From: Diplolepis rosae
Taxonomy: Eukaryota > Arthropoda > Insecta > Hymenoptera > Diplolepididae
Direction: 5' to 3'
Assembly (NCBI GenBank): GCA_030998225.1
Contig: JAPYXD010000045.1
Span: 1,178,001 to 1,242,000, forward strand
Length of the DNA stretch: 64,000 bases
In this document: one piece after another, positions 1 to 64,000 of the stretch
Numbering within the stretch: position 1 is the first letter of the stretch
How the letters are laid out: the number at the start of each line of letters is the position of its first letter
Notes under the pieces: model-generated
What the model saw: the letters and a program-made list of their open reading frames with translations, nothing else
Told to the model about the DNA's origin: nothing
Databases searched by the model: none
Made by a program: the position numbers and the translations under genes

Positions 1-1456
1 GTCTATACGATGAGGCATCCCCTAGAGGCTTGTTGCCCTTCCTCAGCAGGACCAACCTCTGCTTCTTCCAGTCTCCGAAGAACCTCCCCTCCCGAAGACA
101 GGAGTTAAAGACTTCTAGGAGGATCTCCGGGTATACCCCGATCACCTCTTTGAGGATCTCGTTCGGTAACCCATCGATCCCCGGCGCTGTGTTTGCCTTG
201 AGCCTTCCACCCGCTCTCTTTAGTTCTTCGAGAGTGAAGAGTTCTTCGCACCGGACCACGCAGGAGCTTCGGTCCTGTCTTTGGAACGGCTCTACATGCA
301 GAAACAAGCTTCGCACGATGTACTTGACCTGATCGGGATTATCCAGGCCCGGGGTCTTTCTTCTAGTCACCAATCTCTTGGTGACTATTCTGAAGGCGAG
401 ACCCCATGGGTCCTTCTCGACCTCACCAATCAAGTCTTTCCAGCACTGAAGTCGGCTTTTCTTTATGCCTTGCCTCAGAGCTGATTTTGCTTTTTTCAAT
501 GCCTCGTGCAGTAGAGAATCACCCTTTGAGCGGGTGAATCTCCGCCGCGCTGCGAGGCATTACCGACGCAGGACAGATAACTGGTTGTTCCACCAGTACA
601 TTGAGTCCCCGGTACGCCCGTGCCCCCGTCGAGGCATCGAGTGATCACATGCTGCGACCACTTTCCGCCTCGCCGCCCGCACGGTGTCCTCCAACGACCC
701 AGCAGACTTAGCCCAACCAAGCTCATCTATGAGCCTGGTTTCCTCAAGATGTTTATGTAGCCTGTCTTTGCTGAGTCGTCTTGTGTTCCAGGAGGGGCTC
801 CTTCCTTTGCCGCCCCTTCCCGTATTCACTGGGTGACTCCGTTCGCGGATGCTAAACTCAATGCACCGGTGGTCACTCAAAGTTATTACCTGGAGGACGC
901 ACCAGTCGACTATCCTTGAGGCAAGACGGGGCGCGGCAAACGTGAGGTCGATAATCGACCCCCCCGCTCCTCGTCTGAACGTAAAATCCCTGCCCTGATT
1001 CAATACAATCAGGTCATTCCTAGCGGCCATCTCGCCGACCAAGATCCCCCTTCTGTCCAGACGGGCTTCGCCCCACTCGGGCGACTTGCTATTAAAGTCA
1101 CCCGCGATAAGGGACCGCCCACTAGCCTCTCTGAGGCTTTCCTCAAGGAGGAGGATCTGGGTCTCGAAGATCTCGAAGGGATCGTTGGGAGAGAAGTAGC
1201 AGCTGTACACACGTACCCCCGCCACCTCCACCCAAACGAACCCCGCGTCGGTCTCCAGGAAATCCCCGATGCTCAAATCATGGCTGCAAACAAGGATCCC
1301 AGCTCTCCTTGATGCATCCTGGTACCAAGAAGAGTTTTCGGACCATTTGTGTTGCTCACTAATGAGCAACACATCGGCCCTCCTCTCCCTGGCAGTCTGC
1401 ATCAGAAGGTTCTGGGCTTCCTTTCCTCTCCCAAGGTTGAGCTGCAGGAACTTCAA
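1..1456 (-). pseudogene. R1-clade LINE copy A, ORF2 (endonuclease and start of RT)
   Basis: On the minus strand this reads as ORF2 of an R1-clade non-LTR retrotransposon. The apurinic-like endonuclease domain runs from about 1456 down to 830. It begins with an LQLNL start, then shows an SEQ motif, the GDFNSKSPEW catalytic block and a late LSDHR motif. A linker to reverse transcriptase follows, broken by a stop near 560. The first RT block (APGIDGLPNEI) continues in a shifted frame to the window edge. No ATG opens the frame: a TTG overlaps the ORF1 stop, so translation may couple to ORF1. Copy B at 9922-14166 is a close relative that lacks part of this endonuclease. Copy A is dead, by stop and frameshift, and its 3' end lies outside the window. 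Confidence 0.9.
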
Positions 1457-1660
1457 TTTCTTCCTCTCAACCTCCGGAGCTCTGCCCTAAATATTGGGCA
1501 AGAACCGCTCCCCGAAGCATGGGCGACATCTTTTTCACCCCTGTCAGCGCAGGTCAGGCACCAAGGGGGAGCCTTGCACTCCTTGGCCACGTGCGACGCG
1601 CCCCCACACCTCCAGCAGGCATCCTTCCTGCCTGGAAGCGTGCAGCCGCGCGACACATGG
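1453..1660 (-). pseudogene. R1-clade LINE copy A, 3' end of ORF1 (zinc-knuckle Gag-like)
   Basis: This is the C-terminal part of the nucleic-acid-binding ORF1 protein. CCHC knuckles are visible (CWRCGGASHVAKEC, then CLTC with a distal GSGSC), and the product ends LRRLRGRN just before ORF2. The matching stretch of copy B (11640-11849) is nearly identical. Similarity stops near 1660, so the insertion looks 5'-truncated, as is common for LINEs. The ORF1 stop TGA overlaps the first codon of the ORF2 frame. Confidence 0.85.
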
Positions 1661-2044
1661 CCATATATTGTGGTAAGGTTGTCGATGCAGATAATATCTA
1701 AACTGTCCGCTTTTACTGGAAGTATTATGTAACCATTGTTTACAGGGATATAACTTTCGATGTGGAGGAGGAAAGGCGAGTGGTTACACTTTTACTTCTA
1801 CGTATCGCTTTAATAAACTACTATCGCAATTATCGGTGCCTATTATTGTATACGTTGGCTGATTTCGCAAGCAAATTTTATAACCATCTATTTCTTTACA
1901 ATTGTTTCATTTTTTAGAGTCAGTAGGCGTGTAACTCACTTTGTCAATGAATAAGAATTTGTGATCTGGTATTCTTGATGATGGATGGATAAAACCACCA
2001 GAACCACATTGCTGTCATCTGGAATGGAATTAATAATTTTACAA
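1661..2044. other. Intergenic, no gene seen
   Basis: AT-rich sequence between the 5'-truncated LINE and the Gypsy relic. I find no coding frame, TIR or tandem repeat here. It could be flank of either element. Confidence 0.5.
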
Positions 2045-2960
2045 GTTACCATGAAGTCGAAATGTTTCTCTTTGAAAGTTAGCACTATAATTGTTGTCGT
2101 GTCTTGTGACGATAGTTGCTAGTCCTTTCCAGCTAGGAGATAGCTTATTTGCTGGGATAAGGTTAGGACATTTCACTAGATCCCCTGGTTCATAGAGGCT
2201 TTGGGGAATTACTATTCTGCTGTCCAGTATCTTCTTATTTCTAAATTTAGTAATTTCTAGACGTTCTTTTGCCTAGTTCAGATAATATATATCCTCTAGG
2301 TGTAATGGGCAGTGGCCCAACTATGTCTATGGCTATAGTATCGTTAAGGTTTGTCGGAATATCCGGTATTATCCCTTCGCATTCTCCGAGTTCTTGTGCT
2401 ATCTCAACGCTTTTGTTTTCTCCGTAATTCTGAAACGTTAGGGAACCGTTTGCCTCTCGAATAATTTCTCTCTTTTCTTCTTGTGTCAATTCAGTATAAG
2501 ACGTTAAACAAATATGAAATCACTGTCTTGTTTTTTTATTTGACATGAAATTAAGCATGTCCTTTAGTTTAAGTTCCTCGACAGGAGTAAAAGTGGGATC
2601 GACAAAGTGATATTGTATTATAGTGAGCTTGTTATTTATTCCATCTGTATAAATTTTTGAATCCTGTTCATCTTCTGATATTAATTCATCCGCACCTATA
2701 TATCGTTTTTTTGTTGGTTCTTCTGCTGATGATGATTGCTGCACCGAGTGATTCCTTATCAGAATCGATTTTGACTGAACTTTTTGTCAACAAATCGGGT
2801 TCGTCATATTTTCTTTCTATCTTTGGATCGTGAATCAGAAATAGTCGAGATAGACAATCCACAGTCGAAGTCGAAACTAGTCCAAGTCTCTCGACTAATA
2901 TCATTAATTTGTTATTATGCTCTGTAATGTGGCAAAGTTTTACCTCGTCACATTTGGTAA
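2045..2960 (-). pseudogene. Ty3/Gypsy pol relic (RNase H end to integrase)
   Basis: Three minus-strand pieces in different frames follow the order of a Gypsy polyprotein. At about 2904-2860 there is a VERLGLVS...VDCLSRL stretch of the type that ends RNase H. At 2489-2247 the start of the integrase core appears (AIDIVGPLPITPRGYIL, carrying the first catalytic Asp). At 2246-2045 comes the integrase tail (GDLV...KLSPSWKGLATI). The rest of the integrase core, with the second Asp and the Glu, is deleted at about 2246. It is a dead fragment with no LTR recognised beside it. It differs from the large LTR element at 19609-36013. Confidence 0.7.
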
Positions 2961-3960
2961 GTTGTAGATATCCCGGCTAGAAAATCGTCTCATCTCGCTG
3001 CCGCACGATGCTCCCGGGGTTTGCCTTTATTCTCTTTAGTGATTAATAAAATTTAAGAATTAAAACTGAAATATGTTAAATTCCTTTTGTATGACCTTGC
3101 CTCGAGCTCTACACTACGAAGGACATCGAGGGACTCATCGGAGCTCTGGGGACGCCTAGAGAGCTGATGGTCGATTGCTACCTCTCCAAAATTATGAATC
3201 GCAGCCAAGCTGCATAAAATTAATCTGTCTCACTATGAAAAGAACCTCTCATATTTTGTGAGAATTTGAAATATAGGATAAATCTTTTCGATTGTCATTT
3301 ATGATCAATTCAATTCCCTCCAACCCTTATTTATGTTCAAAAATTATATTTTATACTCAGGAAAGACATTTGTTTAAAAAAATATATTTGGGTGGAACAA
3401 ATATTTGCTTTGATATTTCGGGAAAATTGAAAGAAATTTGTCTTTAAATCATGAAAAAGTATGTTCTCAAAATTAAATACCTAAATATCATTATTTAATA
3501 ATACCTATTTAATTAGAAGTATTTTAAATATTACTAGTTCATTCAATGATCAAATGAATCGATAGTATTGAAAAAACTACCGAATAAAGCAGTAGGATTT
3601 TTCTAAGATTTAATAGAAAACTACTATTTATTATGAAAATTGCTTACCAAAGTAATCGGCAATTGAGCTGATGCATCGAAGAAAAGCACCTAAACTTATT
3701 TCGCTGAGACTGGGAAGTCCTGTTGCCATTTGAAAATCAAGTTAAGAATTCGAAGTTTTCAAAAATATATTCTGATAAAGAATTTAATTATGTGCATCTC
3801 TTTTCTTAATTAAAAATTTTGTATTTTTTACCGTTTTCAAAATATCTACAAGAAACTATTTTTTTGTAAAATAAAAAATTCCTTGTTGTTTGTTTACTTC
3901 AACTCGTGGCAACAGCCAATATTTTGAATTTTTTGATGACTCCGGAAGAAAATGATCTTT
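2961..3960. other. Intergenic, AT-rich, no gene seen
   Basis: About 1 kb of mostly AT-rich DNA between the Gypsy relic and mariner A. No frame, inverted repeat or tandem repeat stands out. A short GC-richer patch at 2990-3180 may be the edge of an older element. Confidence 0.5.
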
Positions 3961-5262
3961 TACAAACAAAGTCATTTCACTTTTTTCCGCTAGATGACTT
4001 TAGTCGTTCGAAGTCGTTTTTCTCCATTGCAAACTTCAGACCGTACATGTTATTTGACAGCTGACGTTTCATAGATTATTCAGTAAAAAAAAGTTTTAAA
4101 TTTTGTTGTTTATTTATTGTTTTGCATTGATTTGGAATGGAGATTGCAGATGGTTATTTTCGTCACATTTTACTTCATTACTTCCGAAAAGGTAAAAACG
4201 CAGTGCAAGCTCGGAAAAAGTTGTTTGATGTTTATGGTGAAAAATCATTAACAGAACGCCAGTACCTGAATTGGTTTGCTCGTTTTTTTAACGGAGATTT
4301 TGATCTCAAAGATGCACCACGCTTCGGACGCCCAACTGAAGTTGATAACGACAAAATAAAAGCAATGATGTATGAATGAAATTCATGAAATTCAAATGAA
4401 CCGGCGTAGTACGACACGAGAGATTGCAAAGCAGTTTAAAATATCACATATATGCGTTGAAAGACATTTAAAACAACTTGGTTAGGTTAATAAGCTCGAT
4501 ATTTGGGTTCTTCACAAATTGAACGAAATTCAACTCACCAAACGAATTTCCATTTAAAATTCACTGCTGAAACGTAATACAACCGATCCATTTTTCAAAC
4601 GAATCATAACGGGCGATGAAAAATGGGTTGTTTACGATAATGTCATGCGAAAAAGATCATGGAGCTAGCGAGTTGAGTCTGCACAATCAAAATCAAATGC
4701 CGATATTCATCAAAAGAAGCTTATTCTGAGCGTTTGGTGGGATTCCAAAGGTATTGCTCATTTTTAGCTGCTCCCAAGGAACCAAACTATCAATTCGAAT
4801 GTCTATTATCGCTAACTATTGAAATTAGACAAATAAATGAAGGAAAAGCGGCCAGAACTGGCAACTAGTAAAGGCGTCATCTTCCATCAAGATAACGCCA
4901 GACCACATATATCTTTGATCAGATGCAAAAAATGATTGGAGTTAGGCTGGGAAGTGATGCCTCATCCACCGTATAGTCCTGACCTTGCACCATCTGATTA
5001 TCATTTATTCCGTACACTTTAAAACCATTTGAATGGAAAAACATTCGATTCAAATGAGGCTGTCAAAAATGAGTTGATTCATTTTTTTGCCTCTAAGAAA
5101 CAAACTTTCTACGAAAGGGGAATTATGAAGCTGACTGAAAGATGGGAAAAGGTCATCGAACAGAATGGTCAATACATAATTGATTAATGATTGTTCTTGG
5201 TATTAATAAACTTGCTTTGAAAATCATGAAAATAAAACGAAATGACTTTGTTGACAACCCAA
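3961..5262 (+). mobile_element. mariner copy A
   Basis: A roughly 1.3-kb mariner. The left inverted repeat (acaaagtcatttcactttt, near 3965-3985) matches the reverse complement of the right one (aaaacgaaatgactttgttg, 5234-5253). Between them lies a decayed transposase gene. The length and ITR size fit mariner. No confident TA duplication can be assigned because the outermost bases have diverged. Confidence 0.8.
4137..5187 (+). pseudogene. mariner transposase, decayed
   Basis: The ATG at 4137 opens an 80-residue N-terminal segment (helix-turn-helix, with the RQYLNWFARFFNGDFDL block), ended by a frameshift at about 4377. Pieces in other frames continue the family order: the second HTH, ITGDEKWV with the first catalytic Asp near 4610-4630, HQDNARPH with the second Asp near 4885, and YSPDLAPSDYHLF with the third Asp near 4973-5010. 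It ends with the typical RWEKVIEQNG at about 5150. All three Asp of the DD34D triad are legible, but several frameshifts and stops make the gene non-functional. It differs in sequence from mariners B and C, so it belongs to another mariner lineage. Confidence 0.85.
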
Positions 5263-5579
5263 TAGTATTATTAGAGCAACTTAAAAATAAAACAGTAAAT
5301 ATTATTATAAACAAACAAAAAATTGCATCAATTTTTTCCGATACATTGCAAAAATCATAAATTTCAATAGTCAAGGATCCTAAAAGTCTGGAAACGGTCG
5401 AATATTTCGAAAAAAATAGTCACGACAAAAGTTGTAGAGTATTCAGTGGGTTTTTAAATGGGCTAGTCAAAAGTCAGGTCGGATTCCATTTTTTGGAACT
5501 TACGCGTCCCAACTTGTTTTTTTTCAAATAAGTACTCCTATTTTCTATTGAAAATTCGTAAACTAGGGTACAATGACAC
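5263..5579. other. Intergenic, no gene seen
   Basis: Short AT-rich spacer between the right end of mariner A and the presumed poly(A) end of the minus-strand LINE. Nothing recognisable. Confidence 0.5.
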
Positions 5580-8275
5580 ATACATTTTATTTATTTTTAT
5601 TTTTTTAAAATTTTATTTGAGCATTTTTAGTCTCTTTGGCTAAAGACTATTATGCTCTTACAAATGTATACAGGTATGTACATATTGTTTATATTTTTAC
5701 AATATACGTTGTATACATTTCTACAATAAATGTACATAGAGTTCACCTATTGTTATAGTGACTTTTCTTATATACTATTGTTGCATTGCGTTTTATACAT
5801 GTGCTTATATTCTAAGGTTGCGTTGCTTGAAAAACGTGTGTAGAGCTTTGCATCCAGAGACTTTAGGTTTTGTAAATAGTACTATTACAGAGAGAGGTAG
5901 TTGCAATTTTTTTCTGTGAACTCAATGCCACTGCCGTACTCAGTGATGAATGTGCTGGTGTTGTCTCTAGCAGTTTTTCTAGCCATTTCCTTTAAGTCTA
6001 TGAATGGTATTTTCCATTTGCCAATAGCAGCATTTTTGGAGCTTCTTTAGCGTGATGGTCTGCCAGTTCATTACCTAGAACTCTATTATACGAAGGAACC
6101 CAGTAGAATTTTACTTTGTTCTTATTGTTTTTGTTTGTGAGGTTGATGACTTTACTTCTGCGTTCGTACAGATAGGGATTAGTTCTGATATCAAATTTTA
6201 TACTTTTTAAAGATGTGAGGACACGGAGTGAGTCTGAAAAATATAAATTTATTTTTGTTGAAATTTAACGTGTATTCTACAGCATTTAAAAGTGCAATAC
6301 TTCCGGCAGTGTAGATAGAGGCATTTTTGTTTATACTAATTATTGAAAGAGTGGAGTGTTCAAGATTGATCGAAGCACATCCTACGGATTTAGAATCTAT
6401 CGATTTGCTACCATCAGTATAAATAGCAGTGGTAAGCTTTTGTTTGTGTCAGACTGTATGTATAGAATTTTATTCCCAATTTTACTGATTGTGTCATAAA
6501 CAAGTAGTTGTATGGATGGTTTTCTCAATTGGCTTTTTACATGTGTTGACAGCTCCCTGACTAGACCAGATTCCAATGTCGTCAGCAAATTGCGATATCT
6601 ACTGTACACTGGCCTTTTCGAAAGCCTGATTGGCTTTTAGGTAAAACATTATTTTCTTCGACCCACCATTGTAGTTTGTTTTTATCATGGTTTTAAGCAG
6701 CTTGTTTACACAGGATTTTAGTGAAAGTGGTCTAACTTTTGAGTCCTCTCCTTTACCTACAAAATGAAAAAATGTGTTTTTGCACTGTTGTGGGTAACTG
6801 TTAGATTTATAATTTCGTTAAAGATATCGAGCAGAAACAGTTTGTATTTTATAGGTGGTCTTTGTAAAGTGTCGTAGTCAATACCGTCAACACCAGGACT
6901 AGAGTGAATATTTTTGTAGTTCAAAGCTTCATTAAATTCCGCAAAGGTAAAGGAAGAGCTAAGTATGTTTTATTTTTTTGCATTTAGGGTACTGATTTTA
7001 TCCAGCGCCGGTTCTATTTTGTTGTTTTTATGGTGGTTTCAGGAGTATGCCTAGGCTTTATTTTAACCAACTCATTTTTAGGAATCTTACATGTGTTCCA
7101 AACATATTTAGGGTTGGTTGTAATATCCAAACTTTGTGCAAATTCTTTGTAATGTTCTCTACGTTTAGTCTTGAAAGTTTTGTTAGCTATTGCGCAGCGT
7201 TTTTTGTATTCAATATAATCATTTAGTTGTTGTGTGTGTTTCCATTTCAAAAAAGCGCATTTACGAAGTCTTTTAGCCTTGTCACACTGATGGTTCTACC
7301 ATAGAACTGGGTTTTTGTGAATTTTATTGCAAAAATTTTTTTTGCTTGGCGTGTGTGTTTCAATTGCGTTAATTATGGTTTCTGTAAATTTGTCATATTT
7401 TTTGCTTGCACTAAGTTTATCATATTCTTATGACCTAAAAACGGGAAGCTCTTCTTCTAAATACTCATTAACTGATAGCCGTTTAGCACGAGTCGATCTT
7501 AATTTGAACGATTTTTAACGATAAATAGTTTTTTTGTACATTTTGGTGTTACCGGTATTATGATATTGAGGAAAGTAGATGGCCTTTCCGGTTTTTTGTA
7601 TAAATACTAAAGTTCGTGAAAAATGCAAGACGGATAATATTTAGATGGAAGAATATTTTTAGACCGAAAAAAATTTGAAAGCGTGCATTTTGTATTGAGG
7701 GAATCGAACCTCCGAATATACATGCCTATACGGGGACTTACTGTGATAATCGCACCAAGCCAACACCGCTTACAGCATTTCAAACAATTTTCGGTATATT
7801 TCACTTATTAGTTTGTTTGAATAAATTTAAGGTTTTAGAGTGACATCTCTTTGGTGTGATTGCAACACCATCTAAAAATTGTCTATTCACGAAAGTGTTT
7901 GCAATCACACCCAAGAGATGTCACTCTAAAACCTTAAATTTATTCAAACAAGCTAATAAGTGAAATATACCGAAAATTGTTTGAAATGCTGTAAGCGGTG
8001 TTGGCTTGGTGCGATTATCACAGTAAGTCCCCGGATAGGCATGTATATTCGGAGGTTCGATTCCTCCTGGCACATGCAAAATGCACGCTTTAAAATTTTT
8101 TTCGGTCTAAAAATATTCTTCCATCTAAATATTATCCGTCTTGCATATTTCACGAACTTTAGTATTTATACAAAAAACCGGAAAGGCCATCTACTTTCCT
8201 CGATAAATAGTTTTATCAACATTAATTTGTATGTGTATGGGGAAGTGACCTGAACCCTATAACGGGTGACTTCCG
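5580..8275 (-). pseudogene. RNase H-type LINE, ORF2 relic (endonuclease end, RT, RNase H)
   Basis: Minus-strand LINE read from right to left. The last endonuclease block (GHFPIHIQI) lies near 8250. The linker to RT (CDKAKRLRKCAF then KWKHTQQL) lies near 7290-7200. The first RT blocks (SPGVDGIDY) are near 6900, and an RNase H domain (IYTAGSIALLNAVE near 6300, WVPSYNRVLGNELADHHAKEA near 6100) closes the order. Most of RT, including the catalytic FADD region, is missing between about 6600 and 6800. Several stops are present. A T-rich tract at 5585-5612 is the likely poly(A) tail in antisense. The RNase H suggests an I- or Ingi-like clade, but the clade call is uncertain. The palindromic element at 7533-8201 sits inside this gene. 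Confidence 0.7.
7533..8201. mobile_element. Palindromic tRNA-derived element with 13-bp target duplication
   Basis: Two arms of about 305 bp (7568-7872 and 7899-8201) are inverted copies of each other around a short spacer. Each arm holds a tRNA-like block. On the right arm at 7998-8074 there is an A-box-like TGGCTTGGTGCG and a B box GGTTCGATTCC, with a T-stem GGAGG/CCTCC. The left arm carries the same block on the minus strand (7694-7766). The 13-bp sequence GATAAATAGTTTT occurs at 7520-7532 and again at 8202-8214. Removing everything between restores a continuous reading of the host LINE. The TSD length and pol III boxes suggest a SINE moved by LINE machinery; the mirror arrangement is unusual. 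Confidence 0.75.
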
Positions 8276-9123
8276 CTGAAACGAGAAAATAAAATAAAAT
8301 TTTTATCGAGGTGGACCCGAAGATTCGGGATTGCCGTTGGCGTCACCGGCGTTACTTAGGCGGCTTTCAGTATGAGCACCTGGCGTCTCACGACGCCATA
8401 TTTATAAATTTGATGACCCTGAAAATATAAAACTTTACATGCAAAAAGAAAAAGGCGACGCAAAGCAACAGGGTTCCGGCTAGGGCTGGATAGATTCGGG
8501 AGTTCGGATCAGGTAACTTTTCAGGTTAGGAAGGGAGACTTAACCTTAAACATAGAAGCTCTCGCAAAAAAGAATTAAAATGAATTATGCAGCATAAAAA
8601 AGGCAGGCTACAATTTATTCAATAAATGGGCAAAGGCCTGGCTCGATACAAAATCAACCAAATAATTATTGCCAAAAATGGCATACAGTGTCTAAGCTTA
8701 ATATGCAGGCTCTGAGAGAGCCTGAGAGCCACACAGGTATATACAATAATCTACAATGACCTGGAATTGAGTCTTAGAAACTTACCGGGCTTCTGGCCGC
8801 AATCTCGCGCCTTACTTGGTCCAGATCAAAACTGGTGGCGCCCATTTAAAAGATGTTTTGATAATTCTTGGCTACCTGCCACTCGGTCAACAATGACATA
8901 TGTAATAAAGCTGCGCGCCACAGGTGTCGCGAAATTTTATTACATCAGTTGGAAAGGTTGGCGCACGCGCATTGAGCTCAGGCTTGCGCGGGCGACTCGT
9001 CTTGTGAGAACGACGGCGCCAGGCAACCAATAAGCTGAAGCGTCTATCGGTCAGCTTTCCCCATTGGCTTAAAACGCCGGGGGGTGCGTTTAACCCTTTA
9101 AGGGTCAAAATGGCATAAACGAT
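8276..9123. other. Unassigned region with GC-rich patches
   Basis: Locally GC-rich stretches (8330-8560 and 8770-9110) alternate with AT-rich DNA. It could contain regulatory or LTR sequence of an unrecognised element. I find no supported coding frame, no TG...CA-bounded repeat and no second copy in this window. Confidence 0.4.
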
Positions 9124-9900
9124 ACACCGGTCTTTGAGGCCGTGTAACTTATGCTATTCGTGACTGAAAAAATTGAGAGGAATATATTTTTGTAGTTCAA
9201 GATGTGCCCTTTCCGGTGGTTAATACGAAATTGATCTAAAAAATTATTAATTATAAAAAAATTCAGTTTAAAAAAAAAGCACGATTTTTTCGATCTTTTT
9301 TTTTTAAAGCAATAAATTTATAGCGAACATTACCAAGAATAAAAATTTCTTAAAATTGGTCAAAGAATACATACAAATTTTTTCGGGTTGATTTGAGTAA
9401 TTTTTTTATTTTGCAAAAATTATGCTATTTGCAAAATTGAAACTTTGCTCGAAACATTTTGAAAAAATTCAGACGTATTCTTTGAGTGATTCTAAGAACT
9501 TTTCATTCTTGGTCATTTTCTCGGTTTGTTCATATTTTCTGACAAAAAAAATCCTGAATTTATTTGTGGAAATTTTGTAATTCGGGCGCCATTTTGTAAA
9601 GACAAAAGTGAAAAATTAATCTCTGAACCACACCTTCTTAAAGTTCAAATATTTTTTCCACCGGTTAAAAATGTTCCAGGTCGATGACAGACCGGGAAAC
9701 CTTTCAAAACTCGCTTTCAAAAAAAAAAAGATCGAAAAAATCGTGCTTTTTTTTAGATGAATTTTTTTAATAATTAATAATTTTTTAGATCAATTTCGTA
9801 TTCACCATCGGAAAGGGCACATCTTGAACTTCAAAAATATAATCCTCTCAATTTTTTCAGTCGCGAATAGCATAAGTTACATGGCCTTAAAGACCGGTGT
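9124..9900. mobile_element. Fold-back element, about 777 bp
   Basis: The left end ACACCGGTCTTTGAGGCC (9124) is the inverted match of the right end GGCCTTAAAGACCGGTGT (ending 9900). Inverted similarity continues inward for about 190 bp on each side (9124-9310 and 9715-9900). Weaker symmetry near 9360 and 9475 suggests the whole element was once a near-perfect palindrome. No coding frame. I could not define a target duplication. The right end lies only a few bases from the split MITE that starts at 9910. Confidence 0.75.
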
Positions 9901-10740
9901 GACACAATACCCTAGCGGACCTTCCCTCGGACTGGTACCTTGACGAAGTCCTTCTCTTGGCTATGCCAAAAAAGGACGGGTGGGGAGGCTTAGCAGACGG
10001 CCCTCTGGTCATGGAGGTTGTAGTGTCCCGATGAGTCGGTGAACAAATGCAGGGGGCTCTATAGACGGGCATCTTCCCATTGCGTGAAGGGTGCCCTATA
10101 AACGGGTCTATCCCAGGTTGGGAGTGGGGGACGCTATAAACGCGTCTATCCCCATGCATGGAGAAGGATGTATGCCCCAGGTAGCGGCGCTGAGAGTGAG
10201 TCTGCGAGTGCTTGTGACGAATGAGTGAACTTAACGAATGTCAGCGCCGCATGACTGTGATATGTGTCCTTCGAATGTGAGAGGAGAACCTATAGACGGT
10301 CTCCCTGTTGAAAGAGGCTAAGAGCGAAATGGTGTATGGAATCTCCTGGGGGACACTGCAAAGCCTCCGCAGTCTGTGACCAAGAACAGTCCAAACGATC
10401 GTTTCCGTATGGCATCCCACTGGGAGTGCTTCGTCGCCGAGTGGTGTCTTCCCCGGCCCACGAGGAGGCGAGGCTGCTGTGAGCCTAGCTCTGCCGAGGT
10501 GGTGTGCCATGCGGAATCAGAAGCCAGCCACTTCGGGACCTTGATCAGGTAGTGCGTATTGAACACAGGTGTCGGAGCCTGTGTTGCCTCGAGCGAGTGC
10601 GGTCGTTCCGTGTATTCCGGGACCGGCTAAGCGGAGGTTGGGCCTCAGGGAACTGGGGTAGGACTTCGGTCCGAGGGTACACCCGTTCCCAACTTTTCCG
10701 ACCCGCTCCTCTACGCACGATGCGCTGGTGAAATTGATTT

Positions 10741-11849
10741 ATGAATTTTAATAAAAAAACTGTGGAGAAAGTGGACTTGGGTGCTTTATCAGGAGCTGAG
10801 GGATGAAAGGACGTCCTTCAGCTCCTGAAGGAGCAAAAAGAGAAAATGGGAAAGTTAGCTAGGGCCCTGAGCGTAATGAAAAAGGGTATGCTCAGGAATA
10901 ACCCTGGCTTTGTGAAAGACTGGGTCAATGAGGCAGCTGAGGTGTTGGGCGGTATGCTCAACACCCACAGGTGCCTACTTGAAAGCGGGGTGGAACTCCA
11001 GAAGAGGCTGGAGACCCACCCCGCCTCGAAAAAAATGGGTATCTTCCGGAGACCACGCTCTGCGTCTCTGGGAGACACACCACAAACGCAGACAAAAGAT
11101 GAGAAGAGGGCAGCCCCCTCCTCCCCACAGGAAAGAAAACAAAGAAAAAGAAACAAGTGGTAACGGAGAGAAGGTCGAAGGACCCTGTGCAAGAAGCACA
11201 GGGTACAAACGACAAGAGTACCCCGAAGCGCTCCTCGCCCGCCAGGTCGGGCGACGCCATCAAGGTGTCGGCGAAGGACGGCCAGTCCTACGCCGACATC
11301 TAGAAGGAGATAAAGGCAAAAGTCGACCCCCGGAAGGCAGGACTTAAGGTCCTGTCGATCCGGAGGACCAGAAAGGAAGAAGTCCTTCTGGTCCACAAAA
11401 AGGGGGGAGACGTTTCGGCCTTCCGAAAGGAGCTCGACCTGGCGGTCGGGGAAAGGGCGCAACTTCCAGCCCTGGTCTCGACGAGGTCCTTCGAAATTAG
11501 AGACCTCGACGAGACCGTTGAAAAAGAGGAGGTTGTGTCTGCCCTGTGCTTGGCATTGGGCAGACCAGCTTTTGAGGGGTCCTGCAGGCTCTTCACCCGC
11601 TTTGGTGGGGTGAAGACTGCAGTGATCCGGCTAGCTGAGGCAGACGCCGCCCGGGGCTGCAGCAACCCCAACAGGAAAAACGCCTGTTGGAGATGCGGCG
11701 CAACGGGACACTTGGCCAGGACCTGTAAGGCGCCACCAAGGTGCCTGTCATGCGTAGACAGGGGCGACAAAGATGTCGCCCATGTGTCAGGGAGCGGCTC
11801 CTGCCCGGTCTTCCGGGAAGAGCTTCGGAGGTTGAGAGGCAGGAATTGA
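10741..11849 (+). pseudogene. R1-clade LINE copy B, ORF1
   Basis: An ATG at 10741 starts a frame that is soon broken near 10805. Recognisable protein resumes at 10846 (MGKLARALSVMKKG...), shifts frame around 11160-11300, and then reads open to the stop at 11847-11849. The C-terminal part carries CCHC knuckles (CWRCGATGHLARTC at about 11690-11730 and CLSC...GSGSC at about 11750-11800). The low-complexity middle is basic and Pro/Ser-rich, as usual for this protein, which coats the LINE RNA. A long frame on the opposite strand over 10818-11462 is only a shadow of the GC-rich codon use here. Confidence 0.8.
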
Positions 11850-14150
11850 AGTTCCTGCAGCTCAACCTCAGAAGGAGGAAGGATGCCCAGGACCTCCTGA
11901 TGCAGACTGCCAGGGAGAGGGGGGCTGATGTGCTGTTCATTAATGAGCAGTACAAGTGGTCCGATAACTCTGCTTGGTATCAGGATGCATCAAGGAGGGC
12001 CGGGATCCTTGTTTGTAACCCTGATTTGGGCGTCGGGGACTTCCTGGAGACCGACGCGGGGTTCGTTTGGGTGGAGATGGCGGGTGTGCGTGTGTACAGC
12101 TGCTACTTCTCTCCCAACGATCCCTTCGAGATCTTCGAGACCCAGATCCTCATCGATGAGCTTGGTTGGGTCTGCCCTGCTGGGTCGTTTGAAGCTGCTG
12201 TGCGCTCGGTGAGGTAGAAGGTGGTCGCGGCTTGTGACTACTCGATGCCTCACCGTAAGCGCAGGCAAGCCAAGGGTTCGATGTACTGGTGGAACGACCA
12301 GTTGGCAGCCCTACGTCGAGAATGCCTCACAGCGCGGAGAAAATTCACCCGTTCAAAGGGGGATGCTACGCTGCACGAGGCATGGAAAGGGGCAAAAACA
12401 GCTTTCAGGCGAGGCATTAAGAAAAGCCGACTTTAATGCTGGAAAGACTTGATCGGTGAGGTCGAGAAGGATCCATGGGGTCTCGCCTTCAAAATAGTCA
12501 CGAAGAGATTGGTGACTAGAAGAAAGACCCCGGGCCTGGATAATCCCGATCGAGTCAAGTACATTGTGCGAAGCTTGTTTCCACACGTGGAGCCGTTCCA
12601 AAGACAGGACCGAAGTTCCTGCCTGGTCCGGCGCGAAGAACTCTTCACTCTCGAAGAACTAAAGAGAGCGGGTGGAAGGCTTAAGGCAAATACAGCGCCG
12701 GGTATCGACGGGGTGCCGAACGAGATCCTCAAAGAGGTGATCGGGGCATACCCGGAGATCCTCCTGGAAGCCTTTAACTCCTGTCTTCGGGATGGGATGT
12801 TCTTCGCAGATTGGAAGAAGCAGAGGTTGGTCCTGCTGAGGAAGGGCAACAAACCTCTAGGGGTTGCCTCGTCGTATAGACCAATATGCCTATTGGATAC
12901 GATGGGGAAGTTTCTGGAGGAGTTGATTCATACAACGGCTTCAGGCTCTCTTGGTTGGGGAGAACGAGCTCTCGGAAAACCAGTTCGGATTCAGGAAAGG
13001 CAGGTCCACTGTGGGCGCCATCCAAGCTGTGGTTAACATCGCCACAAATACAAGAAAAGAAACTGGTAAGCGTAAGGGATTCTGTGCGTTGATTAGCATT
13101 GACATACGCAATGCGTTTAATACCGCGAGATGGGACATCTGCATCGAGGCGATGATGCGGAAAAAGGTTCCAGACTACCTGTTGCGAATGATAGATGACT
13201 ATCTGAGCGACAGGTGGGTGATATACGAGGGCGACAAATGGTCTCTCAAAGAAGAGATGACATGTGGCGCTCCTCAAGGGTCGCGGGTGGGTCCACTCGT
13301 TTGGAATATCATGTACGATGACTTTCTGCGCATGGACCTACCTGCTGGAACGAGCATCGTCGGCTTCGCGGATGACGCACTTGTCGTGTGCGCCGCTGAC
13401 GACGTCAGAATCCTAGAGCTGAGGATCAATGAAAGTCTGTGGCGAGCAAAGCAGTGGTTGGATGGCAGAGGTCTTAAAATGGCCCCTGAGAAAACCGAGG
13501 CTTTGCTCGTTACGGACAGGAGATCCTTCCAATATCCGAGGATCGTTCTCGGAGAGTATGAAGTCGAGTGGAAAACAAGCATTAAGTACCTGGGGGTGCA
13601 GCTGGATCGTAGGCTTAGCTTTGGCGAACACCTAAAGATCGCAGCTGCCAAAGCCATCCAATGTGGAGCGAAATTGGCCCGGCTTATGCCAAACATTGGT
13701 GGATCCAGGGAAGCGAAAAGAAGATTGGTGGCGAGCGTGGTCCATTCGAAGCTGCTTTATGCAGCTCCAGTCTGGGCAATGCCTTGCAAAACCATGCTAT
13801 CCACAAGAAGCTGTTCTCGGCGCAGAGACTTGTCGCGCTGAGAATAGTTTCGGCATATAGAACTATCTCCACGAGCGCTGTGCTGGTCCTGGCGAGCGTC
13901 CCGCCAATAGATTTATTGGCGGAGGAAAGGCAGGAAACCTTTCAGCTTCGCAGGGAGCTTACCTGCGCCGACCTGCAGGAAATCGCTCGCGGGAAGGAGG
14001 CCATCCGCAAGGATAGAAGGCGCAGACTCGTCGAGAAATGGCAGATGAGATTGGTTCGAAAGAGGGGGTTTTTTGGTTTTAACAGGTATGCCTATACCCG
14101 TCCTAGGACAGTCCTTTACAACGTCTATAAAAGATTTTGCCATTTTTCCT
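11847..14150 (+). pseudogene. R1-clade LINE copy B, ORF2 with internal endonuclease deletion
   Basis: ORF2 opens at the ORF1 stop, as in copy A. The endonuclease N-terminus is clear (LQLNLRR, INEQ), but at about 12150 the reading jumps from ...FETQIL directly to IDELGW. Copy A has a long stretch in between, including the GDFNSK and SDH catalytic blocks. A stop follows near 12217. RT resumes from 12449 (APGIDGVPNEI near 12700) and frame changes at about 12920-12960. The catalytic block GFADDALVV lies near 13360. The C-terminal region is shifted again after 13800 and ends near 14150. Retrotransposition in cis is not possible for this copy. Confidence 0.85.
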
Positions 14151-14168
14151 CCTCACCAAAAAAAAATA

Positions 14169-14726
14169 CCCTAGCGGACCCGTGTGAGAGAACGGTCATA
14201 GAATACTGTGACCGTTCTCTGACTGTTCTATGACCGTTCTATGACCTCGCATTATTACGGCTAAGAACGGTAAAAAATACATTAAAAGCTTTGCAATTAT
14301 GATTCTGTGTCGAAATTTGGATTAGAAGGTGAAGCAATAAATACAATTATCTTATTTTTCAGCGATAAAAACTAGAAAAACCTAATACCTGTCATTGAAG
14401 GCAGTGCAGTGGTTCACAATTGGCGGAACGTCTCCACCGTGAAGGTTTACTATTGGTGGAGACGTTCCGCAAATGGTGAACTACTGCACTGCCTTCAATG
14501 ACAGGTACATGATGTATTCCTAGTTTTTATCGCTGAAAAATTAGATGATTGTATTTATTGCTTCACCTTCTAATCCAAATTTCGCCACAGAATCATAATT
14601 GCAAAGCTTTTAATGTATTTTTTACCGTTCTTAGCCGTAATAATGCGAGGTCATAGAACGGTCATAGAACAGTCAGAGAACGGTCAGAGTATTCTATGAC
14701 CGTTCTCTGATACGGGTCCACTAGGG
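14169..14726. mobile_element. Palindromic MITE with TA target duplication
   Basis: A nearly perfect inverted repeat. The left end CCCTAGCGGACCCGTGTGAG mirrors the right end CTGATACGGGTCCACTAGGG. The arms (about 270 bp each) meet around 14435-14455 in a GTGGAGACGTTCCGC inverted pair. Dinucleotide TA flanks both ends (14167-14168 and 14727-14728), as in Tc1/mariner-related MITEs. Its original left 12 bp also stand at 9910-9921, separated by LINE copy B. The unoccupied locus would have had one TA between the sequence before 9908 and the sequence after 14728. No coding frame. Confidence 0.85.
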
Positions 14727-14728
14727 TA

Positions 14729-15549
14729 GTTACAATTAGGCAACGCACATATGTGATATGCAATATATAATATAAGTGACTCCATCATAATATATCCTTT
14801 TTTTCATATTGATCGTAACAGTATCGTTGTAAAGGTGTTGAAATTTATGGGCTGCAGCACGTGGTTGGTTTCAGATGCCATGCCTGCCGGGTGATGAACA
14901 GCGATTTTTGGCAGTGCCTTTCAAGCTGGTGTTAATAATAAAACAATAGAAAGAAAACGACCAGAAAAGAAAATAAAATAAAAGAATTTTTCAAGCAGCT
15001 CTCAGACCATCCTTGACAATTTCGTGTTTTATAAAGAAGGGTGGTTTTGGGCTTAATCCTGTCGTTGTCGGTCGAGGTAAAATAATTCAACGTGATTTAC
15101 CACATTACAACCCCACGTTTCATCTTCCACTTTGACGTCAACTTTCTCAGACACAATGGAATTGATGAAAATTAAGTCGATGTTTGAGAATTTATTGGTG
15201 GCTTTATGAATGTGGGTCCGGGTGATTCTTTGTTCTCAATTAGAAAAGAAGTCACAATCTTAAGAAATGCTTTAAGCTCTAGAACCGACGCGAAACTGAG
15301 ACCCTGTTCACGACGAATTGGTCGTCCTCATGGCAAGAAAAAAGGCTCAAGAAGGGGTTTCTGTCGAACTCATAACCCATGATCACAGAGCCGAAATTTT
15401 ATCAAAGTTTAGTCTGACCGCGATTTAACGTAAACATCCGTAGCTCGAAGCACGGACAAAGAAAAGTTATAAGCCAGATCGAATAATTACAACAGAAAAT
15501 AACGTCATATAAAAAATATTTGATAGAGTTTAAATTCATACCTTTACAA
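14729..15549. other. Intergenic, no gene seen
   Basis: Mixed sequence after the MITE. The portion nearest 15550 may be a remnant of the neighbouring minus-strand LINE, but I cannot follow its protein past about 15560. No other element recognised. Confidence 0.4.
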
Positions 15550-16060
15550 TTAAACAGAATCACAGTTCCGACGAGTGTAATGGGCGTTAAAGTCACCCAT
15601 AAGAATAGTGTGTTTGTTGTTATTGACATTATTTATAACTAAATCCCATTCTAATTGAGTAAGTGTGCCAGGTGATCTGTAGCAAGCAATTATATCAATC
15701 GGTTGTTTAAGATTGTTAATAGTGAGACCTTCTATTTCCACGGTGATATCTGGACTGGTGAGATTTTTTATTTCAGTGTAAGCTAGGTGTCTGCGTATTA
15801 GAATCAAGATTTATCCTCCTTGTCGATTGAGAAGATCTATGCGAAAAGTTTTGAAGCCTGTTATGTCAAGAACTCCGTTGTTGTCGTTATTGAGCCAGGT
15901 GTCGTCATCGTTTAGCCAAGTTTCTACACACATAAATATGTCAACGTTTTGCAAAATTTTTTTGAGTTCTTTTTGAGCGATATGCTTCTGGCGTTCCAGT
16001 AGAGAATTCGTAAATTTGTGTTCAGAAAGTTAGCTATTTTAGTGTGTTTTTATTTCATGG
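15550..16060 (-). pseudogene. LINE C, ORF2 endonuclease domain
   Basis: Minus-strand endonuclease of a non-LTR element. LRILYWNARSI lies near 16010, a CVETWL block near 15935, and ACYRSPG near 15680. The catalytic MGDFNAH block lies near 15590, after which similarity ends at about 15560. One stop and one frameshift near 15810-15990 break it. It begins directly after the ORF1 remnant at 16055, the normal two-ORF order. RT is absent. Whether it belongs to the same family as the LINE at 5580-8275 cannot be decided, because the two fragments barely overlap in domain content. Confidence 0.75.
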
Positions 16061-17385
16061 TGAGTCCTCTGGCGGAGCTTGTTTTTGCGGGATTTCTTCA
16101 GTTTCATTATCAGATTCTGAATTTGTAGCGCGTTGTTTTCCTAGCTTCTTTTTGATGCAGGTGAATGTCTTTTTCAGTGATGTGTCGACGTGTGGATATG
16201 TTTTTTCTATCATGTTAATTAGACCTAATATATCATTTGTGTATTCCAGAGAAAGACTTACAATAAGTACCAGGTCTAGAAGTATGAAACCGGAATTTTT
16301 TTGCAAAACTTACACGTCTGTTGCATGAAAATGATCAAAAATATTTTATTCAAAGTAATCTCCATTGCTATTTACACATTTTTTCCACCTCTCCGGAAGG
16401 TGTTGAATGCCACGCCAATAAAACTGTTCGTCTTTTAAATTAAACCAGTTATCCAGCCATTCTCGTACATTTTCGTACGAAGTGAAGCGTTGTTCAGCGA
16501 GAGCGTAGCCCAGTGATGCGAACAGATGGTAATCCAACGGAGCCAGGTCTGGAGAATAAGCGGCATGCACCAGTATTTCCCAACTGAAAGTCTCGATCGT
16601 TTCCTTGACCCGTTTCGCTGCATGTGATGGGACATTATCGTGAAGAAAAATGACTTTGTGTTGCCTTCTTCGATAATCCAGTCGTTTTTCTTGTAATGTT
16701 CGATTTAAATCGATAGTTTGCTGTTGGTAGCGATTCGTGTTGACAGTTTCACCAGGATTTAGCAGCTCATAATAGACAACACCCTTCTGATTCCACCAAA
16801 CGCACTTTTTCGGTGGTTTTCCACGATCTTCGTTTCTCACATCAAAATTACCACTATTGAATTTTATAAACCACTCGAAACACTGTGTTTTGCCAAGAGC
16901 ATGTTCACCGTAAGCTTCGACAAGCATTCGATACTATTCTGCAGCAGTTTTCTTCAAGTGCTAACAAAAAACCAATGCTGTCCGCAAATCGTAGTTCGTA
17001 GGCACAAAACTCGACATGTTGATGCTTGTAGTCGGAATGATAGTATGTGTGCGTGGTTGGGCTTAGAGAGACTTGCGCGAATTTCTGTGACGCTAGATAC
17101 CGGCTTCATATTTTTCTCTTTTAAAGTTTGTAGAATCCATGAATTTGTTATTACAGGGTTTATGTGAGAGTTTACGACTCTTTTGTTTTTTCTCATTAGT
17201 GGCCTGATTTTAAAAGCATACTGATTAACTTGTATAACTCTATTTGTGACTTTGTTAGCATTTTCCTCGCTATCAAAGAAGACACAGACACGCTTACCAT
17301 ATGTTTTTGATATATGTCTAATATGTACAGGATCTATGTTGTTTTCCAGTCCATCAATGTAGTCATCGTTGGTGCAATTATGCAC
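16055..17385 (-). pseudogene. LINE C, ORF1, interrupted by mariner B
   Basis: Two minus-strand coding pieces flank mariner B. The upstream piece (17385-16970) contains ITNSWILQTLKEKNMKPVSS and ends at a HILSFRLQ stretch. The downstream piece (16306-16055) ends with an acidic, Gln/Pro-rich tail before ORF2. The order fits the ORF1 protein of an RNase H-type or Jockey-like LINE, though I see no zinc knuckle. The start lies at or beyond 17385, where the AT-rich repeat beginning with CACTGAG abuts. Confidence 0.6.
16322..16965 (-). mobile_element. mariner copy B with internal deletion
   Basis: A minus-strand mariner inside LINE C ORF1. From 16927 a 193-residue frame reads from the N-terminal HTH region (EYGEHALGKTQCFEWF-like block) to RGKPPKK. 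It then jumps straight to CVWWNQKGVVYYELL, so the second HTH and the block with the first catalytic Asp are missing. Downstream HDNVPSHA (second Asp) and YSPDLAPLDYHLF (third Asp) are intact, and the frame is open to the natural end (SNGDYFE, about 16349). The 5' end and left ITR are absent. It is a defective copy, distinct from mariner A. Confidence 0.85.
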
Positions 17386-19608
17386 TGAGAAAAAAGAATA
17401 TTTGAATCAAAGAATATTTCTTTGATTCAAATAAATGGTTGAGCTGGATGGTGACGAATAAATATTTTTTTAGATCAAAGAAATATTTTTATTGTCTTTA
17501 AAAAATGAATAATTAAAGCAAAAAAATGTTTTTCTAGTACTATTAAATATTCATTAGAATGAATAAATATGTTATTAACATTGTGTAGCAATTATTTGAT
17601 AAGAGAAGTAAATTCTTTGATGTAAAATGATGTGATGCATGTTCAAAGAAACAATGGATTAATTCAAAAAAATTTGCATTGGTTCAAGTAAATTTGTTTT
17701 GCATTCCAATATATGATTCCTTGTTTGTAATGAGCGCATTGTAAATTGAGACAAATATTTCTTTGAAATGAGGAGATAATTTTTGGTTAGATTAAATAAT
17801 TATTTGCTCCGAAGATGTGATTTACTGTTTAAAATGGTCAAGCAGTAAAGTGTATTGAGTACTAATGGATGCAAAGAACGATAATATTGCCTATGTTTAG
17901 TTAGAGATTTGTGTCAAAAAGATGTTACTGATATGAATAAACGTGTTTTCAAATTTAAGAAATTTTCCTTAAATTTAAAGTAATATAAACTTCATGAATT
18001 GTAAGGAGTTAAATAAAATGTTGTCATGGTTCTCTTAAATAACAAAAAAATTCTTACCTCGAACCTGCCATTAGTCATCAGATACATACATGTATAAACA
18101 TCATACAATTACTTTCACACTATTCAGTCGCAGCTAATTATATTTTCTATTACAAATACACTTAAGTATACAACTTCGCAAATATAAACCTAATAACTAA
18201 AACTTATATATAGGACGATACGCTTTCGTCGAATCACGCACACGCTTGCTTACAATCCTGAGACATAAAACTTGGAACTTTCTTATATAGTGACTGCAAA
18301 AGTTATTCAGAGCTTGTGACAGTAAGTGTCGTGACTAGGGCTTTTGAGCCTCACTCAAGTAAAAATAAATCAACTCTTTTTATAAATTATTCATAAAATT
18401 TTTTTTTTATTCATTATAATTATGATTATTGATAAATATATAATATAATTATTAATTAATATTTAGCATACATTTTTATTATAACTATACGTATGAAGTT
18501 TAATGAAACTAAATTTTAAAATATATATTAATTAAAAGGAAATTCTTTTATTTTCTGTGTTGTATATTTTCAAAGTATAAATTATACAATTGTGAATTTC
18601 AAATTATTATTTTACCTAAGAAATTTATGTAAATTTTAAATATTTTGTAGATTTTTTAGATTTTATGTTATAAATTTATCAAGACTTTTGCTTTTTAAAT
18701 TTATGTAAAATCAATTTAATTTAAAAAAACCTAAGTGAAAAATAAAGAAGTAATTATAAATGAATTAAGTTTTAAATGATATATTTGATGTTGTGAATCA
18801 AAATGAATATTTCCTTTGAAGAGACTGATAAATCTTCAACCCTATGAAATATATTCCACATTTGAAAGTATGTATATGTATGTTTATATCAACTATGACA
18901 AACAGTTGAATAGAAAAAAATGTATACTATGGTGGGACGAATATTTGTTTGGAATGATACATTTCAAGTTGATAATGAGAGCGAATGTTTCTTAGAACGA
19001 GAATGATGAATTTTCAATTCTATGGAAAATATGTTTCAAGTTTAAGAAACATGTGATCATAACAACTATGCCAAACGTTTAAATGGAATAAACAAATTTT
19101 TCAAACGAAAAATACCACAGTTTTTACAAAAAAATACTTCATTCTTTTAAAAAAATGGTTTGTTTGGTCTAAATTATTCCATATTCATAATGAAGGCGAA
19201 TATTTCCTAGGAGGAATCCAATAAACATTTAATTATATGAAATATGTTTCATGTTTAAAAAATATGTTGTCATAACAAATATGGCAAACCTTTAAATTAA
19301 ATAAACAAATTTTTTAAACGAAAAATACCTGCAGTTTTTTCAAAAAGATATTTCTTTCTTTTAAAAAATTGGTTTTCTTGGTTTAAATTATTTTATATTG
19401 ATAATGTAGGCGGATATTTCCCAGGAGAAATCTAATAAAGATTTAATTCTACAAAATATGTTGCACGTTCAAAAAGATTGACAATTGTAACAATGATGCC
19501 AAACATTTATATAAAAGAAATTATTTATTTTAACTGAACGTACTTGCAGTCATTTCAACAAAATATCGTTTTCTTTGAAATAAATGTTCTTTTTTGAATG
19601 AATTCTTC
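17383..19608. repeat. AT-rich repeat element, left part (split by the LTR element)
   Basis: The region begins CACTGAGAAAAAAGAATATTTG at 17383. The inverse of a similar end (AAATATTTTTTTGAGTG) closes at 36313, beyond the LTR element. It has many short ATTTCTTTGATTCAA-type inverted motifs and no coding frame. The LTR element inserted at 19608/36014, with CTTC duplicated, so this part and 36014-36313 were once continuous. Family and target duplication are not clear. Confidence 0.45.
18805..19608. repeat. Tandem repeat, about 215-bp unit
   Basis: A recurring block (gaatatttcc ... aaatatgtttca ... caaattttt...aaacgaaaaatacc) starts near 18805, 18983, 19198 and 19413. The last spacings are 215 bp, and the first unit is shorter and more diverged. 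The array is cut by the LTR insertion at 19609 and appears to continue after 36014. Confidence 0.65.
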
Positions 19609-21344
19609 TGTCACGTATCCATGACAGTTATATTATATATTATAATCATATAAAATTATTATGCTATTATATCATATAACACGTTTTATTGTTGCTATAA
19701 ATATTGTTGCTAGATACATGTAACTGTTTTTATAAATAATTTCACTATTACTATTAACTAAAATATCAATAAACAATTGATTTTATTGATAAAATACTAA
19801 TTAAAACGAATATTACCTTTTATTATTATTAACTATTATTATTACTATTGTTAATAATAACAATTAACGAAATGCAACAAATGTTATATAACAACAATAT
19901 TATTTCAACCTTTATATTTAAAATTATTATTAATCACTATTATTATTAATATTTAATATTTTTATTAACATTAATTGTCAAAATGCAACAAATATTAAAT
20001 AATAACAATGTTACTTCAATTTCTTGATTTGCATAATTATCAATCACTTTCATTATAATTATTTCATATTGTTATTGAATTTGCAACAAATATTATAATA
20101 ATGTTACTTCAAATTTTATAATAATAATGTTTATAATAATTATCATTATTGTTAGTATTCTTATTTGATGTTAATCAACAATCAGCAATTAATTATAAAA
20201 TACGTTCTTTTAATAACTATTACTATTATGTTATTTTATAAACAAAAGCAATGTTTAAATATAAAGATTAATAGAATTATAAACAAATCATAATCACCAT
20301 CTATGTACAACAATTGTATTATAGTTACTCTATTACTTACCTATGTATACAAATAATGTCATTGACCCTTGCGACTAAATCTACCTAAAAACCTGATGGT
20401 ACGGGTTTACACAGCCCTTGAGAAGATGTGAGTACACCCAAACCACGAAAGCATGACCCACACGGACTTGGAAAATCGGTGTGAGTCCCTAAGCTCACCA
20501 ACGCAGCACACCAGCAAACTGGCCCATAGTCTCAACTCACCACACTGACACCTAAGATTCTAATGGACTTCGAAAAAGCTAACTATTACAAAATCAAATT
20601 CCCATACTTTCTACCTCCGAGTTGAGACTATAGACGACAATATAAGCCAGGCTGCAAGGCCTAAACACAAGTCTAAGCGCGTCGGAGTCTGAGTCGAAGC
20701 GAGTCTAAGGGAGCGTACAATCAAGCAGCATCGCTAGAACCGGTTTTCGTCGCCGTACCGCAATAAATCTAAGTGGCCGTAATTTCCACGTGTTCGGGAA
20801 AACCAATATAATAACAACAGAGTGAATTTAAATAAAACTGGATTTAGTGTCATTGTAATCAAGGAATCAAAATAAGGATACCTGTTAAACTAAGGATTGA
20901 CCTGCCACTGTTGGTGAACAAAGATAATTAGGGGAGGTACCCGATTAGCAGAGGATACACAGAGCTTAAAGGATTATCGCTTTCAAGAGGCCACCTCATC
21001 AATAACAACCGGTAAGTCAAATAACTTGTTTTTATTAAAGTTCTCTTTTCTTCTGAGCCCTTTAGACTCACGGCGTGTTTTTCTTTCGGGTTGGACCAAT
21101 CAGACTCGACCAACCAAAGGAAAACAGCCTGCAACCAACAACTAAAAAGTCGCTTGGGTTAAAATAAATTTTGTATTTTTATAATAAATTATTATTAACA
21201 ATAATTGTAATTTGATTCATTTGGCTTGTCCTCTACCCGGTTAATTGTTAATTTTAACAATAAACAGAGGAACATAGTTAGGGTAATCTGCTCTAGACTT
21301 TAGGTAGGAAATATTTATATTAATTTAAAACTTAGGACGTCACA
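19609..21344 (+). repeat. 5' LTR
   Basis: 1736-bp LTR, TG...CA. The first kilobase is very AT-rich with ATT-type simple sequence; the 3' third is less so. A TATAAG at 20641 lies upstream of a GC-richer stretch, giving a plausible transcription start near 20670. Several AATAAA motifs follow (about 20762, 20831 and 21260) and could serve as polyadenylation signals. It contains 44 bp (around 19680-19722, between TAAC repeats) missing from the 3' LTR. Confidence 0.9.
21012..21017 (+). promoter_or_regulatory. Consensus splice donor in the LTR leader
   Basis: The sequence CCG|GTAAGT is a near-ideal donor, located downstream of the presumed start of transcription. It is repeated in the 3' LTR at 35691-35696. 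It could feed all the acceptors found before the downstream genes. Confidence 0.5.
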
Positions 21345-21357
21345 GAGCTAATTATTC

Positions 21358-21371
21358 TGGTGCATCGGCCG
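21358..21371 (+). promoter_or_regulatory. Primer binding site, tRNA-Gly type
   Basis: TGGTGCATCGGCCG lies 13 nt after the 5' LTR. It is complementary to the conserved 3' end of eukaryotic tRNA-Gly (CCGATGC acceptor strand plus ACCA). Confidence 0.75.
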
Positions 21372-22311
21372 TTGGCAAACATCAAGCCTTTTGAATTTTA
21401 TGCAAATTTTTTTTTTGAATAGTCTTCATATTTTTTACAAAAATCTCCTGAAATTTCTTTAAAATAATTTCAGTTTGAGTTAAATTTTTCTGATAATTAA
21501 AATTATTTTTCTCAATAACCATTGAACAAGTCTACAAGTTGGTAGCAGTTTTAATTTTCTTAAAAAATTGAATACAAGAAAATCAAATATATTTTATTTT
21601 GCAACTTTAAATAAATAAATTATACATAAAAATATTATCAAAAATTATTATAATAATCATTCAAATTCAAATTCAAATTTCCTGTATTCAAGTTTTTACT
21701 ATCATAATATAATTTTAATAGGTGCCTCTATAAAATAATTTTTGTTAAACAAAAACAGTGCGTACGAGATTTAATTCAATATTGAGAAATATTTTGCCTC
21801 CGCATTTGAGAATTATAAGCTATTCTGTTTTATTTAAACTATGCCTAAAATTATATTTTAATTGATTTTTCTTCATTTTCGAAAAATTTTAAAAAACAAA
21901 TTTCATATTTTATAATTTCAAAATATTGCGCAGCTAAAATATTTTTATTATGATAAAAAATATAATAATAATAAAATATAAACAATTTTTCACCGTATAA
22001 AATATAAGATTTGGATTGTTTAAGGGAGGTTAAAACATTCTTTTACACAAATTTGATGCTCTAGATACATATATCATAAATTTTTATACAATTTTACACA
22101 AATTTTATAAAATTCATAAAAATTAAATTTCTGTTGTTTCTTCTTTGAATGTTTATTCTTATTTATTAAATTATTTAATTAAAATTCGTCAAATATACAA
22201 AAAAATTATATACATTTTATCTAAAATTTTTTTTTTTAATAAAAAATCGTTAAACCTAAAACCATTAAATTCAAAAAATTATATTTTTCATCGTCATGAT
22301 CTTGAATCCAA
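21372..22311. other. Untranslated leader, no gene seen
   Basis: Strongly AT-rich leader of about 940 bp between primer site and gag. No supported frame. It presumably carries packaging signals, which I cannot identify. Confidence 0.5.
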
Positions 22312-24080
22312 ATGTCTGTGGAAAATAAGAAAGATAATTTAACAACAATAAGTATTACTCGTAGTCAGGCTAAAAACAATCCAAAACTTGCTGAAATTAT
22401 AGAAGACAATAGGAAAAAAGCTTTTGAAATTAAGAAAAAAACAGCTGAAAACCAAGATTCGCAAAACCCAAATACTCCTTCAAATACTAGTGCCTCTACG
22501 TCCCAAAAATTAGAGTTATCAGGAAATACTAATCAAGATACTAGTATAATAATTAGTTCTAGTATACCTCCAAAAGACCGATCAGCTTTAACAGATTCAA
22601 TATTATTCGATAAAAGTATTTTTGATACATCAAATTTAACCGGAAATTCTACTATAGTCGACAAATTTGACCGCACTTTGATCCCAACAAATACTTCAAA
22701 TTATAAAGAACAATTACATTTATCTGAATCCTCAGAAGACTCAGACCGTGAATTAAATTACAAATTTCCAGAAAAATTAGCAGAAGATCCCGAAAAATCA
22801 ATTTCTAACGATCCACAATTATTAGAACCTCTAATTAAACAATAGAAAGAAGAATATTCGCCTATTTCAAATAAAATGACTACCAATAACCCACAAATTA
22901 TAACTGTTGCTCATAATCAAGTAGTATCATTACGAGATGCATTAGAAGTTGTACCAATATTTACAGGAGATAATATATCTCTGGATCAATTTATAGAAGG
23001 ATGTAGAGAAGCAAAAGATATGCTTCCTGCAGGGACAGAATCAAACTTAACTAAATCAAAACAAAGGACAAAGGAGAAGCAAGAAAATGCGTCAGTGGAG
23101 GACAATACAGAAGTGTAGAAGATATTATAGATAGTCTTAAACGCGTTTATTCATTGAATAAATCAGTATATCAATTACAAGGTGAATTAGGTAACATTTA
23201 TCAATGGGATAGTGAGAAAGTAATTTCCTATGCAACTCGTGTTAGGGAACTTGGAGAAAAAATATTAGATGCCCATAAAGCAAATAATAATGATAGAATA
23301 GACGCAAATTTTCAAGCAGCCCTTGACAGCGATATTCGGGATTGTTTTTTAAGAGGATTAAAAACCGAAATTGAATCCAGATTACAAGGTGTACATAATT
23401 TTAAAGATACGGTAAACAACGCTCTAGAGATAGAAAGAAAAATCTCAGCAACTGCAGCACTACGATCCGCACGTACACCATATAGGCAAAAAGAAGATAA
23501 TTTAATAGGACCATCAGAAAAACGAGACAGAAATAGGATAAATATAACTCAGGAAGAAATTTTTTGTCAAATTTGTGGAAGAAGAGGACATACAGCTCCC
23601 ACCTGTAGACAATGGAACCAAATAACCTCAAACTGACAAGGATATTCAAACAATTATGGAAGAAAATTGCAGCCTATAAGAAATCCTCTATATAATAAAA
23701 ATTTTTACGACAGGAATAACCAACGGCAACCTTTTAACAGAGGTCCACAACCGAACGTGAGTCAATGGACCCCCCGCCAAAAAGATATAGGTCAATGGCG
23801 ACCTCAATCATCTGCACCAAACCCAAGTTTATGGCAACAGCAAACAACTAGCAATTTGAATAGAAATAGAGAATTTCAAAATGCTTCAGCGAATTATCCA
23901 AAAATAAATAATAATAAAAATTGTAATTACTGTAAAATAGGTCATACAATTGATGAATGTCGGCGTCGAGCATACAACGAATCGCTTAAACAGCAACAAC
24001 AACCTAAAAGAGCTGAAAAACAGAACCAGGGAAACTCCAGACCCCTCCCCGATCAGGGTGCAATCAGGGAGGCTATTTAA
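22312..24080 (+). pseudogene. gag: gag (LTR element), broken
   Basis: The ATG at 22312 opens a hydrophilic, Ser/Asn-rich N-terminal region that ends at an in-frame TAG (22843-22845). A capsid-like region begins after it (MTTNNPQ at 22876, then VPIFTGDNISLDQFIEGC). It shifts frame at about 23050-23110 and continues with SVYQLQGELGNIYQ and a CFLRGLKTEIE block. Two CCHC knuckles follow: CQICGRRGHTAPTC near 23580 and CNYCKIGHTIDEC near 23925, separated by an in-frame TGA at 23634-23636. The layout is that of a Ty3/Gypsy Gag, which coats genomic RNA and forms the particle. Pol follows in another frame, as expected for frameshift expression. Confidence 0.85.
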
Positions 24081-24163
24081 AACATTTTACAGCACCCACT
24101 TCAAATCAGAATATTATAAATACAAAAATAAATGTACACTCAGACAACCCAATTCCTTCTATT

Positions 24164-25971
24164 ATGGTATCTGCTGATGGTCTAAAAAACCCAGCACGTA
24201 TGATGATAGACACAGGAGCAGGACGAAATTTAATAAAACTAAATATAATTGATCACAACGTGGAAATAAATCAAGATGAAATTTTACGCCTTACAGGTAT
24301 AAATAGTGTACCAGTTTATACATTGGGTCAGATAACTCTCAATATTTTTGGATATCCCACAATTTTTAACTTAATTCCAAATAGTGTACCAGTAGAAGAA
24401 GATGGGGTACTAGGATCCGAATTTTTCACTGACAATGACGTCAATATAAATTATATATCAAAATGTTTAGAAATACAAAATAATAAATATCCATTTCGAA
24501 ATCCGGAGACCATAATTTTGCCAGCAAGATCAATTTCAACTCTTTGTATCCGAATTTCAAATACAAATCAAAAAGAAGGATTTATACCTTTACTTAATTT
24601 GAAAAAAGGAATATATGCAGGAAATGCTATTGTCAAAAATCATGGTGGAAAAGCCTATATAAAAGTAGCAAACATACTTTCTATACCTATAGAAATAGAA
24701 ACTCCTATAGTTATGCTAGAAGATTTTGAAGAAATCACAATGAGTAGTACTTTAGTTAAATCAACTACAAATCAAATTAACACTTTTACGAACAAGAATC
24801 ATAACAAATCCCCTGAAGAATTAATAGACAAATTTATAAATTCTAGTGACACAGAACAAATAATATCTCAATTTTATAAAATCACAGGAGAAAATAGAAT
24901 TAAAATAATCAAAGAATTACTTCGTTTAGATCACTTGAATCAAGAAGAGTTCGATCATGTAACAAAATTAATTATTAAACATTCAGATAGATTCCAAATA
25001 CCAGATGAACCTTTAGAACCAACTAATGCTGCTATGCATTCAATTCCTACAGTAGATGAACGACCAATTTTCTCAAAACAATATAGATTTCCACCAGCAC
25101 ACAAAGAAGAAATCACTAAACAAGTTAATGAACTTCTAAAAACTAAAATAATTAAGCCTTCTCAATCACCGTATAATACACCAGTATTTATTGTACCTAA
25201 AAAACTAGATTCACATGGTCAAAGAAAGTGGAGAATGGTTTTAGATTTCAGGAAATTAAATGACAAAACGATCGGAGACTCCTATCCATTACCAAACATA
25301 ATAGACATTTTAGATCAATTAGGAAACGCACGATATTTTTCAGTCTTTGATTTAGCCACTGGATTCCATCATATCCCCATGGATCCTAAAGATTCACATA
25401 AAACAGCTTTTTCAACTCCATTTGGACACTACGAATTTGATAGAATGCCCTTTGGATTAAAAAATGCGCCAGCGACATTCCAAAGACTTATGGATATAGT
25501 ATTAACGGGATTACAAGGAACCGAACTTTTTGTTTATTTAGATGATATTTTTCCATATGCAGATACATTAGAAGAACATGAAGCAAAATTTGATGAACTT
25601 ATGAATCGACTTAGAAAAAGTAACTTACATTTACAACCTGATAAATGTGAATTCCTCAGACCTGAGGTAGCTTATTAAGGACACATTATAGACAAAAACG
25701 GAGTTAGACCCGACCCTAAAAAAATAAAATCTGTACAAGAATTTCCAAGACCAAAAAATGAGAAGAATATTAAACAATTTTTAGGTTTAGCCGGTTATTA
25801 CAGAAGATTTATTGAACATTTCTCTAAAATTGCGAGTCCCTTGACAGAACTTTTAAAACAGGATACACCTTTTGTTTGGACTGAAAAACAACAAGTAGCT
25901 TTTGATATATTAAAACAAAAGTAGTACATATTAATCGACTAAAACGTGCTCGATTAAATAAAGCAGACTAA
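24164..25971 (+). pseudogene. pol: pol (LTR element): protease and RT, RNase H/integrase mostly deleted
   Basis: The protease active site DTGA lies near 24209. The RT core runs from about 25050, with FDLATGFHHIPM near 25350 and catalytic YLDD at 25535-25546. A TAA at 25676-25678 interrupts the frame. The same frame then continues through the RT thumb and connection (QFLGLAGYYRRFIEHF) into the first residues of RNase H at about 25920. There it joins, out of frame, to a VVHINRLKRA tail that normally ends integrase, with a stop at 25969-25971. About 2 kb that should encode the RNase H and integrase catalytic domains is absent. This copy cannot complete reverse transcription or integrate unaided. 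The RT motifs are Ty3/Gypsy, near the errantivirus-type lineage. Confidence 0.9.
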
Positions 25972-26002
25972 ATTGGAAACTACTTTCAGATATCGTTCCT
26001 CA

Positions 26003-26284
26003 ATGGATCCCATCCATCGAAAAAGAATAGATAAATATTGCGATCTTCTTGTCAACAACATAGATATAGTAACAATTTGGCCTTTCCTAATAAGAAATAA
26101 AATCTTTAACCGAGATGATCATAATATTCCACTATGGCTTTATGATATAACAAATCCATCAACTATAGAAGACATAATACTCGCAATAAAAACTCGTGGT
26201 CCACTTGCATACCACAATTTTATACTAAGTTTACGACAATCTGGACAAGGATTATTAGCAGAAATTTTGGATCTCATTGAATAA
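26003..26284 (+). CDS. CARD-domain protein (accessory ORF of the LTR element)
   Basis: The frame is open from 25973. The first ATG is 26003, giving 93 residues that are almost entirely one caspase recruitment domain. Features I recognise: an N-terminal HRKRIDKY helix, a hydrophobic LLVNNIDIVTIWPFLI helix pair, and the near-diagnostic TRGPLAYHNFILSLRQSG segment followed by LLAEILDL. In cells, CARDs pair with other CARDs in apoptosome and inflammasome-like complexes; in insects the initiator caspase Dronc and the adaptor Dark carry them. A CARD alone, with no enzymatic domain, could act as a decoy or nucleator; this is inference. It sits between pol and env1, and a possible acceptor (CTACTTTCAG) ends at 25989. 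The frame is intact. The domain assignment rests on pattern recognition only. Confidence 0.75.
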   Translation: MDPIHRKRIDKYCDLLVNNIDIVTIWPFLIRNKIFNRDDHNIPLWLYDITNPSTIEDIILAIKTRGPLAYHNFILSLRQSGQGLLAEILDLIE

Positions 26285-26402
26285 GTATTGAAAAAGTATT
26301 TATTATACCCAATACAAATAAGAATAACAAATCAGTGAACAAATAAATTTTATTTCTGAAAATGAATAAAAATTTGTTAACTAGAAAAATCCTTTTCTAG
26401 AC

Positions 26403-28415
26403 ATGGGGTCCGGAAAGAAAAAACTGACAACCTTAGTCATGCTGATATTAATGACAACAACTGTAGAAGCAATCATCGGATACGACTGTGGATCCAATCA
26501 ACTTAATTTAACAACACTGTCTCTTCTTGAGGTGGGAGAATGTGATATACCTGAACCTGAATTACACTTAGAAACAACTTACATTCAACTTTTACAAATA
26601 AGTGATTTCACACTCACCCAAGTAAGACAATGCAAGATCGAAATTAGACGTACTATATCTTACTGTGGAATGCATTCACATATTTCAGCAGTAACTAATG
26701 GACAAAGTGAATATATACATGAAATTTCGCACCAACAATGTGATACACTACACTCATCAGGTACAATATCCCTGGGCCAAAACCTACAAATCTCAAATTT
26801 AAAAATTAATCAAACATCTTATCACAGCGTACTACTAGCCGGATCTTTGGCTATGAATGGAGATTGCTCTGGAACTCAATATTCAGATCCTTTTGGAACG
26901 TGGAATAACGTAATCGTTCAAGGCATATTAAAAATCACACTTCAAGAATACTATGCTAACGTGAATTTAAATACAGATAAAATACACTTACGGTCAGGAA
27001 TAACATGTTCGCTTTCAGAATCCTATTGTGTCGACATGGAAGGAGGACAAACTTTTTGGAATCCTCTGCCTGATGACATTTGCAATTTTAATAAATATGA
27101 AATATTTTATGAAGGTTACGCAAATAAAACTCAAGATAATGAAACACAAAGCCCAAACATATTATATTCACTTACAACTCAAGACATAACTTTCGTTTTA
27201 ACACAAAAAGCAAAAAATCCAGTCTGTAATCTTTTAATGATTAGAACTGAACATCCAAAATTATTAATACTTGAAATCACACCAGGATCCTCAACGCTTC
27301 TAAACAAGAAACCACTTGTCCAAAATATGGATTTATTTACATACATCAATTCAAAATTTGTATATATTGAACGACACATTCGTAATGAAGTGAACAAACT
27401 ATATCATCATGTTTTAACTTAAAAATGTAAATTAGAGCAACAAGTTTTTAAAAATACCTTAATTTTAGCTACTCAAGCTCCTGATGAATTTGCTTATCAT
27501 TTAATGAAAGGTCCAGGTTACATGTCAATAATTGCAGGAGAAGTTGTGCATATAATTAAATGCATCCCAATTAAGGTTAAATATCGCAAAACAGAAGAAT
27601 GTTATCTACACCTACCAATCTATAGAGGAAATCAGACTTCTTTTATTACACCAAGAACTCACATCTTAACTAACAAAGGCACTCAAACAAGTTGTAACTC
27701 TTTTGTTCCAATTATGTATTTTTTGGGAAATGCTTGGTATAAATTAATTCCAAATCCAATCGAATCTTTACCCCCAGAAATAATGAAACCTTTGACAAAA
27801 CCCACATGGCGATATACAAATCCGGCTCATCTTGCAACAAGCGGAATATATTCTCAATCGGATTTAAACAAACTGCGCGATCACATAATGTTTCCCGCGG
27901 AAAAACCGATGGTTCTCAACACATTAGCTCGCGGAATCATGGTTCAATCCACTCTAAATCAAGGAATCTCGTTAATGAATCTTTTAGATGAGGAAACTAT
28001 TGAAAAAATTGCTCACTCAACTTGGACAAAAATATGGACAGTATTCTCGAATTTTGGCACAGTTAGCGCAGGATTTATAGGAGTAATCATTATCATAAGG
28101 GGCATTAAAATAATAATTGATACCATAATTCACGGTTATGCACTTTACACTGTTTTTGGCTGGTAATTTCACTTAATATGAGCTATTTGGGACTCCGTAA
28201 CTAACCTTCTATTACATTTAGGTAGAGAAAACCAAAGGACACAGGACCAACAACAAGAACCACTTGATACGAATCCTTCAGCACCCGATATATCTACACA
28301 TTTACTTGAAGAAAACATTAAAACAGGTAAACAAAAGAAAAACGAAACCACCAGCCTATATCCACACAGTGAACTAACAGAACTATATAATATACCTCAA
28401 ACTTTTCTCTTTTAA
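26403..28415 (+). pseudogene. env: env1, chuvirus-type glycoprotein, interrupted by stops
   Basis: An acceptor (CCTTTTCTAG) ends at 26400 and the ATG is 26403. A signal peptide (TLVMLILMTTTVEA) is followed by a Cys-rich ectodomain opening IIGYDC, with CGMHSH near 26665 and several NxT/S sites. The frame stops at 27420-27422 and reads on in the same frame from 27423. It reaches a transmembrane segment (GFIGVIIIIRGIKIII, near 28070) and stops at 28164-28166 and 28179-28181. A same-frame tail follows with an LYP motif, ending at 28415. The Cys pattern is what I associate with glycoproteins of chuviruses and the insect retroelements that captured them, thought to be class III fusogens. It is broken by three nonsense codons in this copy. 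Confidence 0.7.
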
Positions 28416-28448
28416 AAAAGTAATCAGCATGAACTACTCTTATAAATT

Positions 28449-29122
28449 AAAAAAAGGATAAGAAAAATGGATTACTTTTTGAAATCACTGCAGAGTATAA
28501 AAAACAAGAAGTAACTGGGCTGGGATATGATCCTGAACTAACAAAGCAGCATGTTACAGAAACATTATTGAAAATGATACCAGAAATAGAAGCCCAAGTC
28601 TCCAATTCCTATCAATCCTTCCAGTTAAATGCCTTTAAAGAATTACAAAATACTTGTAAAAAATTCCGAATCTCAAAACCACAAATGTTAACTTTCCGTA
28701 TCAAATATTCAAATACATCCTCAACCTATATGAGCATTTGTACAACTGATCAAATGAAAGAAAGTGGAATTGGTAGCACACCAAAACAAGCAAAAGACCA
28801 GGCAGCTTGTAAACTCATTCATTCTATACTTAAGAAAATAGAAACAGAAAGAGCTAGTAATCTTCAAAATGACTTTCAAAATTTGACTGTAAATTTAGAA
28901 TCCAATTCTTTAAAAACCAATCCACTTTCACAATCAAACAAAAATGGACGTTCTAATATAAAACAAATAAATAATCTGCCCTTCAAAAAAAGAATTAGAT
29001 ATAACTTACCAATCCACCCAATTCCTCAACCTTCAACCTCATACAACCAATCACCTACAAATTCCTATAAAAAGTGCATGAAATGTGGGTTTAGACCATC
29101 AAATCCTTATTACAATTGTTAG
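28449..29122 (+). CDS. dsRNA-binding-domain protein 1 (accessory ORF)
   Basis: The frame is open from about 28449. The first in-frame ATG is 28574, but an ATG at 28429 joins it only across a probable frameshift in the A-rich stretch 28450-28467, so the N-terminus is uncertain. A canonical double-stranded RNA-binding domain follows. Helix 1 is FKELQNTCKKFRI, the three-strand region is LTFRIKYSN...MSICTT, and helix 2 is GIGSTPKQAKDQAACKLI, which carries the KQAK-type dsRNA contact loop. The C-terminus is basic and Asn-rich and ends with a CMKCGF...YNC cysteine pair. dsRBDs bind duplex RNA without sequence preference and occur in RNAi cofactors and in several viral RNAi suppressors. It lies between the two env genes. 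Confidence 0.7.
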
Positions 29123-29247
29123 ACGATAAGCATGAATCTCTTACGCACGCAACTTTTATTTTAGTTTTAATTTTTAATAGCATGGTATATGTGTGTAATT
29201 ATGACTACTAATCTAATTCTTTACTTTTGTTTAGTTAATCTCTCTGC

Positions 29248-30969
29248 ATGCTGTCACCAATAAAAATGATGGTAAAAAGACCCTTTTATTCTAGGAACTC
29301 GAGAAGCGACATGTTGAGGATTTGTACTCTCATCATAATCATCAAATTAAATCCTATACAATCTTATGAAGCTGACAATTTCATTATAACTTCTATCTCA
29401 AACGCTTCTAGTATTTATTACGAGCCATTAGACAATATAACTTTTACCTCTGGCAGCTGGCATCTTCTTTCTTATATCAATATATTAAGCTTTTTGAATT
29501 TTGGATACGAAATACTTGACACTTTCAAAGAACTGACTGTCCATTGTCAAAATAACTGCATTCTCAACGAAATAACAGCACAAATAATAATTAAAGAAAG
29601 AAAAATAAAATCAGTTTTAAACGAAATTTGTTTAATTCTAGAAAATACTGTCGACATCACATTGAAAGATGATTTTCAAAATTTTAAAACAGCACTTATC
29701 AAAATGCAAAAGTCGGATAATTCTACCTTTGACTGGTACGAAAAACAGATTTATATTTTTCCTTCTATTCTAACAGATACTTGTAAAAAAATCATCCATG
29801 CCCAAAACACAATTGCTAGATTTAAAAACTGGCATCTAAAGTTTCCAAATTCAACAGATTCCTTGTACGAAATGTTCGAAGTATCATGGATAACTAACAT
29901 CAGACGCTACACACCATTATATTCTCAGTATACAACAGCTATCAACTAATTTAGCTTTTGCAATTAATGGTAATTGGCATCCTACTCTACTGTCTTTAAT
30001 CCCTTTCAATTCAATCAAGAATCTAGCATCCAAAAGTTCTCCATACCAAACTGCAAACGACCTCACTCTTTCTGAACTTCTAATATTTGCTAAAGTCCAA
30101 CTTTTCTTTTATGAGAAGAAATTAGTTATCTCACTCTCTCTTCCATTTATATCAGAAAAAAATATCAAATATTCAAACCCTATTCAATCCCTATTTATCA
30201 CACATTTAATTCAGACTTGACTACATCCATTTTTATCAAATCTAAAATTTCCTATTTGGCACTTTCAAATGACAAACAAACTTATTTTACCTTCGACGAT
30301 TATCTCTATGATACCTGTCATTCAACACAAATTGGAAAAATTTGTACTTTCACTCCCCCTGAATGGAGCACATTAAACAACCAAATTTGTGAAACAGCAC
30401 TCCTTACAGAAAATAAACTATATCAGTGCCAATTCTATCTAAAAATAACTAATAACATCCAATGGACTCCACTTAAATTTTATCAAGGATGGTTATACTC
30501 CACTCCTTTTCCTACAAAAATTCGAATCCATTGTCCACAAAAAATTTCCACTCAGATTACTGTCAATAACGCTGGTATTTTACAAACACAATCCGATTGC
30601 ATCATTGAAGCAAATAATTTAGTCTTGCCACAGATTAACACAAAATAAAAATCTCTTCTAAAAATTACCCCCACTACAGGCTATTCAACTTCACTACATA
30701 AAATTGCCCCTAATCTTTACAACTTATCATTAAACTCAAATCCACTACTCAAAAATTTATTCAGTTCTTGGAATAATAATGAAATTATTTCACTATCTAC
30801 CCTTGAACAACAATTATTTACATTTCTTCAGTTTCAAAAGTCTTATAATAAAAGAACAGAAATCAGCAAGCGCTTTGAAACATTATCTTTTTACATTTTT
30901 ATAGTAACAATTGTATTGTTAACTGTCACATTCACTTTTTCCTTCGTCTTCTTCTTCTCCTCATGGTAA
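29248..30969 (+). pseudogene. env: env2, errantivirus/baculovirus F-type glycoprotein, broken
   Basis: A pyrimidine-rich acceptor (TTACTTTTGTTTAG) ends at 29234 and the ATG is 29248. A hydrophobic signal (ICTLIIII) precedes an ectodomain with a GSWHLLSYINIL block and a C...NNC pair. The reading leaves this frame at about 29940. It continues one frame over (NGNWHPTLLSLIPF near 29970, VISLSLPFI near 30135) and returns to the first frame by about 30217. An in-frame TAA stands at 30646-30648. The end has a long hydrophobic membrane anchor (YIFIVTIVLLTVTFTF, about 30890-30940) and stops at 30969. The HP..L and SL.LPF blocks are typical of insect errantivirus Env proteins. No clear furin site. It is unrelated to env1 in its Cys pattern. 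Confidence 0.6.
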
Positions 30970-31047
30970 AAACTATAAACAAATAATAAAAATTCAAAAA
31001 CAAATTCATAAATGAATCAATTTCTATTTTCGATTATATTTACCTGT

Positions 31048-32051
31048 TCAAGTACAGAATTTACGACTAAATCGCATTCTGTCAACCTTAACTATCACTT
31101 CCATTCCACCTTCGTCCAATTGTTTTTTAACCTCAGCTGCTCTACGGTAACGCCAAGAACGGTCAAAACCAGCCCACAGCCAAGGCAATTGAACACGTAT
31201 ACCATTGTTCAAAACCAAAAATTTAGGCGACAATAAAACTCGTTTGTCATCATTGTCATACCTAACGCGATCACTATCAACCTGCAATAAACAATTCAAA
31301 TATATTCTTTCATCTATTGTTATAAAAAAAAAATTAAAAATTAATAAAAATATATATATATAAAAATGCTTACCAGCACAAGAAGACGCTCTTCATTAAA
31401 ATGACAAAACCTTTCACTTATTTTAAATACACCAGACGGTTGCGAATGGTACTCAGAAATTACTTGAGCTCTTAACATTTCCTGTTGTGCCAAAGGAAAA
31501 TCAGCCCACCATCCGGGACCATGATGGTTTACACCTTCAACAATCCTTATTTTAAAAATGTTGAAATGTGTCACTTCCTTCCATATATCATGAGACCATT
31601 GTCTCAACTCATATCGAGGCATTTGATTCACATCCTCAAATGAATCGCGTATATTCTCTGTCTGAACAACAGAGTCTTCAATTGGAGAAACAACTTCATT
31701 ATCCTTAGCATTTCTATTTTCACTAATAGATTCATCAACATCCATATGCACAGCACTTACACTTTCTTCAACACTTTTCTCTTGTCCTTCATTCAGATTA
31801 AAAAGTATTGACTCATCAAGAGTCTCGCCGTCTTTTTCCGACTCCCCAAAGAACGTTCGATCTAAATCAACCCAAAAGTCACTATCTACACACACTTCAC
31901 TATTTTCCCCGCTTTCGCAAAACCTCAAACTAGACTCTGGAACCTCAAAATCAATCAAAGAATCAAAATTAAAATCATCCGACGATAAAAACTCGTTTCC
32001 GAAAAATTCCGAAAACTCATTTGCAACATTTTCCTTCTGAAACGATTCCAT
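31048..32051 (-). CDS. Antisense two-exon gene inside the LTR element
   Basis: On the minus strand an ATG at 32051 opens exon 1, coding to 31374 (226 codons). A donor GTAAGC begins at 31373. A 92-nt AT-rich intron ends with TTTATTGCAG at 31282, and exon 2 runs 31281-31048 in phase 0 (77 codons and stop). No stop or frameshift interrupts either exon. Roughly the first 140 residues are acidic and Ser/Asp/Glu-rich. The rest, spanning the splice junction, looks globular with many Trp, Arg and hydrophobic residues (HHGPGWWADFPLAQ; LPWLWAGFDRSWRYRR). I do not recognise a family. An acidic head plus a folded basic part would suit a transcription regulator, but that is speculation. It lies opposite to every other gene in the element. 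Confidence 0.6.
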
Positions 32052-32392
32052 GTTTTACTCAAAGGATCTAAACTTCGACTAACACTCTTCTCACTCTCAA
32101 AGTTAACCCTTTCGAGCTTCATTTCTCCAAAACTTTCCCTATTTTTACTTCTAATACATAAAAACACACAAACCTCTTGACTTAAACCCTTCTAAAATTT
32201 TGTCAAAAAAAAACGACAACCTTAGAAACTCCAATTATCACACTGTGAATAACTTTCAAAAAGAGGATGCCTCCCAACCAACGCCATAAATCCTAGAAGC
32301 AGTAAAATCATAAATCAGTAAACTTTTTTCACTCAGACTAGTAACTTGCCTATAACCAAAAATTTTCTCTCTTTCTATCATTTTTTAGAATC

Positions 32393-32782
32393 ATGAAACC
32401 TCTTCAAGAAATACCTGAAAACGAGAAATCTTTCGACGGTATTTGCTTAGAACATCACCCAGAAACTTATGACATACTATTCATCACCAAATGTTTCAAA
32501 TTAGACGAAAATACACCATTGATCTATGTAAAATCAACTCACTCGGCAATGCGTATTTGTGAATATTGTTACCTCAAATTGTCAGATTATGAAAAAGAAA
32601 GCTATGAACGTCGAAGCACTTGGCATTCAATCGGACAAATACGCCGATTTAATACAGTCTGTTTCTTTTGTAACATCAAAATAATATCCATTTGCTGTAC
32701 AGCCTTTCAATGTACTCAATGCATCGATAAGTTCCTAGACAATCAGAATCTCATACAAAGTGGAATAGAAATTGAAATTTGA
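32393..32782 (+). CDS. Cys-rich small protein A (accessory ORF)
   Basis: An acceptor (TTCTATCATTTTTTAG) ends at 32388 and the ATG follows at 32393. The 129-residue product has an N-terminal Cys/His patch (ICLEHH), then CEYC near residue 56, CFFC near residue 90 and a CCTAFQCTQC cluster near residue 100. The spacing suggests two or more zinc sites of ribbon or RING-like type. No signal peptide or membrane segment is seen. It is paralogous to protein B just downstream: both share a CxxCY..L block with acidic follow-up and paired CxxC motifs. The function is unknown to me. The frame is intact. Confidence 0.6.
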   Translation: MKPLQEIPENEKSFDGICLEHHPETYDILFITKCFKLDENTPLIYVKSTHSAMRICEYCYLKLSDYEKESYERRSTWHSIGQIRRFNTVCFFCNIKIISICCTAFQCTQCIDKFLDNQNLIQSGIEIEI

Positions 32783-32982
32783 CACTATTTAAAATCTTAG
32801 TACGCATGTATAGCAAAAGGGAAATAGGGAAAATTATTTGTCATATGTATCACGCATGAATCCAAATAATAAATAATTCGCAGATGATTTTCCTTATTAA
32901 TGGCATGACTATTGAAAGCATACTTTGGTATGCCCAAAATATTAAAAATAAAACAATTTTTTTTATATCTCCTCGCAGGAAA

Positions 32983-33462
32983 ATGCTGCCAACTGAGACG
33001 ACTGCTCCCAAAATTGCACGAAAAAACAAAACAAATCTATTGAACTATTATTCTACATTCTTACATAGTTTATACATGAATTATTTTTGTTGCATTAAAA
33101 TACATGCAGATGAACAAGTATTATTCAATCCAATACTAGGAAGACCGTTATGCGTTGACTGCTATTTTTTAATAACTGACGACGAACGCGATAATATTTG
33201 TGAACTTACGGACAGATGTACGCCATTCAGCAATTTATCAGATACCAATTGTCATGCTTGCGACAAACCAGTATATTTTTTTAGACAAAGAGCAGATAAT
33301 TGCGAGAATTGTAGAGCTTTTATTGATTTCAAACTAAGTGTAGAAGATCCAAATTCACATGTAGTACAGCAGTCGTTTATAGAATCCGATTCAGAATCGG
33401 ATTCGGAACCTAATGAGGTCGATTATGATTCTGAAGCTTCAACAATAATCTTCGAAAATTGA
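32983..33462 (+). CDS. Cys-rich small protein B (accessory ORF)
   Basis: The frame is open from 32884, but a good acceptor (TTTTTATATCTCCTCGCAG) ends at 32978, so the ATG at 32983 is the likelier start (159 residues). Cys pairs stand at FCCIKIHADE, CVDCYFLITDDERD, NCHACDK and NCENC, matching those of protein A in order. The C-terminus is strongly acidic (ESDSESDSEPNE). The pair looks like a tandem duplication within the element. Zinc binding is inferred from the Cys pairs; the role is unknown. The frame is intact. Confidence 0.6.
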   Translation: MLPTETTAPKIARKNKTNLLNYYSTFLHSLYMNYFCCIKIHADEQVLFNPILGRPLCVDCYFLITDDERDNICELTDRCTPFSNLSDTNCHACDKPVYFFRQRADNCENCRAFIDFKLSVEDPNSHVVQQSFIESDSESDSEPNEVDYDSEASTIIFEN

Positions 33463-33673
33463 TAATGAAAAATAATAAATTTAACATTCAAACAAAATCA
33501 TGCCACCCTTTTATAATTTTAATACTACTATAATAACGATAAATGTAAGTTTTCACTACGAGATTTTATGTTAAGAACAACTCATACTCCATAGAAAGAT
33601 ATTCTATTCTTAATCAATTAGCAACTTTTGGTCTTTCTCTATAAAATGTATTCTCTGTATGTTTCAGAAAAAA

Positions 33674-34063
33674 ATGGAAGTTCCATTTAGAACAATAAAT
33701 GCAGCCACAGTCGCTAGCCCTATGCAATTGATTAATGAATTAAGCGTAGAATACGATTTTACACCTCCAAAATACGAAATAACATCTTTCAATTTATTTA
33801 ATATTCCGACTTTCATCGCAAAATGTACGTTGACTAAAGATTGTTCTAAATATACATGTAGCAGTGACGAAGCTCCAAATATCAAACAGGCAAAACACGC
33901 TGCAGCCAGAAAATTATTAGAATTGTTAAACGAAAATTATGTCTTTAGCGAACAAAACGGTTCAGGAATCAAAACAAACAGTTTTGGAAATCGTAAAGTG
34001 TTATATAAATGGACTGGGGCTTGCGAGAAGTGCTATCAAAAAGGTCACTTGATTTATACGTGA
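33674..34063 (+). CDS. dsRNA-binding-domain protein 2 (accessory ORF)
   Basis: An acceptor (TTCTCTGTATGTTTCAG) ends at 33667, making ATG 33674 the likely start; an ATG at 33659 lies upstream of the acceptor. The 129-residue product is essentially one dsRBD. Helix 1 is SPMQLINELSVEY, then the DFTPPKYEI strand and FIAKCTL, and helix 2 is NIKQAKHAAARKLLELL with the KQAKHAAA contact motif. The helix 1 and TPPKYEI style resembles the dsRBDs of RNAi cofactors such as the Loquacious/R2D2 type. A CEKCYQKGH cysteine motif closes the protein, echoing the C-terminus of dsRBD protein 1, so the two may be paralogues. The frame is intact. Binding of duplex RNA is expected; RNAi suppression is inference. 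Confidence 0.75.
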   Translation: MEVPFRTINAATVASPMQLINELSVEYDFTPPKYEITSFNLFNIPTFIAKCTLTKDCSKYTCSSDEAPNIKQAKHAAARKLLELLNENYVFSEQNGSGIKTNSFGNRKVLYKWTGACEKCYQKGHLIYT

Positions 34064-34307
34064 AAAGGACCCACGAGAAACAAAAACCTGCGACTTAATT
34101 AAAATATTATATATTTCCATTATTATATAAATTATGACTGCATACATATGAACCTTTTATAAGTAATATTTCGATAGGAATCATATGCGAGACACCTCTT
34201 ATCCTATAACAATATTTTTTCAGAGAAATAATGAACTCATTTTAATTTTTCCTCTACCGAGGATTCGATCGCTACAGTTCTATTCTATCACCTCCACGAT
34301 CGAATTT
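34064..34307. other. Short 3' untranslated region of the LTR element
   Basis: AT-rich spacer between the last ORF and the polypurine tract, with a short inverted ATTCGATCG/CGATCGAAT motif (34263-34305). No gene. Confidence 0.5.
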
Positions 34308-34318
34308 AGGGGGGGAGG
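34308..34318 (+). promoter_or_regulatory. Polypurine tract
   Basis: AGGGGGGGAGG stands directly before the TG of the 3' LTR, where plus-strand DNA synthesis would be primed. Confidence 0.8.
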
Positions 34319-36013
34319 TGTCACGTATCCATGACAGTTATATTATATATTATAATCATATAAAATTATTATGCTATTATATCATATAACTGTTTTTATA
34401 AATAATTTCACTATTACTATTAACTAAAATATCAATAAACAATTGATTTTATTGATAAAATACTAATTAAAACGAATATTACCTTTTATTATTATTAACT
34501 ATTATTATTACTATTGTTAATAATAACAGTTAACGAAATGCAACAAATGTTATATAACAACAATATTATTTCAACCTTTATATTTAAAATTATTATTAAT
34601 CACTATTATTATTAATTTTTAATATTTTTATTAACATTAATTGTCAAAATGCAACAAATATTAAATAATAACAATGTTACTTCAATTTCTTGATTTGCAT
34701 AATTATCAATCACTTTCATTATAATTATTTCATATTGTTATTGAATTTGCAACAAATATTATAATAATGTTACTTCAAATTTTATAATAATAATGTTTAT
34801 AATAATTATCATTATTGTTAGTATTCTTATTTGATGTTAATCAACAATCAGCAATTAATTATAAAATACGTTCTTTTAATAACTATTACTATTATGTTAT
34901 TTTATAAACAAAAGCAATGTTTAAATATAAAGATTAATAGAATTATAAACAAATCATAATCACCATCTATGTACAACAATTGTATTATAGTTACTCTATT
35001 ATTTACCTATGTATACAAATAATGTCATTGACCCTTGCGACTAAATCTACCTAAAAACCTGATGGTACGGGTTTACACAGCCCTTGAGAAGATGTGAGTA
35101 CACCCAAACCGCGAAAGCATGACCCACACGGACTTGGAAAATCGGTGTGAGTCCCTAAGCTCACCAACGCAGCACACCAGCAAACTGGCCCATAGTCTCA
35201 ACTCACCACACTGACACCTAAGATTCTAATGGACTTCGAAAAAGCTATTGAAACCATGGAACTCAAATTCCCATACTTTCTACCTACGAGTTGAGACTAC
35301 AGACGACAATATAAGCCAGGCTGCAAGGCCTAAACACAAGTCTAAGCGCGTCGGAGTCTGAGTCGAAGCGAGTTTAAGGGAGCGTACAATCAAGCAGCAT
35401 CGCTAGAACCGGTTTTCGTCGCCGTACCGCAATAAATATAAGTGGCCGTAATTTCCTCGTGTTCGGGAAAACCAATATAATAACAACAGAGTGAATTTAA
35501 ATAAAACTGGATTTAGTGTCATTGTAATCAAGGCATCAAAATAAGGATACCTGTTAAACTAAGGATTGACCTGCCACTGTTGGTGAACAAAGATAATTAG
35601 GGGAGGTACCCGATTAGCAGAGGATACACAGAGCTTAAAGGATTATCGCTTTCAAGAGGCCACCTCATCAATAACAACCGGTAAGTCAAATAACTTGTTT
35701 TTATTAAAGTTCTCTTTTCTTCTGAGCCCTTTAGACTCACGGCGTGTTTTTCTTTAGGGTTGGACCAATCAGACTCGACCAACCAAAGGAAAACAGCCTG
35801 CAACCAACAACTAAAAAGTCGCTTGGGTTAAAATAAATTTTGTATTTTTATAATAAATTATTATTAACAATAATTGTAATTTGATTCATTTGGCTTGTCC
35901 TCTACCCGGTTAATTGTTAATTTTAACAATAAACAGAGGAACATAGTTAGGGAAATTGGCTCTAGACTTTAGGTAGGAAATATTTATATTAATTTAAAAC
36001 TTAGGACGTCACA
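34319..36013 (+). repeat. 3' LTR
   Basis: 1695 bp, collinear with the 5' LTR. It lacks the 44 bp noted there and has a 3-bp net gain in a rearranged patch near 35247-35272 (compare 20578-20598). Otherwise it has about 14 scattered substitutions by eye. It is followed by CTTC, the target duplication. Confidence 0.9.
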
Positions 36014-36313
36014 CTTCCATTCTACTGTTCATAAAAAACATTTCTTTCAACTAAAGAAATAAATATTTATGTAAACACAATATTTTATTCATATAAAGAA
36101 ACGTTACATTGATATACTATACATGTATCAACTCTTCGGATCGAATAAATATCTTCCTAAATTAATTAATGAATGCCTCAATTAAATTAATATTTCCTTG
36201 ATTCAACTAAACATAAAGCTTTATTTATCCTTGGATAAATTATTTGATTCAAATGCGTCTTGTTGAATTCAAAAAATGGGACTTAATGAATTAAATAAAT
36301 ATTTTTTTGAGTG
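36014..36313. repeat. AT-rich repeat element, right part
   Basis: Continuation of the repeat interrupted at 19608. It has the same ATTTCTTT/AAAGAAAT style, ending TTTTTTTGAGTG at 36313, the imperfect inverse of the left end at 17383. No coding frame. Confidence 0.4.
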
Positions 36314-38873
36314 CGAAAACAAGATTCAAAGAAACTAGGTACTTAGTTTCAAAGACATGATTTGGTTGAGTTAATTCGCTCACATTCACAAGCAAAGAAA
36401 TATTTCTTTGTATTGAAGAAATGCCTATCAAATAAATTATATTTTTGAATCAAAGCACGCGTTTCATGCTTCTAAAAAATATTTAATTGAATTGGGTAAC
36501 GAATTGTTTAATACAAATTATACTATAAGTATAAAACAAGTATTCACTAAATTGAATATAATTTTTCCCGAATCTTCATTGATAAAATCTTCGCTGATAG
36601 ACTCTCTTAGAAGAAGTGTGTCTCTGGAAGTGGTTCTTGGAGATAATGAGAATGAAATTCGGTCATCTGGAAATGTTTTTATTTCCATGAAAAAAATGTA
36701 TAAAATACCAATAAAGGTATACAAGCTTAATTTGCCAATGAATAATATTTGACACCTAATATGAGACATATTTTCTTAAATTGCGGATTTCTTCGCACAT
36801 TATTGCTGTTATTAAACATAATAAAATGTTTTGTTATGAACGAATTAAGAGCACAACAAAGAACTCAGAAATTATTTTTGGATTTCATAATTAGATCCAA
36901 GAAAGAGAAGTGAGAGAAACTTATAATGGAAATGAATAAAAATGGGCAGCATATTTTAAAAATATTACCGTCTTCAGTTTGATCCGTTCTTGATCCACTG
37001 GCCTCCTCTGTCTCCAAATCATCTTTTTCTTTATAAGAAATTTTTTGCAACCGGTCATTTTCTGTACCATTTTCAGCCTCTGACTCTGAGTCCTGAAAAA
37101 CTTGTCGATTATTTAGCAAAATGATATAGTTCTCCAATATGTTCTCATTTTCTTTATCTTGAGCTTCTTTGGTAAGTAATTGTACTTTTCGGGTAGCTAT
37201 CTTGTTAGGTAATTCCTCTTTCCTGGTACCATGCTGTATAAAATAAAAATATATGTCACCCTTTGCAATTTAATAGTAGTATAATGAACATGCTAAAATG
37301 TAATTAACGGTTTAGTAAAAATGGAAATTATTAGGCATTGAAAAAAAATTCTGTTTTATTTAATTCATGTATGTCAGAAAAATATTTGTATTAATTGAAT
37401 CTCACTGACTTATCCTTTAAAAAATTTTTAAAGTACTTTGTGAATATAATTTCCTTACTGATTTCCGTTTTGGCGTGAGTTTTTCCCTCCATTTTGATTC
37501 TTGAAGACCAGACGTCCATTGATCATTCTCCTATTTGGATACTTAATCCGAGTCAGTACTTTCTGTTTCTCTAAGTCAGTTTTGCTTGCTGGAATCATTA
37601 TTTATCTATTAATGCAAAATAATTTGTGTATAAATATTATTTCAGTTTTTTATCTTGCATGATCATGAAAAGAATACAACTGTATTTTCAAAATCAATTT
37701 TCCTCATTTGGCTCAATTAATGTTTTAATATTTTTCTTCTAAAATTAATCCGTTAAATGTTTAGGTTGGATCTCGGATAGTATTTTTTCAGAAAAAAAAA
37801 AAATGTTTGGTCGTTTTAACACAGCCATATCATTTTTTTATCTCAAAGAGAAATATTTTTATTATATTCAATTACATATTTTTAAAAAATGAATAGGAAG
37901 AAAGAAATTTTATTAAACTTCATTAAAAAAAGAACTATAATTGTAAAATCAATCAATTATTTTATGCACAAAATAAAATTTATAGAATGTACTTTTTTTA
38001 GAAATTCATTTTGCTGATATAAAACTTTTCTACGCTTTGATGACAGTCTATAATTATAATATAAAAGTGCTAAAAAATTAACGTAAGAATAGTACATTAA
38101 ATATTAAATAATATACGTATACTTACATCCCAATAGTAGAACGTTTGCATTAAACAAATAATAATCTTTCTCTCCATTTCCAAAACACCACACTTTAACA
38201 CGTTTTTGCTCAAGAAAACCTTGCACGTTTATTAAGAGGTAAATTATCTGGAGAAGCTCGAAAATGCATTTTTGGTTCAATAAAATTTGATGAGAGTTCA
38301 ACGAGATTTATTTTCAATATAATCTGTTTTGCCATCAGAGCTACGTGAAATTACCATACTGAACAGGAAAGGGCACTGAACGCTTTAGCAATATCACCAT
38401 GCTGACATGTAATTTCTCCCATTCATTTCGAATAAAGAAAAATATCACTTTACTGTATCATTCATGTCAGCTTTTTTGTTAACATTTTACCTGATAAATT
38501 TTCAATTACGATGATTGCTAGTACACGATGTATTCAATTAACTTAACATCCTAACTTATACAGATACATATGACGCTCAAATTTCTTAATCTAACGCATT
38601 CAATTATACAAAGTATTACACGCTATACGATCGCTACATGTTAAATTTTGGAAGTTATATATAAGATATACAGATCAATTTGTAGCTTTTTCAAAAATTG
38701 GAAACGGTTAAGTTGTAGAGAATCTTTTCCTTGAAAAAGTGATTCGTAATTTATTAGAATCGCATAATTTTTTAAAATTTGGTAACAAGGGATAAGAAAA
38801 AAAGTTGGAGCAAAAATAAAATTTATTAATAAAATTATTTTTCTGTTTCAAATTTTTTTCATGAAAAATTAAA
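36314..38873. other. AT-rich region with one exon-like coding fragment
   Basis: Mostly featureless AT-rich DNA. On the minus strand 37233-36969 reads as an open, acidic, exon-like block (contains EELPNKIATRKVQLLTKEAQ). It is bounded by an upstream AG and a downstream GT. A further short open block lies at 37598-37459, also with a GT, but the two do not join in phase. I cannot name the source, and this may be coincidence or an old gene fragment. Confidence 0.3.
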
Positions 38874-39014
38874 AAGCTAGATGATCACTACACAGGTCCT
38901 TACGAAGTTTTAGATGTACTAAGAAAAGGAAATGTGAAAATCAACATAAAAGGAGAACCGGCAGTGGTTCATGTCAATCGAATAAAAAAATTGCACATAA
39001 ATATACAAATTTGA
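38874..39014 (+). pseudogene. Gypsy integrase C-terminal (GPY/F) fragment
   Basis: Forty-six codons read DDHYTGPYEVLDVLRKGNVK and end VVHVNRIKKLHI before a stop. This is the GPY/F module and tail that close Ty3/Gypsy integrases. Nothing of the integrase core precedes it. It resembles, but is not identical to, the VVHINRLKRA tail left in the large LTR element, so it comes from a related element. A pyrimidine-rich AG at about 39158 may be that element's env acceptor. Confidence 0.7.
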
Positions 39015-41030
39015 TGAACTGAATTTGAATTCAAACTCAAACTCAACATAGTATAAACTTTGCATAAAACAAAACCGTTGAGAATAACTGAACCAGGAAA
39101 TGTTTTTAAACCAAAAAAATCTTTTGTAATTTTATTCTAATCTTATTTATTCTTTTTCAGAGATTCGAGAAGCTCACTGAACCTTTAAATTGCAATTAAA
39201 TAATTTCAATATCAGGTAGAAGTACCTTTTATGGAACGCCCCTAAAATCGTATCCCCATCTTGGAGCGGTTGGGAATATAACAACATGGAACATTATAAT
39301 GCTACGTATAAGAATTATGAAAATATTATTGGTATTTTAAATTATTATTTTTTAAAATACATAGCAATATATGGGGCAAAATTCGTCGTGTACCCGCTGT
39401 TCAGACGAATTTTGTCTTTTCGCTCTGTCTTTCTCTCTTTCTAGTCTTGCGCTAGAGATGTGAAGAGTATATATTTTCTCTTCATCGGATGTGTGAATGT
39501 GATATACCATGTGTAGCCTATGATGTGTGATTAGGCGTAACGATTGACTTCGGATATATGCTCTGTGCGTGACTGCAGCGCCATAGCATGAGTGAACTAA
39601 AGGAGGCTGTTCGAGAGCTTTTACAATGTATCATAATGGGGCTTAGTTATAAAAATGTTTATTATCAATAAAAACAAAAAAAAAACAATTTAATTCACTT
39701 TAAAATTCAATTGTTTTTCCTTGTGAAGTATTTGTGTGAAATCAGCAGTAAAAAGTAAGTATTATTCATAACAAAAATTATATAGAAACCAGTAAATATA
39801 AGGTTAAGTTAATGACAGATCAAGACAGACATCACACCGTGATGAAAAATTTCTACAAACAGCATTATTGAAGGCTGAAGAATTTTATTTTAAAAATTAT
39901 TTAAATGCTTTATATAAGACTGTGATTGCCGAAGATCTGAATGATGAAAATAATACTGAAAATTTAGAAAACTGTGAAAGTTTAAGTAATAGTAAAGATG
40001 AAGAGATATTATTTAAGTGAAGTTTAACTGGAAGTGACATCAGCAATACTTTCAACAAATAATATAGCTTCTATGACTTTAAGTTTAGGTGTATGTTAAG
40101 TTAAATAAATATATTCAAACGTTTGTTACACATACTTGATTCCAAAATATTTTGTTAAAAGTCGAAGAATTTATGTTACAAAATTTATTAATATTATATC
40201 AAATACTAAATTATGATAAATTAGATGAATACATTTTACAATTATTACTTGTTACAGCTTAAAAAATATATACTGCAGCTACCCACTTATTCCTTTGATT
40301 TATTTTCCATTTAGACGTTGGAAATTTGTAAAATTTACACTCACTTTTCCTGCTTGTATTTTTACAATTCACAACACAACAACTTCGGTGGTTCATTTTA
40401 GCTATATTTTTATAATTAAAACAAAATTTAGATTTTCATGTGTATTTTGATTGCTCGGAAATATAAAACAGCCTCCTTTAACGCCAAAATTATCCACTGC
40501 GAACGCTGGCGTCGATCTGACTCTCCCTACCATGACTTCGCACGGAGCGTATACTCAATTTGTTCCGTAGCGGCTCGAGCCGACGAGATTTTAAAAGAGA
40601 AGAGAGAGAGAGCCAGTGCGTTTTTGTGTGTGCTTTTTTATTCATGATTAGTCAGTCGCAATTAAGAAGGTCTTGAGTAAAGTTCATGTGAAAAAAGTGT
40701 ATCACCACCTACTTGTATCTTGTTTCTACAAGTCAGGTGCATACCTTCTCTTTTATATAATTTTAGTGACGCAATAATTGATATAACATTCAATTTATTT
40801 GAATGTACAAAGCGCCGAAAGCTTGAACGCTTAAATATTATTTAACAACTGATCGGTGTTAAACGTAGTGGATAATAAAAAAGGACAAGGGGTTTTTATG
40901 CCGCAAGGCTTTTCCTCTTGGAGCAATTGAAGGCTCAAAACTGTGTTTAATTTTCAAATCCTGTCACACCACAAAAAATATTATAGACATGAAGTTCGGG
41001 ATTTATACCATGTTGGTAAAGTTTCCGATT
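39015..41030. other. Unassigned region, possible insertion within the long-TIR transposon
   Basis: No supported gene. At 39373-39397 the sequence GGGGCAAAATTCGTCGTGTA closely matches the outermost right end of the long-TIR transposon (inverse of 44487-44514). The stretch 39398-41030 may therefore be an insertion that split the left TIR. A GC-richer patch lies at 40490-40600. Confidence 0.35.
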
Positions 41031-44000
41031 ATACCCCCGCCTAAAAACTTTTTGTCTCCGATTTCCTTGAAAGTCCGCGAAATTATTGTTCTAGTGAACC
41101 TCTTTTAATTTCCCTAAGAGAATGTCCTTAGTACGACGGGTTGTCAATATACAGGGGCTCGAATATTTAACCTTTTACCGCGCACGCTGATACTTATCCA
41201 AATTGATTTTTTATGGAGGTCTTGGAAATGTTTTTTTATCAGCTTTACGCTAAAAGCAATGATTTTAGATTAAGAGGATTATTTGAACTTCATTTTTCAA
41301 TTTTAAACATATTTCTGAGCTTTTCTCCAAGTGCGGCCGTTAATTTTCTTTCGAAAATTATGTTTAAAAAAAGCTTGACTTTTTCCCTTTAAAATGAGCC
41401 ATGATCGAAAGTGGGGCGAAAGAAATTGGTGGTGATATATAACACTTCTTGCACGTGGTTTCTGCGTCGCAGTGCAGCTAGGCGCCACGATCACGACGTA
41501 CCGTCCATTGGGAACTTATTTAATTGTACTTTGTATAATTTGTTCGTAAAACTGTTATTTTTGGCTTTTACGAAATTAAAAATAAAAATTAATTTATAAT
41601 TCGGGGTCATTTTTTAATGTGAGTCCCCTCGCCTCTCACATCGAAAATTGAGTCAAATAATTTGCTTATTACAGTGTGTGTGCACTTCTCTTTCTTCTTT
41701 GCTTTACAGTTTTTTTCGGGAAAACATCACATTCTAATGATGACGAATATTTTCTCAACATGAGAGTTAATTCAGCAGAGGGAACGAAAGAGTGATATTT
41801 TTGTGTACCAGGCACTATGTTTGCTGATGCAAATCTACTCCTAAGTTCTTGAGCTGTGATGGCGTGATTTTCTTTGGGACTAAAGAATACTAAAGTTTCA
41901 ACTAAATTTTTCTTTGCCCATTGATACAAGGCATCAGCAGTCAAAATCGGATCTTTAGATGACGCTTGTAGGCTAGCACGTGCTGCGAGTCTTTTTAAAT
42001 TTCCCCCAATACCATCACAAGGGCCTTTCCGTGCGCCGTTGCATGGAAATGCCACTCGGCTGGAATACCAAAATCCATTTTATGGTGGAGCAAATTGATG
42101 AAGTTATATTTATTTTTAAAGTGCTGGGCGGCTCCATCTGTAAAATAAATCATTTTCCTGGGTTGAAAATTCTCTTTCAAATAGTGTGTAATAATTTTTT
42201 GAAATTCGTACACAGCAATTGTGTTATGAGTCAAACAGTCTGATAACATAGCAAGACTGCGGTGCTTTAGAATGTTGTCTTCTTTATAATAAATTACCAC
42301 TGTAAAAATGGTAGCTTGATCATTGTTTCAATGAAATGACTGAGCTGCATTCTCGACTACAAAGGCATAGTTTTCAGCGAAATTACAAAGGATAAGAAAT
42401 TCTCCTTCTTTCAGTGTGTCCTTAAGGTTTTTGAAGAAATACGACTGTTGTTTGGCTGTGAAAGAGTGAGGTTTAAGCTTAAGCAAGCGTTCGCAAATCT
42501 GTTCAGCAAAATATTCTGCGTCTGTTATTTCCGTGCGTAATGTACTTCTGTCAGCTTGCTGCCAAATCTGGAATTCTAACTGTTAATACACTGGTCTGCG
42601 AGAACTGATGTTATAAGGTCCTTAAGTGCGCTTGTACCAGGACACGCTGTGCATTCATTCAAGTAGCATTCTGAAGTCGGAATGCTACACATAATCCTGT
42701 TCATAGCATCATGATAAGTCTTAATGGGGGACAAATTTTCGCAGGTTGGTACCTTTAAATCTAAAGCATCTAGCATTAGATTAACGTTTCATGATGGACA
42801 TAAACACAAACAGTATGCGTACCACTGGCTCCAGCGAGTATGCAATTTCGGGGTCTAAGCTGAGAGAATTTTGATAAGCGAATTTTAACTGTAGAATGCT
42901 GAGCCTTAAAATTTACATATAATTCAGAAAGATTGCACGGAATTAACTTTTTTTGAACGTGCTCACGGGAGCCATCATCTTTTTCAACGGAAACGAAATC
43001 TTTCATGCCAGGCATCATATGACTATTCTCATCATCAAGGTAAAATTTTTTGACCAAATTTTCAATCTAGTATATCTAAAGTTTTACCTTTTTTTAAATT
43101 AGGAGAAGTTAAAATACCATTCTCAGCTAATAATTTCTTAGCCTTTCTAGTTTGGCGTTCAGAAGCACCAAATTCTTTAGCCAATCTTCTGCGGCCCCAA
43201 GATTTCGGAGCAAGAGTTAAAAGTAACACTTTTTCTGAATTACTTACAGATTTTTGAAATTTTTCTTTTATTTGTTCAAGAACCTCCATTCCGGCGTCAT
43301 GATTTTCAACAGAACAATCAGTTTTAGATTTTTCAAACTTGGATTTCGAAGGATCAGCAAAGATATCGTCGTCTTCCATTAAAATATCATTCTCGAGAAT
43401 AGGAGGTGAATTATCGTTGATCACTGAAGCATCTTCAATTGTTGAATCTATATGAGAATACAAAGAGGATAGCAATGCAAGTTGAGAAATTTCTTTTCTG
43501 CAATTTACACACAGTTTCGCATCGATGGGTATACTGGGATAGCAATGCGAGTCCAACCACGGAAGGTAGGTAAGTGTCCGAAATGTAGTATTCAAGTAAT
43601 ACTATGTCTATTTACAATAATGAGAAAAGTAAATGAGAATAAATAATATACGGGAAAGTACAAACCTGCAGTATTATGACGTCGAAATAAGCCGAAGCTA
43701 AACCGCATAGAAGCAATTTCTGATCTAAAAATAATTGGCAATTATAATAACTGACAATGAGTTTTATTTCGAGAAAGGTATCGAAGACATCCATCTAGTG
43801 GTCAAATATGTGTACTAATTTTTTCGGCAGGTTTTTCAAATTCTCTCTAAAGTCTTAAAAATGAAGTATCGACATAAAAGTGGATTTTACTTGTCCAATA
43901 AATAATAAAAATTATTATCCGTGAAATAATTTATAACGATAATAATTATTTGGTTAAAAAATGCAGTTTGTAGTCGATTATTTGTAGTCGACTAGAAACC

Positions 44001-44494
44001 GTACATTCTAAATTTGAAGCATGGGCGCTCGCGAGGCAGCAGCCGCGCGCAAGGAGTGTTATATATCTCCACCAATTTCTTTCGCCCCACTTTCGACCAT
44101 GGCTCATTTTAAAGAGAAAACATCAAGCTTTTTTTAAAACATAATTTTGGAAAGAAAATTAACGGCCGCACTTGGAGGAAAACTTAAAAATATGTTTAAA
44201 ATTAAAAAATGAAGCTCAAATAATTTTTTTAATCCAAAACCATTGCCTTCAGCGTAAATCTGACGAAAAAACGTTGCTAAGACCTCCATAAAAAATTAAT
44301 TTTGATAACTTCTGTAGAAGTTATGGTTAATTGAGTAACAGCGTGCGCGGTAAAAGGTTAAAAATTCGAGCTCCTGTATACTGACAACCCGCCGTGCTAG
44401 AGACGTTCTCTTAGGGCAATTAAAAGAGGTGCACTAGGACAATAATTTCGCGGACTTTCAAGGAAATCGAAGACAACAAGTTTTTAGGCGGGTA
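41031..44494 (-). mobile_element. DNA transposon with about 430-bp terminal inverted repeats
   Basis: The left arm 41031-41452 and the right arm 44048-44494 are inverted copies with modest divergence. Both include CGCGGACTTTCAAGGAAAT or its inverse, the ACGGCCGCACTTGGA block and the GGGGCGAAAGAAATTGG block. They enclose a minus-strand transposase-like gene of about 1.9 kb. The right end extends outward to GGGGCAAAATTCGTC (inverse, ending 44514), which recurs at 39373. Long TIRs suggest a Mutator/Phantom-like or another long-TIR superfamily; I cannot assign it firmly. Confidence 0.75.
41669..43595 (-). pseudogene. Transposase-like gene of the long-TIR element, broken
   Basis: Minus-strand pieces follow one another. 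The N-terminal piece (43595-43062) has a CVNCRKEIS motif, an acidic middle and a helix-turn-helix-like RRRLAKEFGASERQTRKAKK block. Then come 43057-42776, 42776-42576, 42300-41995 and 42055-41669. The fourth piece shows YFTDGAAQHFKNKYNF, an Asp in a setting like an RNase H-fold core, then HATAHGK. The last has GPCDGIGGNLKRLAARASLQ and a basic C-terminus. Several frameshifts separate the pieces. The HGKG-CDG-GG-KR signature with a preceding TDG motif recurs in transposon proteins of insects and cnidarians as far as I recall, but I cannot name the superfamily. Relative: 56382-56828. Confidence 0.6.
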
Positions 44495-44514
44495 CACTTG
44501 ACGAATTTTGCCCC

Positions 44515-45097
44515 TTATATTGATACACAGTAATTATGTTTAAAAAAAAATATATAATTGTGTGGGTCTCGTGATTCACCGGAAACTCAGTTTGTTTGTT
44601 CTTAAGGAGCTGCTTTTTTACGATTCGATTTGATGACTATATTTTTATATTTAAATGTTCTTATAATACAATAATTGAATAATATATTGCTTTTGATTCA
44701 TAGAATATAGTCATTAAGTGATTTTTTTGCAATAATTAAGTTTTTTTATAAAATATATTGCTGTTTCATATCTGGTGCGAAGAAACCGCCATAATTCGGA
44801 TTTATAAAACAGTCCAAATCGTCGTTCCAAACGCGCGGACCTTCTTCGACCTCTTATACCGTTTTATGGATCACATTTCGTGCACATACTTAAAATGTAA
44901 TTTTAAAAAGTTTTTATTACTTTTATAAGCGCCAAAATAATTTTATAAATATGTACGCATAAATACAATTTCGAACCAAAAATAAAACCCTAACCTATAA
45001 ATTGAAGTATAAATAGGTAAAGATAAATAAATTCTTAATCAAGAATTTATTTTCATATTTACTGCAGAAACTTACTAAATAATTACGATTTTGGAGA
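44515..45097. other. Intergenic, no gene seen
   Basis: AT-rich spacer between the long-TIR transposon and the Tigger-like gene. It may hold the left terminus and promoter of the latter, but I could not find an inverted partner. Confidence 0.4.
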
Positions 45098-46465
45098 ATG
45101 GCAGCGAAAGGAAAGATTAAAAAGGAAATCAATAAGAATAAAAAGAGTAGTAAAAAGCTCTGGGATACTGTGAAAAAAAAGTGCAAGGCGCAAGGAAGTT
45201 GTTGTTGAAAAGGCAGTGGAAGTGGTAAAAAAGAATGAAAAAATAAGAAGAAAACTTTATTCTACTTTAGATATACAGAAAGCTGTAAGCGCAGTCAATT
45301 ATGGCATGTCTGTGCGAAAAGCAGCAAAAAAATTTGTTGTACCAACAACACCCGTCCACAGGGCTGTGAAGAATCCTGAAAAAACAAATTTTGAGACTGG
45401 GCATCCTTCGGTTTATCGAGCTGAAAAAGGATATCCAGTCACTAAAGTTCAGTTGCTGGACAGTGTGCAAAAATATATACTTGATCTTGGAAATAAAATC
45501 TCCAAGACTCCATTTACTGAAAAGAGACCTGGACGTCACTGGTATGAGAATTTCCGTGTGCGTCATCCTCAAATAACTACAAGGACACTACAAAATCTTT
45601 CTATGGCCCCTGCTTCTGTGACCGAAGAAGACCTAAGAGGATGGTTTTCTAAAATTCAAGTATACTTGCAGTTAAAAGGCTTACATAAATTGCAACCCTC
45701 AAGAGTTTTTAACTGTGACGAGACAAACGTGCAGCTTATTCCAAAATTAGAGAAGGTGTTAAGTGAGAAAGGAGCCACCTTAGTCTATATAGTTGTGAAT
45801 CGGTGCGAAACAGAAAGTTTAACTGCACTGTTTACGCATAGCGCTGATGGGACTAGAGCTCCTCCCAGGTTAATGTTCAAGCATGCAGATAGTGTGCCAG
45901 CTAGTATTCTAAAAAATTGTCCATCTGACTGGAGTTTTAGTAATTCCAAGAATGGTTGGATGACAACAAAGACGTTTTACGAATACATAGCAAACGTTTT
46001 TTATCCTTGGCTCCAGAAGAGTGAGATAGAATTTCCAGTTATTATTTATTAGCATGGCCATTCCTCACGTCACCATGCCATTAGTTAAATTTTGTAGAGA
46101 AGAGCAAATACAGCTGATTGCTCTGTTCCCAAACGCAACACACATTATGCAGCCTTTAGACATTGCGTTCTTTCGCCCATTCAAAGAAATGTGGCGAAAA
46201 ATAATTATAAAGTATAAAGCTGAAAAAAATATTTCAAGATTGAAAAAGGAACATGTTCCAGCTGTGCTATTTCAACCCGTGGAATCATACACATGTCAAC
46301 GAGAAGAAAACCATTCAAAATGGCTTTGAAGTCGCTGGTTTAGTACCTTTTGATCCTGAAGAAATAGACTACAATGTACTGCATAAGAAAAGTAAAGAAA
46401 AGAAGAAAGATGAAACGATCCCGAAAGCAGACTTAGACCACGAACCACAGAGTCCACTGGTGTAA
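45098..46465 (+). pseudogene. Tigger/pogo-like transposase, decayed
   Basis: The ATG at 45098 opens a Lys-rich start that changes frame in an A-run near 45172-45181. It is followed by a pipsqueak-type helix-turn-helix (LDIQKAVSAVNYGMSVRKAA), then a CENP-B-like DNA-binding region and the DDE core. The first catalytic Asp is in FNCDETNVQL near 45713. The second should follow FPVIIY near 46045, but there is a TAG stop and the Asp codon position reads CAT (His), ahead of GHSS. The frame then shifts. The third Asp is in QPLDIAFFRPFK near 46150. A last frameshift near 46290 leads to a Lys-rich end. The loss of D2 shows the gene is dead. The family moves by cut-and-paste at TA targets. Confidence 0.8.
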
Positions 46466-46985
46466 GGAATGCAGACACAGAGAACAGCAATTTGTTTCAG
46501 TATTGGCCAGAAGTAAAAAAGGTTGTTGACGGTAAAAACGCCATTAATTATTACTTAACTTCTAACTAATTGTTTACATCTTGATACTACTAATTAATTT
46601 CAATATTTACTTTCATAATTTGCTATTTACAGAACTAATTTTCACTATTTACAATCTACTATTAACATAACTTATTTGTATTATTTACAATTTACTATTG
46701 ACTATACAACTGTTATTGCAGTAAGTTATTTTAATCAGTCATGTATTTTATTTTATACCTATAGATGCCAAAATGAAACCGCGCCCTATAATTAAAAATG
46801 TTGAATGTATCAATAATCACTATGTTATTTTAGTACCCAATAACGTGTCTGCAAGTACGCCTATTGAATCTTTGAATGAAAGAACTTCGAATGTATCAAG
46901 TAGTGGAATACTTATAGAATCAGATAATATTGAACAAAGTGAATTTAATGCACTTTTAAATCAAAATAGTCTTACGTACGAATAA
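46466..46985 (+). other. AT-rich tail with a short open frame
   Basis: After the Tigger core, a 70-codon frame (46773-46985, MKPRPIIKNVECINNHYVIL...) is Asn/Ser-rich and ends at a stop. It may be part of the same transposon's C-terminal exon, or chance. No TIR seen. Confidence 0.3.
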
Positions 46986-48975
46986 TTAAATTCAAAATAT
47001 TAAATAAAAATATCAAATTTAAATGCTCGTTCGGTTAAGGCTCCAAACTGCCAAACAGTGAAGATAAATAAAAATGAATTAAATAAATGAAAATTTGTTT
47101 ATTTATTAGTATCGTGCTTTGCTCTCCCCTCTGACTGAGGAGGCTATACCCTGTATACAAAAAACCTTTTTAGAAGAAATAGAAGTGAACCGAATAAAAA
47201 CTTAAGACAATAAAAGTTTCCTGTTCTAAGGTTTATTTAGCCACACACGCAAAAATAGAATAATAATAAACATATATGTTAATACAATTGGAACGATACC
47301 TGTTTACAATAGATTTCTCTTAATTCTGCCAGTCCTGAGAGAGTGTGAGAGAGGGGGATTTATCCCTGGTCTCTCTTATTCGTCCTTGACTGGACAGGAG
47401 GGTTTTTATTAACTGTTGTTCGAAATCACAACTTGAGTCCTACCGTTTTGAGATTCGGCAGTGTTAATTTTCCGGTGATTCTCGCACTTTTTGCCGTTTT
47501 CTTAAACCAATTGGACTTTAAAATAGTCCATCGACGACAGATATATTAAAAATATATTTTCGTATATTTCAATATTTCTTGTATTTATTGCTTCCGTACA
47601 GATGAAGGCTTTTGTCTTTTACGTCCGCCCGACACGATTCCAAAAATAAATATTTCGTTAGATAAAGTTTTACGGGTTTAATCAACTAACGAGTCGCGAA
47701 TGAACTGTCGATCTAGACCACAGACGGGAACGATAAAAGAAAAATTTTTCCTTTATTATTCTAAGATCTGAATCCGGTCAAGACACTCAGAAGACTGCGA
47801 ATTTGATTTTGCCTTGATCCGTTTTACTAGTTCATCGCGAGGTGATCATGGTAGGGTTTTTTCATGATTAAGGAGTTAATGATTGGATAGAGGTAATAAT
47901 GGCAGGGAGGATTTAGGAATTTGCACAAATGTTGATGTGGTTATTGCGCCATTTGCTGATTTTTAGATGGCAATTATTTCTCCCCTCATTCTACTCCTAT
48001 CGTGAGAAAGGAAATGTGCTCATCAATTTTTAATATTTGATGCATGGTCATCAAATTGTAGAAATGATTTTAGTTTCTAATATATTTCAGAGTAAATCGA
48101 AATATATGTATTTAATTAGTCTACGCTTATAATCTTTAGGTGGATTAAAGCTTTAACATAATTATTTAAGTATTCAGATGAGCCTTGGGTTTTAGTTACA
48201 AAAAGCACGTAGCCTTTGTGGCGGGAGATCAGCTGGCTAAAGCATTTGAGCAAGGATAGGTGTATGAGGAGGAGATACAATTATGAAATGCATGCTAGCC
48301 TCGCGATGCACAGCAAAGCACATCAAGAAATTTTTAAAGAGACCGATATATTAGGCACGTGCATAGGCGAACGAAAGGAGGAATTGACAAACTGCAGAAA
48401 GCTGTGGCGACAAACAGTGCATGGGTGTACATGTACTAGATATCTCTCTCTCTTTCTTCCTCCCTCCTTCATTCTCTTTTTCCTCTTCTATTCGTACATT
48501 CTATTGCGGTGATATAGTCGCGAGTCTGCTATTGCTCATTCTTTTTCCTATTCGATTCTTTCTCCACTCATCCTAGTTTTTATATCATCGCTTTCACTTT
48601 ACACTCTTTCTTCGCTTCTCCTCATTTCATACCTTCATAGTTCATAGCGATCGAGTGCCTATGCACTCTCGCTATCAATTAATCTACGTTATAAAACATT
48701 AATGCACCTGAAAAACATAAGGGTGAACCCTTCTTACATTTAAAAGTTTTATTAATTGAACGTATTTAAATAACTGGAAAAGTCAATTTAGGAATTAATG
48801 TACGTCTCAAGATTAGCTCGTATGACCAGAAATGGTGAGTTGCATTAGTCATTGGAATGCAATCAGGTTACGAACGCTCAAAAGTGTGCATTTAATTCAC
48901 TTCTAAAAGCAATCGATATTCTATAAATTAGATTTTGCACATCAATAAAAATATTTTCCAAAAAATATTGCACAC
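46986..48975. other. Unassigned region, possible insertion
   Basis: About 2 kb without a supported gene. Low-complexity CT-rich patches (48440-48620) and AT-rich DNA alternate. It separates the Tigger-like gene from coding-like blocks at 48976-49885. Confidence 0.35.
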
Positions 48976-49885
48976 TTTGGACCGCCCGTAACAAATAGCT
49001 TAGAGAGTGTAATTTTAGAAACAAAGAAAGCAAATGAGCATATCGACAAGCGTGTACGTGTATCACTTAAGATTTGTGAACCAAATGACACCTCTTCACT
49101 TGATAATTTCGAAGATTTAATACCTGAAAATGTAGTTTTCTGAAATCTGTCAATAAGGTTAGCACAAATTTATGTAAAAAATTATTAATGACACTACTTA
49201 TATTTCACTTATTTTCAACCATCTATCATTTTTTAGAAATAATTCATGAAAGTGCAAATAGAATAAATGAGCTGAATGATTCTCAAGTAATTCGCACAGT
49301 ATCAAATGGCCAAGTGCAAGAGTTTACCAGTCCTCGAGTTACAAACAAATATGATGATTTTGAGAAAATCTTAGTCCTGAAAATGAAAATGCTTCACCCG
49401 TGTTACAAGAAAATGTACAAAAGATTTGTAGAAAAATAAATAACGAATCAAGTTACCTTCAAGAAAATCAAGAGAATACTAGTGTTGCTTCTGTAGATTC
49501 AGGTATGTCATACAAATTCATTTGACGTTCAATATATTGTGTATATATGAAAAATTTCATTAATCATGTAATATAATCTCTGTACATTTTGCAGGCTATA
49601 CCAGTGATCATGAAAGGAGTTTTACCAATGCTTTTACCTTACCTCGTGAATACTTATCCGAAGAGAAGAAAGCTAAATTAGCTACTACTAAAAAACCCAA
49701 ACAACCTTCTGTAGGAACCTCAGAAGAGTGGTGGAAACTTCAGATGGAACAAGTACAAAAACAGAAAACAAAGGAAGAAAAAAAAGTACAGAAACAGTTA
49801 TTAAAAGAAAGTAAAAAGAAATTGGAAGAGGAGAGAAAGAATTACATGCTTGAAATGGAAGAAAAGATTAATAAGATCCAGTAAA
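48976..49885 (+). pseudogene. Exon-like blocks, probably the C-terminal part of a Tigger-like protein
   Basis: Three open blocks in order: about 48976-49143 (SLESVILETKKANEHIDKRV), 49227-49438, and 49594-49884. The last starts after a TTTTGCAG acceptor and reads LPREYLSEEKKAKLATTKKP, then a Trp pair (EEWWKLQMEQ) and a Lys/Glu-rich coiled coil ending at a stop. The second block also begins after a TTTTTTAG. Such Lys/Glu-rich tails are common in Tigger-type proteins, and the upstream gene lacks its own tail, but linkage across the 2-kb gap is inference. Confidence 0.4.
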
Positions 49886-51232
49886 AAATCAAATCTGAAA
49901 AATTATGTATTACTCAGACTATGTAGAAACAGTATTACTAAATCTGTAGATGCGTGATATGCTCACAATGTGTATTTTTCTTAATGACTTATTAAGTAAA
50001 AGGCTAAAATTATTATATTATTATATATAAAATATAACCTACTGACGTTTATTAAATGTTTGGACGTTTTTTTATTCTTTTAAAACAACAAACGCATTAT
50101 TTCTCAATCTGTTTCAAAATTGGGACATGACTTATTGAACGGGGGGAAAAGCAGTAAAATCTGCGTTCCATAGCAGGTACCGGTTATTGGTTTAGTTTAT
50201 TGTTTATTATGATTTCAATTTACGTAAAATTTGCATTTTACAGGTCGCATTTTTATCCTGACTCAGTAGCGCATCCAATAATACCCAAAGTTTAACATTG
50301 TTACACCTTACAATATTTTTAATCGAACCGAGATTTTTAAGCTCCAAAAAATCCTTCCATAAGTGGTACTTTTACCTTATTTAATGATTTGTTTCAGCAT
50401 TAATTAAACTTCTTTAATTAGCAAGTATTTATCGAGTTCATCAAAATTTTTTAAGTTTCCCCTTCTGTTCAGTAAAAACTTAAAATCTAATATCATCACA
50501 AATAAAAATTATATTTCTGTAAAATTCCTATACGTATCTTCTTTACATTTGATCCAATCAATTTTATTTTTATTAATTGTCCGTTCAAAAAACAAATTAA
50601 TAACTTCTTTTAGTAAGACACAAACACTAGTTGCCATTCAAATCATCTTTTCTTTTTATTACTTGAAGAAAAATATAAATACATACATTTACTCCTTTTT
50701 TTTGCATAGAAACAACGCCGTTCCGACAAGAATAAATAAGTACTATATAATTAGTGCCAACATGAATATAATTTCCATTTTGTTTTTCCTTTCATCAAGA
50801 GAATTTTTCCTGACTCTCATCCTATTGGAAGAACAGTGTCTACAAATATTAAACTTCTAAACGTAAACTGTGCGATGGGGTTACAAAATTGTCAATATGA
50901 AAATTCTTTCTGGCATTGAAATTAACGTGTAACTATAACAAGTTGAATAATTACTATTCTCTATATTTTTTCATGCACGAATAGTACTATTTATTTTTCA
51001 AAAAACATTAGAAACCAATTAAAAGTACAATAATTGTAGAAACATCTATTCAGGTGTTATTATAAGTAAAATTGTTTTTCTTGTGATTATTTTAGTTATT
51101 TCATGATATATCAATAAAATTGAAGTTCATGAGATTAATTTTTAGAAACTTATAAAAATAGTAATAAGCAATCACAATGCCATTCTTTGAAGAAATAAAT
51201 TTTAGACTCAACCAAGTTTTTCCCTCTTCTAT
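49886..51232. other. Intergenic, AT-rich, no gene seen
   Basis: No frame, tandem repeat or inverted repeat that I can support. Confidence 0.5.
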
Positions 51233-51730
51233 TAGGTGCGCAACTAAGTTCCCGATGTTTTTTGATGAAAATGCAACTTTATTGTGAAAAAAAGATTACA
51301 AATGAATCATCCAAAGTGTTGCCCATCGTTAGCTACAACTTTTTCCCATCTTTCTGGTAGAACTCGAATACCGTTACGGTAAAAGTGTTCATCTTTTGAG
51401 GCTATCCACGAATCAAGCAATTTTTTGATGTCTTCATATGAGTGGAACTGCTGATCAGCCAGACCATGTTTCATCGACCGGAACAAGTAATAATCGGACG
51501 GCGCAATATCTGGGGAATACAGCGGGTGGGGTATGACTTCCCATTTGAGCGATTCCAGGTAGGTTTTAACTGGTTTGGCAACGTGAGGCCGAGCGTTGTC
51601 ATGCCGTAGAATCACTTTTTCGTGCCTCTGCTCGTATTGTGGCCGTTTTTCGCGCAGTGCTCGGCTCAAACGCATTAAGGGAGTTACTGAAGATGAAGAA
51701 TTAACGAACAGAAAAATCTTCAACTTTGCA
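51233..51730 (-). mobile_element. mariner copy C, 3' half
   Basis: The minus-strand right half of a mariner. The ITR (TTAGGTGCGCAACTAAGTTC) starts at 51233, next to a TA. The transposase fragment runs from about 51690 to 51307 with RHDNARPHVA (second catalytic Asp), YSPDIAPSDYYLFRSM (third Asp) and a C-terminal RWEKVVANDGQHFG. Everything upstream, including both HTH motifs, the first Asp and the other ITR, is missing. Upstream residues in the open frame are unrelated flank. It is closer to mariner B than to A in the C-terminal style, but still a separate family. Confidence 0.85.
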
Positions 51731-52700
51731 GAGCATTAGAATATAATTAAAAAATTATTCGTACGAAATTTCAAGGTCTGAGGTGGGTTTTTTAGTGAGA
51801 TATTCATATATCTATTTTGCGCTTCTCTAGTTGATTCAACATGGGCTCTTATGAGAAATCGCGGAGGTTATCGTGTATTATCATTGATATCTTTTTAACT
51901 GACGAACAGATCATAACGGGATTTGAACAGTAGAAAAATAAGATGTTCAGGAATAGTTATTGAATTTTTTTAAATCAATTTAAAATAGTTTCAATGAAAT
52001 AATTATATCGATGAAAATAATTTGTAGTAGTGTAAAATAGTATTTTTATAATTCTGTGTCTAGATAAATAAATTTTATGTGCCTCCGGCGTGTAAACTCG
52101 TTTTTTCGCTACAGTTAAGAGTAGCGCAATGTTATGTATTGCGCTACAGAGGAATGTAATGTAAAAATTGAACTGCGGATGCGCCTATAGCCATACAGCG
52201 GAGCACAATCTTCTTCTTCTTCTTATCCGTACAGCGTTAGCATCCTACTGACAAAGCCTTGTATATTTGAACTGCGCAGGCGTCTAATAAAATCCGCTAA
52301 TACTACAAACGATCGATAAAATAAATATGGCCGGGACTAGTCGCGAAATATCATGTGTAATGACTATCACCGCAAACAACTACTATACTAGATTAGATTC
52401 GAGTGTACGCATAAAAACTCGTATACGCACCGAACTCACATAAAACAGAATACGTGCCAATGCACACAATTCGGGAAATTACGAGACTCGCAGGACTGAT
52501 CGCGTCTCGGATTCGTCTCAGCTTTGCCTCAGCGACGTCTCGGCTACGCCTTGGCTTCGATCTCCTGCGAGCATTATCGCTCGTCGCGCAATAACCCTCA
52601 TTGTGCGCCTAAGCCTATAATTTGTTTGAACAATATAAATATTATAATTAAAATTGCTCCACCGTTATGGTAGACAACAAAATTGAAATTTTCAAACCTT
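51731..52700. other. Intergenic, no gene seen
   Basis: Contains a short inverted pair around GTAGCGCAAT/ATTGCGCTAC (52122-52147) and a CTT microsatellite near 52211. No coding frame. Confidence 0.45.
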
Positions 52701-52965
52701 CATTTCACAAGAAGGAATAGAAACTATGTAAGTACACATATTTTGTAGGCAGATTAGAAAGAAATAAATTAATGGAAAATACAGCATGTAAGTATAGAAT
52801 TAAAGAAATTACCCTGACAAAATTATTCAAATTTTCAAACACAAGAAGCACAAGAAGGAATAGAAATCATGTACGTGCACATATTTTGTGAGCAGATCAG
52901 AAAGAATTAAATTAATCGAAAATACAGCATGTAAGAATGGAATAAAAAATAACCATGAGAGGTGT
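52690..52965. repeat. Tandem duplication, about 143-bp unit
   Basis: A block beginning ATTTTCAAAC...CACAAGAAGGAATAGAAA and ending AATACAGCATGTAAGAATGG occurs twice, the first near 52690-52800 and the second near 52832-52950. The offset is about 143 bp, with some substitutions. No coding content. Confidence 0.7.
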
Positions 52966-53404
52966 GTCTATGCTCGGATCAAGAGGAATAAAAAACGTTT
53001 GCCTTTAAACACCCCCCCCCCCTCCTTTTCATCTATATGAATTGTTTTTTAGCTTTCTTTTTGATCTATATGATTTGTTTTTAGCTTCCTTTTTTATAAT
53101 ATGTCCATAAATTAATGAATTTAATCTAAAGAGGCAGACCCAATGCCAATACAAAGATATTTGAATGAATTCAATTTCGGGCCAAGATAAAAAACAGACA
53201 TGAATACAAACATGTCACATAAGCGCTTATTCTGCCCATTTCAGATAATAGTATATTGTGTTAAGACGCAGAGAACCTACCATTTGTCGTCCGAGGTCAA
53301 TGTTGACATCCGTGGCGTCCATGGGCGTGCTGAACGTGCGTGCATAGCAGAGGACTGTCAAGATTGGCCGAGGATGATAAAAGTTTACTGCGGAGTGACA
53401 CGAT

Positions 53405-53545
53405 ATTTTATGCAAAGTGGAACGATTCTCGTAGATTTTCGTGAGTATTTGTCGACCTTCAAAGTACCCTTTTTACGGCGGGAGGAGGAGTGAGAGTAGA
53501 GAAAATCTACGAAAATCGACCTACTTTGCATAAAAGTATATTATT
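53405..53545. repeat. Short inverted repeat, MITE-like
   Basis: ATTTTATGCAAAGTGG...CGTAGATTTTCGT is mirrored by AAAATCTACGAAAATCG...CTACTTTGCATAAAA across a spacer of about 55 bp. It could be a small MITE or a cruciform-forming palindrome. Confidence 0.5.
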
Positions 53546-55763
53546 TATAATACATAATTGCGAGAGTTAACTGTATTAAAAATCAAAAAATTGGTAAGTC
53601 TAATACTATTTTTACATTATTTATAACCAAAACAAAGTTTTAAAAAAGTTTATTTAAATATATTCCTATCAATTTTCAGATTTGTGACGTGGTAAAATTT
53701 ACCCGTCACATTAAAAGGATTAAATTTCGTTAGACTCACCGGTTTGACAGGTGGGGTTATGTCCCTGGGGAAAAAGTCGTATGGCGAGAGACCGCACTTT
53801 GTCGCCACCCGAGAGTACTCGCAGAACACTATCACGCACTGCACACACTTTCGCTTCCTGTCCCGTCTGATACATAAACGATACGAGGACGGCGGCACCG
53901 GAGCACAGCAGCGTTGGAGATGAGGCACAGCCGGTTACCGAGTCGACGTAAACACTGGCCGCCATGACGACTTGCGAGCATCGATACATCGATGCTTCGA
54001 CCATCGCTGCCATCGATCATCGGAGAGCGACGCACGAGACGACCAGATGCCACCACGTGACCCGGAAGACGTACCCTGGGGCACATAGACGCCAGGACTT
54101 GATATTTAGTATTTTAGACATTTTGTGATACTAAATTTACGACGTATGATATTAATGGACACTGATTGTAATAGTGCCAAGGTACGGTACGCGTTATTCG
54201 TTGTAACTGAGAGAACCGGGTGTTTATAGAAATTATTTTCCGAGGGCAATTACTATACTAGGCACGGGTTGCCTAGTCGTCTAACAGATGTGTGACATGT
54301 GTCCTGCTTCCTGGTCCGCGATTGGGTCACGCGTGTTATTCGTGGGGCAGGTCGGGAATTTTATCAGCGTCGCGTCTTCCATGATCACTCTCGTCCTGCG
54401 ACTCGTTAAGGCAAGTGCCACAAGGCGATTAAAGGAAAGACGTGGGAATCTGCTCGTACCCTGGGGGGAATATTTGAGATACCTATTGGTAAAGGATGGA
54501 AGGAGAATTCGTTCTGTGGTTCGTCCCGGAATTAGGAGATGTCATACAGGTAGCGTAAGTTTGGTTCTAATTAAATTCTTTTGGCAAGTGGGTCGGAATT
54601 CCGAACCTATGGACACTTTAAACTGAACGACTTGGCGTCTGTCATGCAACCCGACACCACTTCGCCTCTCTCTCTTATATTCGCGAGTGCTCTCTCGTAT
54701 TTGTGCCTCTTTTTTTTATTGTAAACAAATTCATTCTCTCTCTCACGACGTAAAGTTTAAACGTTTCATTTAACAATAAATAAATTCTAGTTCTCTCGGG
54801 TGGTGACGCGCATCAGTAGATTGAATCCGCCATATTGTCGCGTGGCTCGGAAATATTCCGAGATTTCTGGCATTTTTCTTTATACTTACTGATTTCAATA
54901 CAGATTTTTGGGGTTTTTATTAACATTCATTTTATTTTGTATAGAGACTTTATTCATTTATTTATTTTATTTGTATTAACGTTATGAATTTCGTGTCACC
55001 GTTATTATCGTAAGTAGTATTATTATTACCATTGCCATTGTATGTGAAAATTTTGTCACTCAAGAGAGTGGCTGGCGCACAGCAAGTCTTCTGAAAGATA
55101 TTTTATTTCAGGTCATTCCGAACTGAAAAAAAATTAGTTGGGCTAGCCAAAAATACGAGTTGACAGGTCGCGGGTAAAACCTGCATATCAGATTTTACTG
55201 TGACTTATCGCATTCAAAATTTTTTAATCTCTTAACAAAACAAGTTACAACTCATAGTATTGATAATTCCTATTGATGCGGCCAGAGAGATTCGCGGAAT
55301 TTTGAGAATTTTGAATTAACAAGAAGAATTTTCTAATAAGTATATGTGGAAGAGTCGGGTAGTAACACCCACTCAAGATTTGTTATCAATAGCTCGACTG
55401 ATAGTGAGAAAAATATTAATATAACAGGGAGGGTATAACGGCAGGGCTTCTACTAAGATCTTGCAAATCGATATATAAGAAATAGACATGTTCTAGAAGG
55501 AAATGAAGGGATTGAAATTAGTTCTGAAATAGGTAATTGAAAAATACTGTTGGGTAGCCCCGGCCACCAAGAAATACGTAATATTTGGACATTTCATTAT
55601 AATTTATCCATGAGAAATGTATTTCCGAGGGGAAAACTGCCAAATTGTATACATTGGAACACATGGGGCATAATTTATCAAGTGATACCACACCAATAAA
55701 CGAATTTGTCCGATCGGGCTTAAATTTTGGCTGATTGGAGTCCTTTCTTATGGTACTTCCTAC
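53546..55763. other. Unassigned region with a GC-rich block
   Basis: From about 53690 to 54660 the DNA is GC-richer than its surroundings and holds overlapping frames on both strands, none with recognisable protein. The rest is AT-rich. A solo LTR is possible but the ends do not meet TG...CA with a duplication. Confidence 0.35.
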
Positions 55764-57482
55764 AAAAAAATTTTATTCGTTTTTACAAATATCTGCTGAA
55801 ATAGGTGGGGTGCAATTTTCAGACTTTTTTTGAGAAGCCTCATCTTCAAACGAATATAACTTATTTTTTTTTGCATAAAGCGAAATTTTACTAGATATGT
55901 TTTCTTCAGTCTTTTTCTTGATCTTTCAACTGGTTGTAACCATTCTTGAAAGAAATCTAAATTTGACCTCCATTTTCGAAAATCAAAAATAAATTTGACT
56001 GTTTCTCAAATTTGGATCCATTTTTTTTTTAATCATCTAGTTAATAAGCTGAGATTTTTTCCTATAAAATAGAAAAATTTCAGGAAGGCGTTTTTTTTGT
56101 TTTCAAGCAATTGTGCGATGAATAACCGGATGCTCCGCCTGAGCTGAGGCCACGCGACCGTTCGCTACCGTCTTCACGCCGGGAACCCGTAGAACACCCT
56201 CAAGCTAATTTTTGACATTACATAATATCATACGCGGTTAGTGTAACTGCTCTCTGCATTTGCAGAGTTGGGACTGTCATTGTTAAGGTACAAGTTACAA
56301 TGCCTGAATTACAGTTAGTGTAAGATTAATTTGGAATATGTTTTGAAAATTAAATCTATTGAATTTATATCTAGTTATTGAATGTGTAGGAAAGTTATGT
56401 TTCTATTTATCTGGGTGAATTATTTGAATGTGTTTGATAGATTTTGTTTTTTTGGAACCTTCTGTCTTTTCGCTCGTTCTAGCTTACAACGTTCTTCAAA
56501 ACATCACATACTCACCCCTCAAGCTTTATTCGAGTGGGCAAAGAATAATTGCAAAGAAACGGAAATTGTCTTCAGCAGCAAAGAATGTTACCCCATAGCT
56601 ACCGAGATTCTGAAAGGACAATTTGACCAAGCAGTAACGATTCCGGGTACGCTGCAATACCACGCTTTCATTACTACTCAACATAGAAAATTTTTAATGA
56701 AAAAGTTTTCATGTTCTCAAAAGTATGACATCTATCCAAGAGGCGAAAAGAAGAAACCGCAGAAGAGGCCCGCGAAATTACCTACAAAAGCGAAAAAAAT
56801 CGCCAAGAAACACAAATCTACAAAATAAACTATGTATAAAAATACAGAAGGTTCCAAATAAACAAATCCATTGAACTCACATTCAAATAATTCACCTGGA
56901 TAAACAGAAACATCACTTTCCTACACATTCCATAACTAGATATAAATTCAAAAGATTTAATTTTCTACACATATTCCCAATTAACTTTACCATACACTAA
57001 CTGCAATTCAGGCATTGTAACTTGTAACTTAATAATGACAGTCTCAACTCTGTAAATGCAACTAACCGAACGCGAACGGTCGCGTGGCCTCAGCTCCGGC
57101 AGAGCATCCGGTTATTCATTGCAAAATTGCTCGAAAACAAAAAAAACCGCCTTCCTGAATTTTTTCTATTTTATAGGAAAAAATCTTAACTTATTAACTA
57201 GATGATTTAAAAAATAAATAAAATGGGTCCAATTTTTAGAAAAAGTCAAATTTATTTTTGATTTTCAAAAATGGACGTCAAATGTTAATTTCTTTCAAGA
57301 ATGGTTACAACCAATTGAAAGATCAAGAAAAAGACTGAAGAAAACATATTAAGTAAAATTTTGGTTTATGCAAAAAGAAATAAGTTATATTCGTTTGAAG
57401 AAGAGGCTTCCCATCAAAATTATGAAAATTGCACCCCACTTATTTCAACAAATATTTGTAAAAACGAAAAAAAATTTTTTAC
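55764..57482 (+). mobile_element. Fold-back/long-TIR transposon copy 2
   Basis: The arms run from about 55764 (ATTCGTTTTTACAAATAT) inward to about 56440, and from about 56850 outward to 57482. They are inverted copies, including the GGATGCTCCGCCTGAGCTGAGG block (56128-56149) and its inverse near 57090. The centre holds a small remnant of a transposase-like gene. The arms differ in sequence from those of the element at 41031-44494, yet the protein remnant is homologous, so the two are different families of one group. Confidence 0.7.
56382..56828 (+). pseudogene. Transposase C-terminal fragment in long-TIR copy 2
   Basis: An open frame whose residues from about 56475 onward (SLQRSSKHHILTPQALFEWA) align with the C-terminus of the gene at 41669-43595 (SLQASSKDPILTADALYQWA). 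The shared VPGT/IPGT-xQYHxF block and a Lys-rich tail follow. The upstream part of the frame lies in the TIR and is not protein-like. Everything N-terminal, including the putative catalytic TDG block, is missing. It marks an internally deleted, non-autonomous copy. Confidence 0.65.
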
Positions 57483-59019
57483 GCAGTTAGACTTTTTTTC
57501 CACCATTTTGGACACAAATCGTCGTGTGTACCTCGAGACACATGATGGCGATATGACTTCTGTGAATACCGCTCTTGCTACGCTCGGGTGGGTACACTTT
57601 ACACTTTTCACAATCGCCACCATGCCGCCATTGGTACACAATCTACTATTCCGTCTTTTTTCTCGGATCAGCCTCCTTTTCACTTATTTTTCTTTCTAAA
57701 TTCTCTTTTCGAAATTCATTATTAATTAAATATTATTTATCATTAATTCATTCAAAATTTGTCTAGGACTGCACGGGAAGAAATTTGATAAAGTGGATGT
57801 TTCACCTCTAGTAGCGCAGCGCCGCACAGTATTCGAAAATAGGAATTTTACTCTTCATAATCGGCTACAAGTCGTATTTCTTAACCGATTTTGAATTTTT
57901 TTTTTAGGAAATCTCAGCATTAAATTCTTAAGAGAATTAACGATTGCCATTTTTAAATTTGTTCATTCAACAACAATACTTAAACAAATAGAGTGACAAA
58001 ATTGGTCATTTTAGCTTTGTGAATTTTTAACTTTAGAAAAAATGCTATAATAAACTCACTATTCACCAGAATTATTGCAACTGCTCTCACAGAACAGAAA
58101 TAAACTGGATATGACACTTATTAACAATTTATGTAATTGTTGATAACATTTGCTATTGAAAAATGTCACAATCTGCCGTTTCAAGGTAGAAAAAAATTTT
58201 TTTTTCAACAATTATTGCATACCATAAAACGGCAGATTTTCACATTTTCCTATAGAAAATATTATTAACAATTACACAGATTGTTATTTAGTGTCTCATA
58301 TTTAGTTTTAGAGTCACTGTTAGGTTATTGGCGGAAAATTTCTGTGACACACGGCTTTTTGTATGAAAAAGTGATAAAGCTAAGTTTTTGGTTAAAAAAA
58401 TGTTTTATCGAATCGAAAAAACTTTGGTTTTTTGTTCCAGGTCAAAAATTGCAAGAGTTAGGTTTTCGGCCGTGGAGTCCTTAAAAAAAGGCACTGATGG
58501 AGAAATGCTGCGCAGCCGCCATTTTGTCATGAACGAACTTGGAAAAAATATTTCCTGTACTTCATTACTATAATAGTATTATAAATCCCATTTTACAGAA
58601 TTTCGATTGATCTCTTTATTGCGCCAAACAAAATCCCCGAAATATGCCTATTTTTTCGTACTCTAGTGGTCTAACCCCTTAAGATTGAAAAGAAGAAGAA
58701 GATTAATCATTTCTTGTCCGAAAAATCAATGAATCTGTGATCAAAACTCATGAGATGAGAATTCGTTTATAAAAATATTTCTAACAATAGTAATTGTTAA
58801 CTTATGTGAATTTTTCGGTGCAAATGATGACTCTTATGAAAATATTAGCGATTAGAGACAAACAAAAAAGTGAGAATAAAAATTGTTTATAATAATTGAT
58901 TTAAATATAAATTGAATTATTTCTGTACTATGAAAGCAGTTTCGATAACACAGGTTAATAAAATATGACCTATGTGTTCATGGAATGAGATATATCATTT
59001 CCAAAGTAGGTTTCTGTGT
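57483..59019. other. Intergenic, no gene seen
   Basis: AT-rich DNA. A short inverted pair around AAAACGGCAGATT / AATCTGCCGTTT lies at 58170-58240. No supported frame. Confidence 0.4.
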
Positions 59020-59560
59020 TGAATTATGATCACACCGAAAGACGCTAGAACCAGGAAAAATGAACGTTGCTCAAAAACCGCGGGTTGATCCTCATAAAAT
59101 CTTACTACCATTATTACATGTAAAGCTCGGCATCGTAAAAAACTTTTCAAAGCGATGGATAAAAAAGGAGAAGTTTTCGTTACTTGCAAAGAAAATTCCC
59201 TAAGCTTAGTGAAGCTGAAATCAAGGAAGGAGTTTTTCAAAGACCATAAATCCGACAACTGATGTGACACGAAATCCACAAACTGCAAACACTGCAGAAC
59301 TTCCAGGAAATGAAAGTGAACATGTCACTAAAGATTCACATTCTTCAGTCATTTGGACTTCTTCCTAGAAAATTTGGGGGCAGTTAGTGATGCACACGGG
59401 GAATGATTTCATGAAGACATCGCTAAAATCAAAAAGATGTACCAAAGTAAGTGGAGTGTGAACGCTTTAGCAGACTACTGCAGGAGTCTCATGACTGATG
59501 AACCAAATGCTTATCATCGTCGAGCATGCAAAAGAAAAAGTTTCTAGTCTATGGTAGCAG
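59020..59560 (+). pseudogene. Degenerate repeat-associated coding relic
   Basis: Read across several frames on the plus strand I see LHVKLGIVKNF, then KEGVF near 59230, MSLKIH near 59320, RKFGGS near 59370 and YCRSLM-type residues near 59480. The order resembles an uncharacterised protein found in many copies in insect genomes, recalled from memory and without a family name. Numerous stops and frameshifts are present. No terminal repeats found. Confidence 0.35.
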
Positions 59561-59814
59561 CTTATAATCACGTGTCAAAAGGAGCCAAATATCAATAATA
59601 AAGAAGGTATATTTTAAACTTTGTAAATACTGTCAACTCTGTAAATATTGTAAATATTGCAAATATTGTAGACTTTAAAGAGAAAACAGACATAGTAAAT
59701 GGTACCCAGAAAGGCATGCTTTCTCCAAACACAGAGAATATGTTAGGATTAGACGTGTGCATTCTGTCGGATCGAATGTCGAAAATTCGATTCGATTCGC
59801 TTTATTTGTCGGAT

Positions 59815-60050
59815 CGGATTTTTTCGATTCGATCGGCCGCATAGTCGAATGTCGAATATTCGACATCCGAAGCACCCTTCTTCGGATGTCGGATTTTTTC
59901 GACTCGATCGGCCGTCCGTCGAATGTCGAATATTCGACATCCGAAGCACCCTTCTTCGGATTGGATTTTTTCGATTCGATCGGCCGCATAGTCGAATGTC
60001 GAATATTCGACACCCGAAGTGCCTCCATTCGGATATTAAACATTCGATGA
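59815..60050. repeat. Palindrome-bearing tandem repeat, 72-75-bp unit
   Basis: The block GATCGGCCG...GTCGAATGTCGAATATTCGACATCCGAAG recurs with GATCGGCC at 59831, 59906 and 59978. Each unit contains the perfect palindrome TCGAATATTCGA. A degenerate piece of the same block (CTTCGGATGTCGAATATTCG) lies near the other end of the element at about 62431-62450. Open frames on both strands here are by-products of the repeat. Confidence 0.8.
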
Positions 60051-60459
60051 GCGCAGGATGTAGTTTGCAACTTTTAACCAGACATCACACAATATACTTA
60101 CATTGTATAATTGTATTTTGATTTTATATCACCATAGTGGAAAGAATTTATTACATTCTCATCATGGATGAGAAGGTATTGGTTTTATGTGAAAAATGAC
60201 TTTCGAAATTTTCATCAAATCTTTACGTTTTGAGACCCCCTGAGTCAGAAAAAACGGTTTTTACGAAAGTGTCTGTCTGTCTGTAGTAGGTCGTGCGCGG
60301 CATAACTCTCAATAGAATTATCAGATTGAATTGAGCTTTGGTACACTTTATCGGAGCCGAAAACGTAATGACAAGTTCATTAACCAGCCACATCCAATCA
60401 AAATTGAGGGATTGAGCACTACTTTTGTGTTTTTGAAAATAACTTTTTGAAAACATCAA

Positions 60460-61130
60460 AAATTTCAATACTGGTTTTTGATAGTCCTCATAAATATCTA
60501 CAAATTATTTCCATAACATTTTTTGATTAAATCAAAATTAGAAATGTTACAGCATATTCAAATTCGAAAAAAGTCAATATCAAAATTCCATTTTCCAGTT
60601 AAATTATACGAGATACGAAAAAACGTTATGACACAATATTATTTTCTACGTAAAGACCTACAAATTTGAATTGTAACATTTTTTCATAAGATGCATATTT
60701 TTCTTTTTAATTAAAAAAAAAACTATTGAAAATCCAAAATTCAATTTTTTAACAATAATATGTGAAAGACGAAAAAAACGTAAGAATACAAAGTTGTTTG
60801 TTTCAAAAAGATCTACAAATTTTGTCTGACACAGTTTCTGATGAAACATATATTTTTCGTTTCAATTCCAAAAAATACGATTAAAATTCAAAAATCCATT
60901 TTTTAGACAAAATATGTGAGATACAAAAAAAACGTTTAGATGGAAAATTGTTTGCCTAAATGAGGTCTACAAATTCTCGTTAAGACATTTCGGGATAGGA
61001 TGTATATTTTATGTTTTGATTTTCAATATTAAACAAATTCGATTTTTTTCAACAAAATATGTGAGATACGAAATAAGCGTTGTTCTGCAAAATCGTTTCC
61101 TGAAATAAAGTGTACGATTGTTTTTTCTTT
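60460..61130. repeat. Tandem repeat, about 150-bp unit
   Basis: A diverged unit recurs at about 60610, 60764, 60918 and 61063: TGTGAGATACGAAAAAACGTT..., CTACAAATT..., then an A/T run and ATTCAATTTTTT. Spacings are 154, 154 and 145 bp. A partial unit precedes 60610. Confidence 0.7.
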
Positions 61131-61199
61131 TTGAGAGATTTGGAAGAAAATAAATTATTTTAATCATGTAATTTATTAAAAAGTTACTGAAATGTATAC

Positions 61200-61545
61200 A
61201 GAAAATCGAGCGCGAAGCGCGAGCGTCATGATGAGAATGTGTTCCTTAAGGCTGATAGAGCCTTAAGTAAATTGAATTTCCTGTTTCACTTAAATTCAAA
61301 AAGAAATTGAGTGACTTTGAGAAAATGTGTAATTCACATCATCTCTAATATTATTATAAAATTGGTTTGAGCTTCAGTATCAAATTATAAGAAATAAACT
61401 TAAATGTATGCGAAGAGCACAAGACCGAGCGCGAAGCGCGAGCTCCAGAAAGAATGGAGCGCGAAGATCAAATCGCGCGCCCTAGGTGCGCTCAAACTTG
61501 CGAGCGAAGCGCGCGATGAGAATGTGCCCGCGAAGCGGGCAGATT
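61200..61545. repeat. Iterated GAGCGCGAAGCGCGAG motifs
   Basis: The GC-rich hyphenated palindrome GAGCGCGAAGCGCGAG occurs at 61208-61223 and 61427-61442. Variants GGAGCGCGAAG, GCGAGCGAAGCGCGCG and CCCGCGAAGCGGGC follow up to 61540, in otherwise AT-rich DNA. Confidence 0.7.
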
Positions 61546-62511
61546 TTTATTTTTAGTCTTATGCACAATTTAGATTGTTTTCTTTCAGTTAAAGTCGGAT
61601 TTTTCTTTAATGATACTGTTTTTAAATTCTAATTTCTTTGAGACTGATTATTTGAGAAAGTGTGTGCAACATAGTTTTGGAATTTGTATGCTGGTCTATT
61701 AATAATAGAAGTGTATAGGTATAAAATAAATACGAGTAATGTTATAAAGAAACTTTTAACTTCATTATGATTGCTTTAAGAACTCATGATTTTATACAAA
61801 TAAATATACTCTTTTACATAAGAGGGTGGCAGCAAATCTCTTTTCTCTTCAAAGATGGTTCGTTTACTCGTGAACAATCTGTCAGAACTTCTGGATGTTG
61901 CGGGAATTTGTAAATAATGCTGAACAGCAGTGTATAGATATAACATTTTTTTCGACTATCTTAAGATATCGAGATAAGATATCGAGTTGAAATTTTAGAA
62001 AACGAAGGGACTTTTTTTACTTCAAAATTTTTACAATTCCAATAACAATTTAGATAAAAAATTTTGGAAAAAAATTATTTTTTTATCGTAAACATTTCTT
62101 AGTGCCTTTCATTTAAGTTCTCAAAACTTCAAATCGATATCTTATTTCGTGTGGCTGGAAGTTGGTTTGAAAAAGTAAGGTAGTAATAGGGTAAGTGTGC
62201 CATGGCCCTGAAATTAAACTAATAAAAAAGTATCTAATCGGGTGCATAATATTTTTCGTAGATTCTAATAGAGTTCATTTAAATGTACAAAATTTAATTT
62301 CTATAATTTATTGTACAATTTCATTGTGCTTAAAAAATTATTAATAAACTTATGTTCAGTAGGGTTTTCTCTTTTATCGTACAGAGTTTTATTGTGTAAA
62401 GTTTATTTAAATTTCCAAAATTAAAACCCTTCTTCGGATGTCGAATATTCGACATTCGACGGAGGCCAATATTGGATCGAAAATCGGATCGAATCTTTTT
62501 GCACACCTCTA

Positions 62512-64000
62512 GTTAGGATATTGGCGAACATTAGAGGAAGAAGAAAGTCTAGATCTGGATAGAATAGATTTGCGTGAAATGCAATTAAATTACTTAGAGG
62601 GAACTCAAAATAAAAAGAAGGGATGCGCAGAAATTAAAAAGAAAAAAGTTAGAAATCGAAAGAATAATTAGGGAAAAACTGGAAAGGGATAGAATAGAAG
62701 GAGATAAATCAGGAATAATAAAATATGAACACGGCAAATTAGAACGAGACAGATATAAAAGGACTCAGACAGGGAGAAAAGATAGAACATTCGAAATAAA
62801 CTCGTTCAGAGAATCATACACTGTAAAAAATTATCTAAGAAAAATTATGGAAGATTCGTAAAATCACAGTGCCTCTCTGTGTAAATTTACTTAGTTCCGT
62901 AAGTTTATATTGATGGAGGACGTGATTTTCCGACAACTGTGTAAAATCACTTCGAGCAGCGTTGGACATAAAATGACCTTCGCTGAGCGATGTAAAATCG
63001 CATCGTCTGTGGTATGAATTTTCCAAACGTAAACTGAAATTTTGTTTGAGGTCTGCGCAAAATTACCGCCTAGCTGTAAATTTCCGGATGAGAATTTAAT
63101 TTTCATTTCCCTGTTCGTAATGTCAGAAACTCAGAATTTCGTAGACTTTGATGTCTGTAGTGACGTGGTCCACTAGAAATTCAGTTTTTTAAAGGTAAGT
63201 TTATTTAATTGATTATTTTTGAGATAATTATAATAATGATTTTAATTTTTCTGATATAAAGTAAATATTTAGTAAAAATAACATTTTATTTGTTATTTTT
63301 GCTAAAGATTTACTTCATATAAGAAAAATTTAAATCAATATTATAATTGTCTCAAAAGTAATCAATTAAATAAACTTACCTTTAAAAAACTGAATTTCTA
63401 GTGGACCACATCATGACAGACATCAAAGTCTACAAAATTCTATAATTCCATAATTTTCCCGAGATCATTTTTACAGTGTATATAGAAAAAATCCAGGATG
63501 TGCATTGGAAAATCCACCCATTAATTGTATTTTGGATCCAAGGCCGGAATTTTTGTTCCACACTACGTATAATTACGCACAAGGTTAGGAACAATACAGT
63601 AGCAGTTCGTAAAATTCACCAAAAGATGGAGTTCTATGATCAAGGATAGAAATCTAATTTACATTTAAACCGTAATTTTACACCGTCCAACGAGGGTCAT
63701 TTTATGTCCCTCGTCTGGCGATGTAAAATTCTGCTGAAATTTTTTACAGTGTATAATGAATTTGGGAAAGAAGCAGGAATATTAATCGATAATGAGGAAC
63801 AAAAAAACGATAAATTGATAATTAGAGAACTAACCCTAGAAATAGATTCATTGAAAGAGAAAATGGAACAAATTCTATATATTATACAGAATAAAACTAT
63901 AGAAACGCCTAAAGCCCAAAACACAGTTGACCGTGGTGTAGGAAATCAAGAAAATTTTAACAAAAATGAAAATACAATGTCGAAAGAGAGGTTAGGAAAC
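62512..64000 (+). pseudogene. Charged coiled-coil coding region, split by two transposons
   Basis: A coding stretch starts as MLGYWRTLEEEESLDLDRID, its ATG lying just before the hAT-like insertion (about 59740) and resuming at 62512. It changes frame in an A-run near 62610 and continues as a very Lys/Glu/Arg-rich helix (KLERDRYKRTQTGRKDR) to 62818. The MITE at 62819-63751 interrupts it. It then continues NEFGKEAGILIDNEEQKN, a heptad-like region (LTLEIDSLKEKMEQILYII) and an Asn/Gln-rich stretch, still open at the window edge. The look is of a Gag- or ORF1-type protein, but I see no zinc knuckle and do not recognise a family. Confidence 0.5.
62819..63751. mobile_element. MITE with TA target duplication and nested palindrome
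   Basis: Ends CACTGTAAAAAATT and AATTTTTTACAGTG are inverted, with TA on each side (62817-62818 and 63752-63753). Restoring one TA keeps the surrounding coding frame open. Inside, 63124-63450 is a further inverted repeat (arms include CACTAGAAATTCAGTTTTTT and its inverse), possibly a second, nested element. No coding content. Confidence 0.8.

What the first reader, a model, noticed from the sequence alone, without database searches (positions are those of the whole stretch)
19609..36013. A 16.4-kb retrovirus-like element with an unusually rich accessory gene set
LTRs, a 4-bp duplication, primer site and purine tract define the element without ambiguity. Downstream of pol it carries nine kilobases with a CARD ORF, two env genes, two dsRBD ORFs, two Cys-rich ORFs and an antisense spliced gene. 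Insect Ty3/Gypsy errantiviruses normally carry gag, pol and one env in 7-9 kb. I know of no described family with this combination, so it may be an undescribed complex insect retrovirus lineage.
Basis: partly seen in the sequence, partly recalled or inferred. Interest (0 to 1): 0.95.

Follow-up and report, generated by a model that had tools for sequence, protein, structure and literature searches.

The report
Decayed complex retrovirus-like mobile element
A damaged, 16.4-kb virus-like mobile element, probably from an insect genome, carries two unrelated envelope genes plus a cell-death domain, probable double-stranded-RNA binders and a gene read backwards, which suggests an undescribed, unusually complex branch of a familiar retroelement family.

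Summary
The element is real: LTRs 98.8% identical, TG..CA ends, CTTC duplication, primer site, purine tract. Its RT is Ty3/Gypsy type. The accessory block is largely as described: a 93-aa CARD (Pfam 3.6e-4, below cut-off; fold nearest caspase-9 and Apaf-1); env1, a chuvirus-type glycoprotein (2e-122, 1e-106); env2, baculovirus-F type (5e-10); one clear and one weak dsRBD ORF; two Cys-rich ORFs; an antisense ORF with a possible in-phase intron. Unnamed relatives down to 59% (CARD), 41% (Cys2) and 47% (antisense) exist. Papers seen describe chuvirus glycoprotein in BEL/Pao, F-type env in errantiviruses, antisense ORFs in plant Retand and stand-alone CARDs in iridoviruses; I found none with all of these. 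No second copy could be examined: the own-genome search did not complete. Verdict: a new, surprising variant of a known kind.

The parts
19605..19608 (.). target-site duplication CTTC, left copy (right copy 36014-36017)
   Evidence: read directly
19609..21344 (+). 5' LTR, 1736 nt, TG..CA
   Evidence: 98.8% identical to 3' LTR
21358..21371 (+). primer-binding site, 14 nt, complementary to a tRNA-Gly 3' end (tRNA sequence recalled); 13 nt after the LTR
22306..22845 (+). 179-codon open frame upstream of gag; may be the gag N-terminus or a separate ORF; no family hit above cut-off
22849..24080 (+). gag region, broken by a frameshift near 23050 and an in-frame stop at 23634-23636; CCHC knuckle (Pfam 0.0068, below cut-off)
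24017..25678 (+). pol: protease-like motif (by eye) and Ty3-type reverse transcriptase; overlaps the gag frame; ends in an in-frame stop
   Evidence: Pfam RVT_1 9e-34; PDB hits; translation
25679..25968 (+). pol remnant: RT tail up to the start of RNase H (by eye), then directly the last residues of integrase (Integrase_p58_C, 0.0028, below cut-off); RNase H and the rest of integrase missing
26003..26284 (+). stand-alone CARD protein, 93 aa, intact
26385..28166 (+). env1: chuvirus-type (Monjiviricetes) fusion glycoprotein, interrupted by one in-frame stop at 27420-27422
   Evidence: Pfam PF24664 2.2e-122 and 1.3e-106
28451..29122 (+). probable dsRBD protein (dsRBD1); no start codon near the front of the open frame; Pfam hit below cut-off
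   Evidence: Pfam dsrm 0.013; no PDB hit
29239..30969 (+). env2: baculovirus-F/errantivirus-type envelope, broken by shifts of frame between 29894 and 30220 and a stop at 30646-30648
   Evidence: Pfam Baculo_F 5.2e-10 on the piece 30115-30645; frames
31048..32051 (-). antisense gene: exon 1 32051-31374, exon 2 31281-31048; acidic N-terminal half, W-rich conserved part
   Evidence: 4 relatives: 99, 55, 47 and 89% identity over 100, 97, 91 and 16% of the query; codon periodicity of exon 1 0/1000, of exon 2 116/1000
31282..31373 (-). predicted 92-nt intron of the antisense gene, GTAAGC...TTTATTGCAG, phase 0 on both sides; relative P0011 is open straight through this stretch
32393..32782 (+). Cys-rich ORF 1 (Cys1), 129 aa
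   Evidence: 64% over 98 aa to the front of P0003
32983..33462 (+). Cys-rich ORF 2 (Cys2), 159 aa
   Evidence: 7 relatives, 99-41% identity over 54-87% of the query
33659..34063 (+). dsRBD protein (dsRBD2), nearest solved relative Loquacious
   Evidence: Pfam dsrm 2.5e-5; PDB 0.0016
34308..34318 (+). polypurine tract AGGGGGGGAGG
34319..36013 (+). 3' LTR, 1695 nt

Best explanation
This is a decayed provirus of an undescribed, large, complex Ty3/Gypsy (Metaviridae) lineage, most likely from an insect. Its ancestor was at least 16.4 kb and encoded gag and pol, then, before the 3' LTR, a CARD protein, two unrelated membrane-fusion envelopes, probably two dsRNA-binding proteins, two Cys-rich proteins and an antisense gene, probably spliced. 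Shown: the LTR anatomy, the order of the ORFs, the domain classes, the loss of RNase H and most of integrase, the broken structural genes, and relatives of three accessory proteins. Inferred: gag-pol made particles that reverse-transcribed and integrated. The two fusogens gave entry into cells, perhaps of different types. The CARD acts as a decoy in the Apaf-1/Dark-caspase-9/Dronc apoptosome and delays cell death. The dsRBD proteins bind dsRNA and blunt RNA interference. The antisense protein (acidic front, opposite strand) regulates transcription from the LTRs. This copy can no longer do any of this by itself.
For: Boundaries. RT: Pfam RVT_1 9e-34; of 205 PDB sequences matched (60 shown), the best are 4ol8 (1.5e-46, listed as Reverse transcriptase/ribonuclease H; Ty3 by recall) and the Ty3-G Gag-Pol polyprotein 7q5b (7.4e-46). 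Missing RNase H-integrase: the RT tail runs into an integrase C-terminal piece. CARD. Env1 and env2. dsRBD2. Antisense: ORF matched by 0 of 1000 shuffles, codon periodicity of exon 1, in-phase intron signals, relatives at 55% and 47% over 97% and 91% of the query. Cys ORFs. One unit rather than a nest: within the element the repeat search at 40 nt or more found no direct repeats besides the LTR pieces (family D6 pairs the flank with the interior at 72%) and one inverted pair, I1, an AT-rich 45-nt stretch at 80% between 31323 and the 3' LTR; 0 exact 14-nt inverted repeats of more than two letters in 25951-34318. AT skew is positive in 15 of 16 internal segments and GC skew negative in 14 of 16; the flanks give -0.03 and 0.00 (AT), 0.07 and 0.00 (GC).
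Against: Only this one copy was seen whole. The relatives are single unnamed proteins without context; neighbourhood of accessory genes is shown only for Cys1 and Cys2, and there as one fused protein (P0003). RNase H and integrase are missing, so a full working ancestor is inferred. The CARD is below Pfam's cut-off and its fold matches have no E-value under 0.001 (best 7.5e-3 in PDB, 0.56 among viral models). dsRBD1 is below cut-off and has no start codon near its front. The intron is predicted only, exon 2 shows no significant periodicity (116 of 1000), and relative P0011 is open through the intron. The antisense and Cys-rich proteins match no family above its cut-off, and the antisense model was too poor to use (pLDDT 34.9). 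No expression data. Host not identified.
Confidence: 0.7

Rival explanations
1. The family is a non-autonomous (satellite-like) element as a rule: copies without RNase H and integrase multiply with enzymes supplied by a related full element, and their real cargo is the accessory block.
For: RNase H and nearly all of integrase are missing while both edges of the gap lie inside pol. The copy nevertheless sits between matching target duplications, so an integrase acted on it or on its undeleted parent. PMC11963269 (passages) reports one of 63 Retand clusters without RH and INT.
Against: Nothing shows that any other copy has the same deletion. A deletion after insertion explains it equally well and fits the other damage.
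Confidence: 0.18
2. An ordinary gag-pol-env element into which the accessory block was brought by later nested insertions or by recombination at this one locus.
For: Two unrelated envelope genes and an oppositely oriented gene are what a patchwork would look like. Only one full copy was seen.
Against: No second LTR pair or exact 14-nt terminal inverted repeats inside the block; the one inverted pair found is AT-rich and reaches into the 3' LTR. CARD, antisense and Cys2 proteins recur in relatives down to 59, 47 and 41% identity. The block shares the strand bias of the rest of the interior, though not in every segment.
Confidence: 0.08
3. The structural genes have decayed while the host keeps the accessory genes (CARD, antisense, Cys, dsRBD) for its own use.
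For: All seven small disablements that I counted by reading the frames fall in gag, pol, env1 and env2 (6588 nt) and none in the accessory frames (3138 nt).
Against: The chance that all seven fall in the longer part is 0.065, so it is not significant, and dsRBD1 may itself be broken at its front. From LTR divergence, with my assumption that 5% of substitutions make stops, about 2 stops and 4 indels are expected in the structural part and about 3 events in the accessory part, so plain decay suffices.
Confidence: 0.04

Closest known systems
Errantivirus / insect endogenous retroviruses (Metaviridae)
   Same: Ty3/Gypsy-type RT and an F-type env downstream of pol (PMC12992720, passages); TG..CA ends and a 4- to 6-bp duplication are usual for LTR elements (PMC12440569)
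   Different: Those are described with three ORFs (gag, pol, env-F). Here the LTRs are 1.7 kb, the primer site matches tRNA-Gly 13 nt inside, and CARD, a chuvirus-type glycoprotein, dsRBDs, Cys-rich proteins and an antisense gene are added.
Anakin: BEL/Pao elements with a chuvirus glycoprotein (mosquitoes)
   Same: A chuvirus-type fusion glycoprotein between LTRs as env (PMC7642597, passages)
   Different: The RT here is Ty3/Gypsy type. PMC10084718 (passages) states no clear evidence of such capture by Gypsy, although it found Gypsy fragments beside such glycoproteins in Hymenoptera. PMC13172572 (passages) mentions gypsy elements with type III fusion glycoproteins, so the pairing itself is not new.
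Retand elements (plant Ty3/Gypsy)
   Same: Long region between pol and the 3' LTR with antisense ORFs (PMC11963269, passages)
   Different: Plant hosts, TRP28 domain in most antisense ORFs, no envelope found; here no TRP28 hit and two envelopes.
Stand-alone viral CARD proteins (iridoviruses)
   Same: Single CARD of about 90 aa: grouper iridovirus CARD is 91 aa and inhibits apoptosis (PMC4457926, abstract); lymphocystis disease virus 3 CARD, 93 aa, is the top viral fold match, though at E 0.56
   Different: Those are large DNA viruses; here the gene sits in a retroelement and its model is nearest to caspase-9/Apaf-1 CARDs.
Complex retroviruses with an antisense spliced gene (HTLV-1 HBZ, recalled)
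   Same: Accessory genes after pol and a probably spliced gene on the other strand towards the 3' LTR
   Different: No sequence relation was found or tested; the RT is Ty3 type.

Membership tests
Metaviridae (Ty3/Gypsy) | LTRs with TG..CA, primer site, purine tract, short target duplication | tested here: met
Metaviridae (Ty3/Gypsy) | RT nearest to Ty3 rather than to retroviruses or other groups | tested here: met
   4ol8 1.5e-46 (Ty3 by recall), Ty3-G polyprotein 7.4e-46, 8r0s 'Enzymatic polyprotein' 4.6e-36 (caulimovirus by recall), Pr125Pol and Peptidase A9/RT entries about 1e-22 (foamy by recall), HIV-1 RT 2.6e-15; only solved structures compared, no tree
Metaviridae (Ty3/Gypsy) | pol order PR-RT-RNase H-integrase | tested here: inconclusive
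   protease-like motif and RT present; RNase H and most of integrase missing; an integrase tail (below cut-off) follows the RT
Errantivirus | F-type envelope gene | tested here: met
   Baculo_F 5.2e-10 on one piece; gene broken
   16.4 kb, two envs, at least five further ORFs
Errantivirus | pol falls in the errantivirus clade | not tested
   no set of reference pols was at hand
Anakin (BEL/Pao with chuvirus glycoprotein) | chuvirus-type glycoprotein inside LTRs | tested here: met
Anakin (BEL/Pao with chuvirus glycoprotein) | BEL/Pao type pol | tested here: not met
   Ty3-type RT
Retand | TRP28 domain in the antisense ORF | tested here: not met
   no Pfam TRP28 hit to the antisense ORF or its relatives
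Viral stand-alone CARD | single CARD fold making up the whole protein | tested here: met
   model of all 93 residues aligns to CARDs; Pfam hit 20.9 bits is below the cut-off of 23.9
Viral stand-alone CARD | inhibits apoptosis | not testable with these tools
   needs a cell assay
dsRNA-binding domain proteins | dsRBD above Pfam cut-off | tested here: inconclusive
   dsRBD2 met (25.2 bits against 23); dsRBD1 not (16.5)

The most novel reading that the evidence does not exclude
A living or recently living lineage of complex Ty3/Gypsy retroviruses in insects that independently evolved what complex vertebrate retroviruses have (accessory genes against host defences and a spliced antisense regulator) plus two unrelated fusogens: a CARD against apoptosis, dsRBD proteins against RNA interference, and a switchable or cell-type-specific pair of envelopes. 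It would also help explain why chuvirus-like glycoproteins, and few other chuvirus genes, fill ant genomes (253 Mono-Chu EVEs, 89.7% glycoprotein; PMC6540820, passages).
Probability: 0.55. Interest if true: 0.92.

Novelty: new variant of a known kind. Interest (0 to 1): 0.78.

Why it matters
Insect Ty3/Gypsy retroviruses are described, in what I saw, as three-gene elements (PMC12992720, passages). An element with two fusogens of different kinds, a caspase-9-like CARD and probable dsRNA-binding proteins would suggest that the arms race with apoptosis and RNA interference has produced complex retroviruses outside vertebrates. It would also give concrete proteins to test in standard insect cell lines.

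Tried and rejected
Troyka and other unusual LTR groups were considered and rejected: Troyka has CG..CG ends, 3-bp duplications and no envelope (PMC12440569, abstract and parts 1-3 of 5). BEL/Pao was considered because of the chuvirus-type glycoprotein and rejected on the RT. Kinship of Cys1 and Cys2: the spacing of cysteines looks alike, but BLASTP finds no match worth the name, so I do not claim it; the two dsRBD ORFs likewise match only over 12 residues. A fold for the antisense protein failed (pLDDT 34.9). Solved-structure searches gave nothing convincing for it (best E 0.85), Cys2 (best 0.078), dsRBD1 (none), or one piece each of env1 and env2 (none). Relatives in IMG/VR: 7 scans, none confirmed; these answers warn that records of the window's own genome may be left out. 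One prokaryote-contig scan with the LTR start: 0. Element pieces against the rest of the window: 0 of 11 pieces matched. Codon periodicity: of 12 rows the pol row was read out of frame by my mistake and is dropped; of the other 11, gag, CARD, both env1 pieces, antisense exon 1 and Cys2 were reached by 0-1 of 1000 base shuffles, env2 by 12, dsRBD1 by 23, dsRBD2 by 50, Cys1 by 67, antisense exon 2 by 116. NCBIfam gave no meaningful hit for CARD, antisense relative P0009, Cys2 or dsRBD2; Rfam gave 0 matches and ARAGORN 0 tRNAs in the window. The count of seven small disablements is mine, from reading the frames; the stop between the 179-codon ORF and gag and the large pol gap are not in it.


Full report
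Boundaries. The finding's coordinates hold to the base. Two long terminal repeats, 19609-21344 and 34319-36013, align with 1671 of 1692 columns identical (98.8%), one 44-nt gap and one 3-nt gap. They begin TG and end CA and are flanked by the same four bases, CTTC. Thirteen bases after the 5' LTR stands a 14-nt primer site that fits the 3' end of tRNA-Gly (the tRNA sequence is recalled, not from a call), and AGGGGGGGAGG abuts the 3' LTR. This is a retrotransposed unit of 16,405 nt.

Type of element. The polymerase frame holds a reverse transcriptase (RVT_1, 9e-34). Of 205 solved sequences matched (60 shown), the best are 4ol8, a reverse transcriptase/RNase H that I recall as Ty3 (1.5e-46), and the Ty3-G polyprotein (7.4e-46), ahead of 8r0s (4.6e-36), the foamy-type entries (about 1e-22) and HIV-1 RT (2.6e-15).

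Pol is not complete. It meets an in-frame stop at 25676-25678. The following frame continues the RT tail to what looks like the start of RNase H and then passes into a 21-residue piece that matches the last positions of an integrase C-terminal domain (PF22938, positions 24-35 of 35, E 0.0028, 18.2 bits, below the cut-off of 27). RNase H and nearly all of integrase are therefore missing, most simply by one internal deletion inside pol, and the CARD ORF follows what is left of the integrase end. Gag has a frameshift and a stop, env1 a stop, env2 shifts of frame and a stop. This copy is dead. LTR divergence predicts about 2 stops (if 5% of substitutions make stops, my assumption) and about 4 indels in the 6.6 kb of structural genes, close to the seven that I counted, so most of the small damage can be decay after insertion.

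One unit or a patchwork. At 40 nt or more, the repeat search found within the element no direct repeats besides the LTR pieces, and one AT-rich inverted pair at 80% between 31323 and the 3' LTR; family D6 links the flank to the interior at 72%. There are no exact 14-nt inverted repeats in 25951-34318 apart from words of two letters. The plus strand is A-rich over T in 15 of 16 interior segments and C-rich over G in 14 of 16 (gag +0.02 and dsRBD2 0.00 are the exceptions), while the flanks give 0.07 and 0.00 for GC and -0.03 and 0.00 for AT. This favours a block that has long travelled with the element, but it is not proof. A second whole copy would be proof, and I could not get one: the own-genome search did not answer in 14 tries, and the viral and prokaryote collections gave none.

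How it would work. By domain class, the ancestor would have made Gag-Pol particles and carried two fusogens of different kinds. A CARD protein of this size in an iridovirus blocks apoptosis (PMC4457926, abstract), and the nearest folds are the two partners of the apoptosome, so a decoy role is the simplest reading. A Loquacious-like dsRBD would bind dsRNA or compete in the RNA interference pathway. The antisense gene resembles in layout, not in sequence, the antisense genes of plant Retand elements and of HTLV, for which PMC11963269 (passages) suggests regulation. All of these roles are inferred.

Against what is known. PMC12992720 (passages) describes insect endogenous retroviruses by gag, pol and env-F. 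PMC7642597 (passages) describes chuvirus glycoprotein as env in BEL/Pao. PMC10084718 (passages) found Gypsy fragments near such glycoproteins, notably in Hymenoptera, but no clear capture by Gypsy; PMC13172572 (passages) mentions gypsy elements with type III fusion glycoproteins, so the pairing itself is not new. [quoted passage not shown] elements such as this one could be a source (inference). The rows listed by nine full-text searches (8 to 25 rows each, of 8 to 231 hits) showed no paper on a retroelement with a CARD or with this combination, judged by title and start of abstract. The library lacks most subscription journals, and I did not see Chary and Hayashi 2025, cited in PMC13172572.

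Verdict.

Noticed in passing
window 43065-43601, minus strand: A 179-codon open frame with weak hits to bacterial helix-turn-helix domains (HTH_36 7.6e-4, CggR_N 9e-4, both below cut-off); odd in a genome of this kind.
   Followed up: partly
window 10818-14233: A GC-rich island (53-56% in 2-kb windows) with a reverse transcriptase frame (12927-13841, RVT_1 2.2e-27; probably non-LTR type, not tested) in surroundings of about 26-45% GC.
   Followed up: partly
window 16346-16933, minus strand: Mariner/Mos1-like transposase frame (Transposase_1 1.7e-14), near the 5' flank of the element.
   Followed up: no
window 45174-46052: Transposase frame with a Psq helix-turn-helix and a DDE_1 match, pogo/Tigger-like by recall.
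   Followed up: no
window 19026-19475: A 214-nt unit repeated 2.1 times ends about 130 nt before the 5' LTR.
   Followed up: no
window 560-1486, minus strand: Endonuclease domain of the kind found in non-LTR retrotransposons (Exo_endo_phos_2 1.4e-18).
   Followed up: no
window 19677-19720 (5' LTR only): The 44-nt length difference between the LTRs lies in an AT-rich stretch; 111-nt repeats follow further on in both LTRs.
   Followed up: no
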